Virus record (IMG/VR): IMGVR_UViG_3300017917_001342
Span: 373,669 to 437,668 of that record
From: a virus
Direction: 5' to 3' (one strand)
DNA length: 64,000 nucleotides
Shown: positions 1 through 64,000 of the stretch, piece after piece
Numbering within the stretch: position 1 is the stretch's first letter
How the letters are laid out: every line of letters begins with the position of its first letter
The notes under the pieces: model-generated
What the model was told of the DNA's origin: nothing
The model's database searches: none
The model's input: the letters and a program-made list of their open reading frames with translations, nothing else
Made by a program: the position numbers and the translations under genes

Positions 1-156
1 TCCTTTATACCAAGTGGTTTCTTGGTTGTTTATTGCTATGCCGCCTGCAACAAATATCACATCGTCTTTATTAATTACAGAAGTTGCACATCTACACAAA
101 CCATGTACTGCACTTTCTTTTACTTCGGTATTTTTATTAATCCAAAAATAATGCAT
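1..156 (-). CDS. Unknown protein, 5' part only (gene runs off the window start)
   Basis: An open frame of 52 codons starts at ATG 156 and continues past base 1 without a stop. The start lies inside the end of the oxygenase gene at 137-907 (20-base overlap), the same tight coupling seen throughout this operon. The visible peptide begins MHYFWINKNTEV and contains VIFVAGGIAINN, a hydrophobic strand followed by small residues. I do not recognise the family. It shows that the enzyme operon continues beyond this window. Confidence 0.55.
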   Translation of the reverse strand, partial: MHYFWINKNTEVKESAVHGLCRCATSVINKDDVIFVAGGIAINNQETTWYKG

Positions 157-907
157 TAAATTTAGGATCCTCAAAGTTTGCTAATACTAGTATGTGGTAA
201 CGTGCATCGCCTGCTGTATTATTTACAGCATGGTTATGTTGTGTGTTTATTATCCATGCTTCATTAAAACCATAATGTTGAACATGCAATGTTTTATCCA
301 TGTATACTAACATAGATGCATGTTCAGATGTAACCAATGGTATATGTAAGTATGCATGTGTGTATTTAGGTTCGTAATAATTGTGGCTGTGCCAATTGAT
401 TCGCTGATTGTTATCAACTCTAGATATCAATACCCTATCGCACATTTCCCATGTAACAAACTGTTTTACAATGCTTACAATGTATGGAACTTTGTGATAC
501 AGGTCAGTTTTAACAAGATGTTCCGGTGGCACTCGCCCGTCTACAATTAAATCTTGTTTACCAATGATTTCCATATAGTCTAGCGTTTCGCCAAAACCAA
601 AATTACTGTCTTCTACAAAATTTCTTAAAAATTTTGCACACCAATAGGTACTAATACCAGCGCCTCTACGTCCTTTTACATCGTTGTTGTATCCATGCCA
701 CGGTGTTGATTCAACAATGCTTAATTCTTGTTTAATGAGATCTTGATTAAAATCTAAGTTGTCTGCAACTTTATAGTGCGGCACGTAGAGTAATTTTTTA
801 GCAACAGGTGATTCTGCACGGTCTGATGCACAGCGTGGACTACATGTGGGATCAAATGCAGGTGCATTTTCAATGTCTAACAAGTTTTTGTGCAAATTCA
901 AGGACAC
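137..907 (-). CDS. Aspartyl/asparaginyl beta-hydroxylase-like Fe(II)/2-oxoglutarate oxygenase
   Basis: 256 residues. The C-terminal half has a double-stranded beta-helix oxygenase pattern: WHSH at 172-175 (candidate iron ligands), a strand-rich stretch, then HNHAVNN around 224-230 and DARYHIL at 234-240, the His...Arg pair expected to bind iron and 2-oxoglutarate in the Asp/Asn hydroxylase family. The N-terminal 130 residues are unassigned. The start is GTG 907, supported by GGAG seven bases upstream; it overlaps the preceding oxygenase gene by 38 bases. Substrate unknown; family hydroxylates peptide or small-molecule carbons. Part of the minus-strand tailoring operon. Confident of the fold, not of the substrate. 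Confidence 0.7.
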   Translation of the reverse strand: MSLNLHKNLLDIENAPAFDPTCSPRCASDRAESPVAKKLLYVPHYKVADNLDFNQDLIKQELSIVESTPWHGYNNDVKGRRGAGISTYWCAKFLRNFVEDSNFGFGETLDYMEIIGKQDLIVDGRVPPEHLVKTDLYHKVPYIVSIVKQFVTWEMCDRVLISRVDNNQRINWHSHNYYEPKYTHAYLHIPLVTSEHASMLVYMDKTLHVQHYGFNEAWIINTQHNHAVNNTAGDARYHILVLANFEDPKFNALFLD

Positions 908-1439
908 CGAGTTTCTCCAAATAAGGGTTTTCTAAATTAGGTAATTCATTCGCCGAATTAAAAATCATGTGTATTCTTGGGCTATGATCACCATTGACAA
1001 AATTGTGCAGTTCATGTGTATTTGTCCAATACACTTTACCCAATGGCATTCTAGCAATGTATGCTAAATCTGGAAATACCATGTATGCCATAAGAGAATT
1101 TGTTACAACTGGTATATGATATCTAGTATACAGATCAACATGTGTGCTGTAACATGCACGTTTGTCTAACCACATAAATCTGGCACTAGCTACAGGAAAA
1201 TCCAAACTGGTTAGTATTTCTTTTATGTAAGTGCCTTCTAATTCTGGATGGAAGTTAACACATTGTTCTTCTCGTCTGGCTTTACCGTAGTGATCTACGT
1301 CACTGTGCCAAGATACATCAGTCGAATACTGCAAACATATTTGTGTGTTTTCCCATCCAACACGTTCTATGATATCCAATGATTCTGCTACAAATCTATC
1401 CGAATCAATGTCGGCAATTTCTTTGAATATGTTATTCAT
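870..1439 (-). CDS. Small Asp/Asn hydroxylase-like oxygenase, tandem copy 1
   Basis: 189 residues. Iron-ligand candidates are His100 and Asp102 (STHVD) and His145 in THELHNF, with Arg155 in SPRIHMIF as the likely 2-oxoglutarate anchor; this order fits the cupin-type Asp/Asn beta-hydroxylases. It is clearly paralogous to the next gene (1436-1984): both share CY(S/T)THVD, YTRYHIPV and YWTNTHELHNFVNG. Its ATG overlaps the neighbour's stop by four bases, implying translational coupling. A tandem duplication that kept the whole iron/cofactor site suggests two related hydroxylation steps or two substrates. Substrate unknown. Confidence 0.75.
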   Translation of the reverse strand: MNNIFKEIADIDSDRFVAESLDIIERVGWENTQICLQYSTDVSWHSDVDHYGKARREEQCVNFHPELEGTYIKEILTSLDFPVASARFMWLDKRACYSTHVDLYTRYHIPVVTNSLMAYMVFPDLAYIARMPLGKVYWTNTHELHNFVNGDHSPRIHMIFNSANELPNLENPYLEKLGVLEFAQKLVRH

Positions 1440-1984
1440 TTGTACAGATACTCGTTGTCTAAATTCTTAGGTTCGTTTGCGTTGTTGAAAACAATGTGTA
1501 TTCGATCTTCGAATGTACCATTGACAAAGTTATGAAGTTCATGTGTATTTGTCCAATACAGCTTACCCGGATACATTCGTGCAGTTATGTCTTTATCAGG
1601 AAAAATCATAAATGTTTGTAATGGTTTAGTAATTACAGGTATGTGATATCTAGTGTAGTAGTCCACATGCGTTGTGTAGCAGGTTTTTGCTGGCAGCTTC
1701 ATTATTCTTGTATGTGCCACTGGAAAATCCAAGCTTTCCAAATATGTTTTAATGTATGTACCATCTAATGCAGAATGCCATTTAGTGTAGGTATATTCTT
1801 CGGAACTTATATGATGTTCCATGTTTGGTATACCGTCGTGCCAACTGTTTTCTGTACTGTACTGCAATGCAATTTGATTGCTGTGATATGAAGTGAGTTT
1901 TAATATTTCACGCAGTTCACCTAAAATTAAATCAACATCAACATCTGATCGCAACTCTTTAAACACATTTTCATTGCTATTCAT
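1436..1984 (-). CDS. Small Asp/Asn hydroxylase-like oxygenase, tandem copy 2
   Basis: 182 residues, paralogue of the 870-1439 protein. Candidate iron ligands are His106/Asp108 (TTHVD) and His151 (THELHNF), followed by Arg161 (EDRIHIV). The regions around the active site are nearly identical to copy 1, while the first 90 residues have diverged more. ATGA overlaps join it to the genes on both sides (1436-1439 and 1981-1984). Predicted cytoplasmic Fe(II)/2-oxoglutarate-dependent hydroxylase; target unknown. Confidence 0.75.
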   Translation of the reverse strand: MNSNENVFKELRSDVDVDLILGELREILKLTSYHSNQIALQYSTENSWHDGIPNMEHHISSEEYTYTKWHSALDGTYIKTYLESLDFPVAHTRIMKLPAKTCYTTHVDYYTRYHIPVITKPLQTFMIFPDKDITARMYPGKLYWTNTHELHNFVNGTFEDRIHIVFNNANEPKNLDNEYLYK

Positions 1985-2616
1985 AATCTACCAAATCCCC
2001 AAAATCTTTCTTCACACCACCAACATTTTCCACAATGCCCCATTCCCGGGTCATCCCATTCATGGTTGATCCATTCACAACTTCTTGTAACAGTAAACAG
2101 GTCATCCATTAGGTTGTACTGTTTATATATAGCACATAAATCTTGTTTATCTAAATTTGTCCACGGCATATACCAATTGCCTTGTTTAGGTTGCCGTATT
2201 ACTGTTGGATCGCGTTCGTGGTTTTCTAATGTTTCTAATGTGAATTTTTCAATTACATCAAATGGAGGATTTTTTGTTACACCGGTGTAAACCGTTGATA
2301 CAATGTTGTTATCAAGAAATTCCATTGGTACTAGAAATAAATTCTGTTTTGTTTGCGCAGTGACATATGAAATGTGATGCGTTAAATTGTAATTCTTAGT
2401 TAACTCAGTGCATCTACTAATAACATTAACAGCAGCATGTGTATTTCTAATCAGTTTTTCTTGACTGGCTACAGAAAAAACATGCAGTGGTTGATCCGAA
2501 TATTTTAACAGAAAATACAGCATCAGTGCGCTGTCTGCACCTCCACTCACACACACTCCCAGGTTACCAGGATATACGTTAAATTCCACATTGTTTGTTA
2601 TAGAATATGTTTTCAT
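1981..2616 (-). CDS. QueC-like PP-loop ATPase with C-terminal zinc motif (copy A)
   Basis: 211 residues. The ATP-pyrophosphatase PP-loop is SGGADS at 24-29. The C-terminus has Cys180, Cys195, Cys198 and Cys201 (HCGKCWWCEERF), the C...CGxCxxCxxR zinc arrangement of QueC, the 7-cyano-7-deazaguanine synthase. QueC adenylates a carboxylate and converts it to an amide and then a nitrile. It is paralogous to the 4290-5012 protein with the same cysteine spacing. No folE, queD, queE or DNA-inserting transglycosylase is visible nearby, so the substrate may not be a deazaguanine. I infer an ATP-dependent carboxylate-activating enzyme acting with the neighbouring radical SAM protein (ATGA overlaps on both sides). 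Confidence 0.75.
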   Translation of the reverse strand: MKTYSITNNVEFNVYPGNLGVCVSGGADSALMLYFLLKYSDQPLHVFSVASQEKLIRNTHAAVNVISRCTELTKNYNLTHHISYVTAQTKQNLFLVPMEFLDNNIVSTVYTGVTKNPPFDVIEKFTLETLENHERDPTVIRQPKQGNWYMPWTNLDKQDLCAIYKQYNLMDDLFTVTRSCEWINHEWDDPGMGHCGKCWWCEERFWGFGRL

Positions 2617-3752
2617 TTCGGTTTATATTTTGGTATTTTACTGTCAGCACTGCTAACACATGCATTAGTGATGCAAGGCATCGGAGTATCAAATAGTTTA
2701 AATCCAGTTTCTATGTACCCTAGAGGTTTATCGCAACAACTGTAGCTGCGTTTAATTGCACCATCTGGTTCTCTTATTATAATGCTTCTGTAACCACTTT
2801 CACAATTCCAGCCGTTAAACTGATTGAAATTAAAGGCATTAAATCGTTCAGCCTGATCCATATACCATTTTTTACCTGTGTTGTCTTCAAATTCAACTTG
2901 CATTAATTGTGGTACTGATGCATCGTCACCGTTTGATACACTCATAGTCTGCATACTGATTTTTGGCTTAGGCCTATTGACTTTGCTTTTGACCGCAGTG
3001 AAATCTCGTTGCGGCATACCATTGTGTAATACTGCTAACTGCTCTGTAGTATACCCTTCCACTATCCGGCTTGCTGTAGGGTCGCTTTGAGCCTTCAGCG
3101 TGACGTTTATTCCTCGACTCAAGAAGTATTCTGTTTCTTTATACAGTACATCAAACCATTCTGGTACCATAACAGTGTTGATGGTTACCTGAACATCGTT
3201 TTCTTGTAGATAAACCAGTTTGTCTGCAAACTTCTCAGTATGCCCAACTAAGTCACCTTGTTTTATACCTTGTTCGCGATGCCAACTGGCAGTGACACTT
3301 ACTCTGTGCAAATTGCGTGTTACATCTACATATTTTTCGAACCAATTGAGACTTTGGCTTATGTTACTGGTCATATGCACACTTTGATAATTGCAATTAT
3401 CAGTATCGGTTGCGTAGTGATTGAGAAGTTTCAAGTAGTCAGGATATACTGTAGGTTCGCCGCCGCTAAAACTAAAATGAAAACTGTTAAAACCACGTTC
3501 TCTACTTTGTCGTTTTATTTCATCAATTGTCATACGATTTAATTCATATGGACGATAATCTTTTACATCACTTCGTGCATATGGCCAACAGTAACTACAG
3601 CGATAGTTGCAATAACGCCCTAACAGCCAGCTTACACAAAATATATCTCTATAGAGAAGGGTTCGTTGACCGAATTTAACTATGTCATTAAACGGTATTT
3701 TAGTGAAATCGTATTGACTCCATTCTACCTTATTCTTTATACCATCTGTCAT
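2613..3752 (-). CDS. Radical SAM enzyme with C-terminal auxiliary cysteines
   Basis: 379 residues. The [4Fe-4S] cluster motif CxxxCxxC is at Cys48, Cys52, Cys55 (CNYRCSYC), followed by the SAM-contacting FSGGEPT at 95-101. The C-terminal 80 residues contain further cysteines (GWNCESG, YSCCDK, PCITNACV), suggesting a SPASM/twitch-like auxiliary iron-sulfur cluster typical of enzymes that modify peptides or carry out difficult oxidations. Start ATG 3752 overlaps the SDR gene by 23 bases; the end overlaps the PP-loop gene by four. Reaction unknown. Confidence 0.8.
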   Translation of the reverse strand: MTDGIKNKVEWSQYDFTKIPFNDIVKFGQRTLLYRDIFCVSWLLGRYCNYRCSYCWPYARSDVKDYRPYELNRMTIDEIKRQSRERGFNSFHFSFSGGEPTVYPDYLKLLNHYATDTDNCNYQSVHMTSNISQSLNWFEKYVDVTRNLHRVSVTASWHREQGIKQGDLVGHTEKFADKLVYLQENDVQVTINTVMVPEWFDVLYKETEYFLSRGINVTLKAQSDPTASRIVEGYTTEQLAVLHNGMPQRDFTAVKSKVNRPKPKISMQTMSVSNGDDASVPQLMQVEFEDNTGKKWYMDQAERFNAFNFNQFNGWNCESGYRSIIIREPDGAIKRSYSCCDKPLGYIETGFKLFDTPMPCITNACVSSADSKIPKYKPK

Positions 3753-4293
3753 CTTGCATCGGATCTATACTAATTTCATTAATGTTAATATGCTTCGGTT
3801 GATCTATTAACCATTTAATATAATGTGCAGCAGTGATAATGTCTAGACATTTACGATCCGGATGCTTAGATTGATTGTTTGTCAGTGTACCAAAACTGAC
3901 ATAACTGATTTTAGGATAAGTTGACCAAACACTGCCTATTGATAGTGTATTACAATAATCCCTAAGTGCTTTCTTTTCTGCATTGTATAACCAAGGCTTG
4001 CTGTTGTTAACTTTATCAGTTGTGCTACCAATACAGATAATGTGCATCGTTGGATTTTTTTCAACTGCAACTTTAAATACTGCATCGAGTAATACTGTTT
4101 GATTGAATTTCCATAGTGCTGCACAATTTACAAACACATCATGCCCTGCTGCAATCAATGCAGCACGTTCTTGGTCGTCCTTTTTAGCTAGATCAAATCC
4201 AGATGACCTACTTAAAAATGTTGCATTGGGAAATATACTTGCTATTTCTTTTGCCAAGCCGTAGTTGGGATTACCTGTAATACATACTCTCAT
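3730..4293 (-). CDS. Short-chain dehydrogenase/reductase (SDR) family oxidoreductase
   Basis: 187 residues, short for the family (usually about 250). The N-terminal TG at residues 6-7 with a following glycine fits a Rossmann NAD(P) site; VNCAAL at 55-60 matches the SDR NAG-type segment; Ser90 and Tyr103-x3-Lys107 (YNAEK) give the catalytic Ser/Tyr/Lys set in correct spacing. It probably oxidises or reduces a carbonyl/alcohol on the pathway intermediate. Coupled by a four-base overlap to the upstream PP-loop gene. Confidence 0.72.
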   Translation of the reverse strand: MRVCITGNPNYGLAKEIASIFPNATFLSRSSGFDLAKKDDQERAALIAAGHDVFVNCAALWKFNQTVLLDAVFKVAVEKNPTMHIICIGSTTDKVNNSKPWLYNAEKKALRDYCNTLSIGSVWSTYPKISYVSFGTLTNNQSKHPDRKCLDIITAAHYIKWLIDQPKHININEISIDPMQDDRWYKE

Positions 4294-5012
4294 AATTTAC
4301 CAAATGCATATAAACGTTCTAAGCAAAAGTAACAGACACCGCAATGTGTCGGTGTGTCGGTATACATTTGCATATGATTTTCGCAAGACCAAGTAATGGG
4401 ATAAAGGTCCTCAAGTAAGTTGTAATAGTTGTACAGTTTAAAAACTGTTCGTTTATCAGAACGTGCAAAAGGCATGTAATAGGTTACATTGCCTAATTTT
4501 CCCACAGTTGAATACAACGGATAAGTTCTATTAACATCTCTTTCTGACAGCCATTTTTTGCATTCAACTTTATCATATTTGAAGTTGTCAGATTCAACCA
4601 TTGCTTGAAGTTCATCTATCGGACAATTAATTGACAACCCGGTATAATTAGAATCAATTGAATGATTTTCTATAACCTCATGTTCCAAGTTATCTTGACC
4701 TATTGTGTATTCTTGTGAATTTGATTCAACTGAATTGTCGATGCGATGATTTAAATTACACGATTCGTAATGTTTAGCCGGATATTTTCCAGTTAATTTT
4801 CCAACTAACTCAATAACACCTTTGGCTTTGTTTACAGAATGTGGTCGTAATGCAGTATTCAATGTATAAGGGTATATGTTAACATCTGTGTAGTCTTTAA
4901 AAAAATTGCACAATGCATAATAAATGATACTGCTGTCTGGTCCCCCAGATAATCTTACTGCGATGTTTTTATCCAAAGGATCTACAGATATAACGTCGTC
5001 AATCATCGTCAT
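4290..5012 (-). CDS. QueC-like PP-loop ATPase with C-terminal zinc motif (copy B)
   Basis: 240 residues. PP-loop SGGPDS at 22-27. The C-terminus TWSCE...THCGVCYFCLERL supplies Cys210, Cys224, Cys227 and Cys230, very close to the QueC zinc site and to copy A at 1981-2616. An insert of about 60 residues (roughly 85-145) is absent from copy A. Start could be ATG 5012 or ATG 5006; both overlap the end of the cobalamin radical SAM gene. Predicted ATP-dependent activation of a carboxylate or related group; whether it forms amide, nitrile or a conjugate to a protein cannot be read from sequence. Confidence 0.75.
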   Translation of the reverse strand: MTMIDDVISVDPLDKNIAVRLSGGPDSSIIYYALCNFFKDYTDVNIYPYTLNTALRPHSVNKAKGVIELVGKLTGKYPAKHYESCNLNHRIDNSVESNSQEYTIGQDNLEHEVIENHSIDSNYTGLSINCPIDELQAMVESDNFKYDKVECKKWLSERDVNRTYPLYSTVGKLGNVTYYMPFARSDKRTVFKLYNYYNLLEDLYPITWSCENHMQMYTDTPTHCGVCYFCLERLYAFGKL

Positions 5013-6492
5013 TCTTTACACCTAATACGTTATCATACCTGCGTAATTCTTTATCTATTATCCAACCAGAATAATCTGTGTTATTAAGTTTCATAATGAA
5101 TTCGTTTATTTCTTTAAATCGTCTTGCTCTGACTTGTAGAGTATTACCTTTATAATCCCAGTCAAAAATGTCAGTATATGAAGTAAGTTCATCTTTAACC
5201 AATTCCCAAATAGGATGATCTTCTGACAACATCAACGTATTACCGAAACTCAAATACAATAATTTATTGCCCCATTCGTTGGTGTTATGAGCATATCCAG
5301 TATCATACAAGTGCTGTATGGTGTTTAATGTATGTTGATGGTCTTCTTCAGTTTCAGTTGGATAACCTACTATCATCAACAGTGTGTGTTGTATTTTGTA
5401 TTTTTGTAACATTTCAAAACACCACCACATGTCTTCATCAGTGAATTTTTTACCCATGTGATAACGAACATGTTGACTAAATGATTCTATACCTATATCT
5501 AATTCAACACACCCGCTGTCTACCATTAATTGATAATCAGCTTCCGGTGACTGTGCTTTTGATCTAACTATCCATTGACTAGACCATTTAAAATCCGGAT
5601 CTGTTTTTCTATATTCTTTTAATTCGTGCAGTAATTCTCTAAATGCTTTCATACTGCCGTTGATTAAACTGTCTGTAAATTTAAAGAAGTGTCTATTATA
5701 CTTTTTACGTATTGCTATAATTTCTTCTGCTATATGCTTGCCAGATCTAAATCTATACTCTGGCCATATTTGATAAACATTGCAGAATGTGCAGCGTTTT
5801 ACACAACCACGACTACCAGTGATATACACAGGTCGATCATAGTCCATAATATGGTATTCATCCCAATTGATATCATCGTAATTTGGTATTTTAACAGAAT
5901 TTAAATCCAATACTTGAACAGGTGTAAGAGTATCAATACCTTTGTATGTAGTATTACCCTTTAGCAATTCAATAATTGCCTGTTCACCGTCACCACAGAT
6001 ATAATGGTCCATAAGACCAATTTCTTTAAACTTTTGAATGCCCCATTCTATTTGTGCACCGCCCCACACAATTTTAGTGTGCGGCAAATATTGTCTAATC
6101 AGCTGACTAAGTTTTACTGCAACTGATTGGCTGTATATTGATAGAATACTCAATCCTATCCATTTTGGATTCTTACGTTTAAAGAACCCTATCCATTCTA
6201 GAAAAACAGATTCGTTTTCTTTGTAAAATTCTTGAAATTCTCTGTTTAGTTCGAGAGAATCATTTTCTATTTCGTTGTGATGAGTTCTAAACAATGCATC
6301 ATTATTGAAAAAATAATGTTCGTGTTTATTGATCTTTTTTAGTGCATTAAAAAGCTTTATATTTAAATCTACAACCTCACATGTAAAACCTTCATCCATT
6401 AAATGAGATTTTAACAATGCAGGCCCAACAGTCGGTGCATCTGGATTTATTTTAGGTATTATACAGATAATAATATCTAGTTGATTATCCAT
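4999..6492 (-). CDS. Cobalamin-binding-type radical SAM enzyme
   Basis: 497 residues in three parts. Residues 5-180 resemble a B12-binding Rossmann domain (GPALLKSHL, WIGLSILSIYSQS, IVWGGAQIEW, ICGDGE), followed by the radical SAM cluster motif at Cys230, Cys234, Cys237 (GCVKRCTFC), and a C-terminal part resembling BchE/P-methylase-type radical SAM proteins (DIGIES, VGYPTET). Family members methylate unactivated carbon or phosphorus, or rearrange rings, using SAM and cobalamin. The DxHxxG cobalamin motif is not seen, as in many radical SAM members. It overlaps the neighbours at both ends (14 and 8 bases). If active, it needs host cobalamin. Confidence 0.78.
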   Translation of the reverse strand: MDNQLDIIICIIPKINPDAPTVGPALLKSHLMDEGFTCEVVDLNIKLFNALKKINKHEHYFFNNDALFRTHHNEIENDSLELNREFQEFYKENESVFLEWIGFFKRKNPKWIGLSILSIYSQSVAVKLSQLIRQYLPHTKIVWGGAQIEWGIQKFKEIGLMDHYICGDGEQAIIELLKGNTTYKGIDTLTPVQVLDLNSVKIPNYDDINWDEYHIMDYDRPVYITGSRGCVKRCTFCNVYQIWPEYRFRSGKHIAEEIIAIRKKYNRHFFKFTDSLINGSMKAFRELLHELKEYRKTDPDFKWSSQWIVRSKAQSPEADYQLMVDSGCVELDIGIESFSQHVRYHMGKKFTDEDMWWCFEMLQKYKIQHTLLMIVGYPTETEEDHQHTLNTIQHLYDTGYAHNTNEWGNKLLYLSFGNTLMLSEDHPIWELVKDELTSYTDIFDWDYKGNTLQVRARRFKEINEFIMKLNNTDYSGWIIDKELRRYDNVLGVKNDDD

Positions 6493-7216
6493 TAATTAAA
6501 TTCCTGTCTACTAATAGATCTTCAACTGTACCTTCAAAGTTTATATGCAAACCAATTTTCCATTTTCCAACTAGCTTACCAGTTGAATGCAGATTATTAC
6601 TGTTGAACAATATGAGATTTCCGGGTTTAAACTCGTATGCTACACCAGTTAAACCCTTAAAATATGAGTGTTTATGATTATAATACTCTAAATAATTTGT
6701 GTAAAAATCCAAATCTATATCATCCGTTGTTTTATCATATACTCGCGGATCATTGAATGGTATTAGATTTGTTTTCTTGTTAAAATCAAAATCATAGTTT
6801 GCAATATTATCTGCTCTGTCCCCGTACCATGTTTGTCCAAACCCATTGTCTACCCACTGATCAAACACTACAAAATGCTGTGTAGCCTGCGGCTCATGCA
6901 GATATATAGGTATCAAGCAGTTGATTAGTTGATATGGTTCTGCAGAATCAACATGTGTCGTATAGAGATTGGAATGTTTATAGATGTTACCACCTTGTCC
7001 TTTGTTACACACAAAGTATTTTGAAAGATATGGTTCTAGTACATCTCTTAGATGCGTCCAAGGCGCATTGATTTTTACCACATCTGGATTATTCGGTTTT
7101 TTAACATGTAATTCTGGATGTGTATCAAAAAAGTCTTTTATATAACTGCATACTTCAAGTGGTATGACATTTTCATACGCTAAATGACGCACTGTCATTT
7201 CATTCTCCATTAACAT
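6485..7216 (-). CDS. Fe(II)/2-oxoglutarate-dependent oxygenase-like protein
   Basis: 243 residues. His88-x-Asp90 (TTHVDS) and a distal His210 (NNLHSTGK) form the expected two-His-one-carboxylate iron triad of dioxygenases, within strands FKPGNLILFNS. No clear Arg follows the distal His; Lys220 (GKWKIGLH) might take its place. Unlike the small tandem oxygenases upstream, it has a 100-residue insert between the two halves of the site. Start may be ATG 7216 or ATG 7210; only five bases separate it from the preceding radical SAM gene. Substrate unknown. Confidence 0.65.
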   Translation of the reverse strand: MLMENEMTVRHLAYENVIPLEVCSYIKDFFDTHPELHVKKPNNPDVVKINAPWTHLRDVLEPYLSKYFVCNKGQGGNIYKHSNLYTTHVDSAEPYQLINCLIPIYLHEPQATQHFVVFDQWVDNGFGQTWYGDRADNIANYDFDFNKKTNLIPFNDPRVYDKTTDDIDLDFYTNYLEYYNHKHSYFKGLTGVAYEFKPGNLILFNSNNLHSTGKLVGKWKIGLHINFEGTVEDLLVDRNLING

Positions 7217-7221
7217 ATATT

Positions 7222-8367
7222 TTAATTATTCCAAGCTTTTAAAAAATTGCACAGTTCTAAATTGTAATCTTCTAATCTAGTATTATAATACCCATCCAGT
7301 TTTTTAGTGTAATATAAAAAATCTGACCAATGTTTTTCATTGTAGCTGTTTACATTCAAAAATGTAGATATAAGTCTATGTGCAGTTTCATTGTGTTTGT
7401 TTTTATCTAAGACCCATTGCACATAATCTTCTGGTGCATACAACAGTGATAGATGATAAGGATACCTAACAAAATCAACAGACATATGATATCCATGTTG
7501 TTCCATTAATACGTTTACTGTATTAGCAAGTGTGTTTGCATTTAACAGTGATACCACAGTGTGGAATGATGTCTGTACATTTTGAAAAATAGTTTCGTAC
7601 ATTTTAGTGTTGTTAAAAGTGTCTATATAAGAACTACCGTAGCGTTGATAATCATTAGATAGATCAAATGCATCTAGACTCACGTGTATGTCTAGCATTT
7701 TAAATTTATTGAGTTTTTCTATGACTGCATATGATGGTATAACTGTGCCATTGGTTGCAATTTCTATAGTTATCTGTGTTGGATCGGAGCGTTCTATTAG
7801 ATAGTCAATGAACTTTACAAAGTTGGGAGTCATAAAAGGTTCGCCGCCTAAAATTTTAACAAGTTCTAAATTGGATAGATCAGTGTTGTTAAATTTGCGA
7901 AAATTAGGTTCCAACTTTTTAAAAACTTCTTCACCTAGAAACTCGTCTCTGTTCATCAATCGAGTGCTAAATTTACTGTCGCACATTTTACATTGTAAAT
8001 TACAGATATTGTCTATAGACATTTCAATGTATCGCAGTTTTTCAAACTGTGTAGTGCAATTGTTTTTATCTACGTGAGAAAATCTACCATTGATATATGT
8101 TCTAAGAGACGTTGCTGTACCGTCACCTTCTTGATCATAACATTTAGTACATCCAGGTGATTTTATACCCATTAACATATTCTGCCTTAAGGCAACCATG
8201 TTGGGAGTTTCCATTACAGCTAACCCCTGTTGTTCTAACTGGTCGAGTGTAATGTCTATGCGTGTTTCATCCTTTGGGTTTTGAAATCTACAACAGGGTT
8301 TTAAGCTGTTATCTGGTCGTACACATTGATGTATCCACGGCAATACGCACCATGTATCATTGTTCAT
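7222..8367 (-). CDS. Twitch-domain radical SAM protein (1)
   Basis: 381 residues. An N-terminal cysteine block (Cys7 in CVLPW, Cys15, Cys25-Cys26, then Cys73 and Cys76 in CTKC) precedes the radical SAM cluster motif Cys122-x3-Cys126-x2-Cys129 (CNLQCKMC) and LGGEPF at 173-178. Having the auxiliary-cluster cysteines in front of the SAM barrel is the 'twitch' arrangement found in a family common in marine phages. It shares this design with the 12509-13855 gene but is not a close copy. Function unproven; auxiliary clusters usually bind substrate or pass electrons. Confidence 0.8.
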   Translation of the reverse strand: MNNDTWCVLPWIHQCVRPDNSLKPCCRFQNPKDETRIDITLDQLEQQGLAVMETPNMVALRQNMLMGIKSPGCTKCYDQEGDGTATSLRTYINGRFSHVDKNNCTTQFEKLRYIEMSIDNICNLQCKMCDSKFSTRLMNRDEFLGEEVFKKLEPNFRKFNNTDLSNLELVKILGGEPFMTPNFVKFIDYLIERSDPTQITIEIATNGTVIPSYAVIEKLNKFKMLDIHVSLDAFDLSNDYQRYGSSYIDTFNNTKMYETIFQNVQTSFHTVVSLLNANTLANTVNVLMEQHGYHMSVDFVRYPYHLSLLYAPEDYVQWVLDKNKHNETAHRLISTFLNVNSYNEKHWSDFLYYTKKLDGYYNTRLEDYNLELCNFLKAWNN

Positions 8368-9497
8368 TTTGGTATCTCATCTCTATCAATATCAATAGAA
8401 CCGAATCCAATAATAGACTTTTTGAATTCTCTAGACACATCTGGTAGTTTGTTGTCTGTTAAAAACCAAGACGAACTGTGCCACCTGGCAGTGTCAAACA
8501 CCATCATTGTGCCTAGCTGCCATTCGTATACGCTGTGTGTTTTTAAACAAGCATATTCTTTGTAATACTGTGTGTTTGGTGGATTGTATTGCATTACATC
8601 AGAATCATACCACCAATCACGTTCATCGTCTGGTCTATATTTGAAAACTTCGTCGTTGTCCATGTATCGCATTTCACCTTTGCGATAAATCAACTTACGT
8701 GGCACAGTGCTGACACGGTCATAGTTTACAGTATATGGCTGATGACACGACCACATTAACGGTATAATAACACCCATAACAATATGGCAATCATGTGTTA
8801 TCAAATTATTATCTACTACTCGCCATGTGTTTGGTAATGAAACATAATCGGTGTGCAACCCCGCAGGCTCACCAGATTTAAAATATTCAAAATTCCAATC
8901 TAACTTAACGTTAAGGTAATTGTTTATATACGTAGAGAGATAGGTTTTAGTATCAGCCGGTGTAGACACAAATCTATTGTGTCCCTTAGATCCACTTATT
9001 TTAACAGTTTGTGATTCTAACAAACTGTTAGATTCTAAATTATATTTGTAAATGTCCAAATCAATTTTATTACTGCCATAGCGTATTACGTTGTTTTTTA
9101 GTGCCACGCACTGTTTAACTTCATCTAATTTTATAAAATTGAGATTTTTTACAGCTTGTTTGATTACAGATGCATAAATGGTATGACGTATATTCCTAGC
9201 AATTAACACACCAGAATCCGACAGATACTGTCTAATGTGTTTATACAATGCATGCCAGTTGACATGTTCTTCTGTGACACCAATTGTTATAATATCATAT
9301 TTGAATTCGCTGTTAAATGACAATGCCGTTGGTGCATAAATCTCACTGTAGGCCCATTCTGGAAATTGTGTTTTTGTAAAATCTATTAGCTGTCCATCTG
9401 CTTCACCTATTTCCAAAATACGTCCATGTTGGCCAAATGTAGACATTTGTTGTGCCACTAATTGCATTTCTTCAGGATATATTAGACTTTTGCCCAT
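8364..9497 (-). CDS. Methyltransferase-like / Fe(II)-2OG oxygenase fusion
   Basis: 377 residues with two domains. Residues 1-145 are a class I methyltransferase-like Rossmann domain (RILEIGEADG at 26-35) paralogous to the separate methyltransferase at 10420-10956. Residues about 175-377 look like an Fe(II)/2-oxoglutarate oxygenase: His215-x-Asp217 (GLHTDY) and distal His340 (ARWHSSSW). The glycine-rich SAM loop is poor (one full GxxG only), so methyl transfer may be weak or lost. Overlaps both neighbours (four bases with the downstream radical SAM gene, one base with the PLP gene). The fusion suggests that the two reactions act on one intermediate. Confidence 0.68.
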   Translation of the reverse strand: MGKSLIYPEEMQLVAQQMSTFGQHGRILEIGEADGQLIDFTKTQFPEWAYSEIYAPTALSFNSEFKYDIITIGVTEEHVNWHALYKHIRQYLSDSGVLIARNIRHTIYASVIKQAVKNLNFIKLDEVKQCVALKNNVIRYGSNKIDLDIYKYNLESNSLLESQTVKISGSKGHNRFVSTPADTKTYLSTYINNYLNVKLDWNFEYFKSGEPAGLHTDYVSLPNTWRVVDNNLITHDCHIVMGVIIPLMWSCHQPYTVNYDRVSTVPRKLIYRKGEMRYMDNDEVFKYRPDDERDWWYDSDVMQYNPPNTQYYKEYACLKTHSVYEWQLGTMMVFDTARWHSSSWFLTDNKLPDVSREFKKSIIGFGSIDIDRDEIPK

Positions 9498-10423
9498 TAT
9501 TTTCGTTCTTCTTTTTCTATAGAATTAAGACCAGCGTCGGTACCTCTTGCATCAAACACGCCTTCAATGAGATATCGTAAAGGAGTGCGTATGCCGTATT
9601 GCACAGTATTATGACCTTGAGTCTTAAAGCCGACATGTATACTGTTGCCTTCTGTTAATCCAAAATCATTGCAGACTTTGCTGTACAACTCACTATAGTT
9701 AGACCACCAATAATCTACACCAAAATGATTCATCATTTCTACACCTATCCACATGTCACTGACATTGCAATAGTCAAAATCATTCATAATAGCTATTGGA
9801 CCGTTTACTCGTTCCCTGGTATATCTGATACCAATACGCTGACTACCCATTCCCAGTGCTTTGCTGAGACTAACACTAACACTTGCGATAGCAGGATGAG
9901 ACACATCAAATTCAAAATTTCTGCATTGTCCAAACCATGCACCATCAATATGAACTGGAATATTTCTATGCTCACAGTGATCTAAAAGTAGATCGAAATC
10001 ATCCAAATGTCCTGTTGTAATGCAGCTTGGATAGCTTGCAACAAATACATCACCTGGTACTAATTCAGTGAAATGTTCTATCTGCTTAACGGTAAAATCT
10101 GTTAAGCGTCTATGATACTTGTATTCGCCTTGCATAGTGGCTATACGACCGTTATGCAGCATGTGTAGTTCATCTAGTTGATGCGTAGTACCTAATATTG
10201 CGTCACGGCGTGTAAACGTGTCTAATCCGCTATAATGAACCAGTTTGTGTGCATTGATCCACTTGTCAATACTAGCAATGAAATGTCTGGTGTATTCGTG
10301 TGGATCTTTTGGATATGTAGACATATCAAGACCGGCCCGAAATTTAGTAAACTTGCTAAGATACATCGGGCGCTGTCTCTTAGTACCTAGCATTTCAAAT
10401 GTAATGTCGTCATAAGTCATCAT
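9497..10423 (-). CDS. PLP-dependent fold-type I enzyme (aminotransferase/decarboxylase-like)
   Basis: 308 residues. The PLP-site signature is present: HIDGAW with Asp160 (pairs with the pyridine nitrogen) and SLSKALG with Lys188 (predicted Schiff base), at the usual spacing of about 28 residues. The protein is shorter than the usual 380-450 residues, mainly at the C-terminal small domain. It could be an aminotransferase, decarboxylase or a sulfur-handling enzyme; specificity cannot be assigned. Two adjacent ATGs (10423 and 10420) start it; it is coupled to the methyltransferase upstream by four bases. Confidence 0.72.
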   Translation of the reverse strand: MMTYDDITFEMLGTKRQRPMYLSKFTKFRAGLDMSTYPKDPHEYTRHFIASIDKWINAHKLVHYSGLDTFTRRDAILGTTHQLDELHMLHNGRIATMQGEYKYHRRLTDFTVKQIEHFTELVPGDVFVASYPSCITTGHLDDFDLLLDHCEHRNIPVHIDGAWFGQCRNFEFDVSHPAIASVSVSLSKALGMGSQRIGIRYTRERVNGPIAIMNDFDYCNVSDMWIGVEMMNHFGVDYWWSNYSELYSKVCNDFGLTEGNSIHVGFKTQGHNTVQYGIRTPLRYLIEGVFDARGTDAGLNSIEKEERK

Positions 10424-10956
10424 TTGTTTCCATATGCATAGGACCCATTAACAGATTCTATACTTTTAAAATTTAATGCATTCACAGCTTGATTTATATA
10501 TTCACCGTAGATTTTGTGTTTTAAATTTCTAGCGATAATAACACCGTCATTTTTTAACATAGTTGCTGCATGTTGATATACTGTAACCCAATTGATTTTT
10601 TTACTAACAAGTCCCATACTGATAACATCAAATTTTTGATCAGTGTTCCAATTTTCAAAATATGCTTCTTGTGCAATTGCAAATGGACAATTTTTTGTAA
10701 ACATATCCTTAGTAATCACATCGCTTAGGTTATTAGGAGCAAAATAATCTGCGGCCCAATCTATTTGTAATCTGACTTTTTCCTGTTCCCAGGGATCAAC
10801 TGCAACGTATGTCCATAGTGGGAATCGTTTATGTAAAAAATCAAACAGTCTGCCAGCAGCCGCACCAACTTCTAATATAGATCCTACTTTGCCTTTCGAC
10901 TCCATTTGTCTAGCAACTAATTCCATTTCAGCTACGGAGATCCAACCATCTACCAT
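10420..10956 (-). CDS. Class I SAM-dependent methyltransferase-like protein
   Basis: 178 residues from ATG 10956 (GGA lies a few bases upstream; a TTG at 10974 would add six residues). ILEVGAAAGRLFDF at 27-40 is the SAM-binding motif I, and VISMGL and VIIARN mark later strands. It aligns end to end with the N-terminal domain of the fusion protein at 8364-9497 (shared E-M-x-LVA-x-QM opening, LE(V/I)G, LI/LFDF, LIARN). It has the fuller glycine loop of the two, so it is the better candidate for an active methyltransferase. Target unknown. Confidence 0.7.
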   Translation of the reverse strand: MVDGWISVAEMELVARQMESKGKVGSILEVGAAAGRLFDFLHKRFPLWTYVAVDPWEQEKVRLQIDWAADYFAPNNLSDVITKDMFTKNCPFAIAQEAYFENWNTDQKFDVISMGLVSKKINWVTVYQHAATMLKNDGVIIARNLKHKIYGEYINQAVNALNFKSIESVNGSYAYGNK

Positions 10957-10957
10957 G

Positions 10958-11854
10958 TTATATCCACTTTTCAACTATTGCATCTAACTTACACGGGCAT
11001 GCAGAATAATCACACACAATTGGATCAGTTGGTAATGTATATTGACCTGTTAAAATATTACCTAAACTGCCACCGACATTTTTAGTACAACGCTTTATAT
11101 TGCCGTTTGGTTCAACCATTAAACGCTTAATACCAGCAGTACAAGTATATCCCTTAAATTGATGAAGTCCTTGATCAAGTACATTCATGAACTTTATCTT
11201 TTTACCATCGAAATGCAAATTCCTAGGTATTTCCCAATCTATACCAAACGGTTTCATTTTATTATGATGATTAGTTTGTATCCATTGTCGTTGTTCATCT
11301 GTATATTCAAAATAAGAAGTGCCGTTAATACTGGTTCGAGTAAATTTAGGGGTACACTCTATATCAAGAGTTGTTAGTCTATCATAGAGTTTTTTAGCAC
11401 GTTCAAAATTGTCAGGTACTACCATAAGTGGTACACTTAAACTGGCTTTGTGTTGCATTATATCAGCTACTGCATAAAAATGATCGTCGTCTGCAAATTC
11501 ATGATGCCAGCTTAAAAACACAAATGCTCGCTGTGTCTTAAATTGAGTCCAATAGTTTATTGTGCGAGATGCGTTGGTAGCGTATTCTACAAAAACATTA
11601 TCGTCACTAATTGTATCCACAAATTCTTGGAACCTAGGCCATACTGTAGGTTCGCCGCCCAAAACTTCTATATACAAATAACGATTTCGTTGTTTAAGTT
11701 CAGTTATTAATTTAATATAAGGAGTCCAATCGTCTGGCCATCTGTAAGATCCCGATCTATGATAATCGTTGCAATATGAACAACTGTAATTACATACGTT
11801 ATGTATGAACAGTGTTAAAACACAGCAATTTAAATTTTCATTTGTGATATGCAT
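10958..11854 (-). CDS. Radical SAM enzyme with SPASM-like C-terminus
   Basis: 298 residues. CxxxCxxC cluster motif at Cys21, Cys25, Cys28 (CNYSCSYC), LGGEPT at 65-70, and C-terminal cysteines (YTCTAG, KRCTKN, VCDYSACPC) after a NGNIKRC segment, typical of SPASM-type auxiliary cluster domains. It resembles the 2613-3752 radical SAM protein in the core (CNYxCSYC, GGEPTV(Y/W)P, SWHHE/SWHRE), suggesting an ancient paralogue pair. One base separates it from the methyltransferase start downstream. Reaction unknown. Confidence 0.8.
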   Translation of the reverse strand: MHITNENLNCCVLTLFIHNVCNYSCSYCNDYHRSGSYRWPDDWTPYIKLITELKQRNRYLYIEVLGGEPTVWPRFQEFVDTISDDNVFVEYATNASRTINYWTQFKTQRAFVFLSWHHEFADDDHFYAVADIMQHKASLSVPLMVVPDNFERAKKLYDRLTTLDIECTPKFTRTSINGTSYFEYTDEQRQWIQTNHHNKMKPFGIDWEIPRNLHFDGKKIKFMNVLDQGLHQFKGYTCTAGIKRLMVEPNGNIKRCTKNVGGSLGNILTGQYTLPTDPIVCDYSACPCKLDAIVEKWI

Positions 11855-11856
11855 GT

Positions 11857-12519
11857 TTATTTTATATGAACAAGATCGTTGTCAACCCACATAGATTTAT
11901 GTCTATACATTGCCGTGTTGATTTTAACATCGTAGTTGTGGGGTATGGTTTCAATAGGGTATCCGATTCCTAGAGCAGTTACAACTCTATCATCAATTAA
12001 TTCTTTGTCGTATTCTTCTTTTAATAATCTGTACAATATAGATCTAAAATTGTCATCAAAACATGTACAAAACCCAGTACGATACCCAAGTTGATTAGCT
12101 GCTAATGCCAGCATGCCCATGTGTATCCCAACTGACGTATGCATATCTTCTGATATAAATCTGTACGAAGTTTTTTCTCTGTTTTCGTTATTAAAATTTG
12201 TAGCAACTGTTTCTTCATAATGCTGGGATTTGTATTCACTGTACGGTAATGCAATTACCAATAACGGTGCAGACATTTGTGCATTATGCGGAGAATGATA
12301 CCCGTGATCTCTCGACGACATGTACATATCATGTATCAGTTCTCTATTTTCAATAAACAGTGTTTTATGCCAAACCACACCTTGCTTCCTAGGTGCAAAT
12401 TCTATCAGTGTTTTAAATAACTCAACATCATCAGGTTTAACCGACTTATCGTCAAAATTACGTTGACATAATCTTGCATAATTAATAGAAGATACTAATA
12501 GATTTTTATCAATTATCAT
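11857..12519 (-). CDS. Nitroreductase-like FMN oxidoreductase
   Basis: 220 residues from ATG 12519 (GTG 12531 would add four). An N-terminal RLCQRNFDD (basic/aromatic FMN-contact region), a central SVGIHMGMLALAANQLGYRTG helix-turn segment and the late ALGIGYP motif are characteristic of the nitroreductase fold. Such enzymes reduce or dehydrogenate substrates, for example oxidising azolines to azoles in peptide natural products. The start overlaps the end of the upstream radical SAM gene by 11 bases. The exact redox role in this operon is not known. Confidence 0.7.
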   Translation of the reverse strand: MIIDKNLLVSSINYARLCQRNFDDKSVKPDDVELFKTLIEFAPRKQGVVWHKTLFIENRELIHDMYMSSRDHGYHSPHNAQMSAPLLVIALPYSEYKSQHYEETVATNFNNENREKTSYRFISEDMHTSVGIHMGMLALAANQLGYRTGFCTCFDDNFRSILYRLLKEEYDKELIDDRVVTALGIGYPIETIPHNYDVKINTAMYRHKSMWVDNDLVHIK

Positions 12520-13855
12520 TAAACAATTCACGATATTGCGGTATTATATCTAATACATTTTGGTTTCTAATTTTGTCTAGATCTTTAGTAATTTTAACAA
12601 ATTGCGGTAACCATTCAGCAGAATAATCTTCGCTTAACATAAACTTTTCTACACTATCTAAGTGTTTGACAAAGTGCTTTTTAACATGTGTCGAAAAGTT
12701 AGTTGCAACTATCCAGGCTTTATATTGCTTGTAATGTTCTACTACCTGCTGCTTGATGTCAGCTGGTAATACTTTAATGTTATAGTATTTTGGGCTATGA
12801 CACATATGATAAGAAACAATAGGTCTATATGATTCAACTGGATTGAATTTTAACAGATTGCTTTCTGTTAATTTCCATTTCATGAATTCAGGAAAATGGA
12901 AAACATTAAACGGTGTTATAGTAAATGCAAACCAGCACTTGAGATTAATATCGGTTCTTGCATCTATCTTTTTTAGATTTTCATAGACATGAGTCCATTT
13001 TGCCGGAGCCCGCTGATAATCAAATATTTCGTTGCAGGCATCTATACTTGCACCTATGCGTATTTCTTTAAAATGCTTCCACAGGTCTAATATTTTATCT
13101 GTAACGTTAGTGAGATTTGTGTTGTATTCAATTTGAATCTCACTTGCTCTACCGTTGGCTACCAGTCGTTCTAACGATTCTATATGCTCATCAATTATAA
13201 GAGGCTCACCACCTACAATGTAAAGCTTCTTGGCATTTTTAGTATGCTGCTCAAAATTACTCCAATACATGTTGGAATTCTTAAACCAATCATATTGATC
13301 AGTTGTCCATCGACCTTTTTCATTTTTTACTAGTTGTACTCGTTCATGAGTGTCTTTGTACGATGTAGATCCCCATAGCTTTACAAAGTCATCATACCAT
13401 TGATGACTATCTGTAGGACCACACATTCTACATTTCAAATTGCAGAAGTTACCGTAGCGTATATCAAAATATTCAATATCTTGTTTAGCAGTATCTATAG
13501 TACCGTCAGCTTCAGTAATAGATGCAGCATACTCTTTTGTTATCTCCCAATCGTTAAGTTCCATCTGTCGTCGAGATAATACGCCATTTTTTTCTTCTTG
13601 TCTGCAACGTTCGCATTCAGAATGCCACTCGTTGTTAAGCATAGTTGATCTGACGTCTTTTAGTAATGCAGCATTTCTAGCATCGTTGAAATCATCTTTG
13701 CTTGCATTGTAAGCAGTGCCATCTGATTTACGAATTATACCTTTATTAGGACTGTATGAGTTTGCATTACAACAAACTCTAAGATCGCCATTGTTACGTA
13801 TGTTTATGCTGTTCCATGGTAATGGACAAAATGTGCTTTTAGATTCTTCAGACAC
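12509..13855 (-). CDS. Twitch-domain radical SAM protein (2), first gene of the operon
   Basis: 448 residues. N-terminal CPLPW (Cys10), Cys28-Cys29 and Cys81/Cys84 (CERC) precede the cluster motif Cys138-x3-Cys142-x2-Cys145 (CNLKCRMC) and VGGEPL at 214-219. Same domain order as the 7222-8367 protein. The start is GTG 13855 with AAGG about nine bases upstream; no in-frame ATG lies near. It is the first gene after the terminator that ends gp18 transcription, so it probably sits just behind the operon promoter. Function unknown; auxiliary cluster cysteines are intact. Confidence 0.8.
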   Translation of the reverse strand: MSEESKSTFCPLPWNSINIRNNGDLRVCCNANSYSPNKGIIRKSDGTAYNASKDDFNDARNAALLKDVRSTMLNNEWHSECERCRQEEKNGVLSRRQMELNDWEITKEYAASITEADGTIDTAKQDIEYFDIRYGNFCNLKCRMCGPTDSHQWYDDFVKLWGSTSYKDTHERVQLVKNEKGRWTTDQYDWFKNSNMYWSNFEQHTKNAKKLYIVGGEPLIIDEHIESLERLVANGRASEIQIEYNTNLTNVTDKILDLWKHFKEIRIGASIDACNEIFDYQRAPAKWTHVYENLKKIDARTDINLKCWFAFTITPFNVFHFPEFMKWKLTESNLLKFNPVESYRPIVSYHMCHSPKYYNIKVLPADIKQQVVEHYKQYKAWIVATNFSTHVKKHFVKHLDSVEKFMLSEDYSAEWLPQFVKITKDLDKIRNQNVLDIIPQYRELFNDN

Positions 13856-13899
13856 TGCAAAGACCTTAAACTAATGTATCACAATAGTTTAAAGCCTTT

Positions 13900-13928
13900 G
13901 TAGAGTATTTTGTATAAACAACTGTCAA
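13900..13928 (-). promoter_or_regulatory. Possible sigma70-type promoter for the enzyme operon
   Basis: On the minus strand a perfect TTGACA (13923-13928) is followed after about 15 bases by TACTCT, a poor -10. It lies between the gp18 terminator and the GTG at 13855, where an operon promoter is expected. No late-promoter octamer was seen here. Confidence 0.25.
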
Positions 13929-13929
13929 T

Positions 13930-13956
13930 AAAAAACCGGGACAAGCCCGGTTTTTT
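13930..13956. terminator. Bidirectional intrinsic terminator
   Basis: AAAAAACCGGG (13930-13940), loop ACAAG, CCCGGTTTTTT (13946-13956). The A and T tracts on either side make it work on both strands. It lies just past the gp18 stop codon and separates the sheath gene from the enzyme operon. Confidence 0.9.
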
Positions 13957-13960
13957 AATC

Positions 13961-16900
13961 TTATATAGTTCTGTTACCACCAGGCATTGGATCGCCTGTG
14001 TTAAGGATACGTATCGGTATGTAGATAAATTCGATTGCTTTTTCTGGTTTAATTGCAATGTCAATCCACAATTCGTTAGCATCTATACGTGCAGGTGTGT
14101 TGTTGCTTTCGTCACAAACTACAGCAAAGTCATACAGCGCACGAAGTCCTACTAGGTTACCCATGAAGCTGTTGAATGTGTTAGTCACACTCTGACGTGT
14201 CTGCTGATCGTTCGGTTCAAACAAGAACGGCTTAGCCAAGTTGTCGAGTTGATACTTCATGTAGTTAATCAAACGTGCCACGTTGATTCTATCCATTGCA
14301 GATGCAACAGGACTCAATGTCTTCTGTCCGTATATAACCAAACCGCGTCCAGGTATGAATGCAATTGGGTTAATACGATTTACGTAAAGTACATCACGTT
14401 GACCTTGGTTTAAGCTAACAGGTTGGAATGTACCATCTGTTTTGAGATAGCCTACGCTGGTTACGCCTGTAACAAGACCACGATTGAAGCCAGCTGGTGC
14501 AAACCACGGATATGCTACTTGGTCATTGTATGCAATAGTACGCAGCGCCATTTCACTTGGTGGTACAAGTACCTGAGCACCGTCGAGGTTAGTTGCAAGT
14601 GCCCATGGATAGTATAGACCAGCGTATGGACTACTACTAATCAAACCGTTTATACCATTTTGGTTAGCATTGTTGATATTAGTTGCCCATGCTTGCAAGC
14701 TAGTACCATCTGCGGCTAGTTCGGCTGGCGGATCAGCAACAATGAACGCAGTTTCCTTACGGTCTGTATTGAGTGTGATCATTTCGTCGATACATTCAAT
14801 ATAGCCAGGTGTTGCAATCAAGTTGTAGTTAACAGCTTCAGCACGAATTTCTTCGTTACTTGTTAATGCAGCTTGCAATGCAGTTACAATGATCTGTCGC
14901 TGTGCAGCAGAACCCATATATGGAGTACCATCTGGTGCATTACCACTTGCGGTTACCCATGCATTTGAATCATATGGTGCTTGCAAGTTAGGGAAGTAAT
15001 CTACTACATAGCGTTTTACGTTGTATGTGCTGTAACGAGTGTTAAACAGCAACATACCGCTTGGATATAGTTCTGCATTAGGTGCATCGCTGTCTACATA
15101 GTTGCTAGTTACCATATCGCTTGGCAATTGACTGCCGTTGATTAGACCGTCGTCGTTCCATCTTGCATCAGTGAATATAATTCCGCCCGGACTGCTGTGA
15201 TCTGTGTTATCAACTAGTACCCAAGCACCACTTACTGCATCATATCTGTAAATTACAGGATATGGTGTTGATGCACTGTCAATCCAAATGTCGTTGTCTA
15301 CAAGATCAGTACCATCGCTTTGTGTGGTTGGTTCAACACCGCTAATAATAGGACCATTAGGATCTGTTGCAGGATAACGGTTCTTATAACCCTGCCATAT
15401 TTGTCCATTGCCTACCATTATATCAACACGAAGATCGGTACTGTACCAAAGGGTGCCATTTGCTGGCGGACCTGCTGGAGCCGAAGTTGATGCTGTGTAA
15501 TCTAACAGTGTCCATGCTGTACCATCCCAGCGATAAATCATGTGATTTGCTACTGGTGGGTTGCTGTTGTCATAGCGAATGTAAAGTGTGTTAGTTGACT
15601 TGTTGCTACCAAATGCAGCATTTGCAACAGCATCACTACTATACATAGGTACATAACCTTGGTTTGGCACAGTGTTCTGTCTTACCCAATTTGTACCGTT
15701 GTACTTTTTAACTACGAAGTTTGCACCACGATCTTGGTATGTAGTGTTTATCCAAACGTTATTTGGTGCAAGTTGTGTTAATGCACTAGGCACTGTTAAT
15801 GTTGGGTAGTAGCCGTAATAAGTCAATCTACGACCGTATACATAACCAACATCAATACCTGCACTGTTAAGCGGAGTACCACTTACATCGTTAACTGTGA
15901 ACTGTGTACCATTAGTGTTTGTTATAGTTAGATAACTGGTGTTTGTTATAGATGCTACAATTGGTCCCTGTGGGAATGCAGCATTGATTGCGTTTACAAC
16001 ACCTTGAAGTGTGTTGTTTGGTGCTACAGGTACGTTAATTGTAGTAGCAATACCAGTACCAGGATCTATTGTAAATGTGTTACTGGTTAAGAAGCCCATT
16101 GCTACGTTAAATGTAGCATTACTACCAGAACCGCCGCTTACAGCAATAGGGTTAGTTGGGTTACCAGTATAATTACCTGGAGTAGTAACACTGGTAGTAG
16201 CAACACCCCATACAAATGTGAAGTTTGCATTACTACCACTACCACTTGTACTAGTTGGTGCAACAGGGTTACTAGGTGTAACACCTGTGTACTGGCCACC
16301 TGATACCAACGCAACAGAAGTAATAACTGTACCACTCACACCGTTTACACGCAATATAATCGGACTAGTGTAGTTTGGACCTGTGAATGTCAATGTGTCG
16401 TTAAGCTGATAGTTTGAACCACCGGCACTTACTGTTGGTGTACCAACAACTTGGATTGCAGTGACAGTTAATTGTCCTGCAACTGAATATGTACCGCTGC
16501 CAAACAGTGTTAACAAATCACCAACTGCATATCCTGTACCAGGTGCTACTACAGTTGCAGAGTTAACTTTGGTAGTTGCTGCAACAAATGTTGGGTTAGA
16601 AACTGTGCCAGTTATAGAACCATAATATGTTGTAGATGTTGAAATACCTGCATCTAACCAAGGTGTTTGTGTACCAGCTTGAGTACTGATGTCATTAAAC
16701 TGTGTGTTTGTACCATCATAGTTTGTAATTCTCAAGTAACTAGAACTACCAACTGTGTATTTGCTTGCGAATGCATTAAAGCTGTTTGCATCTAACACAT
16801 CATTGATATCAGAAATAAAACTATCAAGTGATGTACCAGACAATGTGATAATAACAGGTGAACTATTACCAATTGCAATAGTGCATTGTTCAGCTGCTGT

Positions 16901-17995
16901 GAATGTTGGATTTGCTACAGTACCTGTTATAACACGTGGTTCTGCTTCTCTCCATCCCCATCCTGGGAATGAACTGTCAGTACCGCCAACTTTGAACCAA
17001 TCATCTGCACTGGTGTATGTTGTAGTCTGTGTGATTTTTTGCCATATGCTGTTCTGGTTTACACCTGAGGCATCTGCATATGATACAACTACATAATCAC
17101 CCGGATTGCCATATGATGCTGCTGGTACTACAAAGTTAGTAGGATTTGCAACAAGAGCAAGATCTGTTAGAACGCTAGTAGTTGAACCGCTAAGACTAAT
17201 TGCAGTATCTGGATTTGTGCAGACTATACGCAGATAGTACATATCGTATATTGCACTAACAGTTACATCTGGTTTGCCTTCTCGTACATAGACTGATGCA
17301 CTTATACCTAACAATGCCACTGTTTGAGTGTTGTTGATTGCGCTTGCTACATCTGTAACGCTCATGTTAGCTGCGATTGCAACCGATGCACCGTTGATAA
17401 CAAGTGTACCGGCAGTTGTAATGATGTCTGAACTACCGCTAATGCTGATATCACCACTTTGTACCATTCTTCTAAGATTGGTAGCAGTGTCTAATACAGT
17501 AGGTGTCTTGTTAGCCCATGCTAATGCACTGTTTACATTACCGTTGCTTTGGAAAATACCAAAAGTAGATGCAGCAGTGTCTAACCAGTATTGGTTAGTA
17601 CTTGGTTCACCGGTTGGTACAGTTGAACTAGGTACCATCTGACCTAAATCAACATCTGCTCTTAGAATATATGCAGTGTTTGCAATGCCAAGATATTGAT
17701 ATGCTGTAAACAAACCTAGTTCGTTTAGTTGGTTGTCGTATTGCGGAGTACCAGCAGCAGAATAAAATACAGGAGTACCAAATGTCTGTAACAGATCTCT
17801 TTGACTTGTTACTAGGTACAATTGGTTAGCATTAGCTGCCAGTGTACCTTGTGCATAGGTAGTAGCACTACCAGGTACAAATTTATTAGCAGCAGTTGCT
17901 ATTGCTATAAGAGGTATTGTGCCAGTTCCTGCGCTGGCATACTGGCTTTCGTCTGTAACGGTAACGCTTACGCCAGGTGAAACTAAAATTGCCAT
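13961..17995 (-). CDS. 18: Tail sheath protein gp18, greatly enlarged
   Basis: 1344 residues against 659 in T4. The first 50 residues (MAILVSPGVSV...) and the last 290 are typical contractile sheath sequence, the end reading FIYIPIRILNTGDP. About 700 residues of low-complexity, Thr/Ser/Gly-rich beta sequence lie between, including repeats of the type VTGTV(A/S)NPTF and several short modules with W(I/L)xT...Y-x-G...W. I infer an insert of extra surface domains displayed around the tail. ATG 17995 follows a weak GGA; a late-promoter octamer is at 18029-18036. The gene ends at a strong terminator. Confidence 0.93.
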   Translation of the reverse strand: MAILVSPGVSVTVTDESQYASAGTGTIPLIAIATAANKFVPGSATTYAQGTLAANANQLYLVTSQRDLLQTFGTPVFYSAAGTPQYDNQLNELGLFTAYQYLGIANTAYILRADVDLGQMVPSSTVPTGEPSTNQYWLDTAASTFGIFQSNGNVNSALAWANKTPTVLDTATNLRRMVQSGDISISGSSDIITTAGTLVINGASVAIAANMSVTDVASAINNTQTVALLGISASVYVREGKPDVTVSAIYDMYYLRIVCTNPDTAISLSGSTTSVLTDLALVANPTNFVVPAASYGNPGDYVVVSYADASGVNQNSIWQKITQTTTYTSADDWFKVGGTDSSFPGWGWREAEPRVITGTVANPTFTAAEQCTIAIGNSSPVIITLSGTSLDSFISDINDVLDANSFNAFASKYTVGSSSYLRITNYDGTNTQFNDISTQAGTQTPWLDAGISTSTTYYGSITGTVSNPTFVAATTKVNSATVVAPGTGYAVGDLLTLFGSGTYSVAGQLTVTAIQVVGTPTVSAGGSNYQLNDTLTFTGPNYTSPIILRVNGVSGTVITSVALVSGGQYTGVTPSNPVAPTSTSGSGSNANFTFVWGVATTSVTTPGNYTGNPTNPIAVSGGSGSNATFNVAMGFLTSNTFTIDPGTGIATTINVPVAPNNTLQGVVNAINAAFPQGPIVASITNTSYLTITNTNGTQFTVNDVSGTPLNSAGIDVGYVYGRRLTYYGYYPTLTVPSALTQLAPNNVWINTTYQDRGANFVVKKYNGTNWVRQNTVPNQGYVPMYSSDAVANAAFGSNKSTNTLYIRYDNSNPPVANHMIYRWDGTAWTLLDYTASTSAPAGPPANGTLWYSTDLRVDIMVGNGQIWQGYKNRYPATDPNGPIISGVEPTTQSDGTDLVDNDIWIDSASTPYPVIYRYDAVSGAWVLVDNTDHSSPGGIIFTDARWNDDGLINGSQLPSDMVTSNYVDSDAPNAELYPSGMLLFNTRYSTYNVKRYVVDYFPNLQAPYDSNAWVTASGNAPDGTPYMGSAAQRQIIVTALQAALTSNEEIRAEAVNYNLIATPGYIECIDEMITLNTDRKETAFIVADPPAELAADGTSLQAWATNINNANQNGINGLISSSPYAGLYYPWALATNLDGAQVLVPPSEMALRTIAYNDQVAYPWFAPAGFNRGLVTGVTSVGYLKTDGTFQPVSLNQGQRDVLYVNRINPIAFIPGRGLVIYGQKTLSPVASAMDRINVARLINYMKYQLDNLAKPFLFEPNDQQTRQSVTNTFNSFMGNLVGLRALYDFAVVCDESNNTPARIDANELWIDIAIKPEKAIEFIYIPIRILNTGDPMPGGNRTI

Positions 17996-18028
17996 ATGTC
18001 AAATCCTTTGATTTGTTGTGTGCTGGTT

Positions 18029-18036
18029 TATTTAGC
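18029..18036 (-). promoter_or_regulatory. Late promoter upstream of gp18
   Basis: Minus-strand GCTAAATA, one of the late octamers found in front of structural genes in this window; it lies 34 bases upstream of the gp18 start. Confidence 0.5.
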
Positions 18037-18090
18037 GGTTGCCAGCAAAAAACCACGTCTTGAAACGTTTGTAATAGCGTTATTAACAGT

Positions 18091-18099
18091 TGATATAAT
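18091..18099 (+). promoter_or_regulatory. Extended -10 promoter for dNMP kinase
   Basis: TGATATAAT is a perfect TGnTATAAT extended -10 for host sigma70. No -35 is evident, as is usual for extended -10 promoters. It lies 39 bases upstream of ATG 18138 and would give early or middle expression of the nucleotide gene. Confidence 0.5.
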
Positions 18100-18137
18100 G
18101 ACATTAATACCTTATCATTAGACAAAGTGGAGTGAGC

Positions 18138-18728
18138 ATGATAATCGGTATATGTGGCCTCATCGGCAGTGGAAAAGGCACAGTTGCAGACATTCTAATT
18201 GACGAGCAAGGCTTTAAAAAAGTAAGTTTCGCAGACAGTTTGAAGGATGCAGTGTCATTAGTTTTCAATTGGCCTAGACATCTCTTAGAAGGCGATACCC
18301 CCGAAAGCAGAGAATGGCGAGAAAAAATTGATAAATGGTGGGCAAATAGGTTAAACATCCCACATCTTTCTCCAAGGTGGGTTCTGCAATATTGGGGGAC
18401 AGATGTTTGTCGTAATGGATTTCATCAGGACATTTGGATCGCTAGTCTTGAACGCAAAATATTAAGCGAACCGGGTAACTATGTTATACCGGATACTAGA
18501 TTTCCAAACGAAATAGAAATTATACAGAGATTGGGCGGCAAAGTGTGGAAAATTAAACGCGGCGAAGATCCAGACTGGTTGATCAATTATCAACTAACAC
18601 ATGTAGAACCAATCAACATTCACCCAAGTGAATACATGTGGACGCTCAGTAATTTTGACACTGTATTATCAAATAACGGATCTATCGAAGATCTACGACA
18701 CATAGTGAAACAAAATATAAAACAATGA
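18138..18728 (+). CDS. 1: Deoxynucleoside monophosphate kinase (T4 gene 1 type)
   Basis: 196 residues. The P-loop GLIGSGKGT at 7-15 directly follows the first strand; DTRFPNE and a downstream basic segment match the deoxynucleotide monophosphate kinase family. It phosphorylates dNMPs to dNDPs for phage DNA synthesis. ATG 18138 is chosen because GGAG (18129-18132) is five bases upstream; a GTG at 18132 overlaps that site. The next gene overlaps by ATGA, so the two are co-translated. Confidence 0.85.
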   Translation: MIIGICGLIGSGKGTVADILIDEQGFKKVSFADSLKDAVSLVFNWPRHLLEGDTPESREWREKIDKWWANRLNIPHLSPRWVLQYWGTDVCRNGFHQDIWIASLERKILSEPGNYVIPDTRFPNEIEIIQRLGGKVWKIKRGEDPDWLINYQLTHVEPINIHPSEYMWTLSNFDTVLSNNGSIEDLRHIVKQNIKQ

Positions 18729-19315
18729 CACAAAATAATCATATTATATTAGGAGACGGTACAACTGGTACTGTTAACGCACTAGCTATTGAAAATGCAA
18801 AAATTGCAGGGCACGAAGTTGGCTTACTAACGTATCCAGGTATTGGACTAAGTGATTCTATTCCAAATGTGTACGAATTAGATTTAGATAACCTCAAAGA
18901 TTCAAACAAATATCTTATGAGAGCAAACAAAAGCATGCATAGGTCATTACCTAGACAACAAATGGCACAGGACAATGCACTACGTAGAGATCACTGGATT
19001 GTCAAATGGGTACACACTGTTTATATAACAGGGGTTTTTACGCAAGATGCAAGTCTATTGAAAATCAATACAGATGTTGCATGGGCAGCACAGATGTATG
19101 TAGATAGGTTTATCTACGATCAAGAACCACTAGAGCTATGCCAACTCTACATGTTTGACAGCAAAAGTGAAGCATGGTGGCGTTGGGAAAAACAATGGTC
19201 GAGAGTTTCTAGTGTTCCTCATGCCGCAGGTGTGTATACTGTACTTGGTTATGATAAACCAACTACTGCTACTAAAATTGCAATAAAAGACCTTTGGCCC
19301 GATATTAACCGATAA
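18725..19315 (+). CDS. Putative SLOG-like nucleotide-binding protein
   Basis: 196 residues. An N-terminal ILGDGTTGTVN loop, a middle segment reading IVKWVHTVYITG, then VAWAAQMYVDRF and a Trp-rich end (AWWRWEKQW). This order (glycine loop, strand, then (T/V)AWAxQMxxD) resembles phage SLOG/YspA-type proteins that bind nucleotide-like ligands; this is a pattern-based guess. Coupled to dNMP kinase, hence possibly early and nucleotide-related. Its end overlaps convergent gp13 by 11 bases. Confidence 0.45.
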   Translation: MTQNNHIILGDGTTGTVNALAIENAKIAGHEVGLLTYPGIGLSDSIPNVYELDLDNLKDSNKYLMRANKSMHRSLPRQQMAQDNALRRDHWIVKWVHTVYITGVFTQDASLLKINTDVAWAAQMYVDRFIYDQEPLELCQLYMFDSKSEAWWRWEKQWSRVSSVPHAAGVYTVLGYDKPTTATKIAIKDLWPDINR

Positions 19316-20057
19316 TAATTCCAAGCGGCATAGAATTGTCGATGTAGAGATCTAGATCGCGTTCTAGCTTTTCCATTGCAGCAGCAGCTTCGGTTTTCAG
19401 TGCATCACCCTTGAGAGTAGTACCGCCCTGTGGACCTACAATGCTTTGATATTTGCTGTATGCTTCACCTAACATGCGTTTACACCATGCCAGTGTGTAA
19501 TCGCGTATCCAAGGTCTTGCAAATGGATCTGAAATGATAACGTCATCTGGTCTATAGTTGTAGCACCAAATCAATATCATTTCATTGCCGCTAGGTCTAC
19601 GAACTATGCTTAGACGTTTTGTAACAACGTCATAGGTAAAGTTAATATCACGACCAAACATACGGCCTGCTTGATCTAGATATTCGTAAAACAATTCATA
19701 AGTTAATAGACCCGCTGTGTATCCACCGCCAGCACCAGCTTGCAACAAATAAAGGTTAGTATATGCTAAACTGAATGGGTCAATCTGTGTACCACCTGTT
19801 ATACCGCCTAGACCGCGTCTAAACAATTGACGCACAGAAGTAACGTTGTCTGGCAAATAATAGTCAGTGATGTTTTCTTCTAAGCGAAGAAACATATAAG
19901 ATTCTTCTTGTGCATTACCAGAGCGTTGTCTGTATCTGTCAAATGCAAGATTAAGTGCAGTTGTGTAGTGATCAGGATCAAGTTCTATATCAACCATGCC
20001 ACCACCCAGCATGAGTTGAACTTCTTTAATAATTTGCTGTCTTAACGGAGTTGTCAT
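19305..20057 (-). CDS. 13: Neck protein gp13
   Basis: 250 residues. The N-terminus LRQQIIKEVQLMLG, the IVRRPSGNEMILIWCYNYR strand region and the ending GTTLKGD...LERDLDLYI...PLGIIIG match gp13 neck proteins of marine T4-like phages. gp13 joins the portal vertex to the tail. I prefer ATG 20057 over ATG 20075 because GAGG lies eight bases before it and the upstream ATG would sit inside the late promoter at 20075-20082. It is convergent with the SLOG-like gene. Confidence 0.8.
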   Translation of the reverse strand: MTTPLRQQIIKEVQLMLGGGMVDIELDPDHYTTALNLAFDRYRQRSGNAQEESYMFLRLEENITDYYLPDNVTSVRQLFRRGLGGITGGTQIDPFSLAYTNLYLLQAGAGGGYTAGLLTYELFYEYLDQAGRMFGRDINFTYDVVTKRLSIVRRPSGNEMILIWCYNYRPDDVIISDPFARPWIRDYTLAWCKRMLGEAYSKYQSIVGPQGGTTLKGDALKTEAAAAMEKLERDLDLYIDNSMPLGIIIG

Positions 20058-20074
20058 AGTTGTTACCTCACTCA

Positions 20075-20082
20075 TATTTATT
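20075..20082 (-). promoter_or_regulatory. Late promoter upstream of gp13
   Basis: Minus-strand AATAAATA, 18 bases upstream of ATG 20057. Its position helps decide the gp13 start. Confidence 0.6.
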
Positions 20083-20100
20083 GAGTAAGGTAACAGAAAT

Positions 20101-21162
20101 TTATTTAAACACTTTGAGCAACAGCATGTCTTTGCTCATTCTACCATTTACTTCGTGATTTTTACCTTTGATGTCCTCAAAGATTACATCTATACGTCTG
20201 GTAGTTACTGCACTACGCAGCGAAGGCAGTATATCGTTTGGTTTACGAAGTGTTTTAGCAAAACTGCGCTGTTCGTCATAGTCTACAATTTTTGTGTTTT
20301 TGATACCAAGCACACTGTTAGGTTTGGCATAGTAGACCATAACCTTTCTGTCTTTTGCATTATAGATAATTGCAATAGTAGAACTTGGAATCATAGCAGG
20401 GCTAAGACTTGCAACACCAGTGTCCATATCAACTGTCTTAAGTTTCACCTTTGACGCTTGCCTGACACTTTTGTTAGATGCACCCCTGCTATCTCTGATA
20501 GCCTTAGCGTTGCCTGTGCTGGTAGCAAGTATGTTTACCACAGTGATAAGCGGTTCTAGTTTCTCTGCCGAGAAAGGATTAAGCCTGTCTTTTGACGCAT
20601 CATCAAAGTTACCTTTGAAATGATCATAAAGACGCTTTAGCATCTGCTGATTAGGTGTTGACTGCTTAAGCAGTTTGGTTACTCGTGTTTCAATTTCTTC
20701 TTGATTGTCCTTGAACTTCCACCAGATTGCTTCGATGTTACTGTAAAGCTGCATATATTCAATGTTGCGCTTTTGTGTAATACCAAGTTTACGTTCTAGT
20801 TCTTCGTCGTCGTCACCTGCATCTACTTCAAGTAGCTCTAGAAGTTTGTTGTTGAACCATGTAGATACAGAATCGGGCATCACTGCACCATGTTCAACTG
20901 CCCATGCAATTTTGCCAATTGTAGCATATTGCCATGTGTCGAGCAGTTGCCAGTGACCAAGTTCTTCTTGTGGCCTGTTTACAGATGCCCAATTAACAAA
21001 ACTTTCTTTAAGTGTTGTATAATCAACATCAAGTCTTGCATCATCCATGCACAGTTGCCATGCACGCATGTAATGCGGATTGTCTGGTGTTACATGACTG
21101 TAATCGGGGCCTTTGGGCTTGGCCCGAACAGCATTGCGAGGTGTTTCAATTATATCATCCAT
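20101..21162 (-). CDS. Unknown protein, 353 residues
   Basis: No family recognised. The N-terminal 150 residues are Trp-rich and helical (WQLCMDDARL, SFVNWASVNR, WAVEHGA), a Glu/Asp-rich stretch follows around 115-125, and the C-terminal 120 residues are basic with strand patterns (TIAIIYNAKDRKVMVYYA, IDVIFEDIKGKNHEV). It lies directly upstream of gp13, 43 bases from its start, so it may be a neck- or connector-associated protein or an unrelated late gene. No clear SD before ATG 21162. Confidence 0.75.
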   Translation of the reverse strand: MDDIIETPRNAVRAKPKGPDYSHVTPDNPHYMRAWQLCMDDARLDVDYTTLKESFVNWASVNRPQEELGHWQLLDTWQYATIGKIAWAVEHGAVMPDSVSTWFNNKLLELLEVDAGDDDEELERKLGITQKRNIEYMQLYSNIEAIWWKFKDNQEEIETRVTKLLKQSTPNQQMLKRLYDHFKGNFDDASKDRLNPFSAEKLEPLITVVNILATSTGNAKAIRDSRGASNKSVRQASKVKLKTVDMDTGVASLSPAMIPSSTIAIIYNAKDRKVMVYYAKPNSVLGIKNTKIVDYDEQRSFAKTLRKPNDILPSLRSAVTTRRIDVIFEDIKGKNHEVNGRMSKDMLLLKVFK

Positions 21163-21264
21163 AGTTACATACTAACATCAACACAGCGATTGTCAACGCA
21201 TTTAATGGGGTTTTGTAAAATTTTCTACTTTAAATTCAATGGATAAGATCTATACCGATGCACC

Positions 21265-21272
21265 ACTAAATA
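21265..21272 (+). promoter_or_regulatory. Late promoter upstream of gp14
   Basis: ACTAAATA, 28 bases ahead of the GTG start of gp14, followed by GGAGG (SD). It lies in the 137-base gap between two divergent genes. Confidence 0.6.
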
Positions 21273-21299
21273 ATTGGTATACTTCGGAGGAATAATAAC

Positions 21300-22472
21300 G
21301 TGCCACCATTGATGTTATGGAAAGGTCCGGCTGTACGAACAAACGACTATAAGCTGTTTGATAGACTTATAGGAGAACGATATCGTATAGGTGGTACAGA
21401 ATTCTACATTCACAAATATCTAGGACCGATACCTCAAGGTAACACGGGTGACTTATCACAACCAAACACTGCACTAAATGCTGCAAATAACAATGAAAGC
21501 AACGTTCTTGAAATTCAAGATGTGCTTAATATGGAAATACGTAACAGAAAATACAGTGACGACGTATTCAGTCTAATGGGACACTATCAAATCAGTGACA
21601 CTGAATTTGATTTACGACAGTTTGGTTTGTTCTTATCTAACAGCACAGTGTTTATAACCTTTCATTTAAATGACATGGTTAACAGCATAGGTCGCACACT
21701 TATGAGTGGTGATGTTATAGAAATACCTCACCGAAGAGATGACCTAGCATTAGGTGATTTCAGTTTATCTAAGTATTACATTGTGCAAGAAGGTTCAAGA
21801 CCTGCAGAAGGTTATAGTCCAACATGGTGGCCTCACATTTGGCGTGTTAAATGTGATCCTATGCCAGACAGTGAGGAGTTTAGAGACATATTGCAAAAAC
21901 CTGCTACAGATCTCAATGGTGATCCGTTGGTAAATCCCAATGGTACTGGTACTCTTACACTTGCAGACATTCTCAGTACATACAACAGAGAAATACAAAT
22001 CAACGATCAAATTCTTGCACAAGCAGAAAAAGAAGTACCGTTTAAAAACCTACAGGGTCAACAGTTCTATGTGCTTGCAGGAGATTTAAACGACCCTGTT
22101 ACAATCTGGGCAGGCGACGGTATACCACCTAACCAAAGCAAACCTGTTGCAACTGGAGTTACATTCCCACCAGGTGCACCTGCTGGTTCGTGGCTATTGA
22201 GAATAGACTATAATCCGCCACAGTTATATGAGAGAATTAGATTGCCAAACGACAGTTCACCGACTGATAATACACCAAGACCAAATGACAGATACGTTTG
22301 GAAATTGCATGAAATAGATTATAGAACCAGTTGGCATCCAGCTAATACTGTTCTAACCGGATTTATAAATAACGCAACAACTGAAACTACCCTGCAAGAC
22401 GGATCAGTTGTACCACAGCGTCAAAACATAAGAACTGTAGTTAAAGCAAAACTAGATCCTGACATCATTTAA
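21300..22472 (+). CDS. 14: Neck protein gp14
   Basis: 390 residues. EFYIHKYLGPI, LMGHYQISDTEFDLRQFG and the segment GDVIEIPHRRDDLALGDFSL followed by YYIVQEGS fit the gp14 neck protein of T4-like phages, which completes the head for tail joining. T4 gp14 is 256 residues; the extension is C-terminal. Start GTG 21300 has an excellent GGAGG nine bases upstream, which decides against the later in-frame ATG. It opens a plus-strand run ending at 30458. Confidence 0.78.
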   Translation: MPPLMLWKGPAVRTNDYKLFDRLIGERYRIGGTEFYIHKYLGPIPQGNTGDLSQPNTALNAANNNESNVLEIQDVLNMEIRNRKYSDDVFSLMGHYQISDTEFDLRQFGLFLSNSTVFITFHLNDMVNSIGRTLMSGDVIEIPHRRDDLALGDFSLSKYYIVQEGSRPAEGYSPTWWPHIWRVKCDPMPDSEEFRDILQKPATDLNGDPLVNPNGTGTLTLADILSTYNREIQINDQILAQAEKEVPFKNLQGQQFYVLAGDLNDPVTIWAGDGIPPNQSKPVATGVTFPPGAPAGSWLLRIDYNPPQLYERIRLPNDSSPTDNTPRPNDRYVWKLHEIDYRTSWHPANTVLTGFINNATTETTLQDGSVVPQRQNIRTVVKAKLDPDII

Positions 22473-22486
22473 TCGGAGTTCGCACA

Positions 22487-23101
22487 ATGGTAACAAAAGA
22501 ACAACTTCTTAAGATGTTTCCTAAAATCACCAAAGCAACTCTTGATGAAATATGGCAACCTCTAAATGATGCAATGGCTGAATTTGGTATAGACACTCCT
22601 GCAAGAAAAGCAATGTTTCTTGCACAGTGCGCACATGAAAGTGCTATGTTTAGTAGGGTGACAGAAAACTTAAATTACAGAGCAGAAACACTACTCAAAG
22701 TATTCCCAAAATATTACAAAACTCTAAACGAAGCTGTTGCAGATGCTAGAAAACCTGAACGAATTGCCAACCGAGTTTACAGCAGTAGAATGGGCAACGG
22801 CGATGCTAATTCTGGTGACGGTTATCGTTATAGAGGTCGTGGCCTTATACAGCTTACTGGTAAAAACAACTACACCGAGTGTAGCAAAGGTCTTAATATA
22901 GATCTAATCAAAACACCAGAATACTTAGAAACTGCTGTGGGTGCTAGTCGATCAGCAGCATGGTTTTGGTCGCATAACGGACTTAATAAATTTGCAGACG
23001 CAGGTGATATTCTAGGTGCTACTAAACGTATAAATGGTGGAACCATTGGGTTAGAAGAAAGAATCGAACTGTATAAAATTGCAAAATCAGTCTTGATTTG
23101 A
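22487..23101 (+). CDS. GH19 (chitinase-like) endolysin
   Basis: 204 residues. HES at 50-52 with Glu51 and Glu60 (RVTENLNY) provide the two catalytic glutamates of glycoside hydrolase family 19, and YRGRGLIQLTGKNNY at 115-129 is the family's signature block. It cleaves peptidoglycan glycan strands at lysis. No signal peptide or membrane segment, so a holin is needed for release; none is seen here. GGAG lies eight bases before ATG 22487. It sits in a late neck-gene operon between gp14 and gp15. Confidence 0.88.
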   Translation: MVTKEQLLKMFPKITKATLDEIWQPLNDAMAEFGIDTPARKAMFLAQCAHESAMFSRVTENLNYRAETLLKVFPKYYKTLNEAVADARKPERIANRVYSSRMGNGDANSGDGYRYRGRGLIQLTGKNNYTECSKGLNIDLIKTPEYLETAVGASRSAAWFWSHNGLNKFADAGDILGATKRINGGTIGLEERIELYKIAKSVLI

Positions 23102-23266
23102 TTTGTTTTTTACAATCTCAGCAATGTCTAATACACGTTCTTGTTCTATAATTTCTATTATTTTGTTAGTAACTGTTATTTCATGCTGTACTGTTTTTAA
23201 CTTAGACATTAGCTTTTCTAATTCTGCATGATAAAACGCCAACTCTTCTTCCTTGCGTCGGCGCAT
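23087..23266 (-). CDS. Small coiled-coil protein of unknown function
   Basis: 59 residues from ATG 23266, rich in Glu, Lys and leucine-type heptads (EELAFYHAELEKLMSKL, IIEIIEQERVL). The frame stays open to an ATG at 23368, which would add 34 residues, but a minus-strand late octamer at 23331-23338 lies inside that extension and favours the shorter form. No good SD for either start. It is convergent with the endolysin (15-base overlap). Function unknown. Confidence 0.5.
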   Translation of the reverse strand: MRRRKEEELAFYHAELEKLMSKLKTVQHEITVTNKIIEIIEQERVLDIAEIVKNKSNQD

Positions 23267-23330
23267 GTTATAGATATCGTTTAATAATATCAATTTAGCA
23301 GTCAGTGTAGTACTCCATTGTATTACTGAG

Positions 23331-23338
23331 TATTTATT
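23331..23338 (-). promoter_or_regulatory. Late promoter, minus strand
   Basis: Minus-strand AATAAATA, pointing at the small coiled-coil gene. Only two bases separate it from the plus-strand octamer at 23341, giving a back-to-back promoter pair. Confidence 0.45.
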
Positions 23339-23340
23339 AC

Positions 23341-23348
23341 CATAAATA
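23341..23348 (+). promoter_or_regulatory. Late promoter upstream of gp15
   Basis: CATAAATA, 18 bases before ATG 23367, with AGAGG between them as the SD. Confidence 0.6.
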
Positions 23349-23366
23349 TCAGACAGAGGATGTCGC

Positions 23367-25016
23367 ATGGAATATTGGTATACAGAACAATTACGAAATT
23401 ATAGATTGCAATTCATACGTGCATTTAGCAATTTCTATTATAAAACTGGAAAAAATGCAGATGGTACCGAAGCATTGGTACGAGTTCCGTGTCGATACGG
23501 CGACCCGACACGTATTGCCGAAATGGTAGTCAGAGGCAATAGTGAAAACAAAGTTCTCACTGTGCCATTTCTGACTTGTTACATCGGCGGAATGAGCATG
23601 AGTGCTAATCGTAGACAAGCACCTCAACTAACTGAACTTATTCAAGTAGATGAACGTGAATATGACGAAAACAATCAGCAGTATCTAAACACGCCGGGTA
23701 ACCGTTATACAATAGAACGTTACATGCCAGTACCGTATGTAATGACAATGCTTGTAGATCTATGGTCTAATAACGAAAGTGTTAAAGAACAAATTATCGA
23801 ACAGATAATGGTACTTTATAACCCTGCTATTGAAATACAGACCAGTAACAACCCATTAGACTGGACTGTGTTAAGTTATATCGAAATGCAAGACAACATC
23901 ACATGGACCAGTCGCAGTATACCAATCGGAACTGAAAATCCAATTGATGTGTTGACTATGACTTTCAATTTCCCAATATGGATTAACCCACCTGCAAAAG
24001 TCAAAAGACAACAGATCATTGAAAATATTATTGCAACTATCATTGATGCAAATCCAAAAGATCCTGCAATCGTAGAATGGAGCGAATACGAATTTCTAAA
24101 TAGAAAAACCTGGTCGCCCGGCGACTACAGTATCGAGTTATCATGGCAAGGTAATAATACCTATGCATTGAGCTTAACCAGTCGCGCAGGGGATCCAAAA
24201 GATTACAGCAATCAGGCCACTGTTACATTTTCATCAGTTAACCCAATATTGACACCAGGAACCAGTTTTAAATTTAATGACATTGTAATTAACGTAACAA
24301 CCAGCAATGTATCAACGTTCGTAGATCAAACCGCAGCACAAATGGCGGGTACTAGCTACAACATACAATTGCAAAATTACAATCAGATCATGTTTATCAA
24401 CAACACCGGTGGTGACAATAAGTTTGAAAATGTAAACGGTACACCTTTATCTCAAATGGGTCTATTGTCTGGTACATATCCAGGTGGTGATCTAGCTTGG
24501 TGGAGGTTGTTACTAACCTATGGTACACTACAGCCGTATTCGCAGTACGGTATCAACGCAAGTCAGCTAGCAGTTAAACTGACACTTGATAACACTACCG
24601 ACCAAGCTATAGGTTGGTTAGACTATCATCCAACTAATCAAAATCTCTTATTGTGGCATGTAGATCCAGAAAGTTTACCTAAAACTACGTTAACACCAAT
24701 CAATGCTATAGTAAATCCGTTGACAAAAGGACCGAACGCAGGCCTACCAGAAACAAACGTCGGCCAGCGATATCTGTTAACAGAAAAGCCAGCAGAATCC
24801 AGTGTTGCTTGGGATATTGTAAATGCTGAAGCGGATGATATTATAGAGTTCGACGGTACTGTGTGGTCAGTATCGTTTAATTCAGCAAATGCTAAAGACA
24901 AAGTTTATTTTGTTACAAATCTATTCACAGGAAAACTGTTAATATGGGATGGCACACAATGGAGCGAGTATATACTGCCAGCGTACCGTCCTGCATACTG
25001 GCGACTTGTTCTATAA
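23367..25016 (+). CDS. 15: Tail sheath completion/stabiliser protein gp15
   Basis: 549 residues; T4 gp15 has 272. The first 230 residues match gp15 of marine T4-like phages: YWYTEQLRNYRLQFIRAFSNF opening pattern, VPCRYGDPTRIAEMVV, RYTIERYMPVPYVMTMLVD, and TSRSIPIGTENPIDVLTMTF. gp15 forms the hexameric ring capping the tail. The C-terminal 300 residues are extra beta-rich sequence, ending in two short modules (LLIWDGTQW near the end) that recur in other tail proteins of this phage. Starts two bases from the promoter-proximal AGAGG; late promoter at 23341. Confidence 0.88.
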   Translation: MEYWYTEQLRNYRLQFIRAFSNFYYKTGKNADGTEALVRVPCRYGDPTRIAEMVVRGNSENKVLTVPFLTCYIGGMSMSANRRQAPQLTELIQVDEREYDENNQQYLNTPGNRYTIERYMPVPYVMTMLVDLWSNNESVKEQIIEQIMVLYNPAIEIQTSNNPLDWTVLSYIEMQDNITWTSRSIPIGTENPIDVLTMTFNFPIWINPPAKVKRQQIIENIIATIIDANPKDPAIVEWSEYEFLNRKTWSPGDYSIELSWQGNNTYALSLTSRAGDPKDYSNQATVTFSSVNPILTPGTSFKFNDIVINVTTSNVSTFVDQTAAQMAGTSYNIQLQNYNQIMFINNTGGDNKFENVNGTPLSQMGLLSGTYPGGDLAWWRLLLTYGTLQPYSQYGINASQLAVKLTLDNTTDQAIGWLDYHPTNQNLLLWHVDPESLPKTTLTPINAIVNPLTKGPNAGLPETNVGQRYLLTEKPAESSVAWDIVNAEADDIIEFDGTVWSVSFNSANAKDKVYFVTNLFTGKLLIWDGTQWSEYILPAYRPAYWRLVL

Positions 25017-25026
25017 ATATGTCATC

Positions 25027-25779
25027 ATGATAACCGAGAAACTCGAAAAATTAAACATAGACAAACAACAGTTTGAACAGGTGTTTACACCTGAAGTACG
25101 CAAAGTCGCAGACACACTTGAAAAATATGGATTTGAAATACGAGTAGTCGGCGGAGCAGTTAGAGATTTTATCATGGGTAAACAGCCTAGAGATATAGAT
25201 TTCGCAACTGATGCAGATCCCAGTGAAATCATCTATATTTTTAATTTAGAAGGTATCGAGCACGACGACTGGGGAATCGGTCATGGCACAGTAAAAGCAG
25301 TGTTTGGCGACGACAAAGTAGATGTAACCAGTATTGCATACAAACTAGAAGTTAAAGACGGCAAGGTTAGGATCATACGCGGTCAGGATTGGGAACAAGA
25401 TGCACTGCATCGCGACCTAACTATGAACAGTATGAGTATAGATCGCAACGGTACTCTATATGATTATACAGATGGTCTTCGCGACATTCGCAACAACACA
25501 GTGCAGATGAATGAAATAACTAGAAGCCGTTTATCAGAAGATCCGCATTTGATCATGCGCTGGTTTAAAGCACTAGGACAGTTTCCAAAAGCCAAATGGC
25601 CTAAAGAAGATTTCAATGCTATCAAAGCAAACATTCCAGCATTGGAAAAAATCAAAGACGAAGAAAAAACCGACAGAGAACTAAGTGGTATTATGACTAC
25701 TAAACACGGCTTGCGCATTTTAGAATTGATGTGTAAAATGGGTGTAGGCAAATATCTCGGAATAGATTGCAATCTGTGA
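25027..25779 (+). CDS. CCA-adding enzyme / poly(A) polymerase-type nucleotidyltransferase
   Basis: 250 residues. The family signature GGAVRDFIMG followed by RDIDFAT (DxD metal site) is at about 40-60, and HRDLTMNSMSID corresponds to the conserved RRDxTxN motif. DPHLIMRWFKAL and the rest of the helical body are truncated compared with bacterial enzymes (about 400 residues). It should add CCA to or repair tRNA 3' ends, or polyadenylate RNA. ATG 25027 is chosen because the longer frame would run into gp15. It heads a coupled cassette with four glycosyltransferases. Confidence 0.8.
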   Translation: MITEKLEKLNIDKQQFEQVFTPEVRKVADTLEKYGFEIRVVGGAVRDFIMGKQPRDIDFATDADPSEIIYIFNLEGIEHDDWGIGHGTVKAVFGDDKVDVTSIAYKLEVKDGKVRIIRGQDWEQDALHRDLTMNSMSIDRNGTLYDYTDGLRDIRNNTVQMNEITRSRLSEDPHLIMRWFKALGQFPKAKWPKEDFNAIKANIPALEKIKDEEKTDRELSGIMTTKHGLRILELMCKMGVGKYLGIDCNL

Positions 25780-25801
25780 TAAGACACAGCACAATTTGTG
25801 C

Positions 25802-26653
25802 ATGTCAAAAGACCTCATAATCGGTTGTTTTACCAACTACAACTGGAATAAAATAAAATTCTGGGTTAACAGCATAGACGCTAGTGGATTCACTGGCGAC
25901 AAAGCTATGATTGTTTATAATTGCGATATACAAACTGCGCAAACACTAGCAAATCGCAATTTTAAAATCATGGCTTTTAATCAAGATAAAAATACAGGTA
26001 ACTTATTCTATGATCAGCAATTGATAATTGTTGTAGAGAGATTTCTGCACCTGTGGCAATTCATAAGCAGATTAACGGAAGAAACTGCTTACAGGTATGT
26101 AATACACACAGACGTTAAGGACGTTGTATTCCAAACTAATCCAAGCGATTGGTTATCTGCAAACATGGGCGATGCTAAAATACTTGCAAGCTGCGAAAGC
26201 CTGCAATATCAACATGAGCCTTGGGGCAATGAAAACATGTATTACAGTTTCCCATGGCTCTATGACAAAATGAAATCACAGCCAATCTGGAATTGCGGAG
26301 TACAAGCTGGTGTACCTGAAACAATGAAAGATCTTTGGATAAACATCTATTCGTTGTGTAAAGGTAATCGTGTACCAAATCCAGACCAGGCTGCATATAA
26401 TGTGTTGTTAAATTTGGAACCATACAAAAGCATTACTAAGTTTTCAATGAGCGAAAATGGTTGGGCTTGCCAAGCTGGTACAACAGTTGACCCGTCTAAA
26501 ATAAATCAGTTCAAGCCGCATCTACTCGAAGCACAACCTCTATGGAACGGCGATTGTGCAACAACTAGCACTGGTAAAATTCACGCAGTGTTACATCAGT
26601 ACGATAGAATACCCACATGGAAATCAATAGTAGAAGCAAAATATGCAAATTAA
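25802..26653 (+). CDS. Glycosyltransferase-like protein, GT-A type (1)
   Basis: 283 residues. Core strand YVIHTDVKDVVFQTNP (Asp104, Asp107) looks like the acidic nucleotide-sugar/metal site of GT-A enzymes, with a downstream NCGVQAG substrate loop. Start ATG 25802 is preferred to TTG 25796. It overlaps the next glycosyltransferase by 11 bases. Sugar and acceptor unknown. Confidence 0.6.
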   Translation: MSKDLIIGCFTNYNWNKIKFWVNSIDASGFTGDKAMIVYNCDIQTAQTLANRNFKIMAFNQDKNTGNLFYDQQLIIVVERFLHLWQFISRLTEETAYRYVIHTDVKDVVFQTNPSDWLSANMGDAKILASCESLQYQHEPWGNENMYYSFPWLYDKMKSQPIWNCGVQAGVPETMKDLWINIYSLCKGNRVPNPDQAAYNVLLNLEPYKSITKFSMSENGWACQAGTTVDPSKINQFKPHLLEAQPLWNGDCATTSTGKIHAVLHQYDRIPTWKSIVEAKYAN

Positions 26654-27608
26654 TTTAGATGACTTATATCGTGCAACAGCACAAATGCTTGCATCTATAC
26701 AACCACCAAATTTTAAGCCAGGACGTAGTATTGTAACCAGCGTATACGGCAAAGAAATTGCAAGCGGTTATGTTCTTATGCGAGAACTGGTACGACTTGG
26801 AGTTGAAATACCAATTGAAATATTTCATAGGCCTGGTGAGATTACTAGCGAACAAGCTGAGATTTTAAAACGCCCATCACCAAGCACTATCACTGTTAGA
26901 GAAATACAAGGCAACGCTAAAGATTTTACAACACCATATGGCACTAAAGCTGGATGGAGTACAAAAATTTATGCACTGTGGGAAAGCGAATATGCAGAAA
27001 ATCTATGGTTAGATGCAGACAGTTTTCCAATACAAAAACCTGAATTTTTATTTGATGACGTTGAATACCGTCAAAAAGGCAGTGTGTTTTGGCGCGATGT
27101 GTTTAGTACAGATCGTGCAAATCGCTATCATGATGCTGCACCAATGTGGCGAGTTTTCGACGTTAGTCCAAACGACGGCGAACCGTTTGAAACAGGTCAG
27201 TTGTTGATAGATAAAATTCGCTGCTGGTCGCAGCTTAATCTAGTAAAACACTACGCAGACAACTGTGAAGTCTATTACAACTTTGGAGGTGATGCCGAGA
27301 CATTTCGTATGGCATGGCAGCACATGCATTTGCGAGCAGGTAACACGTTGCAGTACATTAACTATCATACAGACCCAAATGTACCCTATGGCTTTATGCC
27401 ATTTGGTCCGTTTCACAAAGGACATGCTAATCAGTATCGCAAATGGGGTGGTGGTACTGTAATGGTACAGCGTGACCGCAATGGCGCAGAATTGTTCAAT
27501 CATCGTAATATGGAAAAATTCACTCTAGGTGATAATCCATTTTATCGTGATATACAAAATGAAGAACTATACCACAAGCACATAGAAGATTTAAGGAAAC
27601 TGGTATGA
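26643..27608 (+). CDS. GT-A glycosyltransferase, mannosyltransferase (MNN1/GT71)-like (2)
   Basis: 321 residues. LWLDADSFP at 121-129 carries the DxD motif in the sequence context of alpha-mannosyltransferases of the yeast MNN1 type, with upstream IPIEIFHRPGE and downstream FETGQLLIDK. These transfer sugars from GDP- or UDP-sugars. No membrane segment. Overlaps both neighbours by 4-11 bases, so all four glycosyltransferases are co-translated. Confidence 0.68.
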   Translation: MQINLDDLYRATAQMLASIQPPNFKPGRSIVTSVYGKEIASGYVLMRELVRLGVEIPIEIFHRPGEITSEQAEILKRPSPSTITVREIQGNAKDFTTPYGTKAGWSTKIYALWESEYAENLWLDADSFPIQKPEFLFDDVEYRQKGSVFWRDVFSTDRANRYHDAAPMWRVFDVSPNDGEPFETGQLLIDKIRCWSQLNLVKHYADNCEVYYNFGGDAETFRMAWQHMHLRAGNTLQYINYHTDPNVPYGFMPFGPFHKGHANQYRKWGGGTVMVQRDRNGAELFNHRNMEKFTLGDNPFYRDIQNEELYHKHIEDLRKLV

Positions 27609-28744
27609 TAGACAATGTAAGCACAGTTACGTTTCCAGCCGAATGGAATATGAAACGAGAGCCTGCAAGACCGGAAAATCTAAGATTAGATTACTGCGGT
27701 GGTATGAAATTCAACGACAATTTTGATTGGCATAATATTTGGTATGACTGTATTCAATTAAACGAAACACAGACTATACTAATAGGACCGCCACTGTATG
27801 ACGCTAAAGACTGGTTTATCAAAAACGCAGGATTTGCTGATAGAGATGGTAATTTTCTAAACTATCAGTTCTACGATCTTGACCGTGTCAGCTATACACT
27901 TGTAATGACTAACCGAATTGACACAGACATTGTGTTATTAAGCAAAGACACTGCACCTGTGCCTATCGAAGTACGTCACAATGACGGTTATTTCAACGGA
28001 CACAAAGTAATGGTAACATTACAACGTGACAATCCAATTGAATGGATAGAACAATGGATGGAATATCACTACAAAGTACATGGTATAGATGCATTCCTCA
28101 TTTACGATAACAGTAGCAAAACCTACACACCTGGTGAATTGGATCATCAACTTAGCAGACCCTATTTTAAATTAAAAATAGTACCATGGCCATATCCATA
28201 TGGACCACAAGGCAGTGATTATGCACCTTGGGATAGTGATTACGGACAATACTGCATGTTAGAACATGCAAAGTATCGTTATCTCAGCAATGCTGCATTA
28301 GTATTGAACAATGATATTGACGAATTGATAGTAACACAGGGTCCAACACTAGATCAGATACAACAACAATTAGACACAGGTCCGCATCATTGCTTGTATT
28401 ATCTAGGCAAGTGGATCGAACCCTACGACATACCAAATAGAACCAGTGCGCATTTAGTTGAACAGCACAAACGCAAATTCAAAGACTATTGCTGCACAGA
28501 CTCAAACAACAAAACAGGCATAGGTAACAAATGGATGTTGGTACCTAAACACAATATGCAATACCAATGGAGAGTGCATCACATTGCAGGACCTGCTGGT
28601 CAGAGTACAGACCTCTATTATGGACATTACCTTGCTATGAACACCAACTGGAGTTGGAAACGAGATGAGTATAAAGGCAATGTCGACAACCTAAGGCCAG
28701 AACCTTGGTTGTTTACAGCATTAAACAAAATGGCACAACAATGA
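27605..28744 (+). CDS. Glycosyltransferase, GT92/GT2-like (3)
   Basis: 379 residues. VMVTLQRDNPIEWIEQWMEYH and FLIYDNSS (about 135-170) followed by NNDIDELIV (Asp237, Asp239, Glu240) match the GT92 (DUF23) family order. The first 120 residues form a separate unassigned domain. ATGA overlap with the next gene at 28741-28744. Confidence 0.68.
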   Translation: MIDNVSTVTFPAEWNMKREPARPENLRLDYCGGMKFNDNFDWHNIWYDCIQLNETQTILIGPPLYDAKDWFIKNAGFADRDGNFLNYQFYDLDRVSYTLVMTNRIDTDIVLLSKDTAPVPIEVRHNDGYFNGHKVMVTLQRDNPIEWIEQWMEYHYKVHGIDAFLIYDNSSKTYTPGELDHQLSRPYFKLKIVPWPYPYGPQGSDYAPWDSDYGQYCMLEHAKYRYLSNAALVLNNDIDELIVTQGPTLDQIQQQLDTGPHHCLYYLGKWIEPYDIPNRTSAHLVEQHKRKFKDYCCTDSNNKTGIGNKWMLVPKHNMQYQWRVHHIAGPAGQSTDLYYGHYLAMNTNWSWKRDEYKGNVDNLRPEPWLFTALNKMAQQ

Positions 28745-29715
28745 AATTATTATTCGTAGTTCACAGATATTATCCGTTCCCTGGCGGTAGTGAGTATTAT
28801 GTTCAGGCAATGGCAGAAGAAGCACTGGCTAGAGGTCATCAGGTTGCTGTGTTAGCAGGTGAGCACCAAGGTGATCAAAACGGAGTTACAGTAACTAATC
28901 AGGCTCAGGTGTTAATGGAGCCATGGGATCTTATAGTTGTACACGGAGGCGATGTTGCTGTTCAAAACTTTGTGTTAAGCAATGCAACAAACATACCTAG
29001 TCCAATACTATACATGCTGATTTTACCAAGTCACAGTCAGGTATGTGTACAAGCTATGAAAGATTGTGCATATCTTGGATGGAGTACACCGGAAGATCTT
29101 GCGCATATAAAACAATACGGATATGAACACAAGGCTGTTAGAATACGGCATGGCATTAAACTTGAAGACAGCATTGGTTCACTAGGGTTCAAAGCCAAAT
29201 ACGGGATACCAGAAGACAAAGCTATGGTATTGAGCTGCGGTGGGTATTGGCCCAATAAAAAGATGAGAGAGCTCGCAGATGTGTTTCTCAATGCCAATAT
29301 AGAAGACACAGTGTTAGTAACAACAGGTTACGACAACCGAATGAATCTCATGCCAGATCCTGTACCTGGCCGAATCATACCGTTGTTGATAGAAGATAAA
29401 GCCGATGTACTCAGTGCAATCAGAGAAGCCGACATCTACTATATGCACAGTAGTCAAGAAGGCTTTGGTCTTGTTATTTTGGAAGCAATGTTAAACCGCA
29501 CACCCTGGGTAGCCAGAGAAATAGCAGGTGCTGCTATGCTTAGACGTTTTGGCAAAACCTATCGCACAGACGACGAACTGCGATATATTATGAGTAACAA
29601 CATGCCAACCATAGAAGAGCTTGACAACGCACAGGAATATGTGTTAAAAAATCATTTGATCAAACACACAGTTGACGACATCCTGTCAATTCTAAGCTGG
29701 CGAAAAATTCCATGA
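28741..29715 (+). CDS. Glycosyltransferase, GT4/GT-B type (4)
   Basis: 324 residues. Opens with MKLLFVVHRYYPFPGGSEYY, the N-terminal GT4 loop, and has SSQEGFGLVILEAM at about 241-254, the E-x7-E nucleotide-sugar motif (Glu244, Glu252). GT-B retaining fold, unlike the three GT-A neighbours, so the cassette combines different chemistries. Start is the ATG overlapping the previous stop. Confidence 0.85.
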   Translation: MKLLFVVHRYYPFPGGSEYYVQAMAEEALARGHQVAVLAGEHQGDQNGVTVTNQAQVLMEPWDLIVVHGGDVAVQNFVLSNATNIPSPILYMLILPSHSQVCVQAMKDCAYLGWSTPEDLAHIKQYGYEHKAVRIRHGIKLEDSIGSLGFKAKYGIPEDKAMVLSCGGYWPNKKMRELADVFLNANIEDTVLVTTGYDNRMNLMPDPVPGRIIPLLIEDKADVLSAIREADIYYMHSSQEGFGLVILEAMLNRTPWVAREIAGAAMLRRFGKTYRTDDELRYIMSNNMPTIEELDNAQEYVLKNHLIKHTVDDILSILSWRKIP

Positions 29716-30458
29716 CATATAAAGTGTACTCATCTGCTAACAAAGTAGGCAATGTCTTTAAAAGTGCAGATGGTACACCTCAGGTCAAGCGCATTGTGTT
29801 ACAAGACATTACTCCCACTGTGGAATGGTTAGAATCAATCACAGGGTTGAAACTACTAAACAATTTGCTCGGATCTGCTGGTAAAAAAGCATCAAGCGGC
29901 GATATAGATATCGCAGTTGATCAAAACACCATTACCAAAGATGAGTTGATTGCAAAACTTGTTGCAGTTTCAGATAACGCTTCTGTGAAGAAAAGTGGTA
30001 TATCTGTACATTTTAAATCTCCGATTAAAGGCGATGCTGTTAACGGATATGTTCAGGTAGACTTTATGTTTGTAGACGACATAGAGTTTGCAAAATTTGG
30101 ATTGTTTTCAGCCGGCGATGCTAGTAAGTTTACAGGTGCAATACGAAATTTTCTATTGCACCACCTTGCTAAATCAGTTTCTGCTAACATGAAATTTAGC
30201 TGGCAACGTGGATTAGTGAACACAGATACCAATACAATCATTACTAAAGACCCCGATAAGATTGCAGAAATCGTATTAGGTAAGGGTTGTACCAGATCAG
30301 ATGCAAACAGCGTAGAAACAATAATTTCTTCTATTAAAAACAATATGATACATATTGCATATCTAACAATGCTACGTGACACTTCACAAAACGAAAATGA
30401 TGTAGATGCAGCTAAATCTATACTAGAATTAATTATGCAGCCTGTGCATATTGCTTAA
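29712..30458 (+). CDS. Nucleotidyltransferase-fold protein
   Basis: 248 residues. Gly54-Ser55 ... Asp64-x-Asp66 (GSAGKK...GDIDIAV) and Asp117 (VQVDFMF) form the full GS-(x)n-DxD...D catalytic signature of the polymerase-beta nucleotidyltransferase superfamily. Not similar to the CCA-adding enzyme beyond the fold. Could transfer NMP to protein, RNA or a small molecule. Coupled by ATGA overlap to GT4; its 3' end overlaps the convergent gene by 26 bases. Confidence 0.65.
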   Translation: MTYKVYSSANKVGNVFKSADGTPQVKRIVLQDITPTVEWLESITGLKLLNNLLGSAGKKASSGDIDIAVDQNTITKDELIAKLVAVSDNASVKKSGISVHFKSPIKGDAVNGYVQVDFMFVDDIEFAKFGLFSAGDASKFTGAIRNFLLHHLAKSVSANMKFSWQRGLVNTDTNTIITKDPDKIAEIVLGKGCTRSDANSVETIISSIKNNMIHIAYLTMLRDTSQNENDVDAAKSILELIMQPVHIA

Positions 30459-30984
30459 GCGTATCTAGTTTATCGTCGTAACGCACAGCCCATTTATCAA
30501 CAAAGTTGTTGAACTTATCTGTGTATCGCACAAAAGCATTTGCGCTTTCTTTGAGGTCTTTTTTTGCTATTTTGAGACTAGGTTCTTTTTGAGTAACAGT
30601 TTTGAACTGTGCTTTTAGATTTTCTAACAATACTATCAATTCAGGTGTTAGATGCTTTTCTAATTCTGCTATTACTTTAGCATACTGTACAGTTTCAGTT
30701 GGCTTAGGATCTTTACTCAATGTGATAATAAAACTGATAGTATCTACAACACGAGTTCTAACAGTGTCTTCTGCTTCAAACAGCGAATGCACATGTTCTT
30801 TTGCTTCACTCTTAACTTGCAATTTCAGCGCCTTGATTTCTTCTTCAAGAGCTTCTATGCGTTCAACTTTTTGAGCAAGTTTAGTATAAGACTGACTGTT
30901 ATAGCTTTTTAATGTGGCTACAACTTTGTCTGCGCCGCGTTCAAACTCAATGTCTGCTTCTACGATAGATATAAAATTTCGCAT
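30433..30984 (-). CDS. Coiled-coil protein of unknown function
   Basis: 183 residues, highly charged, with long heptads (IEALEEEIKALKLQV, VIAELEKHL). Lies downstream of gp23 in the same orientation but beyond the gp23 terminator, transcribed presumably from the late promoter at 31320. No hydrophobic segment. Possibly a virion or assembly protein; no family recognised. Confidence 0.7.
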   Translation of the reverse strand: MRNFISIVEADIEFERGADKVVATLKSYNSQSYTKLAQKVERIEALEEEIKALKLQVKSEAKEHVHSLFEAEDTVRTRVVDTISFIITLSKDPKPTETVQYAKVIAELEKHLTPELIVLLENLKAQFKTVTQKEPSLKIAKKDLKESANAFVRYTDKFNNFVDKWAVRYDDKLDTLKQYAQAA

Positions 30985-30995
30985 ATTATGTCACT

Positions 30996-31301
30996 TTAGA
31001 AATTGAAAGTTTTTGTGCTAGACATTGTTGATGTTTCGTATTGCTTATAAAGGTTAGATTCAATCTCGCTTTTATTGATTTTGCTAAAAACCCAGCTATT
31101 AACAGTGTCAGATGATATATTTGCAAAATCTACAAAGTTATTTGGATCTGCAGGCGGTACGTCTACCATTCCACTAGCTTTAAAAACTGCACCAGTTGTT
31201 GCAGTTGCAATGCAATACCATTCTACACCTGTTATTACATTTTTCAAAAGTTCTGTACTATGAATAATGTGCGCAGGGCCTAGCTTCCATTCATAAATCA
31301 T
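30996..31301 (-). CDS. Small conserved-looking structural-type protein
   Basis: 101 residues. YEWKLGPAHII, VEWYCIATATT and WVFSKINKSEIESNLYKQ give a short beta-sandwich-like pattern often found as a small protein next to capsid genes in marine T4-like phages. AGGAG lies seven bases upstream of ATG 31301, and a perfect late promoter TATAAATA is 19 bases further up. Function not established. Confidence 0.65.
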   Translation of the reverse strand: MIYEWKLGPAHIIHSTELLKNVITGVEWYCIATATTGAVFKASGMVDVPPADPNNFVDFANISSDTVNSWVFSKINKSEIESNLYKQYETSTMSSTKTFNF

Positions 31302-31319
31302 TGCATTTCTCCTGTGTGA

Positions 31320-31327
31320 TATTTATA
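31320..31327 (-). promoter_or_regulatory. Late promoter, perfect T4 consensus
   Basis: Minus-strand TATAAATA, identical to the T4 late consensus, directly after the gp23 terminator and upstream of the 101- and 183-residue genes. Confidence 0.8.
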
Positions 31328-31336
31328 GTAAAGAAA

Positions 31337-31365
31337 AGCCTCGGGATTTCTCCCGAGGCTTTTTG
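31337..31365. terminator. Bidirectional terminator after gp23
   Basis: AGCCTCGGGA (31337-31346), loop TTTC, TCCCGAGGCT (31351-31360), flanked by AAAA and TTTT tracts. It ends the gp21-gp22-gp23 transcript. Confidence 0.92.
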
Positions 31366-31383
31366 TAAGCAACTCTAATATTA

Positions 31384-32583
31384 TTAGAGGAACTTGAGGT
31401 GTGCAGTGTTGATACTAATACCAGCGAGGTAGTCTGCTGCGTTACCCAAGCTGCTTGCAGTGTTGCTGAGCTCTAGGTAGCCGTAACGTGACATGAAGCT
31501 GACTACTGGTTCGAAGGTATTTGGATCAATGATAACACCGGATGATGTTAGCGGAACGTATGGGCAGTAGTAAGCTGCTGCGTCGATTTCGCCTGGACCC
31601 TTATAGCCTACGAGTACGTTAGTGTCGTCTGCTGCGTACTGGTTTACATAAACACGCATACTGTTGTTCAAAGTACCTACGAACTTAGTGTTTGTTGGTG
31701 CTTCGAATGTACCTTCAGTTGTACGTGCGAATGCTGATGTTGTTGCTGACTGTAGGATTGTGAGTGCTGTTGGGGAAACAACAACCCAGTTACCTGCGCC
31801 GCGACGTGTACGAGCAGCAATCAAGTTTGCACCACGGTTGATGAGGATCGCTAATGCAGCGTGTTCGTCACCAACGAATGTTGCAGTACCACTTACAGCA
31901 GCTTGGTCGTATGTTAGGGTTGTACCTGCCAATGCGCCAAGTGAAGTAAGGATTTCTTGGTCGATTTCTGCTGTAATTTCTTGTGCTAGTGCAGCCATAA
32001 TTTCAGCTTCGATATCGATGCCTTGCTGTGCTTGAGCATCCTGTGCTGCTTCAAAGGTCCAGCGAGCACTTAGCTTGCGTGTCTTTGCTTCAACAACTTC
32101 TTTTAGAATTTGGATGTTCAAACGCTTACCAGCAACACCTTCAAGTACGCTAACAGGAGCGCCTGCAGGAGCAGCACTGTTACCGTTACCTGAATAGAAC
32201 GAAGCTATTTGGAATGGGCTTAGTGCTTCTGTGTTTGCTGCAACAGCTTGTGGGCTACCAAATGTGTCAGCGTAACGAACACGTAGAGTGTGAATCTGGC
32301 CTACTGGACCAGTCATTGGCTGTACACCGATGATTTCGTTAGCAATAACAGTTGGCATAACTCGACGGATAACCGGTAGGATTACCTTGTTGAGAGTTGC
32401 AATGTTACCAGCACTTGTACTGCCTGGTGTTGCACTTTCAAACAGTATACCTGACTTGCTTTGCAAGTCTCTCTTAGTATTCTCAAGGACAACGTCCATG
32501 ACCTTCTTGCGATTGCCAGTAAGACCTTCGCAGAGAGCGGTCTTGGTTGCCGTCCAATGAGTTTCAAACAAATTTTTGCTCAT
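31384..32583 (-). CDS. 23: Major capsid protein gp23
   Basis: 399 residues. The N-terminus MSKNLFETHW, VIRRVMPTVIANEIIGVQPMTGP region and the LSARWTFEAAQDAQ segment are typical of T4-like major capsid proteins. A predicted gp21 cleavage site is LFE at 47-49 (after Glu49), matching the (I/L)xE rule, so about 49 residues would be removed at maturation. ATG 32583 follows AAGGAAG; the frame extends upstream but would overlap gp22. Expressed from the late promoters of the gp21-22-23 block. Confidence 0.95.
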   Translation of the reverse strand: MSKNLFETHWTATKTALCEGLTGNRKKVMDVVLENTKRDLQSKSGILFESATPGSTSAGNIATLNKVILPVIRRVMPTVIANEIIGVQPMTGPVGQIHTLRVRYADTFGSPQAVAANTEALSPFQIASFYSGNGNSAAPAGAPVSVLEGVAGKRLNIQILKEVVEAKTRKLSARWTFEAAQDAQAQQGIDIEAEIMAALAQEITAEIDQEILTSLGALAGTTLTYDQAAVSGTATFVGDEHAALAILINRGANLIAARTRRGAGNWVVVSPTALTILQSATTSAFARTTEGTFEAPTNTKFVGTLNNSMRVYVNQYAADDTNVLVGYKGPGEIDAAAYYCPYVPLTSSGVIIDPNTFEPVVSFMSRYGYLELSNTASSLGNAADYLAGISINTAHLKFL

Positions 32584-32602
32584 TTTAAAGACTTCCTTTT
32601 CC

Positions 32603-33808
32603 TTATTGTTTAATGCCTGCGAGATAGAGAATAGTACCAATGTCCTGGTTATTTTCTTCTCTTACCGCTTCTGACAGCTTGTTTGGCCTGTCACCCGTGA
32701 ATGCCACGGACTTGTTTTGAGTGCCTTCTGCAAGTTGCTGCTTCGCAACACTCTTAGTTTCACCGTTCATCACGGTTGGTAGATATCTGTTGAAAGCTTC
32801 TTTAAGATTTGACGTCTTAATGTCTCTCAACATTTCTTCCATTACTGCTTTTTTGTCACGGCTTAGAGGTGCAAGCATCTCACCGAGAAGCTCTAATCTT
32901 TCTGCACGTTCTTTAGCAGTTTTGACTTCGGCGTTCACACTTTCTACTAGCTTATCTTTAGCTGCTAGCTTCTTTGCTGCCTCATCAATTCTCTTTTGGC
33001 TTTCAGCCAATTGCTTTTGCAACTTTTTAACTTCGGTACCTTCGGAAAGGTAACTAGCCATGTATTCCGCTGCTACAGCTTCGAAAATTCTACGACCAAA
33101 ATTGTTCTCACGAGCAACTTTGATATCATCACGCCACTGTACTAGTTCGTTACGAATTACTTCGTTAAGAGTTTTGTCTAGTGTAGCTGTTGCTTTACTA
33201 ATGAAAGCACTACGTGATTCGTTAATTTTCTTTTTGCCCTCGGCAGCTAGTTTTGCACGCTGCTCGACAAGAGCTTTCTTATCAATTTCGAATTCTGCAA
33301 TCTCTTCTGAAAGTTTTGAAACAACAAAACCTTCGAGTTTGTTAATGCGATCTTGTGTCTGCTTTTTAGCAGATTCACGGATGGCTTCGACTTCTCGTGC
33401 CATCTTCTTGCGCTGAGCTTCAAGGGTCTTACGATCCTCTACAAACTCGCGTATTTCTTCCTTCATCTGCTTAGCAATGAATGCGTTAAGCAGTTTCAGG
33501 TGTCCCGAAACCTTGTTTTCTGCAAGACGTTTAGCAGCAAGTGTTTCTTTGCTGAGTTTTGCTTTCTGTGATATAAGAGCAGCGCGGTCTTCTGCGAACT
33601 CCTCCAATTCACTCTTGATTGCATCATTCAGCATCGAATCCATAGCTTCGACAAGTTGAGTCTTGTCTGCGGCATATCTAGCTGCATATTCTTCGTGCAG
33701 TTGGGCTTCGGTCTGTTTTACTTTAGCTTCGAACGCTTCCTGAAGAGCTGCCTTGACATCAGGGCCAAGTACTTCGTTCTCCAGGAGTTCTTCTATTTTG
33801 TTTGTCAT
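32603..33808 (-). CDS. 22: Prohead scaffold (core) protein gp22
   Basis: 401 residues, T4 gp22 has 269. Almost entirely charged alpha-helix with repeated blocks of the form KxxxxFVxxxxxEEIxEFxxDRKAL (repeats about every 45-55 residues between 60 and 210). The position between protease gp21 and capsid gp23 is the T4 position of the scaffold. AAGGAG eight bases before ATG 33808 fixes the start. Degraded by gp21 during maturation. Confidence 0.88.
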   Translation of the reverse strand: MTNKIEELLENEVLGPDVKAALQEAFEAKVKQTEAQLHEEYAARYAADKTQLVEAMDSMLNDAIKSELEEFAEDRAALISQKAKLSKETLAAKRLAENKVSGHLKLLNAFIAKQMKEEIREFVEDRKTLEAQRKKMAREVEAIRESAKKQTQDRINKLEGFVVSKLSEEIAEFEIDKKALVEQRAKLAAEGKKKINESRSAFISKATATLDKTLNEVIRNELVQWRDDIKVARENNFGRRIFEAVAAEYMASYLSEGTEVKKLQKQLAESQKRIDEAAKKLAAKDKLVESVNAEVKTAKERAERLELLGEMLAPLSRDKKAVMEEMLRDIKTSNLKEAFNRYLPTVMNGETKSVAKQQLAEGTQNKSVAFTGDRPNKLSEAVREENNQDIGTILYLAGIKQ

Positions 33809-33820
33809 CAAACCGACTCC

Positions 33821-34462
33821 TTATCGTAGTTTCAACTCGTCGACCCAATTTAGCAGTATCTTCGTTAGATGCTTCTGTGCAGATGCATCGTAACGAACTG
33901 CTTCGGCCAATTCGATGGTTTTGTAACCATGTCTGCGACCTAATATTGACTCGTACATTGGTACAGGGTAAGCATTAGGTGCGCTTGGCTTAGCAACGAT
34001 ATCAACAGTCAACATGTCGAAGTCGCTGACCTCACCGTTGTCATTAACATTGCCTGAACCGCGGCTACTAACACCTAGCTTTACGCCGTTTGTTAATAGT
34101 GTAGTAACAATGTTTCCACATGGTGTTGGTAACACTTGAAGCTTACCATAGCCATTACCGCCGTCCATCCACATTTCAGTTATCTTGTGACTTACTCTAT
34201 CAAGATGGATCTGTAGTTCTTGTGGGTGATCACACTCACCAAGTACTCCAGAATCTTGTCTAATAGATTCGTTCAACTGTTCAACTGCTTTGCGGATTTC
34301 ACTGACAGGATAAACACGACCGTTATGGTTGCGTAATCCACCCTGTATAAAAATGCCTTTCATATAGACATTCTTAGGTTGACCTTCACCTGTGGCTTCG
34401 GTGATGACTTCAGCTTTAGCAGTGTCGTATGTAAGATGTTCGACTAGTAAAGAATTTTTCAT
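33821..34462 (-). CDS. 21: Prohead maturation protease gp21
   Basis: 213 residues. GIFIQGGLRNHNGRVYP at 37-52, His79 (GECDHP) and the serine loop GVSSRGSG at 130-137 (Ser132 or Ser133) are the features of the peptidase U9/S78-like prohead protease family. It cuts gp22 and the N-terminus of gp23. ATG 34462 is chosen over GTG 34465. Only 12 bases separate it from gp22. Confidence 0.93.
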   Translation of the reverse strand: MKNSLLVEHLTYDTAKAEVITEATGEGQPKNVYMKGIFIQGGLRNHNGRVYPVSEIRKAVEQLNESIRQDSGVLGECDHPQELQIHLDRVSHKITEMWMDGGNGYGKLQVLPTPCGNIVTTLLTNGVKLGVSSRGSGNVNDNGEVSDFDMLTVDIVAKPSAPNAYPVPMYESILGRRHGYKTIELAEAVRYDASAQKHLTKILLNWVDELKLR

Positions 34463-34487
34463 CACACTACCTGTTGTTTGGGTGAAA

Positions 34488-34495
34488 TATTTAGT
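34488..34495 (-). promoter_or_regulatory. Late promoter upstream of gp21
   Basis: Minus-strand ACTAAATA, 26 bases upstream of ATG 34462, the same octamer found before gp14 and gp25. Confidence 0.65.
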
Positions 34496-34540
34496 GAATA
34501 TTTTGTATTATGGTTTAAAATGGTGGTTTTTTCTTTAAAA

Positions 34541-34572
34541 ATACCGCAGACCTTAATCTGCGGTATTTTTTA
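34541..34572. terminator. Bidirectional terminator after the acidic core gene
   Basis: ATACCGCAGA (34541-34550), loop CCTTAA, TCTGCGGTAT (34557-34566), with A tract before and T tract after. Separates the acidic protein from the gp21 promoter. Confidence 0.9.
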
Positions 34573-34592
34573 TTCTATATAAACTAGTTCAA

Positions 34593-35630
34593 TTACTTGC
34601 GCGGTGCACGAGTTAATGGGCTAGTTTGGTTTCCTTTTCCGAATGTGCGTTCAGTTGAATCCAATGCACTTCTTGAATCTTCCTTGGCACCATAGCTGCC
34701 GGACTGTTCATTTTCCATGTCTTGGGTATCAGTCTTACGACGGTTGTCCTTTGGAAGGATTTTTGTCTTTTGACTTGCCGGTGGTGTTTCGCGGTTGTAG
34801 CCACTTGCTGTTGGACCTTTGCCAGTCTTAATTGGCTCGGCACCAAAACGCTGTGTTTGACTTGGTGGTAGTGGACTACGGCTACGTTCGTTAGCATCAC
34901 GTGGTGAGTACTTACCAACGCCTACTTCGCCACTAGTTGGAATTGATACTTTTTCAAGTTCAATTGCTTCTGCGAGATCGTCGAAGTCTTCTTCAGTGAA
35001 CATTTCGTCCATTTCTTCTTCGCCTTCGTCGCCTTCTTCGCCTTGCTCGAAGTCCATTTCTTCTTCGCCGCCTTGGCCAAAGTTTTCGTCGCCGCTCATG
35101 TCATCTTCTGATCCAAGATCTTCGTCACTGAACTCGTCGCCACCTTCTAGCTTTTCAAATTCTGCTTTGAGTTGTTCAAGTGCAGATTCCAAATCGCCCA
35201 TTGTGTCATCAATGTTGCCAAGAATGTCACTGTCGTCGCCCATGTCCATGTCAGCATTGTCCATGTCCATGTCAGCATCGTCGAGATCCATATCGGCATC
35301 ATCCATGTCCATTTCAGCGTCATCCATGTCCATTTCAGCATCGCCAAGATCATCCATTTCATCATCTTCAGCTTCGCCCATGATTTCTTCAGCGTCAATT
35401 TCGTCGCTAAGGTCATCAATATGATCATCGTGGCGCATTAGTTCATGACGTAGCTGTTCGCCTTCGTCACCACCAAGAACATCTTCGTCGAATTCTTCGT
35501 CGTCACTGATCAGTTCTTCGTGAATTGCACGAGCCTTTTCAATGAATACTTGGTGTAGTAATTCTTTAGCGCGGTCTTCGTTACCATTGACAAGGTACTC
35601 GAGGACTTGCTCAAGTTTATTTTTAGACAT
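34593..35630 (-). CDS. Very acidic prohead-core-like protein (gp67 position)
   Basis: 345 residues. N-terminal 45 residues (NGNEDRAKELLHQVF, EKARAIHEELI) resemble the start of T4 gp67, a small acidic core protein; then a run of heptads of the type MDMDDAD (about residues 95-135), more Glu/Asp-rich sequence to 230, and a basic, Ser/Thr-rich tail. It sits between the portal block and gp21, where T4 has genes 67 and 68. I infer an enlarged scaffold-core or internal protein. SD AAGGAG precedes ATG 35630. Confidence 0.7.
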   Translation of the reverse strand: MSKNKLEQVLEYLVNGNEDRAKELLHQVFIEKARAIHEELISDDEEFDEDVLGGDEGEQLRHELMRHDDHIDDLSDEIDAEEIMGEAEDDEMDDLGDAEMDMDDAEMDMDDADMDLDDADMDMDNADMDMGDDSDILGNIDDTMGDLESALEQLKAEFEKLEGGDEFSDEDLGSEDDMSGDENFGQGGEEEMDFEQGEEGDEGEEEMDEMFTEEDFDDLAEAIELEKVSIPTSGEVGVGKYSPRDANERSRSPLPPSQTQRFGAEPIKTGKGPTASGYNRETPPASQKTKILPKDNRRKTDTQDMENEQSGSYGAKEDSRSALDSTERTFGKGNQTSPLTRAPRK

Positions 35631-35672
35631 TTTGTAGTTCTCCTTAGGTAAAAGTTGTAGCAGACTCTGGGT

Positions 35673-35680
35673 TATTTAAC
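35673..35680 (-). promoter_or_regulatory. Possible late promoter for the acidic core gene
   Basis: Minus-strand GTTAAATA, 43 bases before ATG 35630; first position of the octamer differs from the commoner forms. Confidence 0.4.
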
Positions 35681-35693
35681 AGCAAATATCAGA

Positions 35694-35738
35694 ATGCGTG
35701 AAATATGGCATAAAAAACGGCATATTTCACGCATTTTT
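35694..35738. terminator. Long perfect hairpin, probable terminator
   Basis: A 14-base-pair stem (35694-35707 with 35721-35734, core ATGCGTGAAATATG) with a 13-base A-rich loop. It lies just after the stop of the 346-residue gene. The T tract is on the plus strand (35734-35738), so minus-strand termination would be weaker; processing or mRNA protection is possible. Confidence 0.55.
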
Positions 35739-35741
35739 CTA

Positions 35742-36782
35742 TTAATAGACTTTTTGTATCCAATAACAGCCTGGTAAATTATTAGCTGTTAAATCTAATG
35801 TTACTACAGTACCACCGCCATTTGGTAATGTAACGCTTTGTCCATTTGCTACATACCATCCAGTTGGAATTACTGACGATGTTGGCAATGCAATTATGCC
35901 GTTTGTAGGCATAGGATTATCTAAGAACGTTGTTGTAATAACAATGTTAGCATTACCGTAGAAAATATTACTACCGCCAACAACACCGTCTAAGATAATA
36001 TTAGAACCAAATATTAATGAATTTGCTGCACCATTGTATATAGCGGGTGTATAACCCAATGCATTAACAACGTCTGTGCTGTTAATTACGTTACCAGAAG
36101 TAACAATACCGTTGCTTCCAACTGTTACCTTTGAATAGGTACCAGATGCAACAATAGGTGTTAGACTTAGATTCAATGTAACGTCGCTACTACCATCAAA
36201 ACTAACTGTACCCGTTGCACTGTTGCTAACACTCAACGTCATATTGCTTGCAAATGCATTTGCAGTTGTAGCAGTACCGACAAACTGTAAGCCTGTAGTG
36301 CTGGTTGCCATTGTTACACCAGCAGATATACCCTGTGGGAATCTAGACGCTAATGCATAGTCTGTGTCATTTATAGAAACACTCGAAGGAAGATTAGCTG
36401 CCGGTATGTAGACTTCGCTAGTAGCAAACACAATCTGGTTACCAGCAAGAGTTAATGCAACTGCTAAACCAGGCGGAATGCTTATAGTTGCAGTACCAGC
36501 CATTCCAGTGAAAGGCGGAGTCAGTACTTTCCATACTGTACCGTTGAAATACTTTAATGTAGCATTAACAGTATCATACCATAGCTGACCAATTAACGGA
36601 TTAGTAGGTGCAGAATTGTTAGCAAAATTCTGCATTAGGTATATGAAATTTTCATTAACAAAATAACCAAAGTTAACAGCATTTTGCCCAATAAGAGCAA
36701 GGCTAGTAGCAGTAGTGTTAATGGTGCTAGTTGGTAGTATTATAAGATTACTACCGTCTGCCTTAGTAAGGTTATAACTCAT
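35742..36782 (-). CDS. Tail fibre-like virion protein
   Basis: 346 residues, rich in Thr, Asn, Ser and Gly. The opening NLTKADGSNLIILP...INTTATSLALIGQNAVNFG...ENF pattern and PLIGQLWYDT...LKYFNG..W module occur in fibre-type proteins of marine T4-like phages. VVNALGYTPAIYNG is a common fibre motif. The C-terminus GCYWIQKVY ends in a beta strand. Located in the head block but probably a fibre or adhesin. Four-base overlap with the preceding small gene. Confidence 0.72.
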   Translation of the reverse strand: MSYNLTKADGSNLIILPTSTINTTATSLALIGQNAVNFGYFVNENFIYLMQNFANNSAPTNPLIGQLWYDTVNATLKYFNGTVWKVLTPPFTGMAGTATISIPPGLAVALTLAGNQIVFATSEVYIPAANLPSSVSINDTDYALASRFPQGISAGVTMATSTTGLQFVGTATTANAFASNMTLSVSNSATGTVSFDGSSDVTLNLSLTPIVASGTYSKVTVGSNGIVTSGNVINSTDVVNALGYTPAIYNGAANSLIFGSNIILDGVVGGSNIFYGNANIVITTTFLDNPMPTNGIIALPTSSVIPTGWYVANGQSVTLPNGGGTVVTLDLTANNLPGCYWIQKVY

Positions 36783-36994
36783 ATAGTAGGTGCTCCTTCT
36801 GCAGGAGGTGCATATTGTATTTCTAAATGGTCAGCATGCACAAGATCTTCTAAATCCTTTGCTGCTCTCATTTTTTTAAGTTTGTTAAGCTGAATCAATG
36901 TAAGCCGTGTTCTACGAGTATCATGCAGATTTGCCTGATTAAACTTATCATCTTCAGGTGTATAGTAAGCGCCTTCGAATTCTTCTGCTCGCAT
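36779..36994 (-). CDS. Small charged protein after the portal gene
   Basis: 71 residues from ATG 36994, which has GGAG eight bases upstream; a longer frame to 37006 is less likely. Sequence is helical and basic in the middle (LIQLNKLKKMRAAKDLEDL) with a Pro-rich end. In T4 the small core genes 67 and 68 follow gene 20; this may be such a gene, but no clear similarity is visible. Coupled to the fibre-like gene by ATGA. Confidence 0.65.
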   Translation of the reverse strand: MRAEEFEGAYYTPEDDKFNQANLHDTRRTRLTLIQLNKLKKMRAAKDLEDLVHADHLEIQYAPPAEGAPTI

Positions 36995-37012
36995 GATTAA
37001 CTCCAACTGAGA

Positions 37013-37020
37013 TATTTATG
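37013..37020 (-). promoter_or_regulatory. Late promoter after the portal gene
   Basis: Minus-strand CATAAATA, 19 bases before ATG 36994 and just past the gp20 stop codon. Confidence 0.6.
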
Positions 37021-37024
37021 AGTA

Positions 37025-38818
37025 TTACCCACCAACTGTAGGTCCTCCTGCTGCCGGTGTACCGGGTGCAGCAAATCCAGCACCCGTGCCTGCTGCTGGC
37101 GGTAATTCGCCAGCACCTGGTGGCAATTCACCTTCTGGCGGTACTTCTTCTTCTGGGCCGCCTTCCAATCCTGGCATAGATGCATCTGGACGTATACCAA
37201 TAGATGATATACCTGGCGGTTCTGCAACAGATTTTGATCCAGTCTTACTACGAACTTTTTCTGCGTTTTCTTCTCGCCACATACGTTCGTTATCTGCAAT
37301 TTCTTCTTGTGACCAACCAAGATAACGTTCAAGTGCAAAACGTTTACTAATATAACGATTTGCTTCAGTTGACATAAGTCCACTAAACAACTGTATCTGT
37401 TCAGCATCCATTTTCATTTGACGATATTGGCTAAAGCTCTGTGGCGGACAGAATTGCAATTCAAACAGATTACTTTGTATTTCTATACCGCGATACTTAA
37501 GGAACATTTTAAATTCCTTATCAAGTACCGGAGCCATTAGATTTTGTAAACGTTGGCAATATTTGCTAAAACGATATTCTTGTACAAACGCAATACCAAC
37601 TTGACCATCATTATAAACAGCAGTACCATCTTCTGGACCAGTTGGCAAATAGCTACTTGGAATACCTAAACCTCTGATCATTTTGTTGTTGAAGTATTTC
37701 AAGTCGTCAATTTGACCTAGATTTTCGCCGCCACCTAGCTGTTCAACTTTAGAACCTTTGCCTTCTGCGTTAGTTGCAAGGAAAAAGTCTTCGTTAATGC
37801 TAATAGGATTGTAACTAGCATCAATTACGTTTGCACCACCGCCAGTACGGTTAGGAATACGTCGTTGATAGATTTCGTTTTTAATACGTTCAACATATTG
37901 CATAGCACGAGGGCCGCTTAATGAACCAACGTCAATATAAAACACACGACGATCTGGCGCTCTAACAATGCGGTAAATCAGTATACAATCTTCTAACAGG
38001 TCTTTTTGCTTGTAAACCTTGTAGATGCTTTCAAGAATACTAGTACCAAATGGCCATTGGTTATCCATACCTTCACTAAGGCTAAGATGAACAACGTGAG
38101 TTGCATCAACTGCTGTGTCCTGTGGCAAGTTATCAAAACGACTTTGTCTAGAACCCGGACTATTGCTAAGACCGTAGTTGATAGTGCCTGCACCTGCTGC
38201 GGGGTTCCCACTGCGAGGATAGCCTCCCGGGAAACTATACTGGTCATGTACCAGCATGTTAGAACCAACCAGACTATTCAAATTGAAATCCATGTCACGG
38301 ATTACGTATTGTTCGATGCTTTTACCTTTGTCTTCGTTGACAATGATTTTTTCAACTTTGGTCGGATCTATCCAAATCAATCTAAATGTTTCGGGATCTC
38401 TAACGTAGATCTGATCACCGTACTTGATCACATTTCGGAACATACGCCATATGCGCTGTTGCCATTTATTAAGGCTACACCACTGGCTTAGTGTGTCAGT
38501 TAACAGTTTTATTTCTGTTTCAGTTAGCTTGCCTTTATAGGAAATTTTAAATGGCTCTTCGTCTGATTCAAAACTCTGAGTGCTAAAATCACTGATAGTG
38601 TCTAGTGCGCGACTTATTTCACTATCAAGATCCATTTGTTCGTATTGTACATAGCGTTCAATACGGTTTGGTGCACCACTGTAAACTTCTGGTAAGTAAC
38701 TGGCATATTTGCTAGTACTACTAGGCTTGCCGTCATCGCCACTGTTCCACTGATCAAGTTTGGCTTGTAACCTTGCTTGAGTAGGAACTGCTGAGAAATA
38801 TTTCTTCCAGGATGCCAT
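37025..38818 (-). CDS. 20: Portal vertex protein gp20
   Basis: 597 residues, close to T4 (524) with a longer tail. YLPEVYSGAPNRIERYVQYEQMD at the N-terminus, KYGDQIYVRDPETFRLIWID, RAPDRRVFYIDVG and KYFNNKMIRGLGIPSSYL are hallmark portal segments. Forms the dodecameric DNA-entry ring. The last 70 residues are Pro/Gly/Glu-rich and probably disordered. A late promoter lies at 38842. Confidence 0.94.
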   Translation of the reverse strand: MASWKKYFSAVPTQARLQAKLDQWNSGDDGKPSSTSKYASYLPEVYSGAPNRIERYVQYEQMDLDSEISRALDTISDFSTQSFESDEEPFKISYKGKLTETEIKLLTDTLSQWCSLNKWQQRIWRMFRNVIKYGDQIYVRDPETFRLIWIDPTKVEKIIVNEDKGKSIEQYVIRDMDFNLNSLVGSNMLVHDQYSFPGGYPRSGNPAAGAGTINYGLSNSPGSRQSRFDNLPQDTAVDATHVVHLSLSEGMDNQWPFGTSILESIYKVYKQKDLLEDCILIYRIVRAPDRRVFYIDVGSLSGPRAMQYVERIKNEIYQRRIPNRTGGGANVIDASYNPISINEDFFLATNAEGKGSKVEQLGGGENLGQIDDLKYFNNKMIRGLGIPSSYLPTGPEDGTAVYNDGQVGIAFVQEYRFSKYCQRLQNLMAPVLDKEFKMFLKYRGIEIQSNLFELQFCPPQSFSQYRQMKMDAEQIQLFSGLMSTEANRYISKRFALERYLGWSQEEIADNERMWREENAEKVRSKTGSKSVAEPPGISSIGIRPDASMPGLEGGPEEEVPPEGELPPGAGELPPAAGTGAGFAAPGTPAAGGPTVGG

Positions 38819-38841
38819 ATTATTGCCTTGTGTTAGTAGGA

Positions 38842-38849
38842 TATTTATT
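38842..38849 (-). promoter_or_regulatory. Late promoter upstream of gp20
   Basis: Minus-strand AATAAATA, 24 bases before ATG 38818. Confidence 0.6.
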
Positions 38850-38880
38850 GTATGCTTAAATTATCTAACAAATCAAATTA

Positions 38881-40716
38881 TTATATAAGAACACCGCTAT
38901 TATCATTGATAGCGTGTTTTAATGTTGAAGTTTGATTATCGATATTGGTATTGAGATTTTTTAATTCTGCAATCATTTTGCCTATATTAAGCAACATTTC
39001 TGACATTTGCTGATACGACATATCATGTGTATCTCTAAGTGTTGCTACTAATGTTTCTGTATTATCAGTCTGTGTTTTATTAATGTCTCCTGCGGGCGGT
39101 ATAGTTACTATAGATGATTCTATTGTAGGTGCAGCAGGTGCAACTGTTCTTGGTAATTCATAATTGATAGGCAAAATATAATCATTGAGATTAATAGGCA
39201 CTGGTTCAACGGCAGGTATGATGTAATCTCTTAGATCTATTTCTACTGGTACAACTGTTGGTATTACTTCAAATCCTTGATTAGTTGGAACAGCAGGTTC
39301 GTATTCAATTGGCTGTGGAGTAGTTTCAACTGGTGCAGGAGGTGCTGTTGTAGGTGTTACATCTTGTCTATCACGTGATGTAGCAGGCGGAGTTGGTGTT
39401 AAATTTGGCAATACATCAGTACCAAATGTGTCTTGTAATGATTTGTAAGCAGTGTTAAAGGCCGTGGTCAATATACCAGCCGAATTAGACATTTCTAATA
39501 GACCATTACTCAGTGGTATGAGTACATTGGTTTTTATTTCAGCCGCACCATCAGCTATTATTGCGATGTTGTCTTTGAAATTGTTAAATGCAGCAAGTGC
39601 ACCAATATCAATACTATTAGTAAGAGTATTAACACTGTTGTCAATTTTATTCATATTTTCGATAAAGTCTTTGGTTGCTTGATCGATTGGTGCCAATGGT
39701 TTGGTTATATCATCGGCCATCTGATTAGTAGCCTGAGTGATTGTACCTGCCATTTTTGCCCATGTTTCGTCCTGATATATTTGTAGTTCAGGACTAGCTG
39801 ATAATGTATCAGCAAGGGTTGTACTAAATTCGTCAAATTTTCTTACTTTTTCAGCAGGGTCAGTTTCAGATACAGCCGCTGCAAATTCGTCAAGTGTACC
39901 CGTGAGTGTTAACATTGTAGAAAAATCGTCACTTAGACCAGATATACCTAACGCAGCAAAACCTCTGGCTTCGTTAGTTAACAAATTAAATGCTTCACCT
40001 GTTCCGACATTAAATCTAGACAGTGCTCTAAAGGTTTCATTTAGATTTTCCTGTTGCGCTCTGCTCATTGTGGCATATAAAAATGCACTCTGTGCTTCTT
40101 CAGTTTTTGCTTTAATGCTAGCTGCTATTTGTTCAGTGCTTTTACCTGTTACTTGTGCTGCTTCATTGAGAGATTTTGTAAAACGTACAGAACTGTCGGC
40201 TAGCTCTTGTGTAGTGTAACGTTGTGTTGCACCTGTTAATGTTAAAATATCTAAATATTGCAGACCGCCATCTTGTAACTCTTCAAGGGTCAGACCAAAT
40301 GTAGCACCCTGTGAAGATAAGCGTTTAAGGCTCGCTGCAAATTCGGTTACTGTTGGTATTCCAAGTTTTGCAACAGTTGTCGAATGTTTAGTTAAAAGTT
40401 CTGTTAACTTTGGAAATGTAACACCAAATTCATCAGCAGTTTGTAGAATTTGATTAGAACTAATAACAATACCAGTTTTGTATAAGTCAGCTATGCTGTC
40501 AGTTGCTTGCTGAGCTCTATCACGAGCTTTTACAATTAAATCAACTGTAGCAGTCATTGCTATACCAAGGTTTTTAAAGCCAGAATCAAGACCCGAGAAA
40601 GTTGACAACATCGATGACGTAGTAGCACTGCCAACTTTACTTTCTGCTTTAAGACGCTTTGCGACTTCATCCTCGATAAATTTTTTCATCTCGGGGGTCA
40701 TGATAGGATCTGCCAT
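38881..40716 (-). CDS. Probable tail tape measure / baseplate hub protein (gp29 position)
   Basis: 611 residues, close to T4 gp29 (590). Largely helical with Ala/Thr/Leu-rich stretches (FEAAKD-like, LTKHSTTVAKLG, FAASLKRLSSQGATFG, RALSRFNVGTGEAF) like a tape measure; a Pro-rich linker at about 440-540 contains the peptide TSRDRQD (near 450) and two IxLxDYIxP repeats; the C-terminus is helical. It is divergent from the chaperone-like frameshift pair at 40777-41849, the usual neighbours of tape measure genes. The identification rests on length, composition and neighbourhood. Confidence 0.55.
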   Translation of the reverse strand: MADPIMTPEMKKFIEDEVAKRLKAESKVGSATTSSMLSTFSGLDSGFKNLGIAMTATVDLIVKARDRAQQATDSIADLYKTGIVISSNQILQTADEFGVTFPKLTELLTKHSTTVAKLGIPTVTEFAASLKRLSSQGATFGLTLEELQDGGLQYLDILTLTGATQRYTTQELADSSVRFTKSLNEAAQVTGKSTEQIAASIKAKTEEAQSAFLYATMSRAQQENLNETFRALSRFNVGTGEAFNLLTNEARGFAALGISGLSDDFSTMLTLTGTLDEFAAAVSETDPAEKVRKFDEFSTTLADTLSASPELQIYQDETWAKMAGTITQATNQMADDITKPLAPIDQATKDFIENMNKIDNSVNTLTNSIDIGALAAFNNFKDNIAIIADGAAEIKTNVLIPLSNGLLEMSNSAGILTTAFNTAYKSLQDTFGTDVLPNLTPTPPATSRDRQDVTPTTAPPAPVETTPQPIEYEPAVPTNQGFEVIPTVVPVEIDLRDYIIPAVEPVPINLNDYILPINYELPRTVAPAAPTIESSIVTIPPAGDINKTQTDNTETLVATLRDTHDMSYQQMSEMLLNIGKMIAELKNLNTNIDNQTSTLKHAINDNSGVLI

Positions 40717-40743
40717 AATTTCTTTAAACCCAATTAAAACTGC

Positions 40744-40751
40744 ATTAAATA
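40744..40751 (+). promoter_or_regulatory. Possible late promoter, plus strand
   Basis: ATTAAATA, 26 bases before ATG 40777; GGAG lies between. Weaker match than the minus-strand octamer beside it. Confidence 0.4.
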
Positions 40752-40756
40752 CTAGA

Positions 40757-40764
40757 TATTTATT
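40757..40764 (-). promoter_or_regulatory. Late promoter upstream of the tape measure-like gene
   Basis: Minus-strand AATAAATA, 41 bases before ATG 40716, back to back with the plus-strand octamer. Confidence 0.55.
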
Positions 40765-40776
40765 GGAGATTAAATC

Positions 40777-41631
40777 ATGTCAGCTAATCCACTTCAACGG
40801 TATTTTCGCAGACCTGCATTATGGGTAAAATTACCAACACTAGGCAAATGGTACCAAAACAATGAAGTGCGTTACAATGAAAATTTCGAAGTACAGGTCT
40901 ATGGCATAACTGCAATAGACGAAATCTTAATCAATACACCCGACGCACTGTTTAATGGGCATGCATTAGAAAGCGTTATTAGAAGTTGTATACCAGAAGT
41001 ATATGACATTAAGAGTCTATTACAGCCAGACTTAGAAGCACTGTTTTTAGGAATCAAATCTGCATCAAGTAACGGAAAATATGAAATCACTAGGACTTGC
41101 AAAAAATGTACACATGAAAATACATTTGATTTAAATTGCAATCATCTTTTAGATAGCATGAGATATCTAGAAGATTCAGATGCTGTAGTCAATGTAGGTA
41201 ATGATATTAAGGTGCATGTAAAACCTTACGATTTCGACATGCGCAGTTTATTCATTAAACGACAACTAGAAGAAAGAAAAACTCTTTCATTAATAGAAAA
41301 TGACACAGAGATAGACGATAATTTATTGAAAGCTAGCAAATATGCAAAAAGCTTAGAAGAAATGACTAAATTGACATTTAGGTTGATGTCCGAGTCTATT
41401 GTTGCAGTAGAAATTCTAGGCAGAGATGCACAATACGTCACTGACAAAGACCATATATCAGAATGGATGTTAAATGTTAATAAGCAAACTGCTAGTTCAA
41501 TCATAGAGGCAGTTAATGCATTGAACGCATTAGGTCCCCAAAGGTCCACTACTGCTGTGTGTCAAAATTGCAGTCACACCTGGGAAGAAAGCCTTAATTT
41601 TGATCCAACTGTTTTTTTTACGCAACGATAA
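40777..41631 (+). CDS. gp26-like baseplate hub/tail assembly protein with split zinc site
   Basis: 284 residues. Two CxxC pairs, Cys108/Cys111 (TCKKCTHE) and Cys262/Cys265 (VCQNCSHTW), about 150 residues apart, likely form one zinc site. WVKLPTLGKWYQ at 16-27 and SLLQPDLEALFLGIK resemble the gp26 family of T4-like phages. The stop codon lies 10 bases after a T8 run (41612-41619) that allows a -1 frameshift into the following frame, giving a predicted second product of about 357 residues. GGAG eight bases before ATG 40777. Confidence 0.6.
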   Translation: MSANPLQRYFRRPALWVKLPTLGKWYQNNEVRYNENFEVQVYGITAIDEILINTPDALFNGHALESVIRSCIPEVYDIKSLLQPDLEALFLGIKSASSNGKYEITRTCKKCTHENTFDLNCNHLLDSMRYLEDSDAVVNVGNDIKVHVKPYDFDMRSLFIKRQLEERKTLSLIENDTEIDDNLLKASKYAKSLEEMTKLTFRLMSESIVAVEILGRDAQYVTDKDHISEWMLNVNKQTASSIIEAVNALNALGPQRSTTAVCQNCSHTWEESLNFDPTVFFTQR

Positions 41632-41677
41632 CAGACTCTGATGTAGAAAAAATAGATAACATGTTAAGACTGTTATC
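41612..41677 (+). promoter_or_regulatory. Predicted -1 ribosomal frameshift signal
   Basis: Zero-frame codons GTT TTT TTT ACG contain the canonical slippery heptamer T TTT TTT. Seven bases after the T run starts an 8-base-pair stem, GATAACAG (41627-41634) with CTGTTATC (41670-41677). The zero frame ends at TAA 41629-41631; the -1 frame is open from 41619 to 41849. Confidence 0.65.
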
Positions 41678-41849
41678 TAGCAATAGAGATGTTATCGAAA
41701 ATGACATTAACACATTGGTTTATTACATGAATGGCGGATTGGATTATAATGATGCCTGGTTACTGACATCTGATCAACGCAAGAACATGTATAATGTCAT
41801 TCAGAAACACTTCAATGCGATTAATCCTAAAAACAAGTCTATGTTATAA
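41661..41849 (+). CDS. Downstream frame of the gp26-like gene, expressed mainly by -1 frameshift
   Basis: 62 residues if started at ATG 41661, but no SD precedes that ATG (GATGTAGAAAAAATAGATAAC). The same frame is open back to the T8 run, so it is better read as the C-terminal 76 residues of a frameshift fusion. The segment YYMNGGLDYNDAWLLTSDQRKNMYNVI is like the C-terminal part of tail assembly chaperones (aromatic, W...LT...R..M). Ends just before a double terminator. Confidence 0.65.
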   Translation: MLRLLSSNRDVIENDINTLVYYMNGGLDYNDAWLLTSDQRKNMYNVIQKHFNAINPKNKSML

Positions 41850-41862
41850 TTCTATGTTTTGT

Positions 41863-41913
41863 GATGAGCTAAAGCTCATCAGTTATTTGATCTAAAGATC
41901 AAATAACATTTTT
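41863..41913 (+). terminator. Tandem hairpins, second one an intrinsic terminator
   Basis: First hairpin GATGAGC/TAAA/GCTCATC (41863-41880), second GTTATTTGATC/TAAA/GATCAAATAAC (41882-41907) followed by ATTTTT. Both have a TAAA loop. They end the gp26-like transcript. Confidence 0.88.
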
Positions 41914-41940
41914 AATAATTAAAAACTATCAATTTATTAA

Positions 41941-42310
41941 GTATTTCTGGTCGAGTTTGGGATCATATCACTCCCTTACCCAGGGAGTAATAAGATTGTC
42001 TTTCTGGTTCGAATGACGACCTGCCCTTTCATCCTTGTTCTGCGTGAACAGCTGGCGGAGTACCTAATTCCAGCTTACAGATGTGATCCTCTGAGGAGTC
42101 TATACCTCAATACTCGGTTATGGGAGTTTACCCAAGCTACAGTAAGGTCAAACGGCCAGACCATTACTGCACTACAGAAAGCCAGTCAGACGGCTACTGT
42201 AGTCCTTTTTCTGATTTACTTGGCCAGGGCTTTGCAGTAGAATCCCTGTCAGTGAGTGTGATAACCTTGCCGTTATCCTTTCACTGGATGGAAAACACCA
42301 TCATTATGAA
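41941..42310 (+). other. Hairpin-rich gene-free region, candidate structured RNA
   Basis: In the 520 bases between 41850 and 42370 I find no convincing gene; two short overlapping frames have no SD and no protein-like composition. The DNA is noticeably less AT-rich than its surroundings and can fold into many local helices: 41970-41975/41983-41988, 42050-42055/42070-42075, 42092-42096/42105-42109, 42171-42177/42197-42203 (plus an inner AGCC/GGCT), and a nested pair 42250-42255/42281-42286 enclosing 42260-42265/42272-42277, then 42287-42291/42298-42302. A T5 run follows the fourth hairpin at 42206. Strand plus is inferred from that and the preceding terminator. No known RNA class was recognised. 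Confidence 0.35.
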
Positions 42311-42370
42311 GCCAATATACGCGAAAGTTTTAGTTAATGGGAAATAAAGCAGTGAATACTAAGTGAGATA

Positions 42371-42718
42371 TTAAATTGAGCCTAGTGTTTTTTGAATCTC
42401 TTGATCTATAACTTCTGAGAGTTTTGTGCGTTCTAAAGTAATCATTGCTATGCCTACAACTGACCACAACGCTTGACGTTGTTCGTCAGTTAATTTCTTA
42501 TACTTATTATCGAGTATCTTATGAAATTCTTCTTTCATATTATAGCATGGCCCAGCTATAGTACCGTAGTTTACCATTACTGGTTTGCGTTGCCATGGAC
42601 TTTTTTTAGCTGCTGGTGCTGCTGCGGGTTTAGCATCAGCGGGGAACCAGTGTTTATCAGCTGATTCAGTAACTGCGTCTTTAGTTGCCTTTGTAGTCTT
42701 TTTAATTGCCATTCTCAT
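42371..42718 (-). CDS. Small basic protein of unknown function
   Basis: 115 residues (or 113 from ATG 42712). N-terminal third is Lys/Ala-rich and probably disordered (KKTTKATKDAV, PAAAPAAKKSPW); the rest is helical (NMKEEFHKILDNKYKKLTDEQRQ). It is the last gene of the gp55-gp47-gp46 operon, overlapping the nuclease gene by 17 bases, so a role in DNA metabolism is possible but not shown. Confidence 0.65.
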   Translation of the reverse strand: MRMAIKKTTKATKDAVTESADKHWFPADAKPAAAPAAKKSPWQRKPVMVNYGTIAGPCYNMKEEFHKILDNKYKKLTDEQRQALWSVVGIAMITLERTKLSEVIDQEIQKTLGSI

Positions 42719-43262
42719 TCTCTGTTACTGTTATAGCATTGCTTGCTGTGGTGGTATCTGTCAAATTAGATTTGTTAAAAAAGTGATTTTCTGGTTGAGC
42801 CAAGTAATCGTCAAAACTGTGAATGTAGTATTCTTTGTATCTATTATGAAATTTACCTGTTATAGGCGACTTTAAAAATGTCATAATATCAACGTTGTTG
42901 TATTTTACAACAAGCACCATTGCTTTGCCGCTTGCTGCTGCATCTTGTTCTGCCTGTGAAAGCCAAGTGTCCCATTGTTGAACGCTGTGATTAAGCCAAC
43001 TCTGTACACTTGGTGCTTTTTTGTAATGTTTACACTCGATACTGTAAGTAAAGTCTCTTGGACAAATTAAATCTCCAAAAATTGCATAGTCTAAACTGTA
43101 GTTTTCAGTTCTAGTTTTATTGCTGCCTCCGAAGAAGCTACCACTATCTGGATTGCGTCTAAAACCATTTTTAACACCTAGATGCGATTCAAATCTTGCA
43201 CTTAATATGTTTGCAATTTTTCTTTCAAATGAATTGCCTTTTGCTTTACCATTTACAGCCAT
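42702..43262 (-). CDS. PD-(D/E)XK nuclease, Holliday junction resolvase (Hjc)-like
   Basis: 186 residues from ATG 43262 (AAGGAAC six bases upstream). GNSFERKIANILSARF (Glu in FERK), then GDLICPRDF (Asp) and YSIECKHYKK (Glu-x-Lys) form the E...D...ExK active site of archaeal-type Hjc resolvases and related endonucleases. Substrate is probably branched recombination DNA. Position next to gp46/gp47 suits a resolving enzyme in place of T4 endonuclease VII. Confidence 0.68.
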   Translation of the reverse strand: MAVNGKAKGNSFERKIANILSARFESHLGVKNGFRRNPDSGSFFGGSNKTRTENYSLDYAIFGDLICPRDFTYSIECKHYKKAPSVQSWLNHSVQQWDTWLSQAEQDAAASGKAMVLVVKYNNVDIMTFLKSPITGKFHNRYKEYYIHSFDDYLAQPENHFFNKSNLTDTTTASNAITVTENENGN

Positions 43263-43285
43263 CACCGTTCCTTTGCTATATTAAA

Positions 43286-45067
43286 TTATATAGCAATCTC
43301 GTGGTCATAGCTGAATGAGGTAAATGAATTTTCTTTTATAACACTTAGAACATTACTAACTCGTGTTATTAATTCTTCTCTATGTGAAATTACAAATACA
43401 TTTTTGTTTCGTTCTCGCTCCATCTTTTTAAGTACTGCAACTGAACCTTCTAAACCAGCAGGGTCTAACCCGCTGTCGAGTAATTCGTCAACAAACAATA
43501 GATTGACTGCTTGGTTAGTATTTTCAAATATGTCTCTAAAACTCCAGCTTAGTCCAAGTATTAGTCTTGTGCGTTCACCTCGACTTAGATTGTCGAAATC
43601 TAGATCTTGACCTAACAGTGTTATTTCAGTGCTTAGATCGTTTAGGAATTTAACGTTGTGTGGCAATCCCAATTTGTCTAGGTAGTCATTTAGTCTGCTA
43701 TTAAGATATGACAGGTTTTGATCAATAATACGTTTACGTATAAAACTGTCTTTGTTCGTTAGCAGTTTTAGCAAGAACTCCTGATGTTCTCGAGACTTAT
43801 TAAGACTGTTCAGATGTTCGTAGCTAACAGGTTGAACAGTGTTTTGCAAACTGTCTACCTGATCTAAATAGGGATTCACTGAATTTTGTTCCCGCTGTAG
43901 ATCTTTATACAGCGTGTCTACAGTGTTTTTATGATTCAATGCTTCTTTCAGTGTTGGGTAAAAAGTTTGAGGTTTAGTCATACTTTCAAACACTGGCAAC
44001 ATTTGATTCAGTTGATCAGTTAGCGTATCTATCTCTTTTCGTTCAACTGCAATTTGAGCATCTAAATCACCTATACGCTTTTCCAAGTCACTGACAATAT
44101 CTTCATGTGTGTGACCTTTGATACCGCTACCACACATAGGGCATTGTTTACCTTGTGCAGTAGTGTATTGATTCAATAGCCCATTAAGCTGTGTTTCAAG
44201 TTGAGATGCGTGTCTAGTTTTGGTATTGATGTCCTTGTTAAACTGTGTAATACCTGCATTGAGTTCTTTATACACATCAATGTCATTGTGTGCAGCAAGT
44301 TCAGCTTCGATATCCAACGTCTCTAACTGGCCGATAGCCAGTTTCAACTCTTCTATATCTCGTTGGTTTTTGTTATCCCAGTTTTCAATACGCTGTTGCA
44401 ATTCTAAAACAGTTTTTTCTATTTTTTCATTTGCAGTTTTAACAGTTTTGATACGGAACTCTTCTTGATCAATCTGTGTTTTTGTAGTTTTAATTAACTC
44501 TTTCAGGTTTTCAGCTTTTTGACTAAGCATGGTAATGCCTAGCAATTCTTCAATAATTTCTCGCTGTTTACCTGCACCCATTGATAGAAATGGTTCAGTA
44601 TAGGTATTGAGTGCAACAATGTGTTTAAACAGTGCATGACTCATACCAATGATTCTGTTGATTTCTTTTTGAGTATCTTTTATTTCGCCTTGTGCTTCAT
44701 CGGTAGCATTTTCATCTGCTTTGTTTACGTCATCAACTATCCAACGAAAGAATTGCGGCTTGCGACCGCGTTCTATTCTATGCAATTTACCGTCAATTTC
44801 AAACTCAATACTAACAGCCATGTTCTTGCTGTTAATCTTGTTTACAAGGTTGTCTTTCTTAATATTGGTAAGTGCATCTCCATAAAGCCCAAAACTAATA
44901 GCCTGCAATATAGTGCTTTTACCGACACCGTTTCTAGATCCATTGCCGCCTAGGTCGAGGTTATCACCTAGTACCAACGTAAGACCATTGCGATCTAATT
45001 CAACTGCCTGTGTAACTGCACCAACAGACAGAAAGTTTTTCATTGAAACATTTTTGATTTTTAACAT
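43286..45067 (-). CDS. 46: Recombination endonuclease subunit gp46 (SbcC/Rad50-like)
   Basis: 593 residues. Walker A GVGKST at 47-52, long coiled coils with a zinc hook CPMCG in the middle, ABC signature LSRGERTRL and Walker B LLFVDELLDSG near the end. With gp47 it forms the Mre11/Rad50-like complex that resects DNA ends for recombination-dependent replication. Two bases separate it from gp47. Confidence 0.95.
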   Translation of the reverse strand: MLKIKNVSMKNFLSVGAVTQAVELDRNGLTLVLGDNLDLGGNGSRNGVGKSTILQAISFGLYGDALTNIKKDNLVNKINSKNMAVSIEFEIDGKLHRIERGRKPQFFRWIVDDVNKADENATDEAQGEIKDTQKEINRIIGMSHALFKHIVALNTYTEPFLSMGAGKQREIIEELLGITMLSQKAENLKELIKTTKTQIDQEEFRIKTVKTANEKIEKTVLELQQRIENWDNKNQRDIEELKLAIGQLETLDIEAELAAHNDIDVYKELNAGITQFNKDINTKTRHASQLETQLNGLLNQYTTAQGKQCPMCGSGIKGHTHEDIVSDLEKRIGDLDAQIAVERKEIDTLTDQLNQMLPVFESMTKPQTFYPTLKEALNHKNTVDTLYKDLQREQNSVNPYLDQVDSLQNTVQPVSYEHLNSLNKSREHQEFLLKLLTNKDSFIRKRIIDQNLSYLNSRLNDYLDKLGLPHNVKFLNDLSTEITLLGQDLDFDNLSRGERTRLILGLSWSFRDIFENTNQAVNLLFVDELLDSGLDPAGLEGSVAVLKKMERERNKNVFVISHREELITRVSNVLSVIKENSFTSFSYDHEIAI

Positions 45068-45069
45068 GA

Positions 45070-46089
45070 TTAAATGCTCTGATAGATTTCAATTAGCTGT
45101 TGCTTATTGATAGTATTGCTTTCGATACTTTTAAGGTGGCTGATCACAATAGTATCAACACTTTCAAAGTTAATATCATCTGCCGATATTTCACCTATTG
45201 CATCAGTTTTAGATACCTGTAGGTTTATTTCTCTAGCATTGAATTCCTGCTCAAACAGTTCTTTTAAGAAATTTGCTTCTTCGTAAGTAACGTCTACATC
45301 TACTGCAATACGTGCAAAGGTTTTGTCGTCTAAAAACTGTTCGGGATCTTCTAACAAGTGACTCATGTTTATTGTTCTATATTTAGGTGCGTCAGGCCAT
45401 GACATAAACTTGGGGTCGTCACCGGGCGACCAAATCATTATACCGCGTTCGTCATCCCAGGCATCTGCATAATTGTGCGGGAAACAGTTACCAGTGTACC
45501 ATATTTTTCCGCGGTTTTGTCTTTTATGGAAATGCCCGCTAAACACTTGTTTTTGATTTACAAAGTGGTTTTCGTTAAGCTGACCGTGGTCTGGCATTTC
45601 AACCATTGCGTTCATTTTGAAATGCGGTAATTCGAAATGTCCAAACATGTAAGGTGCTTTGACTTTTTGTACATGTTTCCAGTCATCGCCTACCATCCAG
45701 GGCACAAAACTAACACCGTCTACTTCGGTTATAGATTCAATGAGATGAATGTTTGAAAATTCTTTTATGTAGGGAATACTGTGTATTTCGTTTTTATCAC
45801 GATAAAATTGATCGTGGTTACCTAATATGAACCAAGTGTGATCAAAATAACTATTCAGTAATTTGAGACCACTAACAGAATAGTTCAACGTGCTAACGTT
45901 GATCGCACTGCGAACATGATGCCAATCCCCGCCAAAGATGCAATTTTTAATATTGCGTTCTTCTGCTTGTTCAATCATCCATTTGATAAAACGTTCGCAA
46001 CTGTCGTTGTGATCTCGACTGTTGTTGCGCATGCCGTAGTGAATGTCAGTAAAGACTATTGTATTTGAGAAATCTATATCTTTTGTCAT
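45070..46089 (-). CDS. 47: Recombination endonuclease subunit gp47 (SbcD/Mre11-like)
   Basis: 339 residues. Metallophosphatase motifs in order: FTDIHYG (Asp15, His17), FGGDWHH, LGNHDQFY and GHFHKR. Forms the nuclease partner of gp46. ATG 46089 (MTKDID) is chosen; an upstream TTG at 46119 would add a Cys-rich leader not expected in this family. Confidence 0.94.
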   Translation of the reverse strand: MTKDIDFSNTIVFTDIHYGMRNNSRDHNDSCERFIKWMIEQAEERNIKNCIFGGDWHHVRSAINVSTLNYSVSGLKLLNSYFDHTWFILGNHDQFYRDKNEIHSIPYIKEFSNIHLIESITEVDGVSFVPWMVGDDWKHVQKVKAPYMFGHFELPHFKMNAMVEMPDHGQLNENHFVNQKQVFSGHFHKRQNRGKIWYTGNCFPHNYADAWDDERGIMIWSPGDDPKFMSWPDAPKYRTINMSHLLEDPEQFLDDKTFARIAVDVDVTYEEANFLKELFEQEFNAREINLQVSKTDAIGEISADDINFESVDTIVISHLKSIESNTINKQQLIEIYQSI

Positions 46090-46131
46090 ACAACAGCATA
46101 CGGTACAGCATGCTTGCAATCAACCATGTAG

Positions 46132-46998
46132 TTAGTCTTTGTCTACACTATCTTCTTTAGCCTGTTCTTTGGCAAGTGATTCTGCATGCTGTGCAGCCAT
46201 ACGAATCATGTCATGTTCGGTTTGTCTTGTGTAGCTAGGAGTTGCACCGTTCATAATCAGTATGTCGTCTCTGATGTTTTGATTGCGCTTTTCTATGTTA
46301 AGCACTCTTGTAAAGCTGTTGGTTATTGCGGCGGTGTAATACGCAAATGGATTTGGAGTATCAGAACGGCTTTCATCAAATTGTAACCCAATTTGGCTTA
46401 GTTGAAGCAGTGCCTGGCTTTTCATTTCGTCTATGTATGTGTAACCTCGCCAGTTGCCTCTGTGACCATAGCGTTCTACTAATTTCATAAACATCATAGC
46501 CAGTCTATTAGTCATTTTTCCGTGCGAGTTAGAAAAATGTCCGTTATGTAATCCACCTGTCCAATGGCTTTTACCTACACATATAAATTCGCTGTCACCG
46601 TAGATAAAATGCTGAAAAGGTGGAAAATTACACTTTACATGCCTATCTGCTTCAGTTTTGGCTTTGGCTAATTTTTCTTCATTTATAGGTATATGATCAA
46701 ATGTCATTACTCGAATTACAATGTCTGATCGTTGTACATCGTCTAATGTATAATTGATAACAGGATTTCTTATACCAGCCGCAATTTGCGCTTTTTTCTC
46801 TGCTGCAATGTATAAATCTACTTTGCGTTGTCTTGCTTCATCAATACGTTCAACAGTAACGTCATTTATATCAGATACTATGAAATCGTAATTGGAATAC
46901 TTAGATTCTAAATATTCACAGTACGTGGTTTTACTGCGATGAATTTCTTCTAGCAACTCTTTATTAGTTAGGTATTTTATTTTTGGTATTGCTGCCAT
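46132..46998 (-). CDS. 55: Late transcription sigma factor gp55
   Basis: 288 residues, T4 gp55 has 185. NKELLEEIHRSK near the start, MFMKLVERYGHRGNWRGYTYIDEMKSQALLQL in the centre (cited in parts: KLVERYGHRGNW, YIDEMKSQAL) and NPFAYYTAAITNSF are conserved gp55 segments that direct RNA polymerase to late promoters, the octamers listed here. First gene of the gp55-gp47-gp46 operon. A minus-strand late octamer lies 85 bases upstream. Confidence 0.9.
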   Translation of the reverse strand: MAAIPKIKYLTNKELLEEIHRSKTTYCEYLESKYSNYDFIVSDINDVTVERIDEARQRKVDLYIAAEKKAQIAAGIRNPVINYTLDDVQRSDIVIRVMTFDHIPINEEKLAKAKTEADRHVKCNFPPFQHFIYGDSEFICVGKSHWTGGLHNGHFSNSHGKMTNRLAMMFMKLVERYGHRGNWRGYTYIDEMKSQALLQLSQIGLQFDESRSDTPNPFAYYTAAITNSFTRVLNIEKRNQNIRDDILIMNGATPSYTRQTEHDMIRMAAQHAESLAKEQAKEDSVDKD

Positions 46999-47082
46999 AT
47001 TAGATTATCCAATTGTTTACTGTAAACATATAACTTTGCATAATTTTTACCAATGAAGTCAAATAACAACACAAATTAGGCA

Positions 47083-47090
47083 TATTTATT
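47083..47090 (-). promoter_or_regulatory. Possible late promoter towards gp55
   Basis: Minus-strand AATAAATA, 85 bases before ATG 46998; would allow gp55 to reinforce its own synthesis late. Confidence 0.4.
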
Positions 47091-47126
47091 TTACATTTCT
47101 TTCTATTTTTGAAGAAAAAATGCCAC

Positions 47127-47134
47127 CATAAATA
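47127..47134 (+). promoter_or_regulatory. Late promoter for the baseplate operon
   Basis: CATAAATA, 21 bases before ATG 47155, with GGAG at 47143-47146. Confidence 0.65.
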
Positions 47135-47154
47135 GTAAGTACGGAGTTTTATCA

Positions 47155-47994
47155 ATGGCAGACATGTATTCACAAATGGGCGGAGGGTTAGTACCTTTCA
47201 CAGGTATGCAATCACCTGACACAAGCAACAACAGTGATGCACAGGGTCGTCGAGTAAGGTTGCGACCCAAACCTGCTGCTGCGATGCAAATATACGGATC
47301 AAATGGTTTATTACAGCCTTTGAGACAAACCAATGGAATGGTATGGCCGTATCAACCTACTATAACATGGAACCAGCCTGTTACATATAGTGGGATGGAA
47401 TTGGTTCATACCAACCAGGATATCATGGCATATGTTGCGACACCGACACCTAAATTCAATGTCGCTGGAGATTTTAGTGTACAGAATCAACAAGAAGGTG
47501 TATATGCATTAGCAGCTATACATTTTTTACGTACTGTTACTAAGATGCATTTTGGTTCGTCTGACCCAAATGCTGGTACACCACCACCTGTGTTACTGTT
47601 TGATGCATACGGACAGTACATGTTCAATCAATTGCCTGTGATTGTTACTAACTTTTCAATTGGATTACCACAAGATGTTGATTATGTACCAGTTGATTTA
47701 AAATACGTACAATCATATACGTCTGCGCAGACTGCAACTAACATACCAGGGTTTAGTCAATTACAAACAACTCCGTCTATAGATAGTTTTTTAAATTCTG
47801 CTAACTCTACATTAATTTCGACTAGAATGTACAGGTCAGATTTGTCAACTGAAAATAATCGCTATATATGGTTACCAGCAGTGTTTACAGTAAACGTGGA
47901 TATTGCAGTACAAAACACTGCGACTCGACTGCGTGCATTTAATCTAAACAGTTTTAGATCTGGAGAACTTATGAAACAAGGACGATGGATATGA
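47155..47994 (+). CDS. Baseplate tail-tube junction protein (gp48/gp54-like)
   Basis: 279 residues. The block FLRTVTKMHFG, PPPVLLFDAYGQYMFNQLPVIVTNFSIGLPQDVDYVPV (quoted in parts: LLFDAYGQYMFN, TNFSIGLPQDVDY) is typical of the proteins that cap the baseplate and start the tail tube. It precedes gp53 and the central spike, consistent with a baseplate role. I cannot say whether it is gp48 or gp54. Confidence 0.65.
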   Translation: MADMYSQMGGGLVPFTGMQSPDTSNNSDAQGRRVRLRPKPAAAMQIYGSNGLLQPLRQTNGMVWPYQPTITWNQPVTYSGMELVHTNQDIMAYVATPTPKFNVAGDFSVQNQQEGVYALAAIHFLRTVTKMHFGSSDPNAGTPPPVLLFDAYGQYMFNQLPVIVTNFSIGLPQDVDYVPVDLKYVQSYTSAQTATNIPGFSQLQTTPSIDSFLNSANSTLISTRMYRSDLSTENNRYIWLPAVFTVNVDIAVQNTATRLRAFNLNSFRSGELMKQGRWI

Positions 47995-48299
47995 GTGCTG
48001 TCATTTATCAAAAGACTAGTCCGTATTTTAATACACCACAAGTCAATCAATATGTCAATTATTTAGATTTTTGGAATGGTACGTACATTTTTCCAAAAGA
48101 CACAGATTTGTTTATGCAACTTGATGCGCAATATCAATATAGGCCAGATCTATTATCTTATGCACAATACGGCACACCACAATTGTGGTGGATATTCATG
48201 CTACGAAATCCAAACGTGATTAAAGATCCGGTTTGGGATTTTGTTGCAAACATTTCTATATATGTGCCACAAAAGAGTTCGTTAATTGGATTGGTATAA
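47991..48299 (+). CDS. 53: Baseplate wedge protein gp53-like
   Basis: 102 residues from ATG 47991, which overlaps the previous stop (ATGA). YQYRPDLLSYAQYGTPQLWW and DPVWDFVANISIYVP match the conserved part of gp53 (T4, 196 residues), here reduced to the core. gp53 helps join wedges to the hub. Confidence 0.85.
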   Translation: MSAVIYQKTSPYFNTPQVNQYVNYLDFWNGTYIFPKDTDLFMQLDAQYQYRPDLLSYAQYGTPQLWWIFMLRNPNVIKDPVWDFVANISIYVPQKSSLIGLV

Positions 48300-48304
48300 A
48301 ATAA

Positions 48305-50851
48305 ATGTCTAACAATCTATTAAATCTTATTAACACTATCAAACCAATTTTACCAATTAAATTGGATACCAACATTACGGTTAATAATATTTTAACGCCT
48401 GTAATTGATGAATTTACACAATCAGCACAAGCGGCAATAGATCCATTTAAAAAATTATTAACACCGTTGCAGCTTCAAGCTGATAATTTTCCATTCATTA
48501 ACAAAAATAAAACCTACACATCATTGGGTGATTTGTTTAATGCAAAACCGAATCCACTAAATGATTATGCAAATTACACATATCATATTAGATTTAGTAT
48601 GTCAAATGAAGTACAAGCATACAACAACATTAACAAATTATCACCTAATACTGATAATTTAACAAAAGTAATAATTGCAGAATCTGGTGTCACTGCTGGT
48701 TTTAACATTCAATCTCTTAATATAACTACCAAAGCTACAAGCGATGGCCGTAGTAGAGGCATGTGGACCAATGCTACATATACAATGGAAATTCTAGAAC
48801 CGTTAGGCATAACATTAATTGATAAACTCTATAATTCAGCAAGAGAATTAGGCGCTATCAACTATGTCACATGTCCTTACTTTTTAGAAGTGTGGTATAA
48901 TGGCTATGACGAAAACGGTAATATCATAGCTAATAATTTGTTTTATAATTTGTACAGAGTGATCATAAGAGATATCAATGCAAATTCTGACAATGTTGGC
49001 ACACGATATGTAGTGACAATGATAAATGACAATGGTTATGCAGAATTAAACACAATGGCTACACCACCGTCTAACATTATCATTCCTGCTGCAACACTAG
49101 GTGAATTTTTTGATCAGTTGCAAGTTGCTTGGAATACAATGTCAAGTAATATAAACGCTGATGGTATACAACGTAACAACTACAAAATTGAATATCCGGC
49201 CGAATGGCGATCATGGACACTGAAAAACCCAGACGCACTGAAACAAAACTCCCGCGGTACTCCGATGTACGCCGAACTGAACAGTAACAAAACCACTGTT
49301 ACTATTTCTCGAGGTCAAAGTATAGAAGTTGTAATTGAATTTATACTGTATCTATGTCAAGAAGCCCAACTATGGATGACTGGTAGTGATTCACCGTCGC
49401 CTGGTGCACCAAGTTTAAAAAGTCACGGGTTGATTAGATACATTACCATTTATCCTCAAAGTGAAATAGTTGCAGCGACACCTCATGACCCTGTGACATT
49501 GGATTACATTAGAAATATCACATATTCTCTTATACCAACTGAAACAGTTAAAGCATATGTAGATATGGAAACTGTTAAACGTGCAAGTACACCAACTGTA
49601 GCTGAAAACAAATTGAGATACATGATATCCAATAACAGATTAGCTAAAAAATACGAGTACATTTACACAGGCAAAAATACAGAAGTAATTAAATTTGATT
49701 TTACCATTAACAATTTATGGAAGATTACACAGCCAAATTGGTTACAAAGTAACAGCTATGACCAATATACTGTCGGGCCTGTTGCAGCAACAGAAAGTAT
49801 TGGCTGGCAACAAATAAAACAGGTTCTTAACAGAACTAAACTAAATCCATCCAGCCTAATTCAAGCTGTAGACAACCTGTCATCAATATTAACTATTGGT
49901 ACTAATCTAAACATCAATTCGTTAATAAATGGTGCTCAGCAGATTATACCTACCATAAACAATGTTGCGAATTTAATCAATAATATACCATCTACAACTG
50001 CTGATATATCTAAATTATTAAGCAATAACACACTGTTTTTGAATTTCAACACCGGCGATATTACTAAATCAACTGTTGCAAATTTAGTAAACAATACTTT
50101 ACCTAATACTGTGTCAACTCAATTGCAGTTGTCGAATGTCAAGTATGCCGAAGATTTAATCAGACCTTCTGGTACTCTTGTTACACCATTGGTGCCTGTT
50201 GTTGGTCAATTCGACACAGCGCCAACTCAACAGCAGGCCAGACAAAACACAGATCAAAACAAAGTTGTATCAAATCCGGATCCTAACAAATACGAACCCG
50301 GTACTGGTATAATGGGCAGTATTTTAAACAACGTGTTTGAGCCAAACAAAGCATTTGCAAATATCGAATTAATAATCAGAGGTGACCCATGGTGGGTTTC
50401 AAAAAGCAATTTAATACAAAACAACATTGTAAAAAACATTGTTGGGGGTTCAGCTGTTGCTAACACAGATACACAAAGCGCAAACTTTTTAGGCGGTGAT
50501 AACGAAATTCTGTTAGAGTTCAGAACTGGCGTAACTATTAATGAAGATACTGGATTAGGCGAATTCAGTAATACTGGATCTGATTTCTTTTCTGGATTGT
50601 ATTATGTGTCTAATGTTGTAAGCAACTTCAACCGAGGTAAATTTACTCAAACTCTATATTGCAAAAAGGATGTGTTGTTTAACACAGAGGTATTAGCTAC
50701 ATCTGGTAGTCCTACTACGTCTAGAGACCGTCAAGATTTTACACCAATGTCGGTTTCTACATCTCGCGATAGACAGGATACAGCACTAGTACCAACTGCG
50801 TCAATTGGTAACAACACCGTGGCGCCTACAGTATCTAGAGACAGGCAGTGA
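48305..50851 (+). CDS. Baseplate hub-associated virion protein with C-terminal SRDRQ repeats
   Basis: 848 residues. MWTNATYTMEILEPLG, YFLEVWYNGYDENGN and KYEYIYTGKNTEVIKFDFTI are segments common to large baseplate hub proteins of marine T4-like phages in front of the spike gene; T4 gp27 position. The region 490-620 is Asn/Ile-rich repeat-like. The last 45 residues carry three copies of SRDRQ (TTSRDRQDF, STSRDRQDT, TVSRDRQ at the very end), also found in the tape measure-like protein. Confidence 0.6.
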   Translation: MSNNLLNLINTIKPILPIKLDTNITVNNILTPVIDEFTQSAQAAIDPFKKLLTPLQLQADNFPFINKNKTYTSLGDLFNAKPNPLNDYANYTYHIRFSMSNEVQAYNNINKLSPNTDNLTKVIIAESGVTAGFNIQSLNITTKATSDGRSRGMWTNATYTMEILEPLGITLIDKLYNSARELGAINYVTCPYFLEVWYNGYDENGNIIANNLFYNLYRVIIRDINANSDNVGTRYVVTMINDNGYAELNTMATPPSNIIIPAATLGEFFDQLQVAWNTMSSNINADGIQRNNYKIEYPAEWRSWTLKNPDALKQNSRGTPMYAELNSNKTTVTISRGQSIEVVIEFILYLCQEAQLWMTGSDSPSPGAPSLKSHGLIRYITIYPQSEIVAATPHDPVTLDYIRNITYSLIPTETVKAYVDMETVKRASTPTVAENKLRYMISNNRLAKKYEYIYTGKNTEVIKFDFTINNLWKITQPNWLQSNSYDQYTVGPVAATESIGWQQIKQVLNRTKLNPSSLIQAVDNLSSILTIGTNLNINSLINGAQQIIPTINNVANLINNIPSTTADISKLLSNNTLFLNFNTGDITKSTVANLVNNTLPNTVSTQLQLSNVKYAEDLIRPSGTLVTPLVPVVGQFDTAPTQQQARQNTDQNKVVSNPDPNKYEPGTGIMGSILNNVFEPNKAFANIELIIRGDPWWVSKSNLIQNNIVKNIVGGSAVANTDTQSANFLGGDNEILLEFRTGVTINEDTGLGEFSNTGSDFFSGLYYVSNVVSNFNRGKFTQTLYCKKDVLFNTEVLATSGSPTTSRDRQDFTPMSVSTSRDRQDTALVPTASIGNNTVAPTVSRDRQ

Positions 50852-50920
50852 TTTTTAATTTAAAAATACATTCGTAATAGTTAATAATTAAATTATTAAT
50901 AGTGAAAGTGGGTTTTATTC

Positions 50921-53900
50921 GTGAATAATTCTATTAGATCGGTTCATAGTCCAAATTCGTATAACCTCGAACCGGCAGGTCGTGCTACTCAACTTGACAA
51001 AATTTACGTAGGTTTTGTTAAAGACACTGACGACCAACAGAGAATGGGCAGACTCAGAGTATGGATACCAGAACTAGGTGGTGATCCAAATGATACAAGT
51101 CAATGGTTCACAATGAACTATGCTAGTCCATTTGCAGGCGCAACAAACCCATATACACTTACACCTGGTAAAACCTGGACAGATACACAGAGAAGCTATG
51201 GTTTTTGGTTTGTACCACCTAATTTAGAAAATGAAGTACTTTGCTGTTTTATCAATGGCGACCCTGGTCGAGGTATATGGTTTGGATGTTTATTCCAGCA
51301 ATATATGAACCACATGATTCCTGGTATAGCAGGTACACCAGAAAGTAAACAGTTACCTGTTGCAGAATACAATAAACTTGATCCAACCTATAATAGTAGA
51401 AATCCAACTAGACCTTTGTACACCCCATTGTCAGAGGCACTGATAACACAGGGTTTGTCTGAGGATCCTATTAGAGGTACTACCACTGCAACTGTGCGGT
51501 CGAATGAAGCTGTAAACTCCTATTCGGGTATTTTAACACCTGGTGGTACTCAGTTTGTATTCAGCGACGAAGCAGGTGATAGATATGTTCGTTTACGAAC
51601 GCAATCGGGTACACAGGTTCTTCTTAACGATTCTCAAGGTATGATCTATCTCAACACCAGAGATGGTGCAAACTGGATGGAACTCAGTGCAGACGGTCGT
51701 GTAACAGTGTTCTCTGCTGCTAGTATAAGCATGCGCTGTAATGGTACTATGAATCTACGTGCAGATGGCGATATTAGAATGGAAGCTGGTCGCAGCATCT
51801 ATATGAAGGCTCGTGGCGAAGTTGGTACACGACCTATTCAAGGTACAGCGGCTAGCCAGTCTGGTCAAATACAAACAGCTAGAACAACAAACACTGCACA
51901 GGTACCAGCAATTGGTGTCAATGATGCGTCTACAACCATAAAAGTACCAAGTACCGCTATAACTGGTACATTTGTGCAAGGTATGATCATAAGCGGTATA
52001 CCGTGGGCTAATCCCATTACAAATACCGCACCTCCTGTGCAATCGGGCCCGAGTCCCGGATATCCTAGCGATATGACTCAACCTGAAATTGAAAACATTA
52101 TTCGAGAAGAAGCTACCCTTAGAGGTATTGATCCAGAAGTTGCCGTTGCTGTTTATAGAAGTGAAGGTGCAGGATCTTATCAATCATTGGTGCCTCGTAC
52201 TGGTGCAGGATCGTACAATGGCAGAGAAGCATCATATGGTCCGTATCAGCTTTACACAGGCGGCGGCCTTGGTAATACCTACGAAACAACTACTGGACGT
52301 AATTTGCTTACTGATAACACAAAAGACGGTATCACAAATCAAATTAGATTTGCATTGAATCAAGCTGCAACGTCTGGCTGGGGTCAGTGGTATGGTGCTG
52401 CAAATGCAGGCATATCTGATTTTCAAGGTTTAAACGGTGCAAGACCTGTAAACAACGTAAACACTACTCCGAATCCTTACAATTCTCAACCAGTAGATGT
52501 TGCAACACCTCCTAATCAGTTAGCAGGCAGCGGTCAGCCTGCTGTTGTAGTAGGTGACACTATTGCATTAGGTACAGGCCCAGAACTGGCAAAACTCAGA
52601 GAAGGTGTTGTAACCAGTGCATCAGTTGGTGCAACTGCATCTGCTATACTTTCTGCTATTAAAAACAACAGTTCTGTATCAAACGCACAATGGGCAGTGG
52701 TTAGTGCAGGTAGTTACGACACTGTTACTACAAATGAAGGCAGAGGACAACTTACTTCTAACTTAACAAACATACGTTCGATTTTGAATGCCCAGAATTA
52801 CACATGGATACTTCCAAAAGATTCTGTTAAACGAGATGTAGTGTACGGCTTTGCTAGAGGTAAAGGCGATAACGTTGTAGACATTGGTGCAAGTACAGAC
52901 GGTGTAACTCCAAAGAATTATACAGAAACTGCGTCTAACGTTAATGAAACTATATCTACTCAACTTAAGCCTCCTAGCAACACACCTAATACAAATAGCA
53001 CAGCAGCATTAAACAACCCTACGACAGGTGTAACACTATCAAGTGTTACAGTTGACGGCGACTTTACATATCTCAATGTATCTTTCCCACCTGGGAACCA
53101 ATCAAATGCTAGTAATTCCAGTGTAATCACAGGTACATTACAAAATCCAACAGACAATTCTGAACAGCCTACTACCAATTACAACAGTACAGATGGTGGT
53201 ATGATTATGATAAACTCTGCTAGAGACATGCATCTCTATGCCAACGGAGATATGTATCAAACCAGCGATGGTAGAACTGCTAGAAGTGCAAAAGGCAATA
53301 TGTTCGACTATAGTTATGGTAGCTATGACCAAGGTGCAGGTGGTTACATGACTATGCAAAGCAACGGTGTAATGAGTCTTGGCACAACTGCCAATATGAT
53401 ATTACAAGGTGCAAAAGTCGATATAAACGGACCGAGTGCTGCTGGTGCTTTAGCTGCGCCACTTGCAAAACAACCAATTGATGGGTTCTTGCAAGATAAT
53501 GATGTGTTGGGTCCTGGACAGTTTAGATTTGTAATGCGTAACACTATTCTCAGTGCATTACCATATCACGAACCCTATGCCGGTCACGGTGGTAGCACTA
53601 GAGGTACAAACGGCTACGTTGAAATTGGTCCAGTGGTTGATCAAAGTGGTAGGTCGATACCATCTGGTGCAGCAACTTCTGGTGCAGAAAGACCACTTGA
53701 CTTGCTGGGTACACCTAATACTACCAGTGCGCCTGGTTTTTATGCAGGTACAGGGTATGATTCAAAAGGTATTCCACAATACGAATACAGAGGACCGCCA
53801 GATGGTACACAGGTTGCAGCAAGTACATTGTCATTGAGTCCAGCGGGCGTATACTTCATAGTAGGTGAAGAAGGCAAGGAACGCGAAGTGTATCTTGATG

Positions 53901-54319
53901 TAGGCGGTAAACCTACAATAGGCTACGGTCACTTGCTGTTACCAGATGAAGTTGCTGGTAACTATGTGCGAATTCAAGGACAAAACAGACCTCTCAACCA
54001 AGGACCGTTAACAGATGCTGAAATTGATGCACTGTTCAGAACAGATGCAGTAGAACGTGAGAACTATATCAGAAAAGTCAAAGTGCCTATTAGCCAAACA
54101 CAATTCGACATGTTGTTCTCTCTTGTATATAACTGCGGCTGGTCTAGAGACGTGTTTAGTAAATTGAACGCAGGTGACTACAATGTCAGTAGAGAATGGC
54201 TAAGTCACAACACCGTTAAGGGACAATTTAACCAAGCATTGTTCAATAGACGCCAGCGAGAATACGCAAATTTCAGCAATGGTGGTACTATAGATCCAGC
54301 AACTGGAAGATATTCATAA
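50921..54319 (+). CDS. 5: Central spike protein (gp5-like) with lytic transglycosylase, degenerate SGNH and GH24 lysozyme domains
   Basis: 1132 residues; T4 gp5 has 575. Order: gp5-type OB domain (about 25-130, VGFVKDTDDQQRMGRLRVWIP), beta-helix strands (MNLRADGDIRMEAGRSIYMK, about 268-290), SLT-like lytic transglycosylase with Glu415 (YRSEGAGSY) and ASYGPYQL, an SGNH-like fold with GDT at 545-547, SAGSYD at 595-600 and DGVTP at 660-664, a second beta-helix stretch, then T4-type lysozyme with Glu984, Asp993 and Thr999 (EEG...YLD..GKPTIGYGH). It pierces the envelope and opens the wall during infection. Start GTG 50921. Confidence 0.8.
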   Translation: MNNSIRSVHSPNSYNLEPAGRATQLDKIYVGFVKDTDDQQRMGRLRVWIPELGGDPNDTSQWFTMNYASPFAGATNPYTLTPGKTWTDTQRSYGFWFVPPNLENEVLCCFINGDPGRGIWFGCLFQQYMNHMIPGIAGTPESKQLPVAEYNKLDPTYNSRNPTRPLYTPLSEALITQGLSEDPIRGTTTATVRSNEAVNSYSGILTPGGTQFVFSDEAGDRYVRLRTQSGTQVLLNDSQGMIYLNTRDGANWMELSADGRVTVFSAASISMRCNGTMNLRADGDIRMEAGRSIYMKARGEVGTRPIQGTAASQSGQIQTARTTNTAQVPAIGVNDASTTIKVPSTAITGTFVQGMIISGIPWANPITNTAPPVQSGPSPGYPSDMTQPEIENIIREEATLRGIDPEVAVAVYRSEGAGSYQSLVPRTGAGSYNGREASYGPYQLYTGGGLGNTYETTTGRNLLTDNTKDGITNQIRFALNQAATSGWGQWYGAANAGISDFQGLNGARPVNNVNTTPNPYNSQPVDVATPPNQLAGSGQPAVVVGDTIALGTGPELAKLREGVVTSASVGATASAILSAIKNNSSVSNAQWAVVSAGSYDTVTTNEGRGQLTSNLTNIRSILNAQNYTWILPKDSVKRDVVYGFARGKGDNVVDIGASTDGVTPKNYTETASNVNETISTQLKPPSNTPNTNSTAALNNPTTGVTLSSVTVDGDFTYLNVSFPPGNQSNASNSSVITGTLQNPTDNSEQPTTNYNSTDGGMIMINSARDMHLYANGDMYQTSDGRTARSAKGNMFDYSYGSYDQGAGGYMTMQSNGVMSLGTTANMILQGAKVDINGPSAAGALAAPLAKQPIDGFLQDNDVLGPGQFRFVMRNTILSALPYHEPYAGHGGSTRGTNGYVEIGPVVDQSGRSIPSGAATSGAERPLDLLGTPNTTSAPGFYAGTGYDSKGIPQYEYRGPPDGTQVAASTLSLSPAGVYFIVGEEGKEREVYLDVGGKPTIGYGHLLLPDEVAGNYVRIQGQNRPLNQGPLTDAEIDALFRTDAVERENYIRKVKVPISQTQFDMLFSLVYNCGWSRDVFSKLNAGDYNVSREWLSHNTVKGQFNQALFNRRQREYANFSNGGTIDPATGRYS

Positions 54320-54368
54320 TAATATGTGCAGATGTTAAAAGGTTTAAAAACCAGCCAGATTTTTATCA

Positions 54369-54376
54369 ACTAAATA
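54369..54376 (+). promoter_or_regulatory. Late promoter upstream of gp25
   Basis: ACTAAATA, 30 bases before ATG 54406, in the 86-base gap after the spike gene. Confidence 0.6.
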
Positions 54377-54405
54377 TAGCTTAGATAGATCTGGTACATC
54401 CGCAC

Positions 54406-54795
54406 ATGGCAATTTTACAACAGTCAAAAATCTTCGTTGGTTACAGCACATTAGATACTAACAGCAAACAACAACAGTTTGCAGATATCCCATTGATTAA
54501 AAGAGATTTATATAATCATTTTAATACTATACCGGGACAACGTGTCATGATGCCAACCTATGGCTGTGCAGTGTGGAATTTGCTATTTGAACCATTTGAC
54601 GAAGCTGTAAAGGATGCAGTTGTAGCAGAATGTACTAAAGTAGTGATGTCTGATAGCCGTTTGATTTTACAAAGCATAACTGTAAACGAATTCAATCAGG
54701 GTTTGGTGGTACAAATGGAACTATTATACCAACCATACAATGTGATGGATACATTTAGCATTGAATTTGACCGCAGAGCGGTTTCGATGGCGTGA
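54406..54795 (+). CDS. 25: Baseplate wedge protein gp25
   Basis: 129 residues (T4, 132). IPLIKRDLYNHFNTIPGQRVMMPTYGCAVWNLLFEPFDE (in parts: LIKRDLYNHFNT, PTYGCAVW, LLFEPFDE) is the conserved gp25/lysozyme-like wedge core. It nucleates sheath polymerisation on the baseplate. No clear SD; twelve bases from gp6. Confidence 0.92.
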   Translation: MAILQQSKIFVGYSTLDTNSKQQQFADIPLIKRDLYNHFNTIPGQRVMMPTYGCAVWNLLFEPFDEAVKDAVVAECTKVVMSDSRLILQSITVNEFNQGLVVQMELLYQPYNVMDTFSIEFDRRAVSMA

Positions 54796-54807
54796 TAGGG
54801 GAATAAA

Positions 54808-57800
54808 ATGGCAGTAAGTCAACAGCAACGACAAAAACAATTATTTGCAGCAGAAGATTGGCAAGTAATCTATACCGCATTCACGCAAGTAAACTTTAAT
54901 GCATACGACTTTAATACCATTCGCAATGCAATGGTAGAATACATTCGTTTGAATTATCCAGAAGATTTCAATGACTGGATCGAATCAAGTGAATTTGTAT
55001 CAATTATAGATCTATTGGCATATCTTGGACAGAGTTTAGCGTTGAGAATGGACCTCAACACTAGAGAAAACTTTTTAGATACTGCACAGCGTAGAGAAAG
55101 TATTTTTAGATTATCTCGTATGTTGAGTTATCAACCTCAGCGTTGTATACCGGCTACAGGCTTGCTCAAGATAACACAGATTATAAGTAACCAGCCAGTG
55201 TATGATGCCAATGGTGTTAACTTACAAAACACACCTATAAATTGGAATGACCAAAACAATCCAGACTGGCAAGAACAATTCATACTGGTTTTAAACGCAG
55301 CATTGAATAACACAAACTACTTTGGCAACCCTTCTAAAAGTGGCACTGTTAATGGTATACCAACTGAACTGTATGCACTGAACAACGTAGCAATACCAAC
55401 TAGTGTGTTGCCGTTCCAAGCTGTAGTTGGTGGCAATTCAATGAATTTTGAATTAGCTAACCCAGATTTTTACAATGCAAACGAAATAACAAACACCACA
55501 CTAGGTAGTACAGGTTACTTTTACGAACGAGCACCAAATCCAATTAACAGTTGGTATGTTATCTATAGAAACGATGGCAATGGCAGCGGTAGTGCAAACA
55601 CTGGATTCTTCTTGTTCTTTAAACAAGGTACAATGAACTACAGTGATTACCTTTTAGAATTGCCTATATCAAATAGAATCATTGACATAAACGTTGATAA
55701 TATCAACCAAACTGATGTATGGGTACAAAATATCAATACAGCAGGATTGGTCACTACCGACTGGACACAGGTTCCCAGTGTTAACGGATTTAACGTTATC
55801 TACAACAGTTTGGATAAAAGTATAAGAAACATCTACTCTGTTATAACCAGAGACAACGGTGGTGCAGATCAAATCAGTTTGCGATTCGCTGACGGTAATT
55901 TCGGCAACGTGCCAACTGGCCTGCTACGCACTTGGTATCGTGTTAGTAACAACTTGCAATATCAGATCAGACCGACTGATATGTCTAATATCAAGTTCAA
56001 CTTTGCATACACTGACAACCTCAATAACACATACAGTGTTGCGTTCAATACTTCATTGCAGTACACAGTTGCAAACAGTCAATCTGCGCAAACCAATGCA
56101 CAAATTGCGTTAAATGCTGAGCAGGTTTATTATACACAAGACCGTATGGTAAACGGCGAAGATTACAATTTGTTCCCGCTGCAAAGCAGTCAGGCACTAA
56201 AAGTCAAAGCTGTTAACAGAACCTATAGCGGACAAAGTCGTTATATAGATATCAATGATCCAACTGGTACATACCAAAATCTCAATGTGTTTGCCAACGA
56301 TGGTATTCTCTATGAAGAATATGATTTAAATCGCCAAGAAGTTGCAATTGTCATAGGACAGCCAAATCAAGACATTGTTATTAACAAGATACAACCAATG
56401 GTCAACGGTGGTAGCAGCAGTTACGATGCAATGGCAGCCGAATTGCAAAATTTTTACTATGAGCGTTTTCCAAGATACACTACTACTGCACCTATTCAAT
56501 GGAATAGGCAGACAGTTATAACAGGAAGCAGTACTGGTTGGTTCAGTTTAGTAAGTGACCAAAACAAATACGCTGTTAGACTCGGCGATTATGCAGTAGC
56601 AGGTACAGGTGAATCTTATATTACAGAAGGCTGCTTGATTTATTTCACCGATAACACTACATCGCAGTGGAACAGTATACTTAAAGTAGTCGGTGATGGC
56701 ACTGGTATAAACAACACAGGTGTGTTAATAACGCAACTTGGCGCAGTAACTACATCTGCTGCACCGGCATCGGGTTCTGTAGTAAGTAGTATATGTGCAG
56801 CATTTGAAACAACCTTTACTTCTACAGAAATCAGTGAAATTGCTGCGGCAATGAATAGTAAACAGACCTTTGGTATAGGCTATGATCAGTTAGCTAAACG
56901 TTGGTATGTTATCACAAACAGTAATTTAAGCACTGATTCTACTTTTAGCTTGGCATTTGCACAAGATACTAGCAACACAAATCTAGATGCGAGTTGGTTG
57001 ATTAAAGTAATATACAACACAACAAGTTGGGTAATTCAACAACGTGCAGAACGTTATGTATTTGAAAGTGTAAGTGAAACTCGTTTTTACGTATCAAATA
57101 CTACCAACGTTATTGATCAAGTTTCCGGTAAACCTAAATTCGACTACATCAACGTACTTGGCGTAAACAGTGCTCCGTTACCACCTGCACCAGCACCCGC
57201 ATTAGGTAAAGATTACCTATGGCAAATTTATGGTCAAGAAACTTATCCGGATGGGTATTCAAATCCAGCTAGTGTGCGAGTAACATTCTGGAGAGATAGA
57301 AACTACCCGTTACCAGACGATCCTGACGAATTTGTAACAATTGTTAACCCAGACGTAACACCGCCGTCTAAGTATGTGTTCTGGGTACGATATACTAGTT
57401 CTGAAGGTTATCAATATTACCAACCAATTAATATACCAGAAAGCAGAATATACGCAACACAGATCTCTGTACCACAACCTCCAGCAGGAGATTGGGTAGA
57501 AGGGGAAGTTGCATACGTTATCAGTGGTAGCTTGTTCTATCAATATCGCAACGGTAGTTTAGTCAATGTCACATCCGAATACAAAGTTAGAATAGGTAGA
57601 TCTGACATAGACTACATGTGGAAACACTATGCGTCTTATAATCAGCGCATAAATCCTGCACTGATGAACATAATAGACATCTATGTTCTCACTGCAACAT
57701 ACAATGCAGATCTTAGAAACTGGATCAGTGTGGGTGGTAGCGAATCTGTTAAACCATTGCCTCCGACTACAGAAGAATTAAAAGGTCTGTTTAGCTATTT

Positions 57801-58227
57801 TGAACAATACAAAATGATGACTGATCAAATCATATGGCATCCTGTGACATATAAAATACTGTTTGGTTCACAGGCAGATCCAGAGTATCAAGTCACATTC
57901 AAAGTAGTTAAAGTACCAGGAACCACATATAGTGATAACGAAGTAAAAAGTCTAGTTAAGTCACAAATTGATTCGTACTTTGCTATAGGAAACTGGGATT
58001 TTGGTCAAAGCTTCTTCTTTACTGAAATGGCAACATACATTCAAGTAAATCTTGCTACAATCGTAGCAAGTATTGTACCTGTACCTGTTAACGGTAGAGC
58101 AAGATTTGGTGATTTATTTGAAATTACTGCGCAGCCTAATGAAATTTTTATTAGCAGCGCAACAGTTAATAACATAGTTATAGTACAAAGCCTTACTGAA
58201 GCACAATTAGGATTGTCAAATGGTTGA
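54808..58227 (+). CDS. 6: Baseplate wedge protein gp6, enlarged
   Basis: 1139 residues against 660 in T4. The N-terminus (AEDWQVIYTAF, NAMVEYIRLNYPEDFNDWIESSEFVSIIDLLAYLGQSLA, quoted in parts) and the C-terminal YFAIGNWDFGQSFFFTEMA segment are gp6-like. An insert of roughly 400 residues (about 560-960) is beta-rich. gp6 dimers form the inner wedge ring. AGGGGA precedes ATG 54808. Confidence 0.92.
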   Translation: MAVSQQQRQKQLFAAEDWQVIYTAFTQVNFNAYDFNTIRNAMVEYIRLNYPEDFNDWIESSEFVSIIDLLAYLGQSLALRMDLNTRENFLDTAQRRESIFRLSRMLSYQPQRCIPATGLLKITQIISNQPVYDANGVNLQNTPINWNDQNNPDWQEQFILVLNAALNNTNYFGNPSKSGTVNGIPTELYALNNVAIPTSVLPFQAVVGGNSMNFELANPDFYNANEITNTTLGSTGYFYERAPNPINSWYVIYRNDGNGSGSANTGFFLFFKQGTMNYSDYLLELPISNRIIDINVDNINQTDVWVQNINTAGLVTTDWTQVPSVNGFNVIYNSLDKSIRNIYSVITRDNGGADQISLRFADGNFGNVPTGLLRTWYRVSNNLQYQIRPTDMSNIKFNFAYTDNLNNTYSVAFNTSLQYTVANSQSAQTNAQIALNAEQVYYTQDRMVNGEDYNLFPLQSSQALKVKAVNRTYSGQSRYIDINDPTGTYQNLNVFANDGILYEEYDLNRQEVAIVIGQPNQDIVINKIQPMVNGGSSSYDAMAAELQNFYYERFPRYTTTAPIQWNRQTVITGSSTGWFSLVSDQNKYAVRLGDYAVAGTGESYITEGCLIYFTDNTTSQWNSILKVVGDGTGINNTGVLITQLGAVTTSAAPASGSVVSSICAAFETTFTSTEISEIAAAMNSKQTFGIGYDQLAKRWYVITNSNLSTDSTFSLAFAQDTSNTNLDASWLIKVIYNTTSWVIQQRAERYVFESVSETRFYVSNTTNVIDQVSGKPKFDYINVLGVNSAPLPPAPAPALGKDYLWQIYGQETYPDGYSNPASVRVTFWRDRNYPLPDDPDEFVTIVNPDVTPPSKYVFWVRYTSSEGYQYYQPINIPESRIYATQISVPQPPAGDWVEGEVAYVISGSLFYQYRNGSLVNVTSEYKVRIGRSDIDYMWKHYASYNQRINPALMNIIDIYVLTATYNADLRNWISVGGSESVKPLPPTTEELKGLFSYFEQYKMMTDQIIWHPVTYKILFGSQADPEYQVTFKVVKVPGTTYSDNEVKSLVKSQIDSYFAIGNWDFGQSFFFTEMATYIQVNLATIVASIVPVPVNGRARFGDLFEITAQPNEIFISSATVNNIVIVQSLTEAQLGLSNG

Positions 58228-61200
58228 ACGTCGTCGCCCTATTAAATTATTACCACCGGTTAACCAAACCGAGACGCTGACAAAGTTTTTTGCAGCAACC
58301 GTTGATCATCTTTTCCAACCAGAAAGTGTAGAATTTGTCAGTGCTTATATAGGAAGTAAACCTTCTTATTACGATCCTGCTACTGATTTTTATGTAGGCG
58401 AACCTACTAAAAGTAGAATAGATTATCAATTACCTGCTACCGCAGTTAGTAAAAATCCAAGCAGTGGATCTTTAACTAACGTAATGTTTTATGATGATTT
58501 TGTAAACGTTTTAAAGTTTCACGGTGCAAATACACAGAACCACAGTAGATTGTTTGATCAAGAATATTACAGTTGGTCTCCGCCGATTGATCTCGACAAG
58601 ATACTAAACTATACCAAATATTACTGGGCACCAAGTGGTCCGGCTCCTATAAAGTTACTATCTCAAACAGATGTAGCTGCTAACGTTTTAGGTAAAACTT
58701 CATACACATACACGGGTGTTTACCAACTTACCAGCACTGGTGAAATTGTAGAAGGTACACTTAAATTTACAACAGGTCTCATTGTTGAATTTGTTGATGA
58801 TGTATCTGTAAATTACAATAACAAACCATTGTACATCAACAATGTCGGACGATCAATACAACTGATAACACCTCCGCCTGTTAACAGCGAATTAGCAGAA
58901 ATAAAAGACTACACAACAATTGCAGTAGCTGAACATCCGACTAATACATGGAGTTCAAACAATTGTTGGTATCACGAAGATGTGTTTGTGATTTCGAAAA
59001 CAGTTATAAGCAACAGTTTTCAATTCCGTGCAGCTAGACCAATTATAGAATTTGATGCAACATTACAACTGTATAACAGTGGGTGGAATGGTCGGCCGGC
59101 TGTGACAGTGGTTTCTACTGCATCAAACGTGTATGAAGTTGTTGGCAACAATCTTGTACAACTTGACGGTACTGATATAAACAACATAGTTGGTAAAACT
59201 TCTGTTAAAATAGACAATGTCCTATTGCAAGATGGAGATACTATTCTAGTAACAGACAATCCTAGCATCACTACTAACGGTTTTGTATTTGAAGTAACTG
59301 GCATTGATACCTACGGTGTAATATCGCTAACTCAAATTGGTTCAATACCGTTAAATGGCGACACTGTGCTTTGCACATCTGGTGTTACATTTGGCAACAA
59401 ACAACTTTGGTATAATGGCACTGCTTGGATACTGGCTCAACAGCGTATACCATATGTACCACCATTGTTTGTGCTGTATGACAGTGATGGTAATAGACTA
59501 GATGATCCTAGTATATACCCAGGTAGTACGTTTGCAGGCAACACAATATTCACCTATGCAACAGACCAGTATGCCTCTGTTGACAGTGAATTGGGGTTCA
59601 GACCAAAAACCAATCAATACGGAAACTATGTATTCAACAATGCAATGGTTTCTCAAATATACACTTATCAAAATAACACTGTGATAACAGAGATCAATGG
59701 ATACTACTATTATTTGACTAGAGATAATGGTGTAGAATCCTATGATAACTCGTGGTACAAGGCACCTACTCTAAGTAGACAGTACATTGTCAACGACTTT
59801 TCTGTAGTTACACCAACTTCATCATTTACTATAGATCAAAAGCCAGATCCTAATCCTGGTATATTGCCAAGCATTTATGTAACTCTTATTAGAAATGAAA
59901 CAGCAACTTTATTAAAAAATGGAGTTGAATACACTGTAAATGGAAGAGTAGTTACACTAGCACAAGATGCTGTCTCTGGCGATAGAATAGTAATTCGTAG
60001 TTGGAGTAAAGGTGTTCCAGAAGGTAGTCTTGGCTATTATGAATTGCCTTTGAATCTCACTGCTAACCCAGATAACCTACAGATAAGCAGTATTGCACAG
60101 AGTCAATACATATCACAATTTGAAGAAATTATTGCCAACCAGCCTGGGTTCGAAGGATCGGCTATTGGTAACAACAACTGGCGAGACACTGCCAGAATTA
60201 GAAGCCTTGGTTTTAGTATATTGCAACACAGAGCGCCGATGCTAAAACCAATGATACTGAGTAGCGGAAACGTAACAGTTGGTATTAACACAGTACAGAG
60301 CGATACCGACCCTATGCTTGCAATGCAATTTACTCAGCGAGAGTATTTGCGTTTTTACAACAGATTTATATCTGCACTGTTCAATTTGTATTCTAACGGT
60401 TATACTCTTAATCAATCGCCTAGCGACTGGGTAAGTGTTGCGCTTAAACAAATTAACCTTGGCAAAACTCCTGCTAGTGCATTTGCTAATAGTGGACCAA
60501 GTACAACACAGGGTGCGTACTGCGATGTTAAGAGTACTGATCCTACATATGTACCTCCAACAGCTACTCGTCTGGGTTGTGCTCCTGCATATCTTCCAAC
60601 TGTTTATTACGACCGTGACAATCTAGTAATACAATGCCATGATGGTGCAAGAATTGTAATGGCAAAAGATGGCTTACCATTGGGCGGTATTGCAAATGGC
60701 TTGGCTAGTACAATTAGTCCTGCACTGTTGACCAATCCTGTTGCAGCAGCATGGTTGCAGTTTGAAATAGATCTGTATTTTAACTTACCATCAAGATATA
60801 GAAATCCGCAGGCAACACTTGCATTGGATATCAGAGAATACACACCTGGAAAATGGCGTCAAGGTGATTACACAGTAGACGAATTTAAACAAATCCTGTC
60901 TCCTATGTTTGATAAGTGGGTAATTACCAATCAAGTTGATTATCGAGCAAACACTACCTACGACGCAAATGATCCATTCACCTGGAACTACCATAACAGT
61001 GCAGATAAAGATGGACTGCCTGTGCCTGGATATTATCAGGGAATTTATCGCTGGTTCTACGACACAGACAGACCACATACACATCCTTGGGAAATGTTAG
61101 GTTTCACACAAGAACCAGATTGGTGGACAGTTGAATACGGTGCAGCACCTTACACCGCAGGCAACGCAGTTATGTGGGAAGACCTAAGAGATGGCTATAT

Positions 61201-64000
61201 AAGACAAGGACCAAGAGCAGGTTACCATCCTACTTGGGCAAGACCTGGTCTTATGTCATGTATACCAGTTGACAACCAAGGAAATCTATTGCCGCCGCTT
61301 GCAGCAGGCACAGTAACAAGTTTGCCTAGCAGTCAACAAGCACAAGCTGAGTGGGTATTTGGGGATGGGTCTCCGGTAGAATCTGTATGGATATACAGCA
61401 ACGACTATAATTTCTCTATAGCAGAATACAGTTACTTGATGAAACCTGCACAGTTCATCGAATACAACTGGGACACAATACGCAGTAAATTAGTGTTTGG
61501 TGATCAACCTACTGGACAGTGGGTTTACATTGATACCAACAACCGTCGACCAAACGGAGAATTTTATGTACACAGAGAAAATCCGTTAGCAATAGGCGGT
61601 AACATACATATACCAAACGAAAGTACGTTAAGCTACTTTGGTAGTTGTGGTGTTCAACACTGGATAAGCGAGTACCTTGTTAATAGAAATCTCAGTGTAA
61701 CTCAATATTTCGGTAATATTATAAGAGGTACTAATGTACAACTTGCTCACCAAATGGGCAGTTTTGTCAGTAGTAATCTTTACTTAACTGCTGATAGTTT
61801 TGGTCAAATTGGTTATAAGAGTCAGATAGTACCAGCAGAAAACGTAAAAACATATCTGTATAAAAGTTCCAGCATTAAAACAGCGTTCTACACTGGTGTA
61901 ATCATTACACAGTTAAAAAATGGTTATCGTGTTGTAGGATACGACGGTGTTAAGCAGTATTTTGAAATCATACCAAGCAATGCGTTTGGGCCAAAGAGCT
62001 ATGTTGTTGTAGGCAACGAACGTGTAGTATGGTTTAAACAGGGTGTTGACACTGTTCAACAGATACCATATGGTTATGTGTTTGGTACTAAACAAGAAGT
62101 TTTTGACTTCTTAATTGGTTTACAGCGTTTCCAAGAGCTAGAAGGTTGGGTATTTGACACATATAATAACGACGGAAACTATGTATATGATTGGCAACAA
62201 AGTGCTAAAGAATTCCTGTTCTGGAGTCAAGGTAACTGGGCAAATGGCAATTTTATTGCACTCAGTCCGCTTGCTAATCGTGTAAAATTCCTACAACGTT
62301 TTGGCAATATACAGTTTGTCAACGGTATTGTTGGCGGTACATATCCGCTGCTAGATAAAACTGGTAGTCCTATACAAGGTCAAAACGTAGAAGTATTGCG
62401 ATACGATGATGAAATTGTAGTTGCTACAACAAACATACAAAGCATCTATGGAATACGACTGTTTGCAACCACGCTAGAAAGTATTGTTGTCATAGACAAT
62501 CAGACAGCGTTTGGAGATATAATTTACGATCCATTATATAATCAAGCGCAACCGAGATTAAAACTCTATGCATATCGTACCAATGATTGGAACGGCCGAG
62601 TAGATGCACCCGGATATTTCTTGTACCAAAATGGTACAGATAACCAGTGGAATCTAGTTGCTAACTTTGAAAAAACTGCTAACGATTTCAGAAAATACTT
62701 CAACATAGAACAACCTAAAAACTATGTTACGTTTGATCCGGTATCTGGTAATTTGGTACAAGCAAGCACAAGTCTTGCAGTTATTGATAATCAGCCTATA
62801 TCAGAAATAAGCAAACATCTCATAGGTTACCAGCAAAGAGGATACCTACAAAATCTATTATTAGAAGATAGCACTGAGTTTCAATTCTATCAAGGGTTTA
62901 TTAGACAAAAAGGTACACGAGGTGCCATTGACAAAATACTACGTAATGACAGTGTAATACCTGTCACAAGTGACTTTGTGTATTATGAAGAATATGCGTT
63001 ACGTATTGCAAGATTTGGTGACACTGCTCTTAACATTGGTATTGATTTTATCATACCACAGTCGCTATATGTCAATGACCCGCAACAGATAACAGTGTAC
63101 GGTACTCAAGGAACTGATAGAGACCTTGATGGTATCATAGTGCTTATACCTAATGATCCAAGAATTGTAGTACCGCCGCAGAGTTATAGTAGTGTAACCA
63201 ATCCGTTATTCCCTACACGACCACAAAATGACGAATACCGAGACAATGACTATCCAACTACTGGTTACGTTTTAATCGGAGAAACTGACTACACAGTAAC
63301 AAACACTGCTGCTCTTACCAGTTTGTATAGTACACAATTAGAGTCCAATGTCAGACTTAAAGACGGCGACACCATATGGCAATTTGTTGATGATCAAAAC
63401 AGTTGGACAGTGTGGCAATATTCAAAAGCCAATGTAAACATTGTCAACACATCACCGATTATATTGTCCGGTCAATCTACTGTTATCAACGCAAGCGGTA
63501 ATGTAGGTGTGTCGCCGGGCGATATTGTAGTATTGACAGGTATAAGCAACGTCAATGCGTTGGAAGGTACATGGACTGTTGGTAACATCATAGGCGATGG
63601 TAATAGCTTTACAGTTGACACTACTACATTCACAGTTGGATCTGGTGGTGAATATTATGCATATAAAAAAGTGCGTTTTGACGACACTGCTGCTAGAGAT
63701 GCATATCCACCGTTTGGTGGATGGAAGCAAGGTGATCTAGCCTGGGTCGACAAGACAAATATTGGTCTGCAAGGTTGGGCAGTTTATGAGTATGTAAACA
63801 ATGCATGGATGCCTAAGCGACTTGAACAACCAAAAGTTGATGCGGCATTGATGCTTCAAGCTAAACTATACAATAAAAATCAATTAAACGTCTATGGTGA
63901 TTTAGAATACTATGATCCAGCCAAAGGCTTTATACCTAAGCAAGCAAGAAATAATATAAACTTTTCATCTCTATATGATCCAGCATCATACACAGATGGT
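58220..64000 (+). CDS. Giant baseplate-associated virion protein (gp7 position), incomplete at 3' end
   Basis: Open for 1927 codons from ATG 58220 to the end of the window with no stop seen. N-terminus: RRRPIKLLPPVNQTETL, FFAATVDHLFQP, YIGSKPSYYDPATDFYV, YSWSPPIDLDKILNYTKYYW, patterns of large virion proteins in marine T4-like phages placed after gp6. Numerous short beta modules (QLWYNGTAW, DQNSWTVWQY). T4 gp7 (1032 residues) occupies this place, but direct similarity is not clear. It overlaps gp6 by eight bases. Confidence 0.72.
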   Translation, partial: MVERRRPIKLLPPVNQTETLTKFFAATVDHLFQPESVEFVSAYIGSKPSYYDPATDFYVGEPTKSRIDYQLPATAVSKNPSSGSLTNVMFYDDFVNVLKFHGANTQNHSRLFDQEYYSWSPPIDLDKILNYTKYYWAPSGPAPIKLLSQTDVAANVLGKTSYTYTGVYQLTSTGEIVEGTLKFTTGLIVEFVDDVSVNYNNKPLYINNVGRSIQLITPPPVNSELAEIKDYTTIAVAEHPTNTWSSNNCWYHEDVFVISKTVISNSFQFRAARPIIEFDATLQLYNSGWNGRPAVTVVSTASNVYEVVGNNLVQLDGTDINNIVGKTSVKIDNVLLQDGDTILVTDNPSITTNGFVFEVTGIDTYGVISLTQIGSIPLNGDTVLCTSGVTFGNKQLWYNGTAWILAQQRIPYVPPLFVLYDSDGNRLDDPSIYPGSTFAGNTIFTYATDQYASVDSELGFRPKTNQYGNYVFNNAMVSQIYTYQNNTVITEINGYYYYLTRDNGVESYDNSWYKAPTLSRQYIVNDFSVVTPTSSFTIDQKPDPNPGILPSIYVTLIRNETATLLKNGVEYTVNGRVVTLAQDAVSGDRIVIRSWSKGVPEGSLGYYELPLNLTANPDNLQISSIAQSQYISQFEEIIANQPGFEGSAIGNNNWRDTARIRSLGFSILQHRAPMLKPMILSSGNVTVGINTVQSDTDPMLAMQFTQREYLRFYNRFISALFNLYSNGYTLNQSPSDWVSVALKQINLGKTPASAFANSGPSTTQGAYCDVKSTDPTYVPPTATRLGCAPAYLPTVYYDRDNLVIQCHDGARIVMAKDGLPLGGIANGLASTISPALLTNPVAAAWLQFEIDLYFNLPSRYRNPQATLALDIREYTPGKWRQGDYTVDEFKQILSPMFDKWVITNQVDYRANTTYDANDPFTWNYHNSADKDGLPVPGYYQGIYRWFYDTDRPHTHPWEMLGFTQEPDWWTVEYGAAPYTAGNAVMWEDLRDGYIRQGPRAGYHPTWARPGLMSCIPVDNQGNLLPPLAAGTVTSLPSSQQAQAEWVFGDGSPVESVWIYSNDYNFSIAEYSYLMKPAQFIEYNWDTIRSKLVFGDQPTGQWVYIDTNNRRPNGEFYVHRENPLAIGGNIHIPNESTLSYFGSCGVQHWISEYLVNRNLSVTQYFGNIIRGTNVQLAHQMGSFVSSNLYLTADSFGQIGYKSQIVPAENVKTYLYKSSSIKTAFYTGVIITQLKNGYRVVGYDGVKQYFEIIPSNAFGPKSYVVVGNERVVWFKQGVDTVQQIPYGYVFGTKQEVFDFLIGLQRFQELEGWVFDTYNNDGNYVYDWQQSAKEFLFWSQGNWANGNFIALSPLANRVKFLQRFGNIQFVNGIVGGTYPLLDKTGSPIQGQNVEVLRYDDEIVVATTNIQSIYGIRLFATTLESIVVIDNQTAFGDIIYDPLYNQAQPRLKLYAYRTNDWNGRVDAPGYFLYQNGTDNQWNLVANFEKTANDFRKYFNIEQPKNYVTFDPVSGNLVQASTSLAVIDNQPISEISKHLIGYQQRGYLQNLLLEDSTEFQFYQGFIRQKGTRGAIDKILRNDSVIPVTSDFVYYEEYALRIARFGDTALNIGIDFIIPQSLYVNDPQQITVYGTQGTDRDLDGIIVLIPNDPRIVVPPQSYSSVTNPLFPTRPQNDEYRDNDYPTTGYVLIGETDYTVTNTAALTSLYSTQLESNVRLKDGDTIWQFVDDQNSWTVWQYSKANVNIVNTSPIILSGQSTVINASGNVGVSPGDIVVLTGISNVNALEGTWTVGNIIGDGNSFTVDTTTFTVGSGGEYYAYKKVRFDDTAARDAYPPFGGWKQGDLAWVDKTNIGLQGWAVYEYVNNAWMPKRLEQPKVDAALMLQAKLYNKNQLNVYGDLEYYDPAKGFIPKQARNNINFSSLYDPASYTDG

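Follow-up and report, generated by a model that had tools for sequence, protein, structure and literature searches.

A minus-strand enzyme operon next to the tail sheath gene

The window analyzed here is a 64,000-nucleotide stretch of a virus record of 518,643 bp (G000), which is the genome of a very large uncultured T4-like phage and which we read in 20-kb stretches. Sixteen complete minus-strand ORFs of at least 180 amino acids (g1–g16) tile positions 137–13855, bearing out the claim of an earlier note that at least 16 complete, coupled genes lie here; a further minus-strand ORF is open at position 1. At the tightest junction between g1 and g16 the genes overlap by 38 nt, at the loosest a gap of 5 nt parts them, and six junctions are exact 4-nt overlaps. 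Chance ORFs are ruled out, since 100 first-order Markov shuffles of the operon segment gave no minus-strand ORF of at least 180 amino acids, against 16 in the real sequence. Directly upstream is the tail sheath gene (13961..17995, minus strand; phrog_10581, 2e-259), which is not a member of the pathway. An inverted repeat flanked by A and T runs (13929..13957), possibly a terminator, separates it from g1; no sigma-70 consensus was found between the two genes. The operon extends ten genes (g17–g26) past the window and ends with g26 at G000:C1:367340, for a total of 26 genes; those past the window encode further oxygenases, a SET protein, two SGNH-like proteins, and SDRs. The seventeenth gene does not belong to the enzyme classes listed in the earlier note: g17 (1..174, minus strand) encodes a SET-domain protein cut by the window, with the first 58 of its 159 amino acids inside and the rest at G000:C1:373363-373668.

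The CxxxCxxC cofactor motif is intact in all five proteins claimed as radical SAM enzymes (g1, g3, g7, g9, and g12, all on the minus strand, as are the genes that follow). An N-terminal-twitch protein, g1 (12509..13855) scores 367 bits against NF033640 (cutoff 170 bits), and its C138/C142/C145 and an N-terminal Cys are invariant in 14 homologs; the twitch protein g7 (7222..8367) scores 246 bits against the same model and has CNLQCKMC at residue 122. Signs of auxiliary Fe-S clusters of the SPASM/twitch kind are thus these two matches over the cutoff, together with invariant C-terminal Cys residues in g3 and g12. In g3 (10958..11854; PF04055), C21/C25/C28 and the residues C238, C256, C281, C286, and C288 are invariant in 12 homologs, and in g12 (2613..3752; PF04055, 1.6e-12), a core protein with SPASM-like C-terminal Cys that we also call R3, C48, C52, C55, C317, C339, C360, and C365 are invariant among homologs. 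The fifth, g9 (4999..6492), is a B12-binding radical SAM protein (PF04055, 1e-17; PF02310, 2.7e-9) whose nearest NCBIfam models, PhpK and RiPP C-methyltransferase, are both matched far below cutoff. A profile search of the PDB returned remote relatives only, the nearest solved radical SAM relatives being SkfB and anSME.

The remaining inventory proved essentially right, with corrections to g11, g16, and gene 17. The single PLP enzyme is g5 (9497..10423), of compact fold type I (AF2 pLDDT 92.5; best Foldseek matches CobD and HisC, E about 1e-8), with K188 and D160 invariant in 25 homologs. The two methyltransferase domains are those of g4 (10420..10974; TTG start; PF13489, 1.2e-6), which is SAM-dependent, and of the N-terminal part of g6 (8364..9497; PF13489 weak). 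Both PP-loop ATPases combine an SGGxDS loop with a QueC-like Cys4 motif: g10 (4290..5012; PF06508 over cutoff), where SGGxDS and C210, C224, C227, and C230 (C-x13-C-x2-C-x2-C) are conserved in 23 homologs, and g13 (1981..2616; SGGADS; PF01171, PF00733, and PF06508 all weak). Five 2OG-oxygenase-like proteins are present as listed, but not all are intact. The C-terminal domain of g6 has HTD at residue 215; g8 (6485..7216), without a Pfam family, has H88, D90, and H210 invariant in 15 homologs; and the Asp/Asn-hydroxylase-like g14 (1436..1984; HVD at residue 106) and g15 (870..1439; HVD read from sequence) match PF05118 weakly, below the curated score. That score is reached by g16 (137..907; PF05118, 2.8e-6), also Asp/Asn-hydroxylase-like, but this protein has WHSH in place of an HxD/E motif and so lacks the acid ligand. 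The HxD acid is also missing in some Asp/Asn hydroxylase relatives. Likeness to a nitroreductase flavoprotein holds for g2 (11857..12531), with weak homologs in 24 proteins of relatives, although its PF00881 match (E=0.0034) stays under the gathering score. The short SDR-like g11 (3730..4293) does carry TGxxxxGLA and YxxxK, but the assignment depends on motifs read from sequence, with a weak NCBIfam match and none in Pfam; its homologs near g12 in relatives are 38-68% identical.

Conserved core, sugar genes, and bacterial counterpart

Of the 24 radical SAM matches in G000, almost all fall in four islands, where genes for GT-A glycosyltransferases, UDP-sugar dehydrogenases, and a carbamoyltransferase are found as well. 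Two of the radical SAM proteins, R1 and R2, form with g12 a three-protein core, usually accompanied by a glycosyltransferase. In G000, R1 and R2 have glycosyltransferase-like genes as neighbors, and these follow downstream of a fiber-like protein; one product has GT-A topology in a model of pLDDT 92, with weak best PDB matches (TM about 0.42) to RmlT, TarP, ArnC, SunS, and GalNAc-transferases. The genome encodes the carbamoyltransferase and a UDPG/GDP-mannose dehydrogenase, and at its g26 end the 26-gene operon converges on a nucleotide-sugar/aminotransferase operon encoding a second dehydrogenase, an epimerase, a sugar-isomerase-like cupin, an aminotransferase, and a GNAT protein. The statement that nucleotide-sugar synthesis genes are absent is therefore true inside the window but wrong beyond it. 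In relatives, GT-A-like genes and UDPG dehydrogenase are contiguous with the radical SAM genes, and from this union we infer that the scattered islands of G000 may act jointly.

Relatives of g12 are encoded at 291 IMG/VR loci, and the genes stay linked there rather than occurring singly, with cofactor sites intact across homologs. The dN/dS ratio is 0.04-0.09 where dS can be measured (dS is saturated for g1, g5, g10, and g12). Gene order, catalytic residues, and these ratios together indicate that function has been maintained; the invariant residues and low dN/dS rule out pseudogenes or decaying genes. Linkage, catalytic-residue conservation, and purifying selection thus support the proposal of a coupled, functional tailoring pathway. 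INPHARED yielded no near DNA relatives, nor did tblastn with g12, g5, g16, and the glycosyltransferase find any there.

In five distinct phage loci, 54-58 bp separate the end of g12 from a tail-fiber-assembly homolog, and in three of these (L093, L102, and L111) fiber, neck, sheath-stabilizer, and terminase genes follow g12 on the same strand. The direct junction with a fiber gene was seen in at least 5 of 98 distinct g12 loci; in the window the operon abuts the tail sheath gene, and no direct fiber junction is seen. The fiber/neck junction and neighboring tail genes suggest late virion expression.

The triad also occurs in chromosomal loci of Bdellovibrionota, with g12 homologs 55-65% identical, alongside homologs of the G000 glycosyltransferases and PF00535 glycosyltransferases. 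The sources are uncultured relatives of predatory bacteria. Metagenome-assembled genomes labeled Rickettsiales, Gammaproteobacteria, Chloroflexi, and Acidimicrobiaceae were rejected as cellular, as all five fall among phage sequences in the tree; the Rickettsiales-labeled contig has the same 46,940 bp and coordinates as an IMG/VR contig. Neither the core triad nor its bacterial counterpart seems to have been described before.

Small-ORF clustering in the fetched relatives revealed no precursor peptide with a leader and a variable core. In 21 phage loci R1 comes after one very conserved 74-amino-acid protein, which G000 carries as a fusion with R1; since it is conserved over its full length, with no leader/variable-core split, it resembles an accessory domain more than a precursor. 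Otherwise the clustering gave antisense shadows and small, ordinary phage proteins in the flanks.

Comparison with known systems

Polytheonamide-type proteusin/RiPP clusters bring together radical SAM, B12 radical SAM, methyltransferase, and 2OG enzymes. The operon has the same combination but differs in that no precursor peptide, protease, or exporter was found, and sugar-pathway partners are present instead. The QueC family (QueC, QatC, and Cap9; PF06508) shares the SGGxDS loop and Cys4 zinc-type motif with g10 and g13. However, the conserved columns of g10 do not include the canonical motifs YxQxHxxE, VPxRN, and YPDC (PMC13329287), and g10 is therefore rejected as a true QueC (preQ0 synthase); g13 falls below the family cutoff. 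QueC-like proteins of defense systems act on proteins (PMC13329287).

Among phages, a close parallel is the hypervariable host-recognition cluster of T4-like pelagimyophages infecting SAR11, where radical SAM cassettes, mentioned only as variable, occur with tail fibers, glycosyltransferases, and UDP-glucose dehydrogenase (PMC7029224), and whose fiber/neck context matches that of L093, L102, and L111. Unlike the present system, it shows no core triad, 26-gene operon, or bacterial counterpart (PMC7029224), whereas the genes of G000 are spread over several islands. Twelve radical SAM genes were likewise noted in one T4-like marine genome (PMC5332604). The suggestion that such a large coupled pathway in a T4-like phage is undescribed is therefore only partly right: radical SAM cassettes had been noticed before, but in neither study was a pathway worked out.

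Two cultured phages carry related clusters. Pelagibacter phage Mosig EXVC030M (MT647606) has part of the gene set beside its tail fibers at 52-72 kb, including an Asp/Asn-hydroxylase-like oxygenase 68% identical to one in the operon converging on g26; homologs of the aminotransferase (43%), the GNAT acetyltransferase (42%), and the carbamoyltransferase (30%); and a desaturase, nitroreductases, and a MoaA-like radical SAM protein. It differs in that tblastn finds no homolog of g12, g5, or the glycosyltransferase, and its radical SAM proteins are no more than distant relatives. Campylobacter phage CP220 (NC_027997, 70-79 kb) has five radical SAM genes, an amidinotransferase, and two proteins of the nucleotide-diphospho-sugar-transferase fold, downstream of baseplate lysozyme and PAAR genes, but identity is about 25% and to R1 only, and no PLP, 2OG, or PP-loop series is annotated there.

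The likely product of the pathway

Of the product types proposed in the earlier note, sugar-based surface decoration is the best supported. We predict, at a little under even confidence, that the pathway makes a heavily tailored glycoconjugate for virion fibers or a surface. This reading draws on gene content and coupling, including the sugar genes of G000; on linkage, conservation, and purifying selection; on the triad in glycosyltransferase-rich loci of Bdellovibrionota; on fiber adjacency in some phages and the neighboring tail sheath gene in the window; and on the Mosig homologs. Nucleotide-sugar enzymes and GT-A glycosyltransferases would supply and assemble a backbone on which R1, R2, and g12 would perform conserved radical steps. 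A variable cassette of methyltransferases, PLP enzyme, 2OG hydroxylases, nitroreductase, and carbamoyltransferase would then diversify the end groups, with the QueC-like proteins perhaps catalyzing ATP-dependent acyl activation or amidation and the SGNH proteins acyl transfer or hydrolysis. The finished group would most likely be displayed on the tail-fiber apparatus, where its variation could alter adsorption or hide the fiber. The sugar-based nature of the product, each individual reaction, and the location on the virion are read from gene content and context.

Several observations count against a glycoconjugate. In characterized cases, peptides and proteins are the main targets of SPASM/twitch and B12 radical SAM enzymes, SET proteins, and Asp/Asn hydroxylases, and proteins are those of the defense QueC-like proteins; the fiber junction was seen in only 5 of 98 loci, the glycosyltransferase fold matches are weak, and the islands are scattered. 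A ribosomal substrate, either a virion protein or a peptide, might instead be cross-linked, C-methylated, and hydroxylated without any glycan. The twitch/SPASM proteins, the B12 enzyme nearest PhpK and RiPP C-methyltransferase models, the solved relatives SkfB and anSME, the SET protein and Asp/Asn-hydroxylase-like oxygenases of the operon, and the conserved 74-amino-acid protein all fit such a substrate, but we consider it unlikely: the small protein looks accessory, the other conserved short ORFs are antisense shadows or flank proteins, and sugar-pathway genes are part of the same gene set. No likelier, in our view, is that the pathway alters a host envelope glycan such as the LPS O-chain during infection, blocking competing phages or the loss of progeny on debris. 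This role was proposed by the pelagimyophage authors for the glycosyltransferases of their cluster (PMC7029224), and the chromosomal setting of the bacterial core, among glycosyltransferases, is what one would expect of a cell-surface pathway. However, a lytic phage would pay heavily for operons of about 20 kb and for some 22 clustered radical SAM genes, and the suggested late virion expression also speaks against it, without excluding it.

Natural-product clusters use mixes of radical SAM, PLP, 2OG, nitroreductase, and carbamoyltransferase enzymes for tailoring, and the operon resembles them; a diffusible antibiotic, signal, or siderophore-like or cofactor-like molecule made during infection is nevertheless quite improbable, as none of the operon genes was recognized as coding for an exporter, resistance function, NRPS, PKS, or carrier protein and the linkage to virion genes would be left unexplained. 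We give least credence of all to hypermodified DNA bases as a shield of the genome against restriction. DNA-modification pathways do include QueC-like proteins and 2OG enzymes, and two G000 proteins read as QueE-like (469207-470079) and FolE-like (471378-472073). But the family search returned no TGT/DpdA match, which speaks against a 7-deazaguanine DNA pathway; the QueC family is matched only by g10 and g13, both divergent; the thymidylate synthase reads, by eye, as an ordinary dUMP enzyme; and the bacterial counterpart sits beside PF00535 glycosyltransferases, not DNA-modification genes.

Returning to the glycoconjugate, we tentatively propose, while doubting it more than we believe it, that R1, R2, and g12 are a new core carrying out three radical SAM reactions on a glycosyltransferase-built scaffold. 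The result would be a chemically undescribed class of surface conjugate common to Bdellovibrionota and large aquatic phages, with cassette swaps acting as a combinatorial surface code. The conserved core in Bdellovibrionota, a phylum known for predatory bacteria, supplies a cellular homolog, and the cultured phages Mosig and CP220 make the question testable in existing laboratory systems. If the proposal is true, hundreds of uncultured phages spend tens of kilobases on radical chemistry that builds or varies a surface structure. Phage-host recognition would then include a layer that has gone unexplored, and one from which much new enzyme chemistry could be drawn.

Extent and enzymes of the operon

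The 16 complete minus-strand genes (13855 down to 137) and one gene cut by the window start that made up the operon of the earlier note are borne out by the ORF list, with minus-strand ORFs of 180 aa numbering 16 in the real sequence versus 0 in 100 first-order Markov shuffles. The operon is real and also larger than had been described: the window (C1:373669-437668 of the parent record G000, 518,643 bp) cuts it, and it extends to g26 at 367340 (locus L005). Junctions inside the window overlap by 1-38 nt or leave gaps of 2-5 nt, and those from g17 to g26 are short overlaps or a 3-nt gap throughout.

Five radical SAM proteins are encoded in the window part of the operon; two of them, g1 and g7, pass the NF033640 cutoff, and g9 has a B12 domain. 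The other products comprise a nitroreductase-like protein (g2), a methyltransferase (g4), a fold-type-I PLP enzyme nearest to CobD and HisC (g5), a methyltransferase-plus-oxygenase fusion (g6), an SDR-like protein recognized by motif only (g11), and the Asp/Asn-hydroxylase-like g14-g16, with the HxD motif absent from g16. The g8 protein is without a Pfam family, and its H88, D90, and H210 are retained in 15 homologues. In both PP-loop proteins (g10 and g13), the ATP loop of QueC is preserved together with its Cys4 motif, and its preQ0 substrate motifs are missing, a pattern that points to likely ATP-dependent activation of some carboxylate; with these motifs absent, a role in preQ0 synthesis is unlikely. 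A SET domain is found in g17, followed by more 2OG-like genes, SDR-like genes, two SGNH-like genes, and one unknown gene.

A tail sheath gene lies upstream of the operon, with an inverted repeat in between. The operon's g26 end faces a converging plus-strand operon whose genes read as desaturase, epimerase, UDPG/GDP-mannose dehydrogenase, aminotransferase, oxygenase, thioredoxin-like, sugar-isomerase-like cupin, and GNAT. Elsewhere in the window, 45070-46119 encodes an SbcD-like nuclease subunit (phrog_100, 1.3e-68), ordinary for large T4-like phages.

Linkage in viral and bacterial relatives

Scans of viruses found 291 loci encoding g12, which with R1 and R2 forms a triad of core radical SAM proteins, and 194 encoding g5 (80 of each retrieved); no INPHARED record matches either at E 1e-5. 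Among loci retrieved for g5 alone, counting each distinct sequence once and requiring a sufficiently long flank, g5 has g1 within 3 kb (27/30), g3 within 2 kb (21/30), R2 within 7 kb (21/26), and g12 within 9 kb (16/24), and the g6-type fusion (21/28) and R1 (19/24) nearby. Linkage seen from g12 is looser (R2 and g1, 15/42 each) because g12 accompanies many different cassettes; of the 42 g12 loci longer than 20 kb, 40 encode three or more proteins with radical SAM motifs. The series of glycosyltransferase, methyltransferase, R1, R2, g1, g3, g5, and g6-g9 is contiguous in several relatives and split in G000. In comparisons with the nearest relative, dN/dS lies at 0.04-0.09 where measurable. The operon is kept up by selection. 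In Vibrio phage K566 (L236, 161-168 kb), four proteins with radical SAM motifs are encoded in a cluster and share about 22-27% identity with those of G000.

A single scan of genome contigs found 23 g12 loci, most in Bdellovibrionota MAGs, with some contigs of 300-900 kb. R1 (at least 40%) and R2 (at least 54%) lie beside g12 in 14 of the 18 loci treated as Bdellovibrionota, one of which (L193) is labeled only "bacterium" but is placed by the tree with Bacteriovoracaceae. PF00535 glycosyltransferases are additionally present in Bdellovibrionota loci, and the flanks that were checked proved cellular (UvrD helicase in L207, seryl-tRNA synthetase in L195). Since g12 occurs in only 17 of 291 sampled genomes of the phylum, its distribution is patchy. 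In the g12 tree, whose root is arbitrary, the bacterial branches run deep and are diverse, and the clade containing the window's g12 falls with Bacteriovoracaceae/Halobacteriovoraceae (99/93), a pattern suggestive of exchange, in either direction, between bacteria of this kind and phages. A GTDB "Rickettsiales" MAG contig (L194, NZHE01000012.1) equals IMG/VR phage contig L038 (IMGVR_UViG_2823573081_000015) in size and match coordinates and thus looks like misbinned phage.

Radical SAM islands and virion genes

By eye, the G000 genome looks T4-like (terminase and gp32-like, UvsX-like, and clamp-loader-like proteins). Nearly all of its 24 PF04055 matches fall within four islands, as do 22 of its 24 CxxxCxxC proteins over 250 aa. 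About ten radical SAM genes share the island at 83-102 kb with a carbamoyltransferase and a UDPG dehydrogenase; a protein reading like heme oxygenase is encoded nearby (C1:80058-80567). In the island at 444-458 kb, R1 (C1:453176-454519), R2 (C1:454516-455922), and several glycosyltransferase-like genes come after a fibre-like gene. The glycosyltransferase-like family has a conserved acidic motif, and its AF2 model (pLDDT 92) matched PDB structures of GT-A enzymes (best E 3e-4, TM about 0.42). A small protein after R2 (C1:455919-456413) has seeming homologues in ten relative loci (e.g., L047:17375-17680 and L138:4474-4776). QueE-like and FolE-like proteins lie outside the window (C1:469207-470079 and 471378-472073); canonical QueC or TGT/DpdA was not found in G000, leaving its 7-deazaguanine route incomplete.

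A 74-aa phage protein precedes R1 in relatives and is fused to the R1 N-terminus in G000. It is conserved end to end (80% mean column identity; L116:1816-2043 and 18 further distinct homologues), has no match in PHROG, and looks like an accessory domain.

In five relatives (L045, L093, L102, L111, and L143), a gene homologous to an L-shaped tail-fibre-assembly family lies 54-58 bp beyond the end of g12; same-strand fibre, neck, sheath-stabiliser, and terminase genes come next in L093, L102, and L111. With 5 of 98 distinct g12 loci showing it, this junction is suggestive, not general. Homologues of oxygenase (68%), aminotransferase, acetyltransferase, and desaturase adjoin tail-fibre genes in the cultured pelagiphage Mosig, as do carbamoyltransferase and radical SAM genes, and Campylobacter phage CP220 has five radical SAM and two GT-A-fold genes after its baseplate genes.

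Possible function

In host-recognition clusters of pelagimyophages, radical SAM cassettes occur together with tail-fibre genes and glycosyltransferases, and these clusters were read as possible host O-chain modification (PMC7029224); 12 radical SAM genes in a T4-like marine genome were mentioned for Fe-S metabolism (PMC5332604). Our literature search, itself incomplete, found no account of the operon, of the triad, or of a counterpart in Bdellovibrionota. The function with most support is sugar-based surface decoration, a tentative reading that falls a little short of probable. Modification of the host surface ranks after it, level with hypermodification of proteins, and both appear unlikely. 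The operon system is best placed among phage surface-tailoring clusters, as a new form of them, and its core may be chemically new.

Follow-up and report, generated by a model that had tools for sequence, protein, structure and literature searches.

Two small PP-loop proteins of a virus record of 518,643 bp (IMG/VR IMGVR_UViG_3300017917_001342), here called QueC-A and QueC-B, are, judged by their motifs, not ordinary preQ0 synthases. On balance we favour a reading in which they are paired carboxylate-activating tailoring enzymes of a phage biosynthetic cassette, with a substrate other than CDG. They belong to a QueC-like family that is widespread in viruses and of which we found no description. 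At the sequence level the evidence consists of the pair itself, its retained ATP and zinc sites, the loss of the CDG signature, the shared operon, co-inheritance, and a fusion to a radical SAM domain in a relative; what the two proteins act on, by which chemistry, and how they share the work is inferred from these features.

The operon encoding QueC-A and QueC-B

The window (the whole stretch of 64,000 nucleotides that was analysed) contains a run of 16 co-directional genes on the minus strand, flanked by tail genes and with inter-gene gaps of -38 to +5 bp. QueC-A and QueC-B, the only two members of the family in the virus record, are encoded in this operon together with five radical SAM enzymes, oxygenases, a PLP enzyme and methyltransferases:

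137..907, minus strand: aspartyl/asparaginyl hydroxylase-like protein (Asp_Arg_Hydrox 2.8e-6, over the cut-off)
870..1439, minus strand: aspartyl/asparaginyl hydroxylase-like protein (Asp_Arg_Hydrox 0.0018)
1436..1984, minus strand: aspartyl/asparaginyl hydroxylase-like protein (Asp_Arg_Hydrox 0.013), with a 4-bp overlap with QueC-B
1981..2616, minus strand: QueC-B, PP-loop protein of 211 aa (SGGADS; zinc-type Cys180/195/198/201, TRSCE...HCGKCWWCEERFWGFG)
2613..3752, minus strand: radical SAM enzyme between QueC-A and QueC-B (Pfam Radical_SAM 1.6e-12)
3730..4293, minus strand: short protein, SDR-like by a weak match only; it separates QueC-A from the radical SAM gene
4290..5012, minus strand: QueC-A, PP-loop protein of 240 aa (SGGPDS; Cys210/224/227/230, TWSCE...HCGVCYFCLERLYAFG)
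4999..6492, minus strand: B12-binding radical SAM enzyme (Radical_SAM 1e-17, B12-binding 2.7e-9), overlapping the QueC-A start
6485..7216, minus strand: 2OG-oxygenase-like protein (by eye, no Pfam match; L006 counterpart 79%)
7222..8367, minus strand: twitch-domain radical SAM protein (NF033640, 246 bits vs a cut-off of 170)
8364..9497, minus strand: methyltransferase-like N-terminal half (Methyltransf_23 0.0015) and oxygenase-like C-terminal half (by eye)
9497..10423, minus strand: PLP-enzyme-like protein (weak matches; counterparts in L006, 84%, and L036, 36%)
10420..10974, minus strand: methyltransferase (Methyltransf_23 1.2e-6)
10958..11854, minus strand: radical SAM protein (Radical_SAM 2.9e-8)
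11857..12531, minus strand: nitroreductase-like protein (weak; Nitroreductase 0.0034, under the cut-off)
12509..13855, minus strand: twitch-domain radical SAM protein, first gene of the operon (NF033640, 367 bits vs a cut-off of 170)
13929..13957, no strand assigned: terminator-like hairpin of 12 pairs, between a large structural gene (13961-17995) and the first gene of the operon

A preliminary description of 1981-5012 had reported a PP-loop and a four-Cys zinc site in both proteins, and the open reading frames, the SGGxDS loops and the Cys positions were all verified; these features are invariant across 46 homologues and hence not due to chance. The same range also takes in the radical SAM gene (2613-3752), which has homologues in L006 (88% identity) and L036 (63%), both also flanked by A and B, and the SDR-like gene (3730-4293), for which no counterpart lies between A and B in L006. 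The protein encoded at 4999-6492 additionally has a PhpK-like match (2.9e-27, under the cut-off). A candidate precursor peptide within the cassette was ruled out, as the operon has no intergenic room.

Substrate motifs and solved relatives

Both proteins carry the features of the broad PF06508 (QueC) superfamily, an SGGxDS PP-loop and a C-terminal CxxCxxC zinc site, and share with canonical QueC the ATP loop, the four-Cys site, a length of ∼210-240 aa and the Lys of P(x)nK. Both match PHROG 1550, 'QueC-like queuosine biosynthesis' (4.9e-7 and 9.8e-10), a broad phage family; queuosine synthesis, as its name would have it, is not supported by the motif comparison. The Pfam QueC match is weak: QueC-A scores 24.1 bits (cut-off 22) over residues 172-239, which is the zinc end, and QueC-B scores 19 bits, under the cut-off. 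The motifs that differ from canonical QueC are as follows. YxQxHxxE and YxDC, both present in E. coli QueC, are found in none of the 46 family members; the region aligned with YxDC reads GxTxNPP (the YPDC position is YTGVTKNPP in QueC-B and YTGLSINCP in QueC-A). VPxRN, present in the QueC proteins of E. coli and Vibrio phage 2.275.O, was matched by a loose regular expression in two of the 46, neither of them A or B. At the zinc site, CY has become CE in both proteins, and the Cys spacing is x13/x14, compared with x8 in canonical QueC. YPDC by itself is not decisive, as the control QueC of Vibrio phage 2.275.O also lacks it; in E. coli QueC, alanine mutants in each of the YxQxHxxE-, VPxRN- and YPDC-type motifs, and the mutant Y189A, are without function (PMC13329287). 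A 'QueC' gene in a phage is routinely taken to indicate queuosine or deazaguanine modification of DNA; for the broad viral branch described here that reading is unsupported, and the motif set from the viral family separates QueC-like members from queuosine-type QueC.

When the family profile was compared with the PDB, the top matches were a TtuA-type thiolase (4e-6) and ThiI (1e-4), followed by Cap9 (9NTO, 2e-4), which was matched better than QueC (3BL5, 0.05; 2PG3, 0.3); a canonical phage QueC, as a control, matched 3BL5 at 2e-23. PP-loop enzymes also thiolate, and with such top matches sulfur transfer is possible: A and B might use ATP to thiolate or amidate a tRNA or nucleotide-sugar substrate, as PP-loop enzymes of another type (TtuA/ThiI- or WbpG-like). 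UDP-glucose dehydrogenase- and epimerase-type genes in one locus (L002) are consistent with this, as are the sulfate-activation genes beside the Bdellovibrionia homologues, which adjoin an APS kinase, a PAPS_reduct-domain protein and a SPASM radical SAM gene (no deazaguanine gene was found within the stretch inspected there). We nevertheless regard it as unlikely, because the thiolase match is limited to the generic PP-loop end (profile positions 15-93), PF06508 is matched by 40 of the 46 members at E <= 0.01, chiefly at the zinc end, and no RNA-binding domain was seen.

Cap9 (type IV CBASS; PF06508 cluster 9), likewise a small PP-loop and zinc protein, is, by profile, the nearest solved relative of zinc type, and CE at the first zinc Cys is common to both (PMC13329287). 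In QatC (Qat defence; PF06508 cluster 2), a relative of QueC with a presumed role in protein modification, the CDG-binding residues are replaced (PMC13279940); like A and B, QatC combines a QueC fold and a remodelled substrate site with a long first Cys spacing. CDG synthesis being in principle within the means of the phage, A and B could be ligases of this kind, with a protein (e.g. a host defence factor or a virion protein) as the acceptor of CDG or another acyl group. This seems to us very unlikely. Among the Cap9 motifs (Y/FxQ(x)5E, RN, YxDC and CE(x)6CxxCxxCxD; PMC13329287), the YxQ-, RN- and YPDC-type motifs, which Cap9 retains from QueC, are missing in the viral family: in the family alignment Y/FxQ(x)5E is found in one of 46 members and YxDC in none, CE being shared. 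Cap9 also has a CD-NTase partner, and QatC has ∼400 aa (vs 211 and 240 aa for B and A), N- and C-terminal extensions and the partners QatA, QatB and QatD; neither these three nor a CD-NTase with a Met-Gly start was seen among the cassette or flanking genes. Only one cassette protein (8364-9497) starts with Met-Gly, and its L006 counterpart (79%) starts with MTKG, so no conserved N-terminal glycine partner is apparent. Matches to QatC itself are marginal (PADLOC QatC 0.014; NCBIfam QatC 14 bits vs a cut-off of 280). We give least credence of all to a related scheme, in which the virus would make its own CDG via FolE-QueD-QueE and, in place of a canonical QueC, would use the co-inherited remodelled pair, with radical SAM partners, to link CDG or a related acyl moiety to an acceptor other than DNA (protein, sugar or peptide); if true, this would mirror Cap9-type conjugation in a virus, with decoration of the virion or counter-defence as its purpose.

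Deazaguanine genes elsewhere in the record

The absence of FolE, QueD, QueE and DpdA noted in the preliminary description holds for the window but not for the virus. A check of the rest of the record identified FolE (G000:471408-471932, E 4.7e-40), QueD (294682-295095, PHROG QueD 2.3e-35), QueE (L011:6207-7079, PHROG QueE 1e-47) and a candidate DpdA bearing DSGGFQ/LQG (L011:10109-11767), all outside the window; no canonical QueC was found in the record. DpdA is present as a candidate only: its hhalign probability is 15% with E. coli Tgt and 36% with a phage protein annotated as TGT, and its profile has no TGT match in the PDB. The Pfam TGT search of the virus was also negative, which is uninformative since PF01702 fails to score either the candidate DpdA or a phage protein that carries the annotation queuosine tRNA-ribosyltransferase.

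This gene content suggests another role, in which A and/or B replace canonical QueC: FolE, QueD and QueE would make CDG, A/B would take it on to ADG or preQ0, which the candidate DpdA would insert into phage DNA. QueD, QueE and a DpdA candidate, without canonical QueC, are found in four of the five family-bearing records longer than 100 kb; in the three large records other than the present one, G003, G010 and G013, this set occurs without a full-length canonical QueC. (Weak extra PF06508 matches in G010 and G013 were rejected as spare QueCs, being TilS-like/NadE-like by eye and far below the family on the family profile.) In L033, a B-clade-related gene lies ∼3 kb from QueE. We consider such a replacement doubtful, however, as A and B lack the CDG-recognition and essential residues and are located in an unrelated operon ∼90-100 kb from FolE/QueE. 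Moreover, QueE is present in Phosso, PA5oct and ACP17, which have neither type of QueC, so the module needs no replacement; Mycobacterium phage Bipper likewise lacks QueC (PMC6884629), and the family occurs in records without a detected QueE, though these are mostly fragments. The family and the deazaguanine module are thus separable, as the related phages Phosso and PA5oct keep the module without the family. According to the preliminary description, a full preQ0 pathway with DpdA elsewhere in the genome would make this ordinary deazaguanine synthesis; with no canonical QueC, A and B without the needed residues, and a module separable from the family, we do not draw that conclusion. Given the four of five records, A and B may have some role on CDG, but filling the missing QueC step or conjugating CDG to protein is less likely than activation of a non-CDG carboxylate.

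The viral family and a proposed chemistry

Members of the family were found at 47 viral loci beyond the window and in three bacterial MAGs. An alignment of four sequences was needed to reach the family in IMG/VR: single-sequence scans gave two contigs with QueC-B and no match with QueC-A, and tblastn gave no match for either protein in INPHARED phages or for QueC-B in PLSDB plasmids. No variation is seen among the 46 aligned homologues at S22, G24, D26, S27, K187, Y194, S209, the four Cys or E232; the family signature (GxTxNPP, P[FW]xNxDKK and TRSCE...HCGxCWWCxERxWAFG) places the QueC-A/QueC-B pair within the family as defined. At least two copies are present in 11 of 34 representative loci. 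A and B form separate clades (A with support of 100/98; B inside a 98/97 set of 19), and B is found near every A that has complete flanks. In L031 and L068, family members stand alone amid DNA-replication genes. In L062, L064 and L065, a QueC-like domain is fused to a radical SAM domain (458 aa, with CPLECPHC).

QueC-A and QueC-B are a co-inherited pair of divergent QueC-like ATP pyrophosphatases (N-type PP-loop, zinc-type four-Cys site). Under the carboxylate-activation reading, each would most likely adenylate a carboxylate at the expense of ATP. A radical SAM or oxygenase enzyme encoded nearby would probably make or expose this carboxylate, and the acyl group, once activated, would be trapped by ammonia or an amine, yielding an amide, a nitrile or a conjugate; that the two copies are not identical points to two successive acylation steps or to a heteromer. 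Decoration of a nucleotide sugar, of the virion or of another small molecule is a possible use of the product. This chemistry resembles QueE, a radical SAM enzyme, feeding QueC, but with a non-CDG substrate. As in that couple, a radical SAM enzyme stands beside a QueC-type ATPase (fused in L062), but the cassette radical SAM proteins are of twitch, B12 or other types, and the virus's own QueE is elsewhere. Activation of carboxylates of another substrate had been suggested at the outset; the premise of a missing pathway has fallen, and the suggestion still fits best with the retained ATP loop and zinc site, the lost CDG motifs, the radical SAM/2OG-type partners and the fusion. The SPASM radical SAM gene near the Bdellovibrionia homologues, in a stretch where no deazaguanine gene was seen, and the better profile match to Cap9 than to QueC count in its favour too. 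Radical SAM-dense phage operons, with the QueC-like::radical SAM fusion, are possible sources of new carboxylate-activating chemistry, and if the product is a virion or host modification, the roles in protein modification lately found for the QueC fold would gain a viral arm.

Across the 34 representative loci, direct adjacency to a radical SAM gene was observed in 21 of 90 cases (23.3%) vs 18.8% in shuffled gene order, which is not above expectation (626 of 5000 shuffles reach the observed value); it exceeds the shuffles in a post hoc subset only (35/5000), and adjacency was dropped as statistical proof. Amidinotransferase-like neighbours were seen by eye in L022, L025 and L028, with a sub-threshold arginine deiminase match in L022 alone.

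The QueC-like pair and its family

Two QueC-like PP-loop proteins are encoded in the window:

1981–2616, minus strand: QueC-B, ORF of 211 aa with the PP-loop SGGxDS and four Cys
4290–5012, minus strand: QueC-A, ORF of 240 aa with the PP-loop SGGxDS and four Cys

Both ORFs match exactly the PP-loop and four-Cys features claimed for them in the preliminary description. PHROGs assigns both as QueC-like; their Pfam QueC matches are weak and cover mostly the zinc end (24.1 bits for QueC-A and 19 bits for QueC-B, against a cut-off of 22). The 518,643-bp virus record holding the window (G000) has exactly these two members of the family (A, B and their homologues).

A 4-sequence alignment search collected 47 viral loci (some of them redundant) and three loci from bacterial MAGs, and the family shares the motifs SGGADS, GxTxNPP, P[FW]xNxDKK and TRSCE...HCGxCWWCxERxWAFG. 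In the maximum-likelihood tree the A clade (six rows, support 100/98) is separate from B, whose clade lies inside a set of 19 (98/97). B is found within about 5 kb of every A having complete flanks (the window, L006, L025/26/27/35, L028/29 and L036; L018, which also has an A, ends at a contig boundary, leaving its flanks incomplete), and also at loci without A. Different second copies are found at L032, L046, L047, L057, L060 and L062, so pairing of family members has recurred.

At other loci (L034, L038, L040, L044, L045, L051–L053, L055 and L069) the QueC-like gene adjoins a gene for a conserved ∼480-aa protein, of which one member was scanned and gave no Pfam match; GNAT-like and TauD-like genes are also adjacent (names by eye). 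Single QueC-like genes lie between DNA polymerase-like and RecA/UvsX-like genes in T4-like phages (L031:420–1094 and L068:7971–8627; names by eye).

Deazaguanine genes and the QueC step

The preliminary description saw no other deazaguanine genes in the window and proposed checking the rest of the genome; the absence does not extend to the virus, as FolE, QueD, QueE and a candidate DpdA all lie outside the window in the same record:

G000:471408–471932: FolE (PHROG match 9.7e-45)
G000:294682–295095: QueD (PHROG match 2.3e-35)
L011 (a stretch of G000):6207–7079: QueE (PHROG match 1e-47)
L011:10109–11767, minus strand: candidate DpdA, 552 aa, adjoining FolE, with TGT-like motifs DSGGFQ and LQG

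The 552-aa protein is a candidate, not a proven, DpdA. Its homologues in Phosso, PA5oct and Vibrio phage 2.275.O are all annotated as hypothetical, and that of 2.275.O adjoins annotated 7-deazaguanine genes. Its profile has motifs collinear with E. coli Tgt (probability 15%) and a phage protein annotated as TGT (36%), both low values. A PF01702 (TGT) search of the virus record was negative, but this model cannot detect proteins of this type.

The 518,643-bp record yielded no canonical QueC; thus the virus has a route to CDG, the QueC substrate, without the canonical last step. This gene set would suit a replacement of canonical QueC by QueC-A and QueC-B, which we nevertheless consider unlikely given their motifs. 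The canonical signature was defined through E. coli mutagenesis, in which Y35A (YxQxHxxE), R99A (VPxRN), Y131A (YPDC) and Y189A (zinc site) had no activity (PMC13329287). Among 46 homologues of QueC-A and QueC-B, none has YxQxHxxE or YxDC and two match a loose VPxRN pattern (all motifs are present in the E. coli QueC control); the zinc-site CY is CE in both proteins. Single motifs are not decisive, since the canonical QueC of Vibrio phage 2.275.O is without two of those tested. That protein, however, matches solved QueC at 2e-23, against only 0.05 for the family profile, and direct hhalign of the family to E. coli QueC aligned the zinc end only. Together, these comparisons make preQ0 synthesis by the pair unlikely, although CDG might still be a substrate. 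The best solved matches of the family profile are PP-loop thiolases (generic ATP end) and Cap9 (both ends, 2e-4); thiolation or sugar amidation by the pair seems doubtful to us, and protein conjugation more doubtful still.

QueD, QueE and a DpdA candidate, without full-length canonical QueC, are found in four of the five records >100 kb having the family (G000, G003, G010 and G013); QueE was not found in the fifth, G005. Since QueE occurs without a QueC of either type in Phosso, PA5oct and ACP17, and the QueC of Vibrio phage 2.275.O is canonical, the co-occurrence looks like a trait of this large-phage group rather than a dependency, in a set of mostly fragmentary records that all carry the family.

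Radical SAM partners and the surrounding operon

We somewhat favour the prediction that QueC-A and QueC-B work as a pair of tailoring enzymes that activate carboxylates, with radical SAM enzymes as partners. Taken over all loci, family members adjoin radical SAM genes not significantly more often than in shuffled gene order, so the argument is carried by a fusion and by conserved gene order. The A and B genes of the window, L006 (88% identity) and L036 (63%) enclose a homologous radical SAM gene. The fusion, a 458-aa protein encoded in L062 (10216–11592), L064 and L065, consists of a full family member and a radical SAM domain bearing CPLECPHC; at many loci the neighbouring genes include stand-alone radical SAM homologues of this domain. 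In two Bdellovibrionia MAGs (neighbour families checked in L023; L024 has the same gene order), the QueC-like gene adjoins genes for APS kinase, a PAPS_reductase-domain protein and a SPASM radical SAM protein. Besides these sulfate-activation genes, its neighbours there include a weak sulfotransferase match.

QueC-A and QueC-B lie within a co-directional run of 16 genes (137–13855; intergenic gaps of −38 to +5 bp), limited upstream by a terminator-like hairpin of 12 pairs. Five of its genes encode radical SAM enzymes, of which one has a B12-binding domain and two belong to the twitch-domain family NF033640 (over cut-off). The run also includes methyltransferases and three aspartyl/asparaginyl hydroxylase-like genes, as well as PLP and nitroreductase-like genes with weak matches. 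It continues leftward (L002) with sugar-nucleotide and more oxygenase-like genes; both flanks hold structural or packaging genes (identified by eye).

The G000 record has 22 radical SAM matches, about nine of them in a near-continuous array, with matches at 87–101 kb (L009), 144–151 kb (L010) and 453–457 kb (L004). GroEL- and GroES-like genes are also found in this phage (L003:11594–13521, by eye). The left part of the cassette encodes a SET-domain protein (L002:19695–20000, Pfam 5.6e-11), and a Poly(A) polymerase head-domain protein is encoded at 24949–25779 of the window (Pfam 1.6e-26), near glycosyltransferase-type genes at 26643–28744.

Follow-up and report, generated by a model that had tools for sequence, protein, structure and literature searches.

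The gp26-like gene at positions 40777–41631 (plus strand) of the window, i.e., the 64,000-nucleotide stretch of DNA analysed here, very probably undergoes a programmed −1 ribosomal frameshift near its 3′ end, yielding a short (TAC-N) and a long (TAC-NC) chaperone for the tape measure protein, like the G/GT pair of phage lambda. A preliminary description of the same DNA had proposed this G/GT-type mechanism, and the comparison with related phages strongly supports it, the slip site and the extension being present in 57/57 complete homologues. The window belongs to a larger IMG/VR virus record (518,643 bases, a 519-kb giant virus of bacteria) and encodes a T4-type portal protein beside the chaperone locus. 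A search of the entire record found no second copy of TAC-N or TAC-C.

Frameshifts of this kind are known from many tailed phages, and in the lambda type the two chaperone forms act on the tape measure. In the phage studied here, ribosomes translating the gp26-like gene would reach GTT TTT TTT near its 3′ end and, in a fraction of the passages, both tRNA-Phe would move back by one base along the U run, entering the −1 frame, a slip that a stem-loop starting 6 nt downstream may aid. The main product would be the 284-residue TAC-N, and the minor one the TAC-NC fusion, extended at its C terminus by a helical domain of about 76 residues. As in the lambda G/GT system, both forms may jointly coat or fold the tape measure protein and bring tail-tube subunits, and both would leave before the virion is complete.

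Slip site and reading frames of the chaperone gene

The zero frame (40777–41631) encodes a 284-aa protein of the gp26 (T4_baseplate) family of tail/hub assembly chaperones. It matches the Pfam profile PF12322 (T4_baseplate; E 2.7e-13, 50.6 bits against a cut-off of 24.5) and phrog_150 (baseplate hub; E 2.6e-17), significantly and over most of the protein. Single-sequence hhalign comparisons with T4 gp26 and gp51 were too weak to be informative, while the use of alignments on both sides gave a clear result for the N part: the match of the window family to the gp26 proteins of T4-like phages had a probability of 97.3% (E 2.3e-11). Furthermore, the AlphaFold2 model of TAC-N is confident (pLDDT 87) and, among the named matches in BFVD, it resembles gp26/baseplate hub proteins; a fold search against PDB gave no reliable match. 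As for kinship with lambda gpG, neither a PDB fold match nor a sequence match emerged, and such misses are not proof of absence. The N part also contains two invariant CxxC pairs, C108 and C111 (41098–41109) and C262 and C265 (41560–41571), which are consistent with the zinc binding proposed in the preliminary description.

The gene ends with the codons GTT TTT TTT ACG CAA CGA TAA. The run of eight T at 41612–41619 includes the heptamer T_TTT_TTT (41613–41619), which follows the X_XXY_YYZ pattern in the zero frame shortly before the short form ends. The zero-frame stop TAA (41629–41631) comes nine bases after the slip site; the heptamer had already been described as correctly phased, and the ten bases then given for the distance to the stop are right within counting convention. 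The −1 frame (TAC-C, 41619–41849, plus strand) begins with the codon TAC at 41619 and runs for 76 codons up to the TAA at 41847–41849, so that a frameshift would join the residues VFF of the short form to YATITDSDVEK... in the long product. As previously noted, this frame is open for 76 codons and its own ATG lacks a ribosome-binding site: the first ATG (41661) has no Shine-Dalgarno sequence (upstream sequence AGAAAAAATAGATAAC), and a start there would lose the first 16 conserved residues of the extension.

The motif T TTT TTY is common as such, even though its 27 matches in the window are fewer than the 55 expected by chance. Thus, the evidence lies in the position of the site and in its conservation.

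Conservation of the site and of the −1 extension

With tblastn, 61 phage records containing the gp26-like gene were identified, all of them distant (<60% identity); they include RaK2-like, 121Q-like, and GAP32-like jumbo phages, PA5oct, Atu_ph07, Phosso, SCTP-2, and XacN1. Searching for related loci with the gp26-like protein alone returned none, whereas the window portal gene used as query added 66 IMG/VR loci; a wide alignment showed no conserved stretch. Across all loci and the window, the profile of the gp26-like protein recovered 58 genes, 57 of which are complete, the sole exception being a gene whose ORF is truncated at the end of its contig. The 57 include near-identical copies, and 36 representatives were left at 70% protein identity.

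An in-frame T TTT TTC or T TTT TTT, located 3–42 nt before the zero-frame stop and followed by a homologous −1 extension of 71–82 residues, was present in every complete homologue from the related jumbo phages (RaK2, 121Q, GAP32, PA5oct, Atu_ph07, and the IMG/VR contigs). None of the 57 has lost the T run or has the two frames separated; the conservation of the T run and of both frames, which the preliminary description had named as a check, was therefore observed throughout. Among the 36 representatives (<70% identity), the codon preceding Phe-Phe always has T as third base, and the residues encoded at that position are of ten kinds (S, N, L, H, R, Y, V, D, T, and A). Given the codon usage of each gene, the naive log10 P is −19 for this third base and −9 for the first Phe codon, which is TTT in all 36; both values treat related sequences as independent, and kinship among the representatives makes them too extreme. 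A further in-frame T TTT TTY occurs only once in the 10,138 codons of the representatives' genes. On this comparative evidence, the conserved slip site is not a product of chance.

The relatives also bear on two explanations suggested by the eight-T run of the window. The first is that RNA polymerase slips on the run, producing mRNAs in the other frame. The second is that a single gene has decayed or was broken by a homopolymer error in the assembly, homopolymers being error-prone in sequencing. Nearly all the relatives have only T6C, with the same architecture and codon phase, and T6C is too short and interrupted for efficient transcriptional slippage; similarly, the split recurs with unchanged codon phase in independent genomes that come from many laboratories and hosts. 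As the T6C of the relatives lies in the same phase, we rejected both explanations, considering polymerase slippage highly improbable and an assembly error or decayed gene more improbable still.

Past the zero-frame stop, the nucleotide differences between close pairs were 301, 245, and 653 at positions 1, 2, and 3 of the −1-frame codons, a pattern indicating that the extension evolves as a translated protein. The extensions share the sequence FFR..LL...PE.I..., followed by [DS]Y.[ED]A..LS..[EQ]R. The AlphaFold2 model of TAC-C is helical (pLDDT 83), and a fold search with it against BFVD gave no match. The −1 frame is thus long, under protein-level selection, and devoid of an efficient start of its own. 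In PA5oct and PAC2, it contains no ATG, GTG, or TTG anywhere, and in the other phages most usable start codons come only after the conserved FFR..LL start. The comparison indicates that the shift is a necessity in relatives.

These observations are difficult to conciliate with the −1 frame being a small gene in its own right, whose translation would begin at its own start codon or by termination-reinitiation. Such a gene would be coherent with the TAATG at the zero-frame stop of 121Q and SD-6, with the ATGA in the same position in Phosso and Atu_ph07, with the separate ORFs annotated in most GenBank records, and with the Pseudomonas phage Cygsa01, which has TAATG and no perfect slip site and whose lineage may use a separate ORF. 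Yet the frame has no start codon in PA5oct and PAC2, the first ATG of the window lacks a Shine-Dalgarno sequence and drops the 16 conserved residues, and a separate gene fails to explain why T TTT TTY is kept in 57/57 homologues. We consider it improbable, and frameshifting remains by far the preferred explanation. In the jumbo-phage records examined, the long chaperone is missing or split in two, and its correct annotation can follow a simple rule: a gp26 homologue that ends with an in-frame T TTT TTY and is continued by a −1 extension.

Downstream RNA structures and the neighbouring gene

Structures downstream of slip sites are common, not universal, and one is found in the window. The 8-bp stem with a 7-nt spacer reported in the preliminary description does exist (GATAACAG, 41627–41634, with CTGTTATC, 41670–41677), but it is not the best fold. 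The minimum-energy fold (−24.7 kcal/mol, z −4.68, 0/200 shuffles as stable) pairs CGATAACA (41626–41633) with TGTTATCG (41690–41697), leaving a 6-nt spacer, and its inner hairpin uses the 3′ arm of the earlier stem. This putative stimulatory stem-loop spans 41626–41697 on the plus strand.

In 44 distinct sequences, the RNA downstream of the slip site had a mean z of −1.75 against −0.45 in control windows, and z was below −2 in 41% of them against 9.5% of the control windows. A helix starting 4–9 nt past the slip site was significant (p < 0.05) in 39% of the representatives (Fisher p 2e-10), and stems comparable to that of the window, with a 4–7-nt spacer, were present in about 39% of them. The helix arms vary while the spacer is nearly constant, as in Atu_ph07 (GGCTCTTTGT/ACAAAGAGCC), XacN1 (CCATCAAGTCC/GGACTTGATGG), and the locus L079 (GCCTCTTG/CAAGAGGC). 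No significant simple stem was found in several enterobacterial jumbo phages. With the site in 57/57 homologues and the stem in ~39%, the slip site is universal and the stimulator clade-specific.

Further downstream, the window contains a candidate new RNA family, a structured non-coding RNA of about 375 nt (41947–42320, plus strand), which as a finding looks newer than the frameshift. The region has 75–85% nucleotide identity to several relatives, against about 71% for the adjoining coding region, and its fold has a z of −4.66. The consensus comprises 83 pairs, 31 of which show double compensatory changes, compared with 15.1 (sd 2.5) in shuffles and at most 8 in slid controls. No Rfam match was found, even at E <= 1. 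A covariance model built on nine sequences retrieved six further full-length members (E 1e-23 to 1e-35) from related jumbo-phage contigs, each located just downstream of the chaperone gene and on its strand; in the genome of the window, the model found one copy. Between the chaperone stop and this RNA (41862–41910), two hairpins, TGATGAGC...GCTCATCA and GTTATTTGATCT/AGATCAAATAAC, the latter with a T-rich stretch after it, resemble a terminator or a processing site. At the same place after the chaperone, enterobacterial jumbo phages have about 0.8 kb without annotated genes (L003 4046–4883, L005 4043–4848, L010 4040–4809, L011 4043–4847, and L012 4043–4830). The structured-RNA model did not match in these five gaps, which could thus contain either another RNA or unannotated genes.

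On the other side of the chaperone gene, head to head with it on the minus strand, lies a gene for a 611-aa protein (38881–40716), which we presume to be the tape measure on the basis of its position, its virion homologue, and length scaling. In most relatives, the homologue is located between portal and TAC. In phage CBB, the homologue CBB_251 is an abundant virion protein (29 peptides) according to the available passages of the virion list, in which CBB_250 (the TAC-N homologue) and CBB_249 do not appear; CBB_250 is labelled as a structural protein in its GenBank record. Furthermore, the length of the homologue tracks that of the tail, at about 5.9 residues per nm both in CBB (720 residues, 123 nm tail) and in PA5oct (798 residues, 136 nm tail; PMC3936114). 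The 611-aa protein had no match to T4 gp29 by hhalign and no clear match in Pfam. The placement of the chaperone gene next to the tape measure, as first described, holds for the adjoining position; given the divergent transcription and the lack of sequence match to gp29, the identity of the neighbour stays presumptive.

T4-like phages and comparison with known systems

As the preliminary description had stated, the frameshift is not a recognised feature of T4. Gene 26 of T4, which precedes gene 25, has no slip site and ends with GAG TTC TTT GAG TTA CTA TAA. T TTT TTC with a −1 extension is also found in cyanophage Sf-FS3, Aeromonas phage phiAS5, and Rhizobium phage IC12, and in these T4-like phages the extension can be aligned to the C-terminal end of T4 gp51 and matches PHROG 634, "baseplate hub assembly catalyst". 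The remainder of T4 gp51 is a paralogue of gp26 (97.9% probability, E 4.6e-13). The jumbo-phage −1 domain shows a moderate similarity to this T4-like/gp51 C-terminal domain (46.6%, E 2e-4), with 35 columns colinear at the C terminus.

In the simplest reading of these similarities, T4 looks to encode the long form as a separate gene, gp51, which resembles a paralogue of gp26 with the same C-terminal domain already attached. We lean slightly towards T TTT TTY frameshifting being ancestral for the long tail chaperone in the T4 superfamily, kept by all the RaK2-like jumbo phages and swapped in T4 for a duplicated, pre-fused gp51. If true, this would account for the presence in T4 of two hub chaperones whose function has long been unclear. 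Both gp26 and gp51 appear as T4 hub assembly chaperones in PMC3004832. Their function becomes testable, as the ratio of the two forms in jumbo phages should be set by one slip site. The gp26 of the Pseudomonas phage Cygsa01 (L092 4297–4482) has the imperfect site C ATT TTC together with TAATG, perhaps an intermediate state between the frameshift and a separate gene.

The chaperone genes of T4-like phages have been described before as frameshifted (Vladimirov, Gautam and Davidson 2022), as far as the citing papers convey: PMC12846349 refers to that work for the known poly-T slip sites of T4-like TAC-N genes, and the PRFect paper cites it for some T4-like phages having a short and a fused long chaperone gene and no frameshifting. 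Our literature search, which covered Vladimirov et al. 2022 through these citing papers, found no report of the frameshift in RaK2-like jumbo phages. In the Pseudomonas phage Adele (Vandenendeviridae) and in Andersonviridae, a −1 frameshift of the TAC is likewise conserved, its motif being GTTTTT at the TAC-N end (PMC12846349), but these are different phage families and their TAC lies directly upstream of the tape measure. P1 PmgB, encoded next to the tape-measure gene sit, has been proposed to be a tape-measure chaperone (PMC9024508); TAC-N (40777–41631) matches it weakly in PHROG (E 0.004), which hints at a distant kinship of PmgB with gp26, the similarity to the window protein being too weak to claim homology.

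The window resembles lambda G/GT in its overlapping frames, which would yield a short and a long form, in the slippery heptamer close to where the short form ends, and in the location beside a tail gene. Xu, Hendrix and Duda (2004) reportedly treated the lambda pair along with further tail assembly chaperones made by −1 frameshifting. Conversely, the window protein belongs to a different family with conserved CxxC pairs, its slip site is T TTT TTY, and its presumed tape measure is divergent, whereas that of the lambda type lies directly downstream of the chaperone gene, an arrangement typical of the lambda type and not definitional for T4-like phages. With the T4-like chaperones (gp26/gp51, PF12322), the window shares a TAC-N of the gp26 family, and its extension moderately resembles the gp51 C terminus; T4 would obtain its long form from the separate gene gp51, without a slip site, whereas the window phage and its jumbo relatives very probably use one gene and a frameshift.
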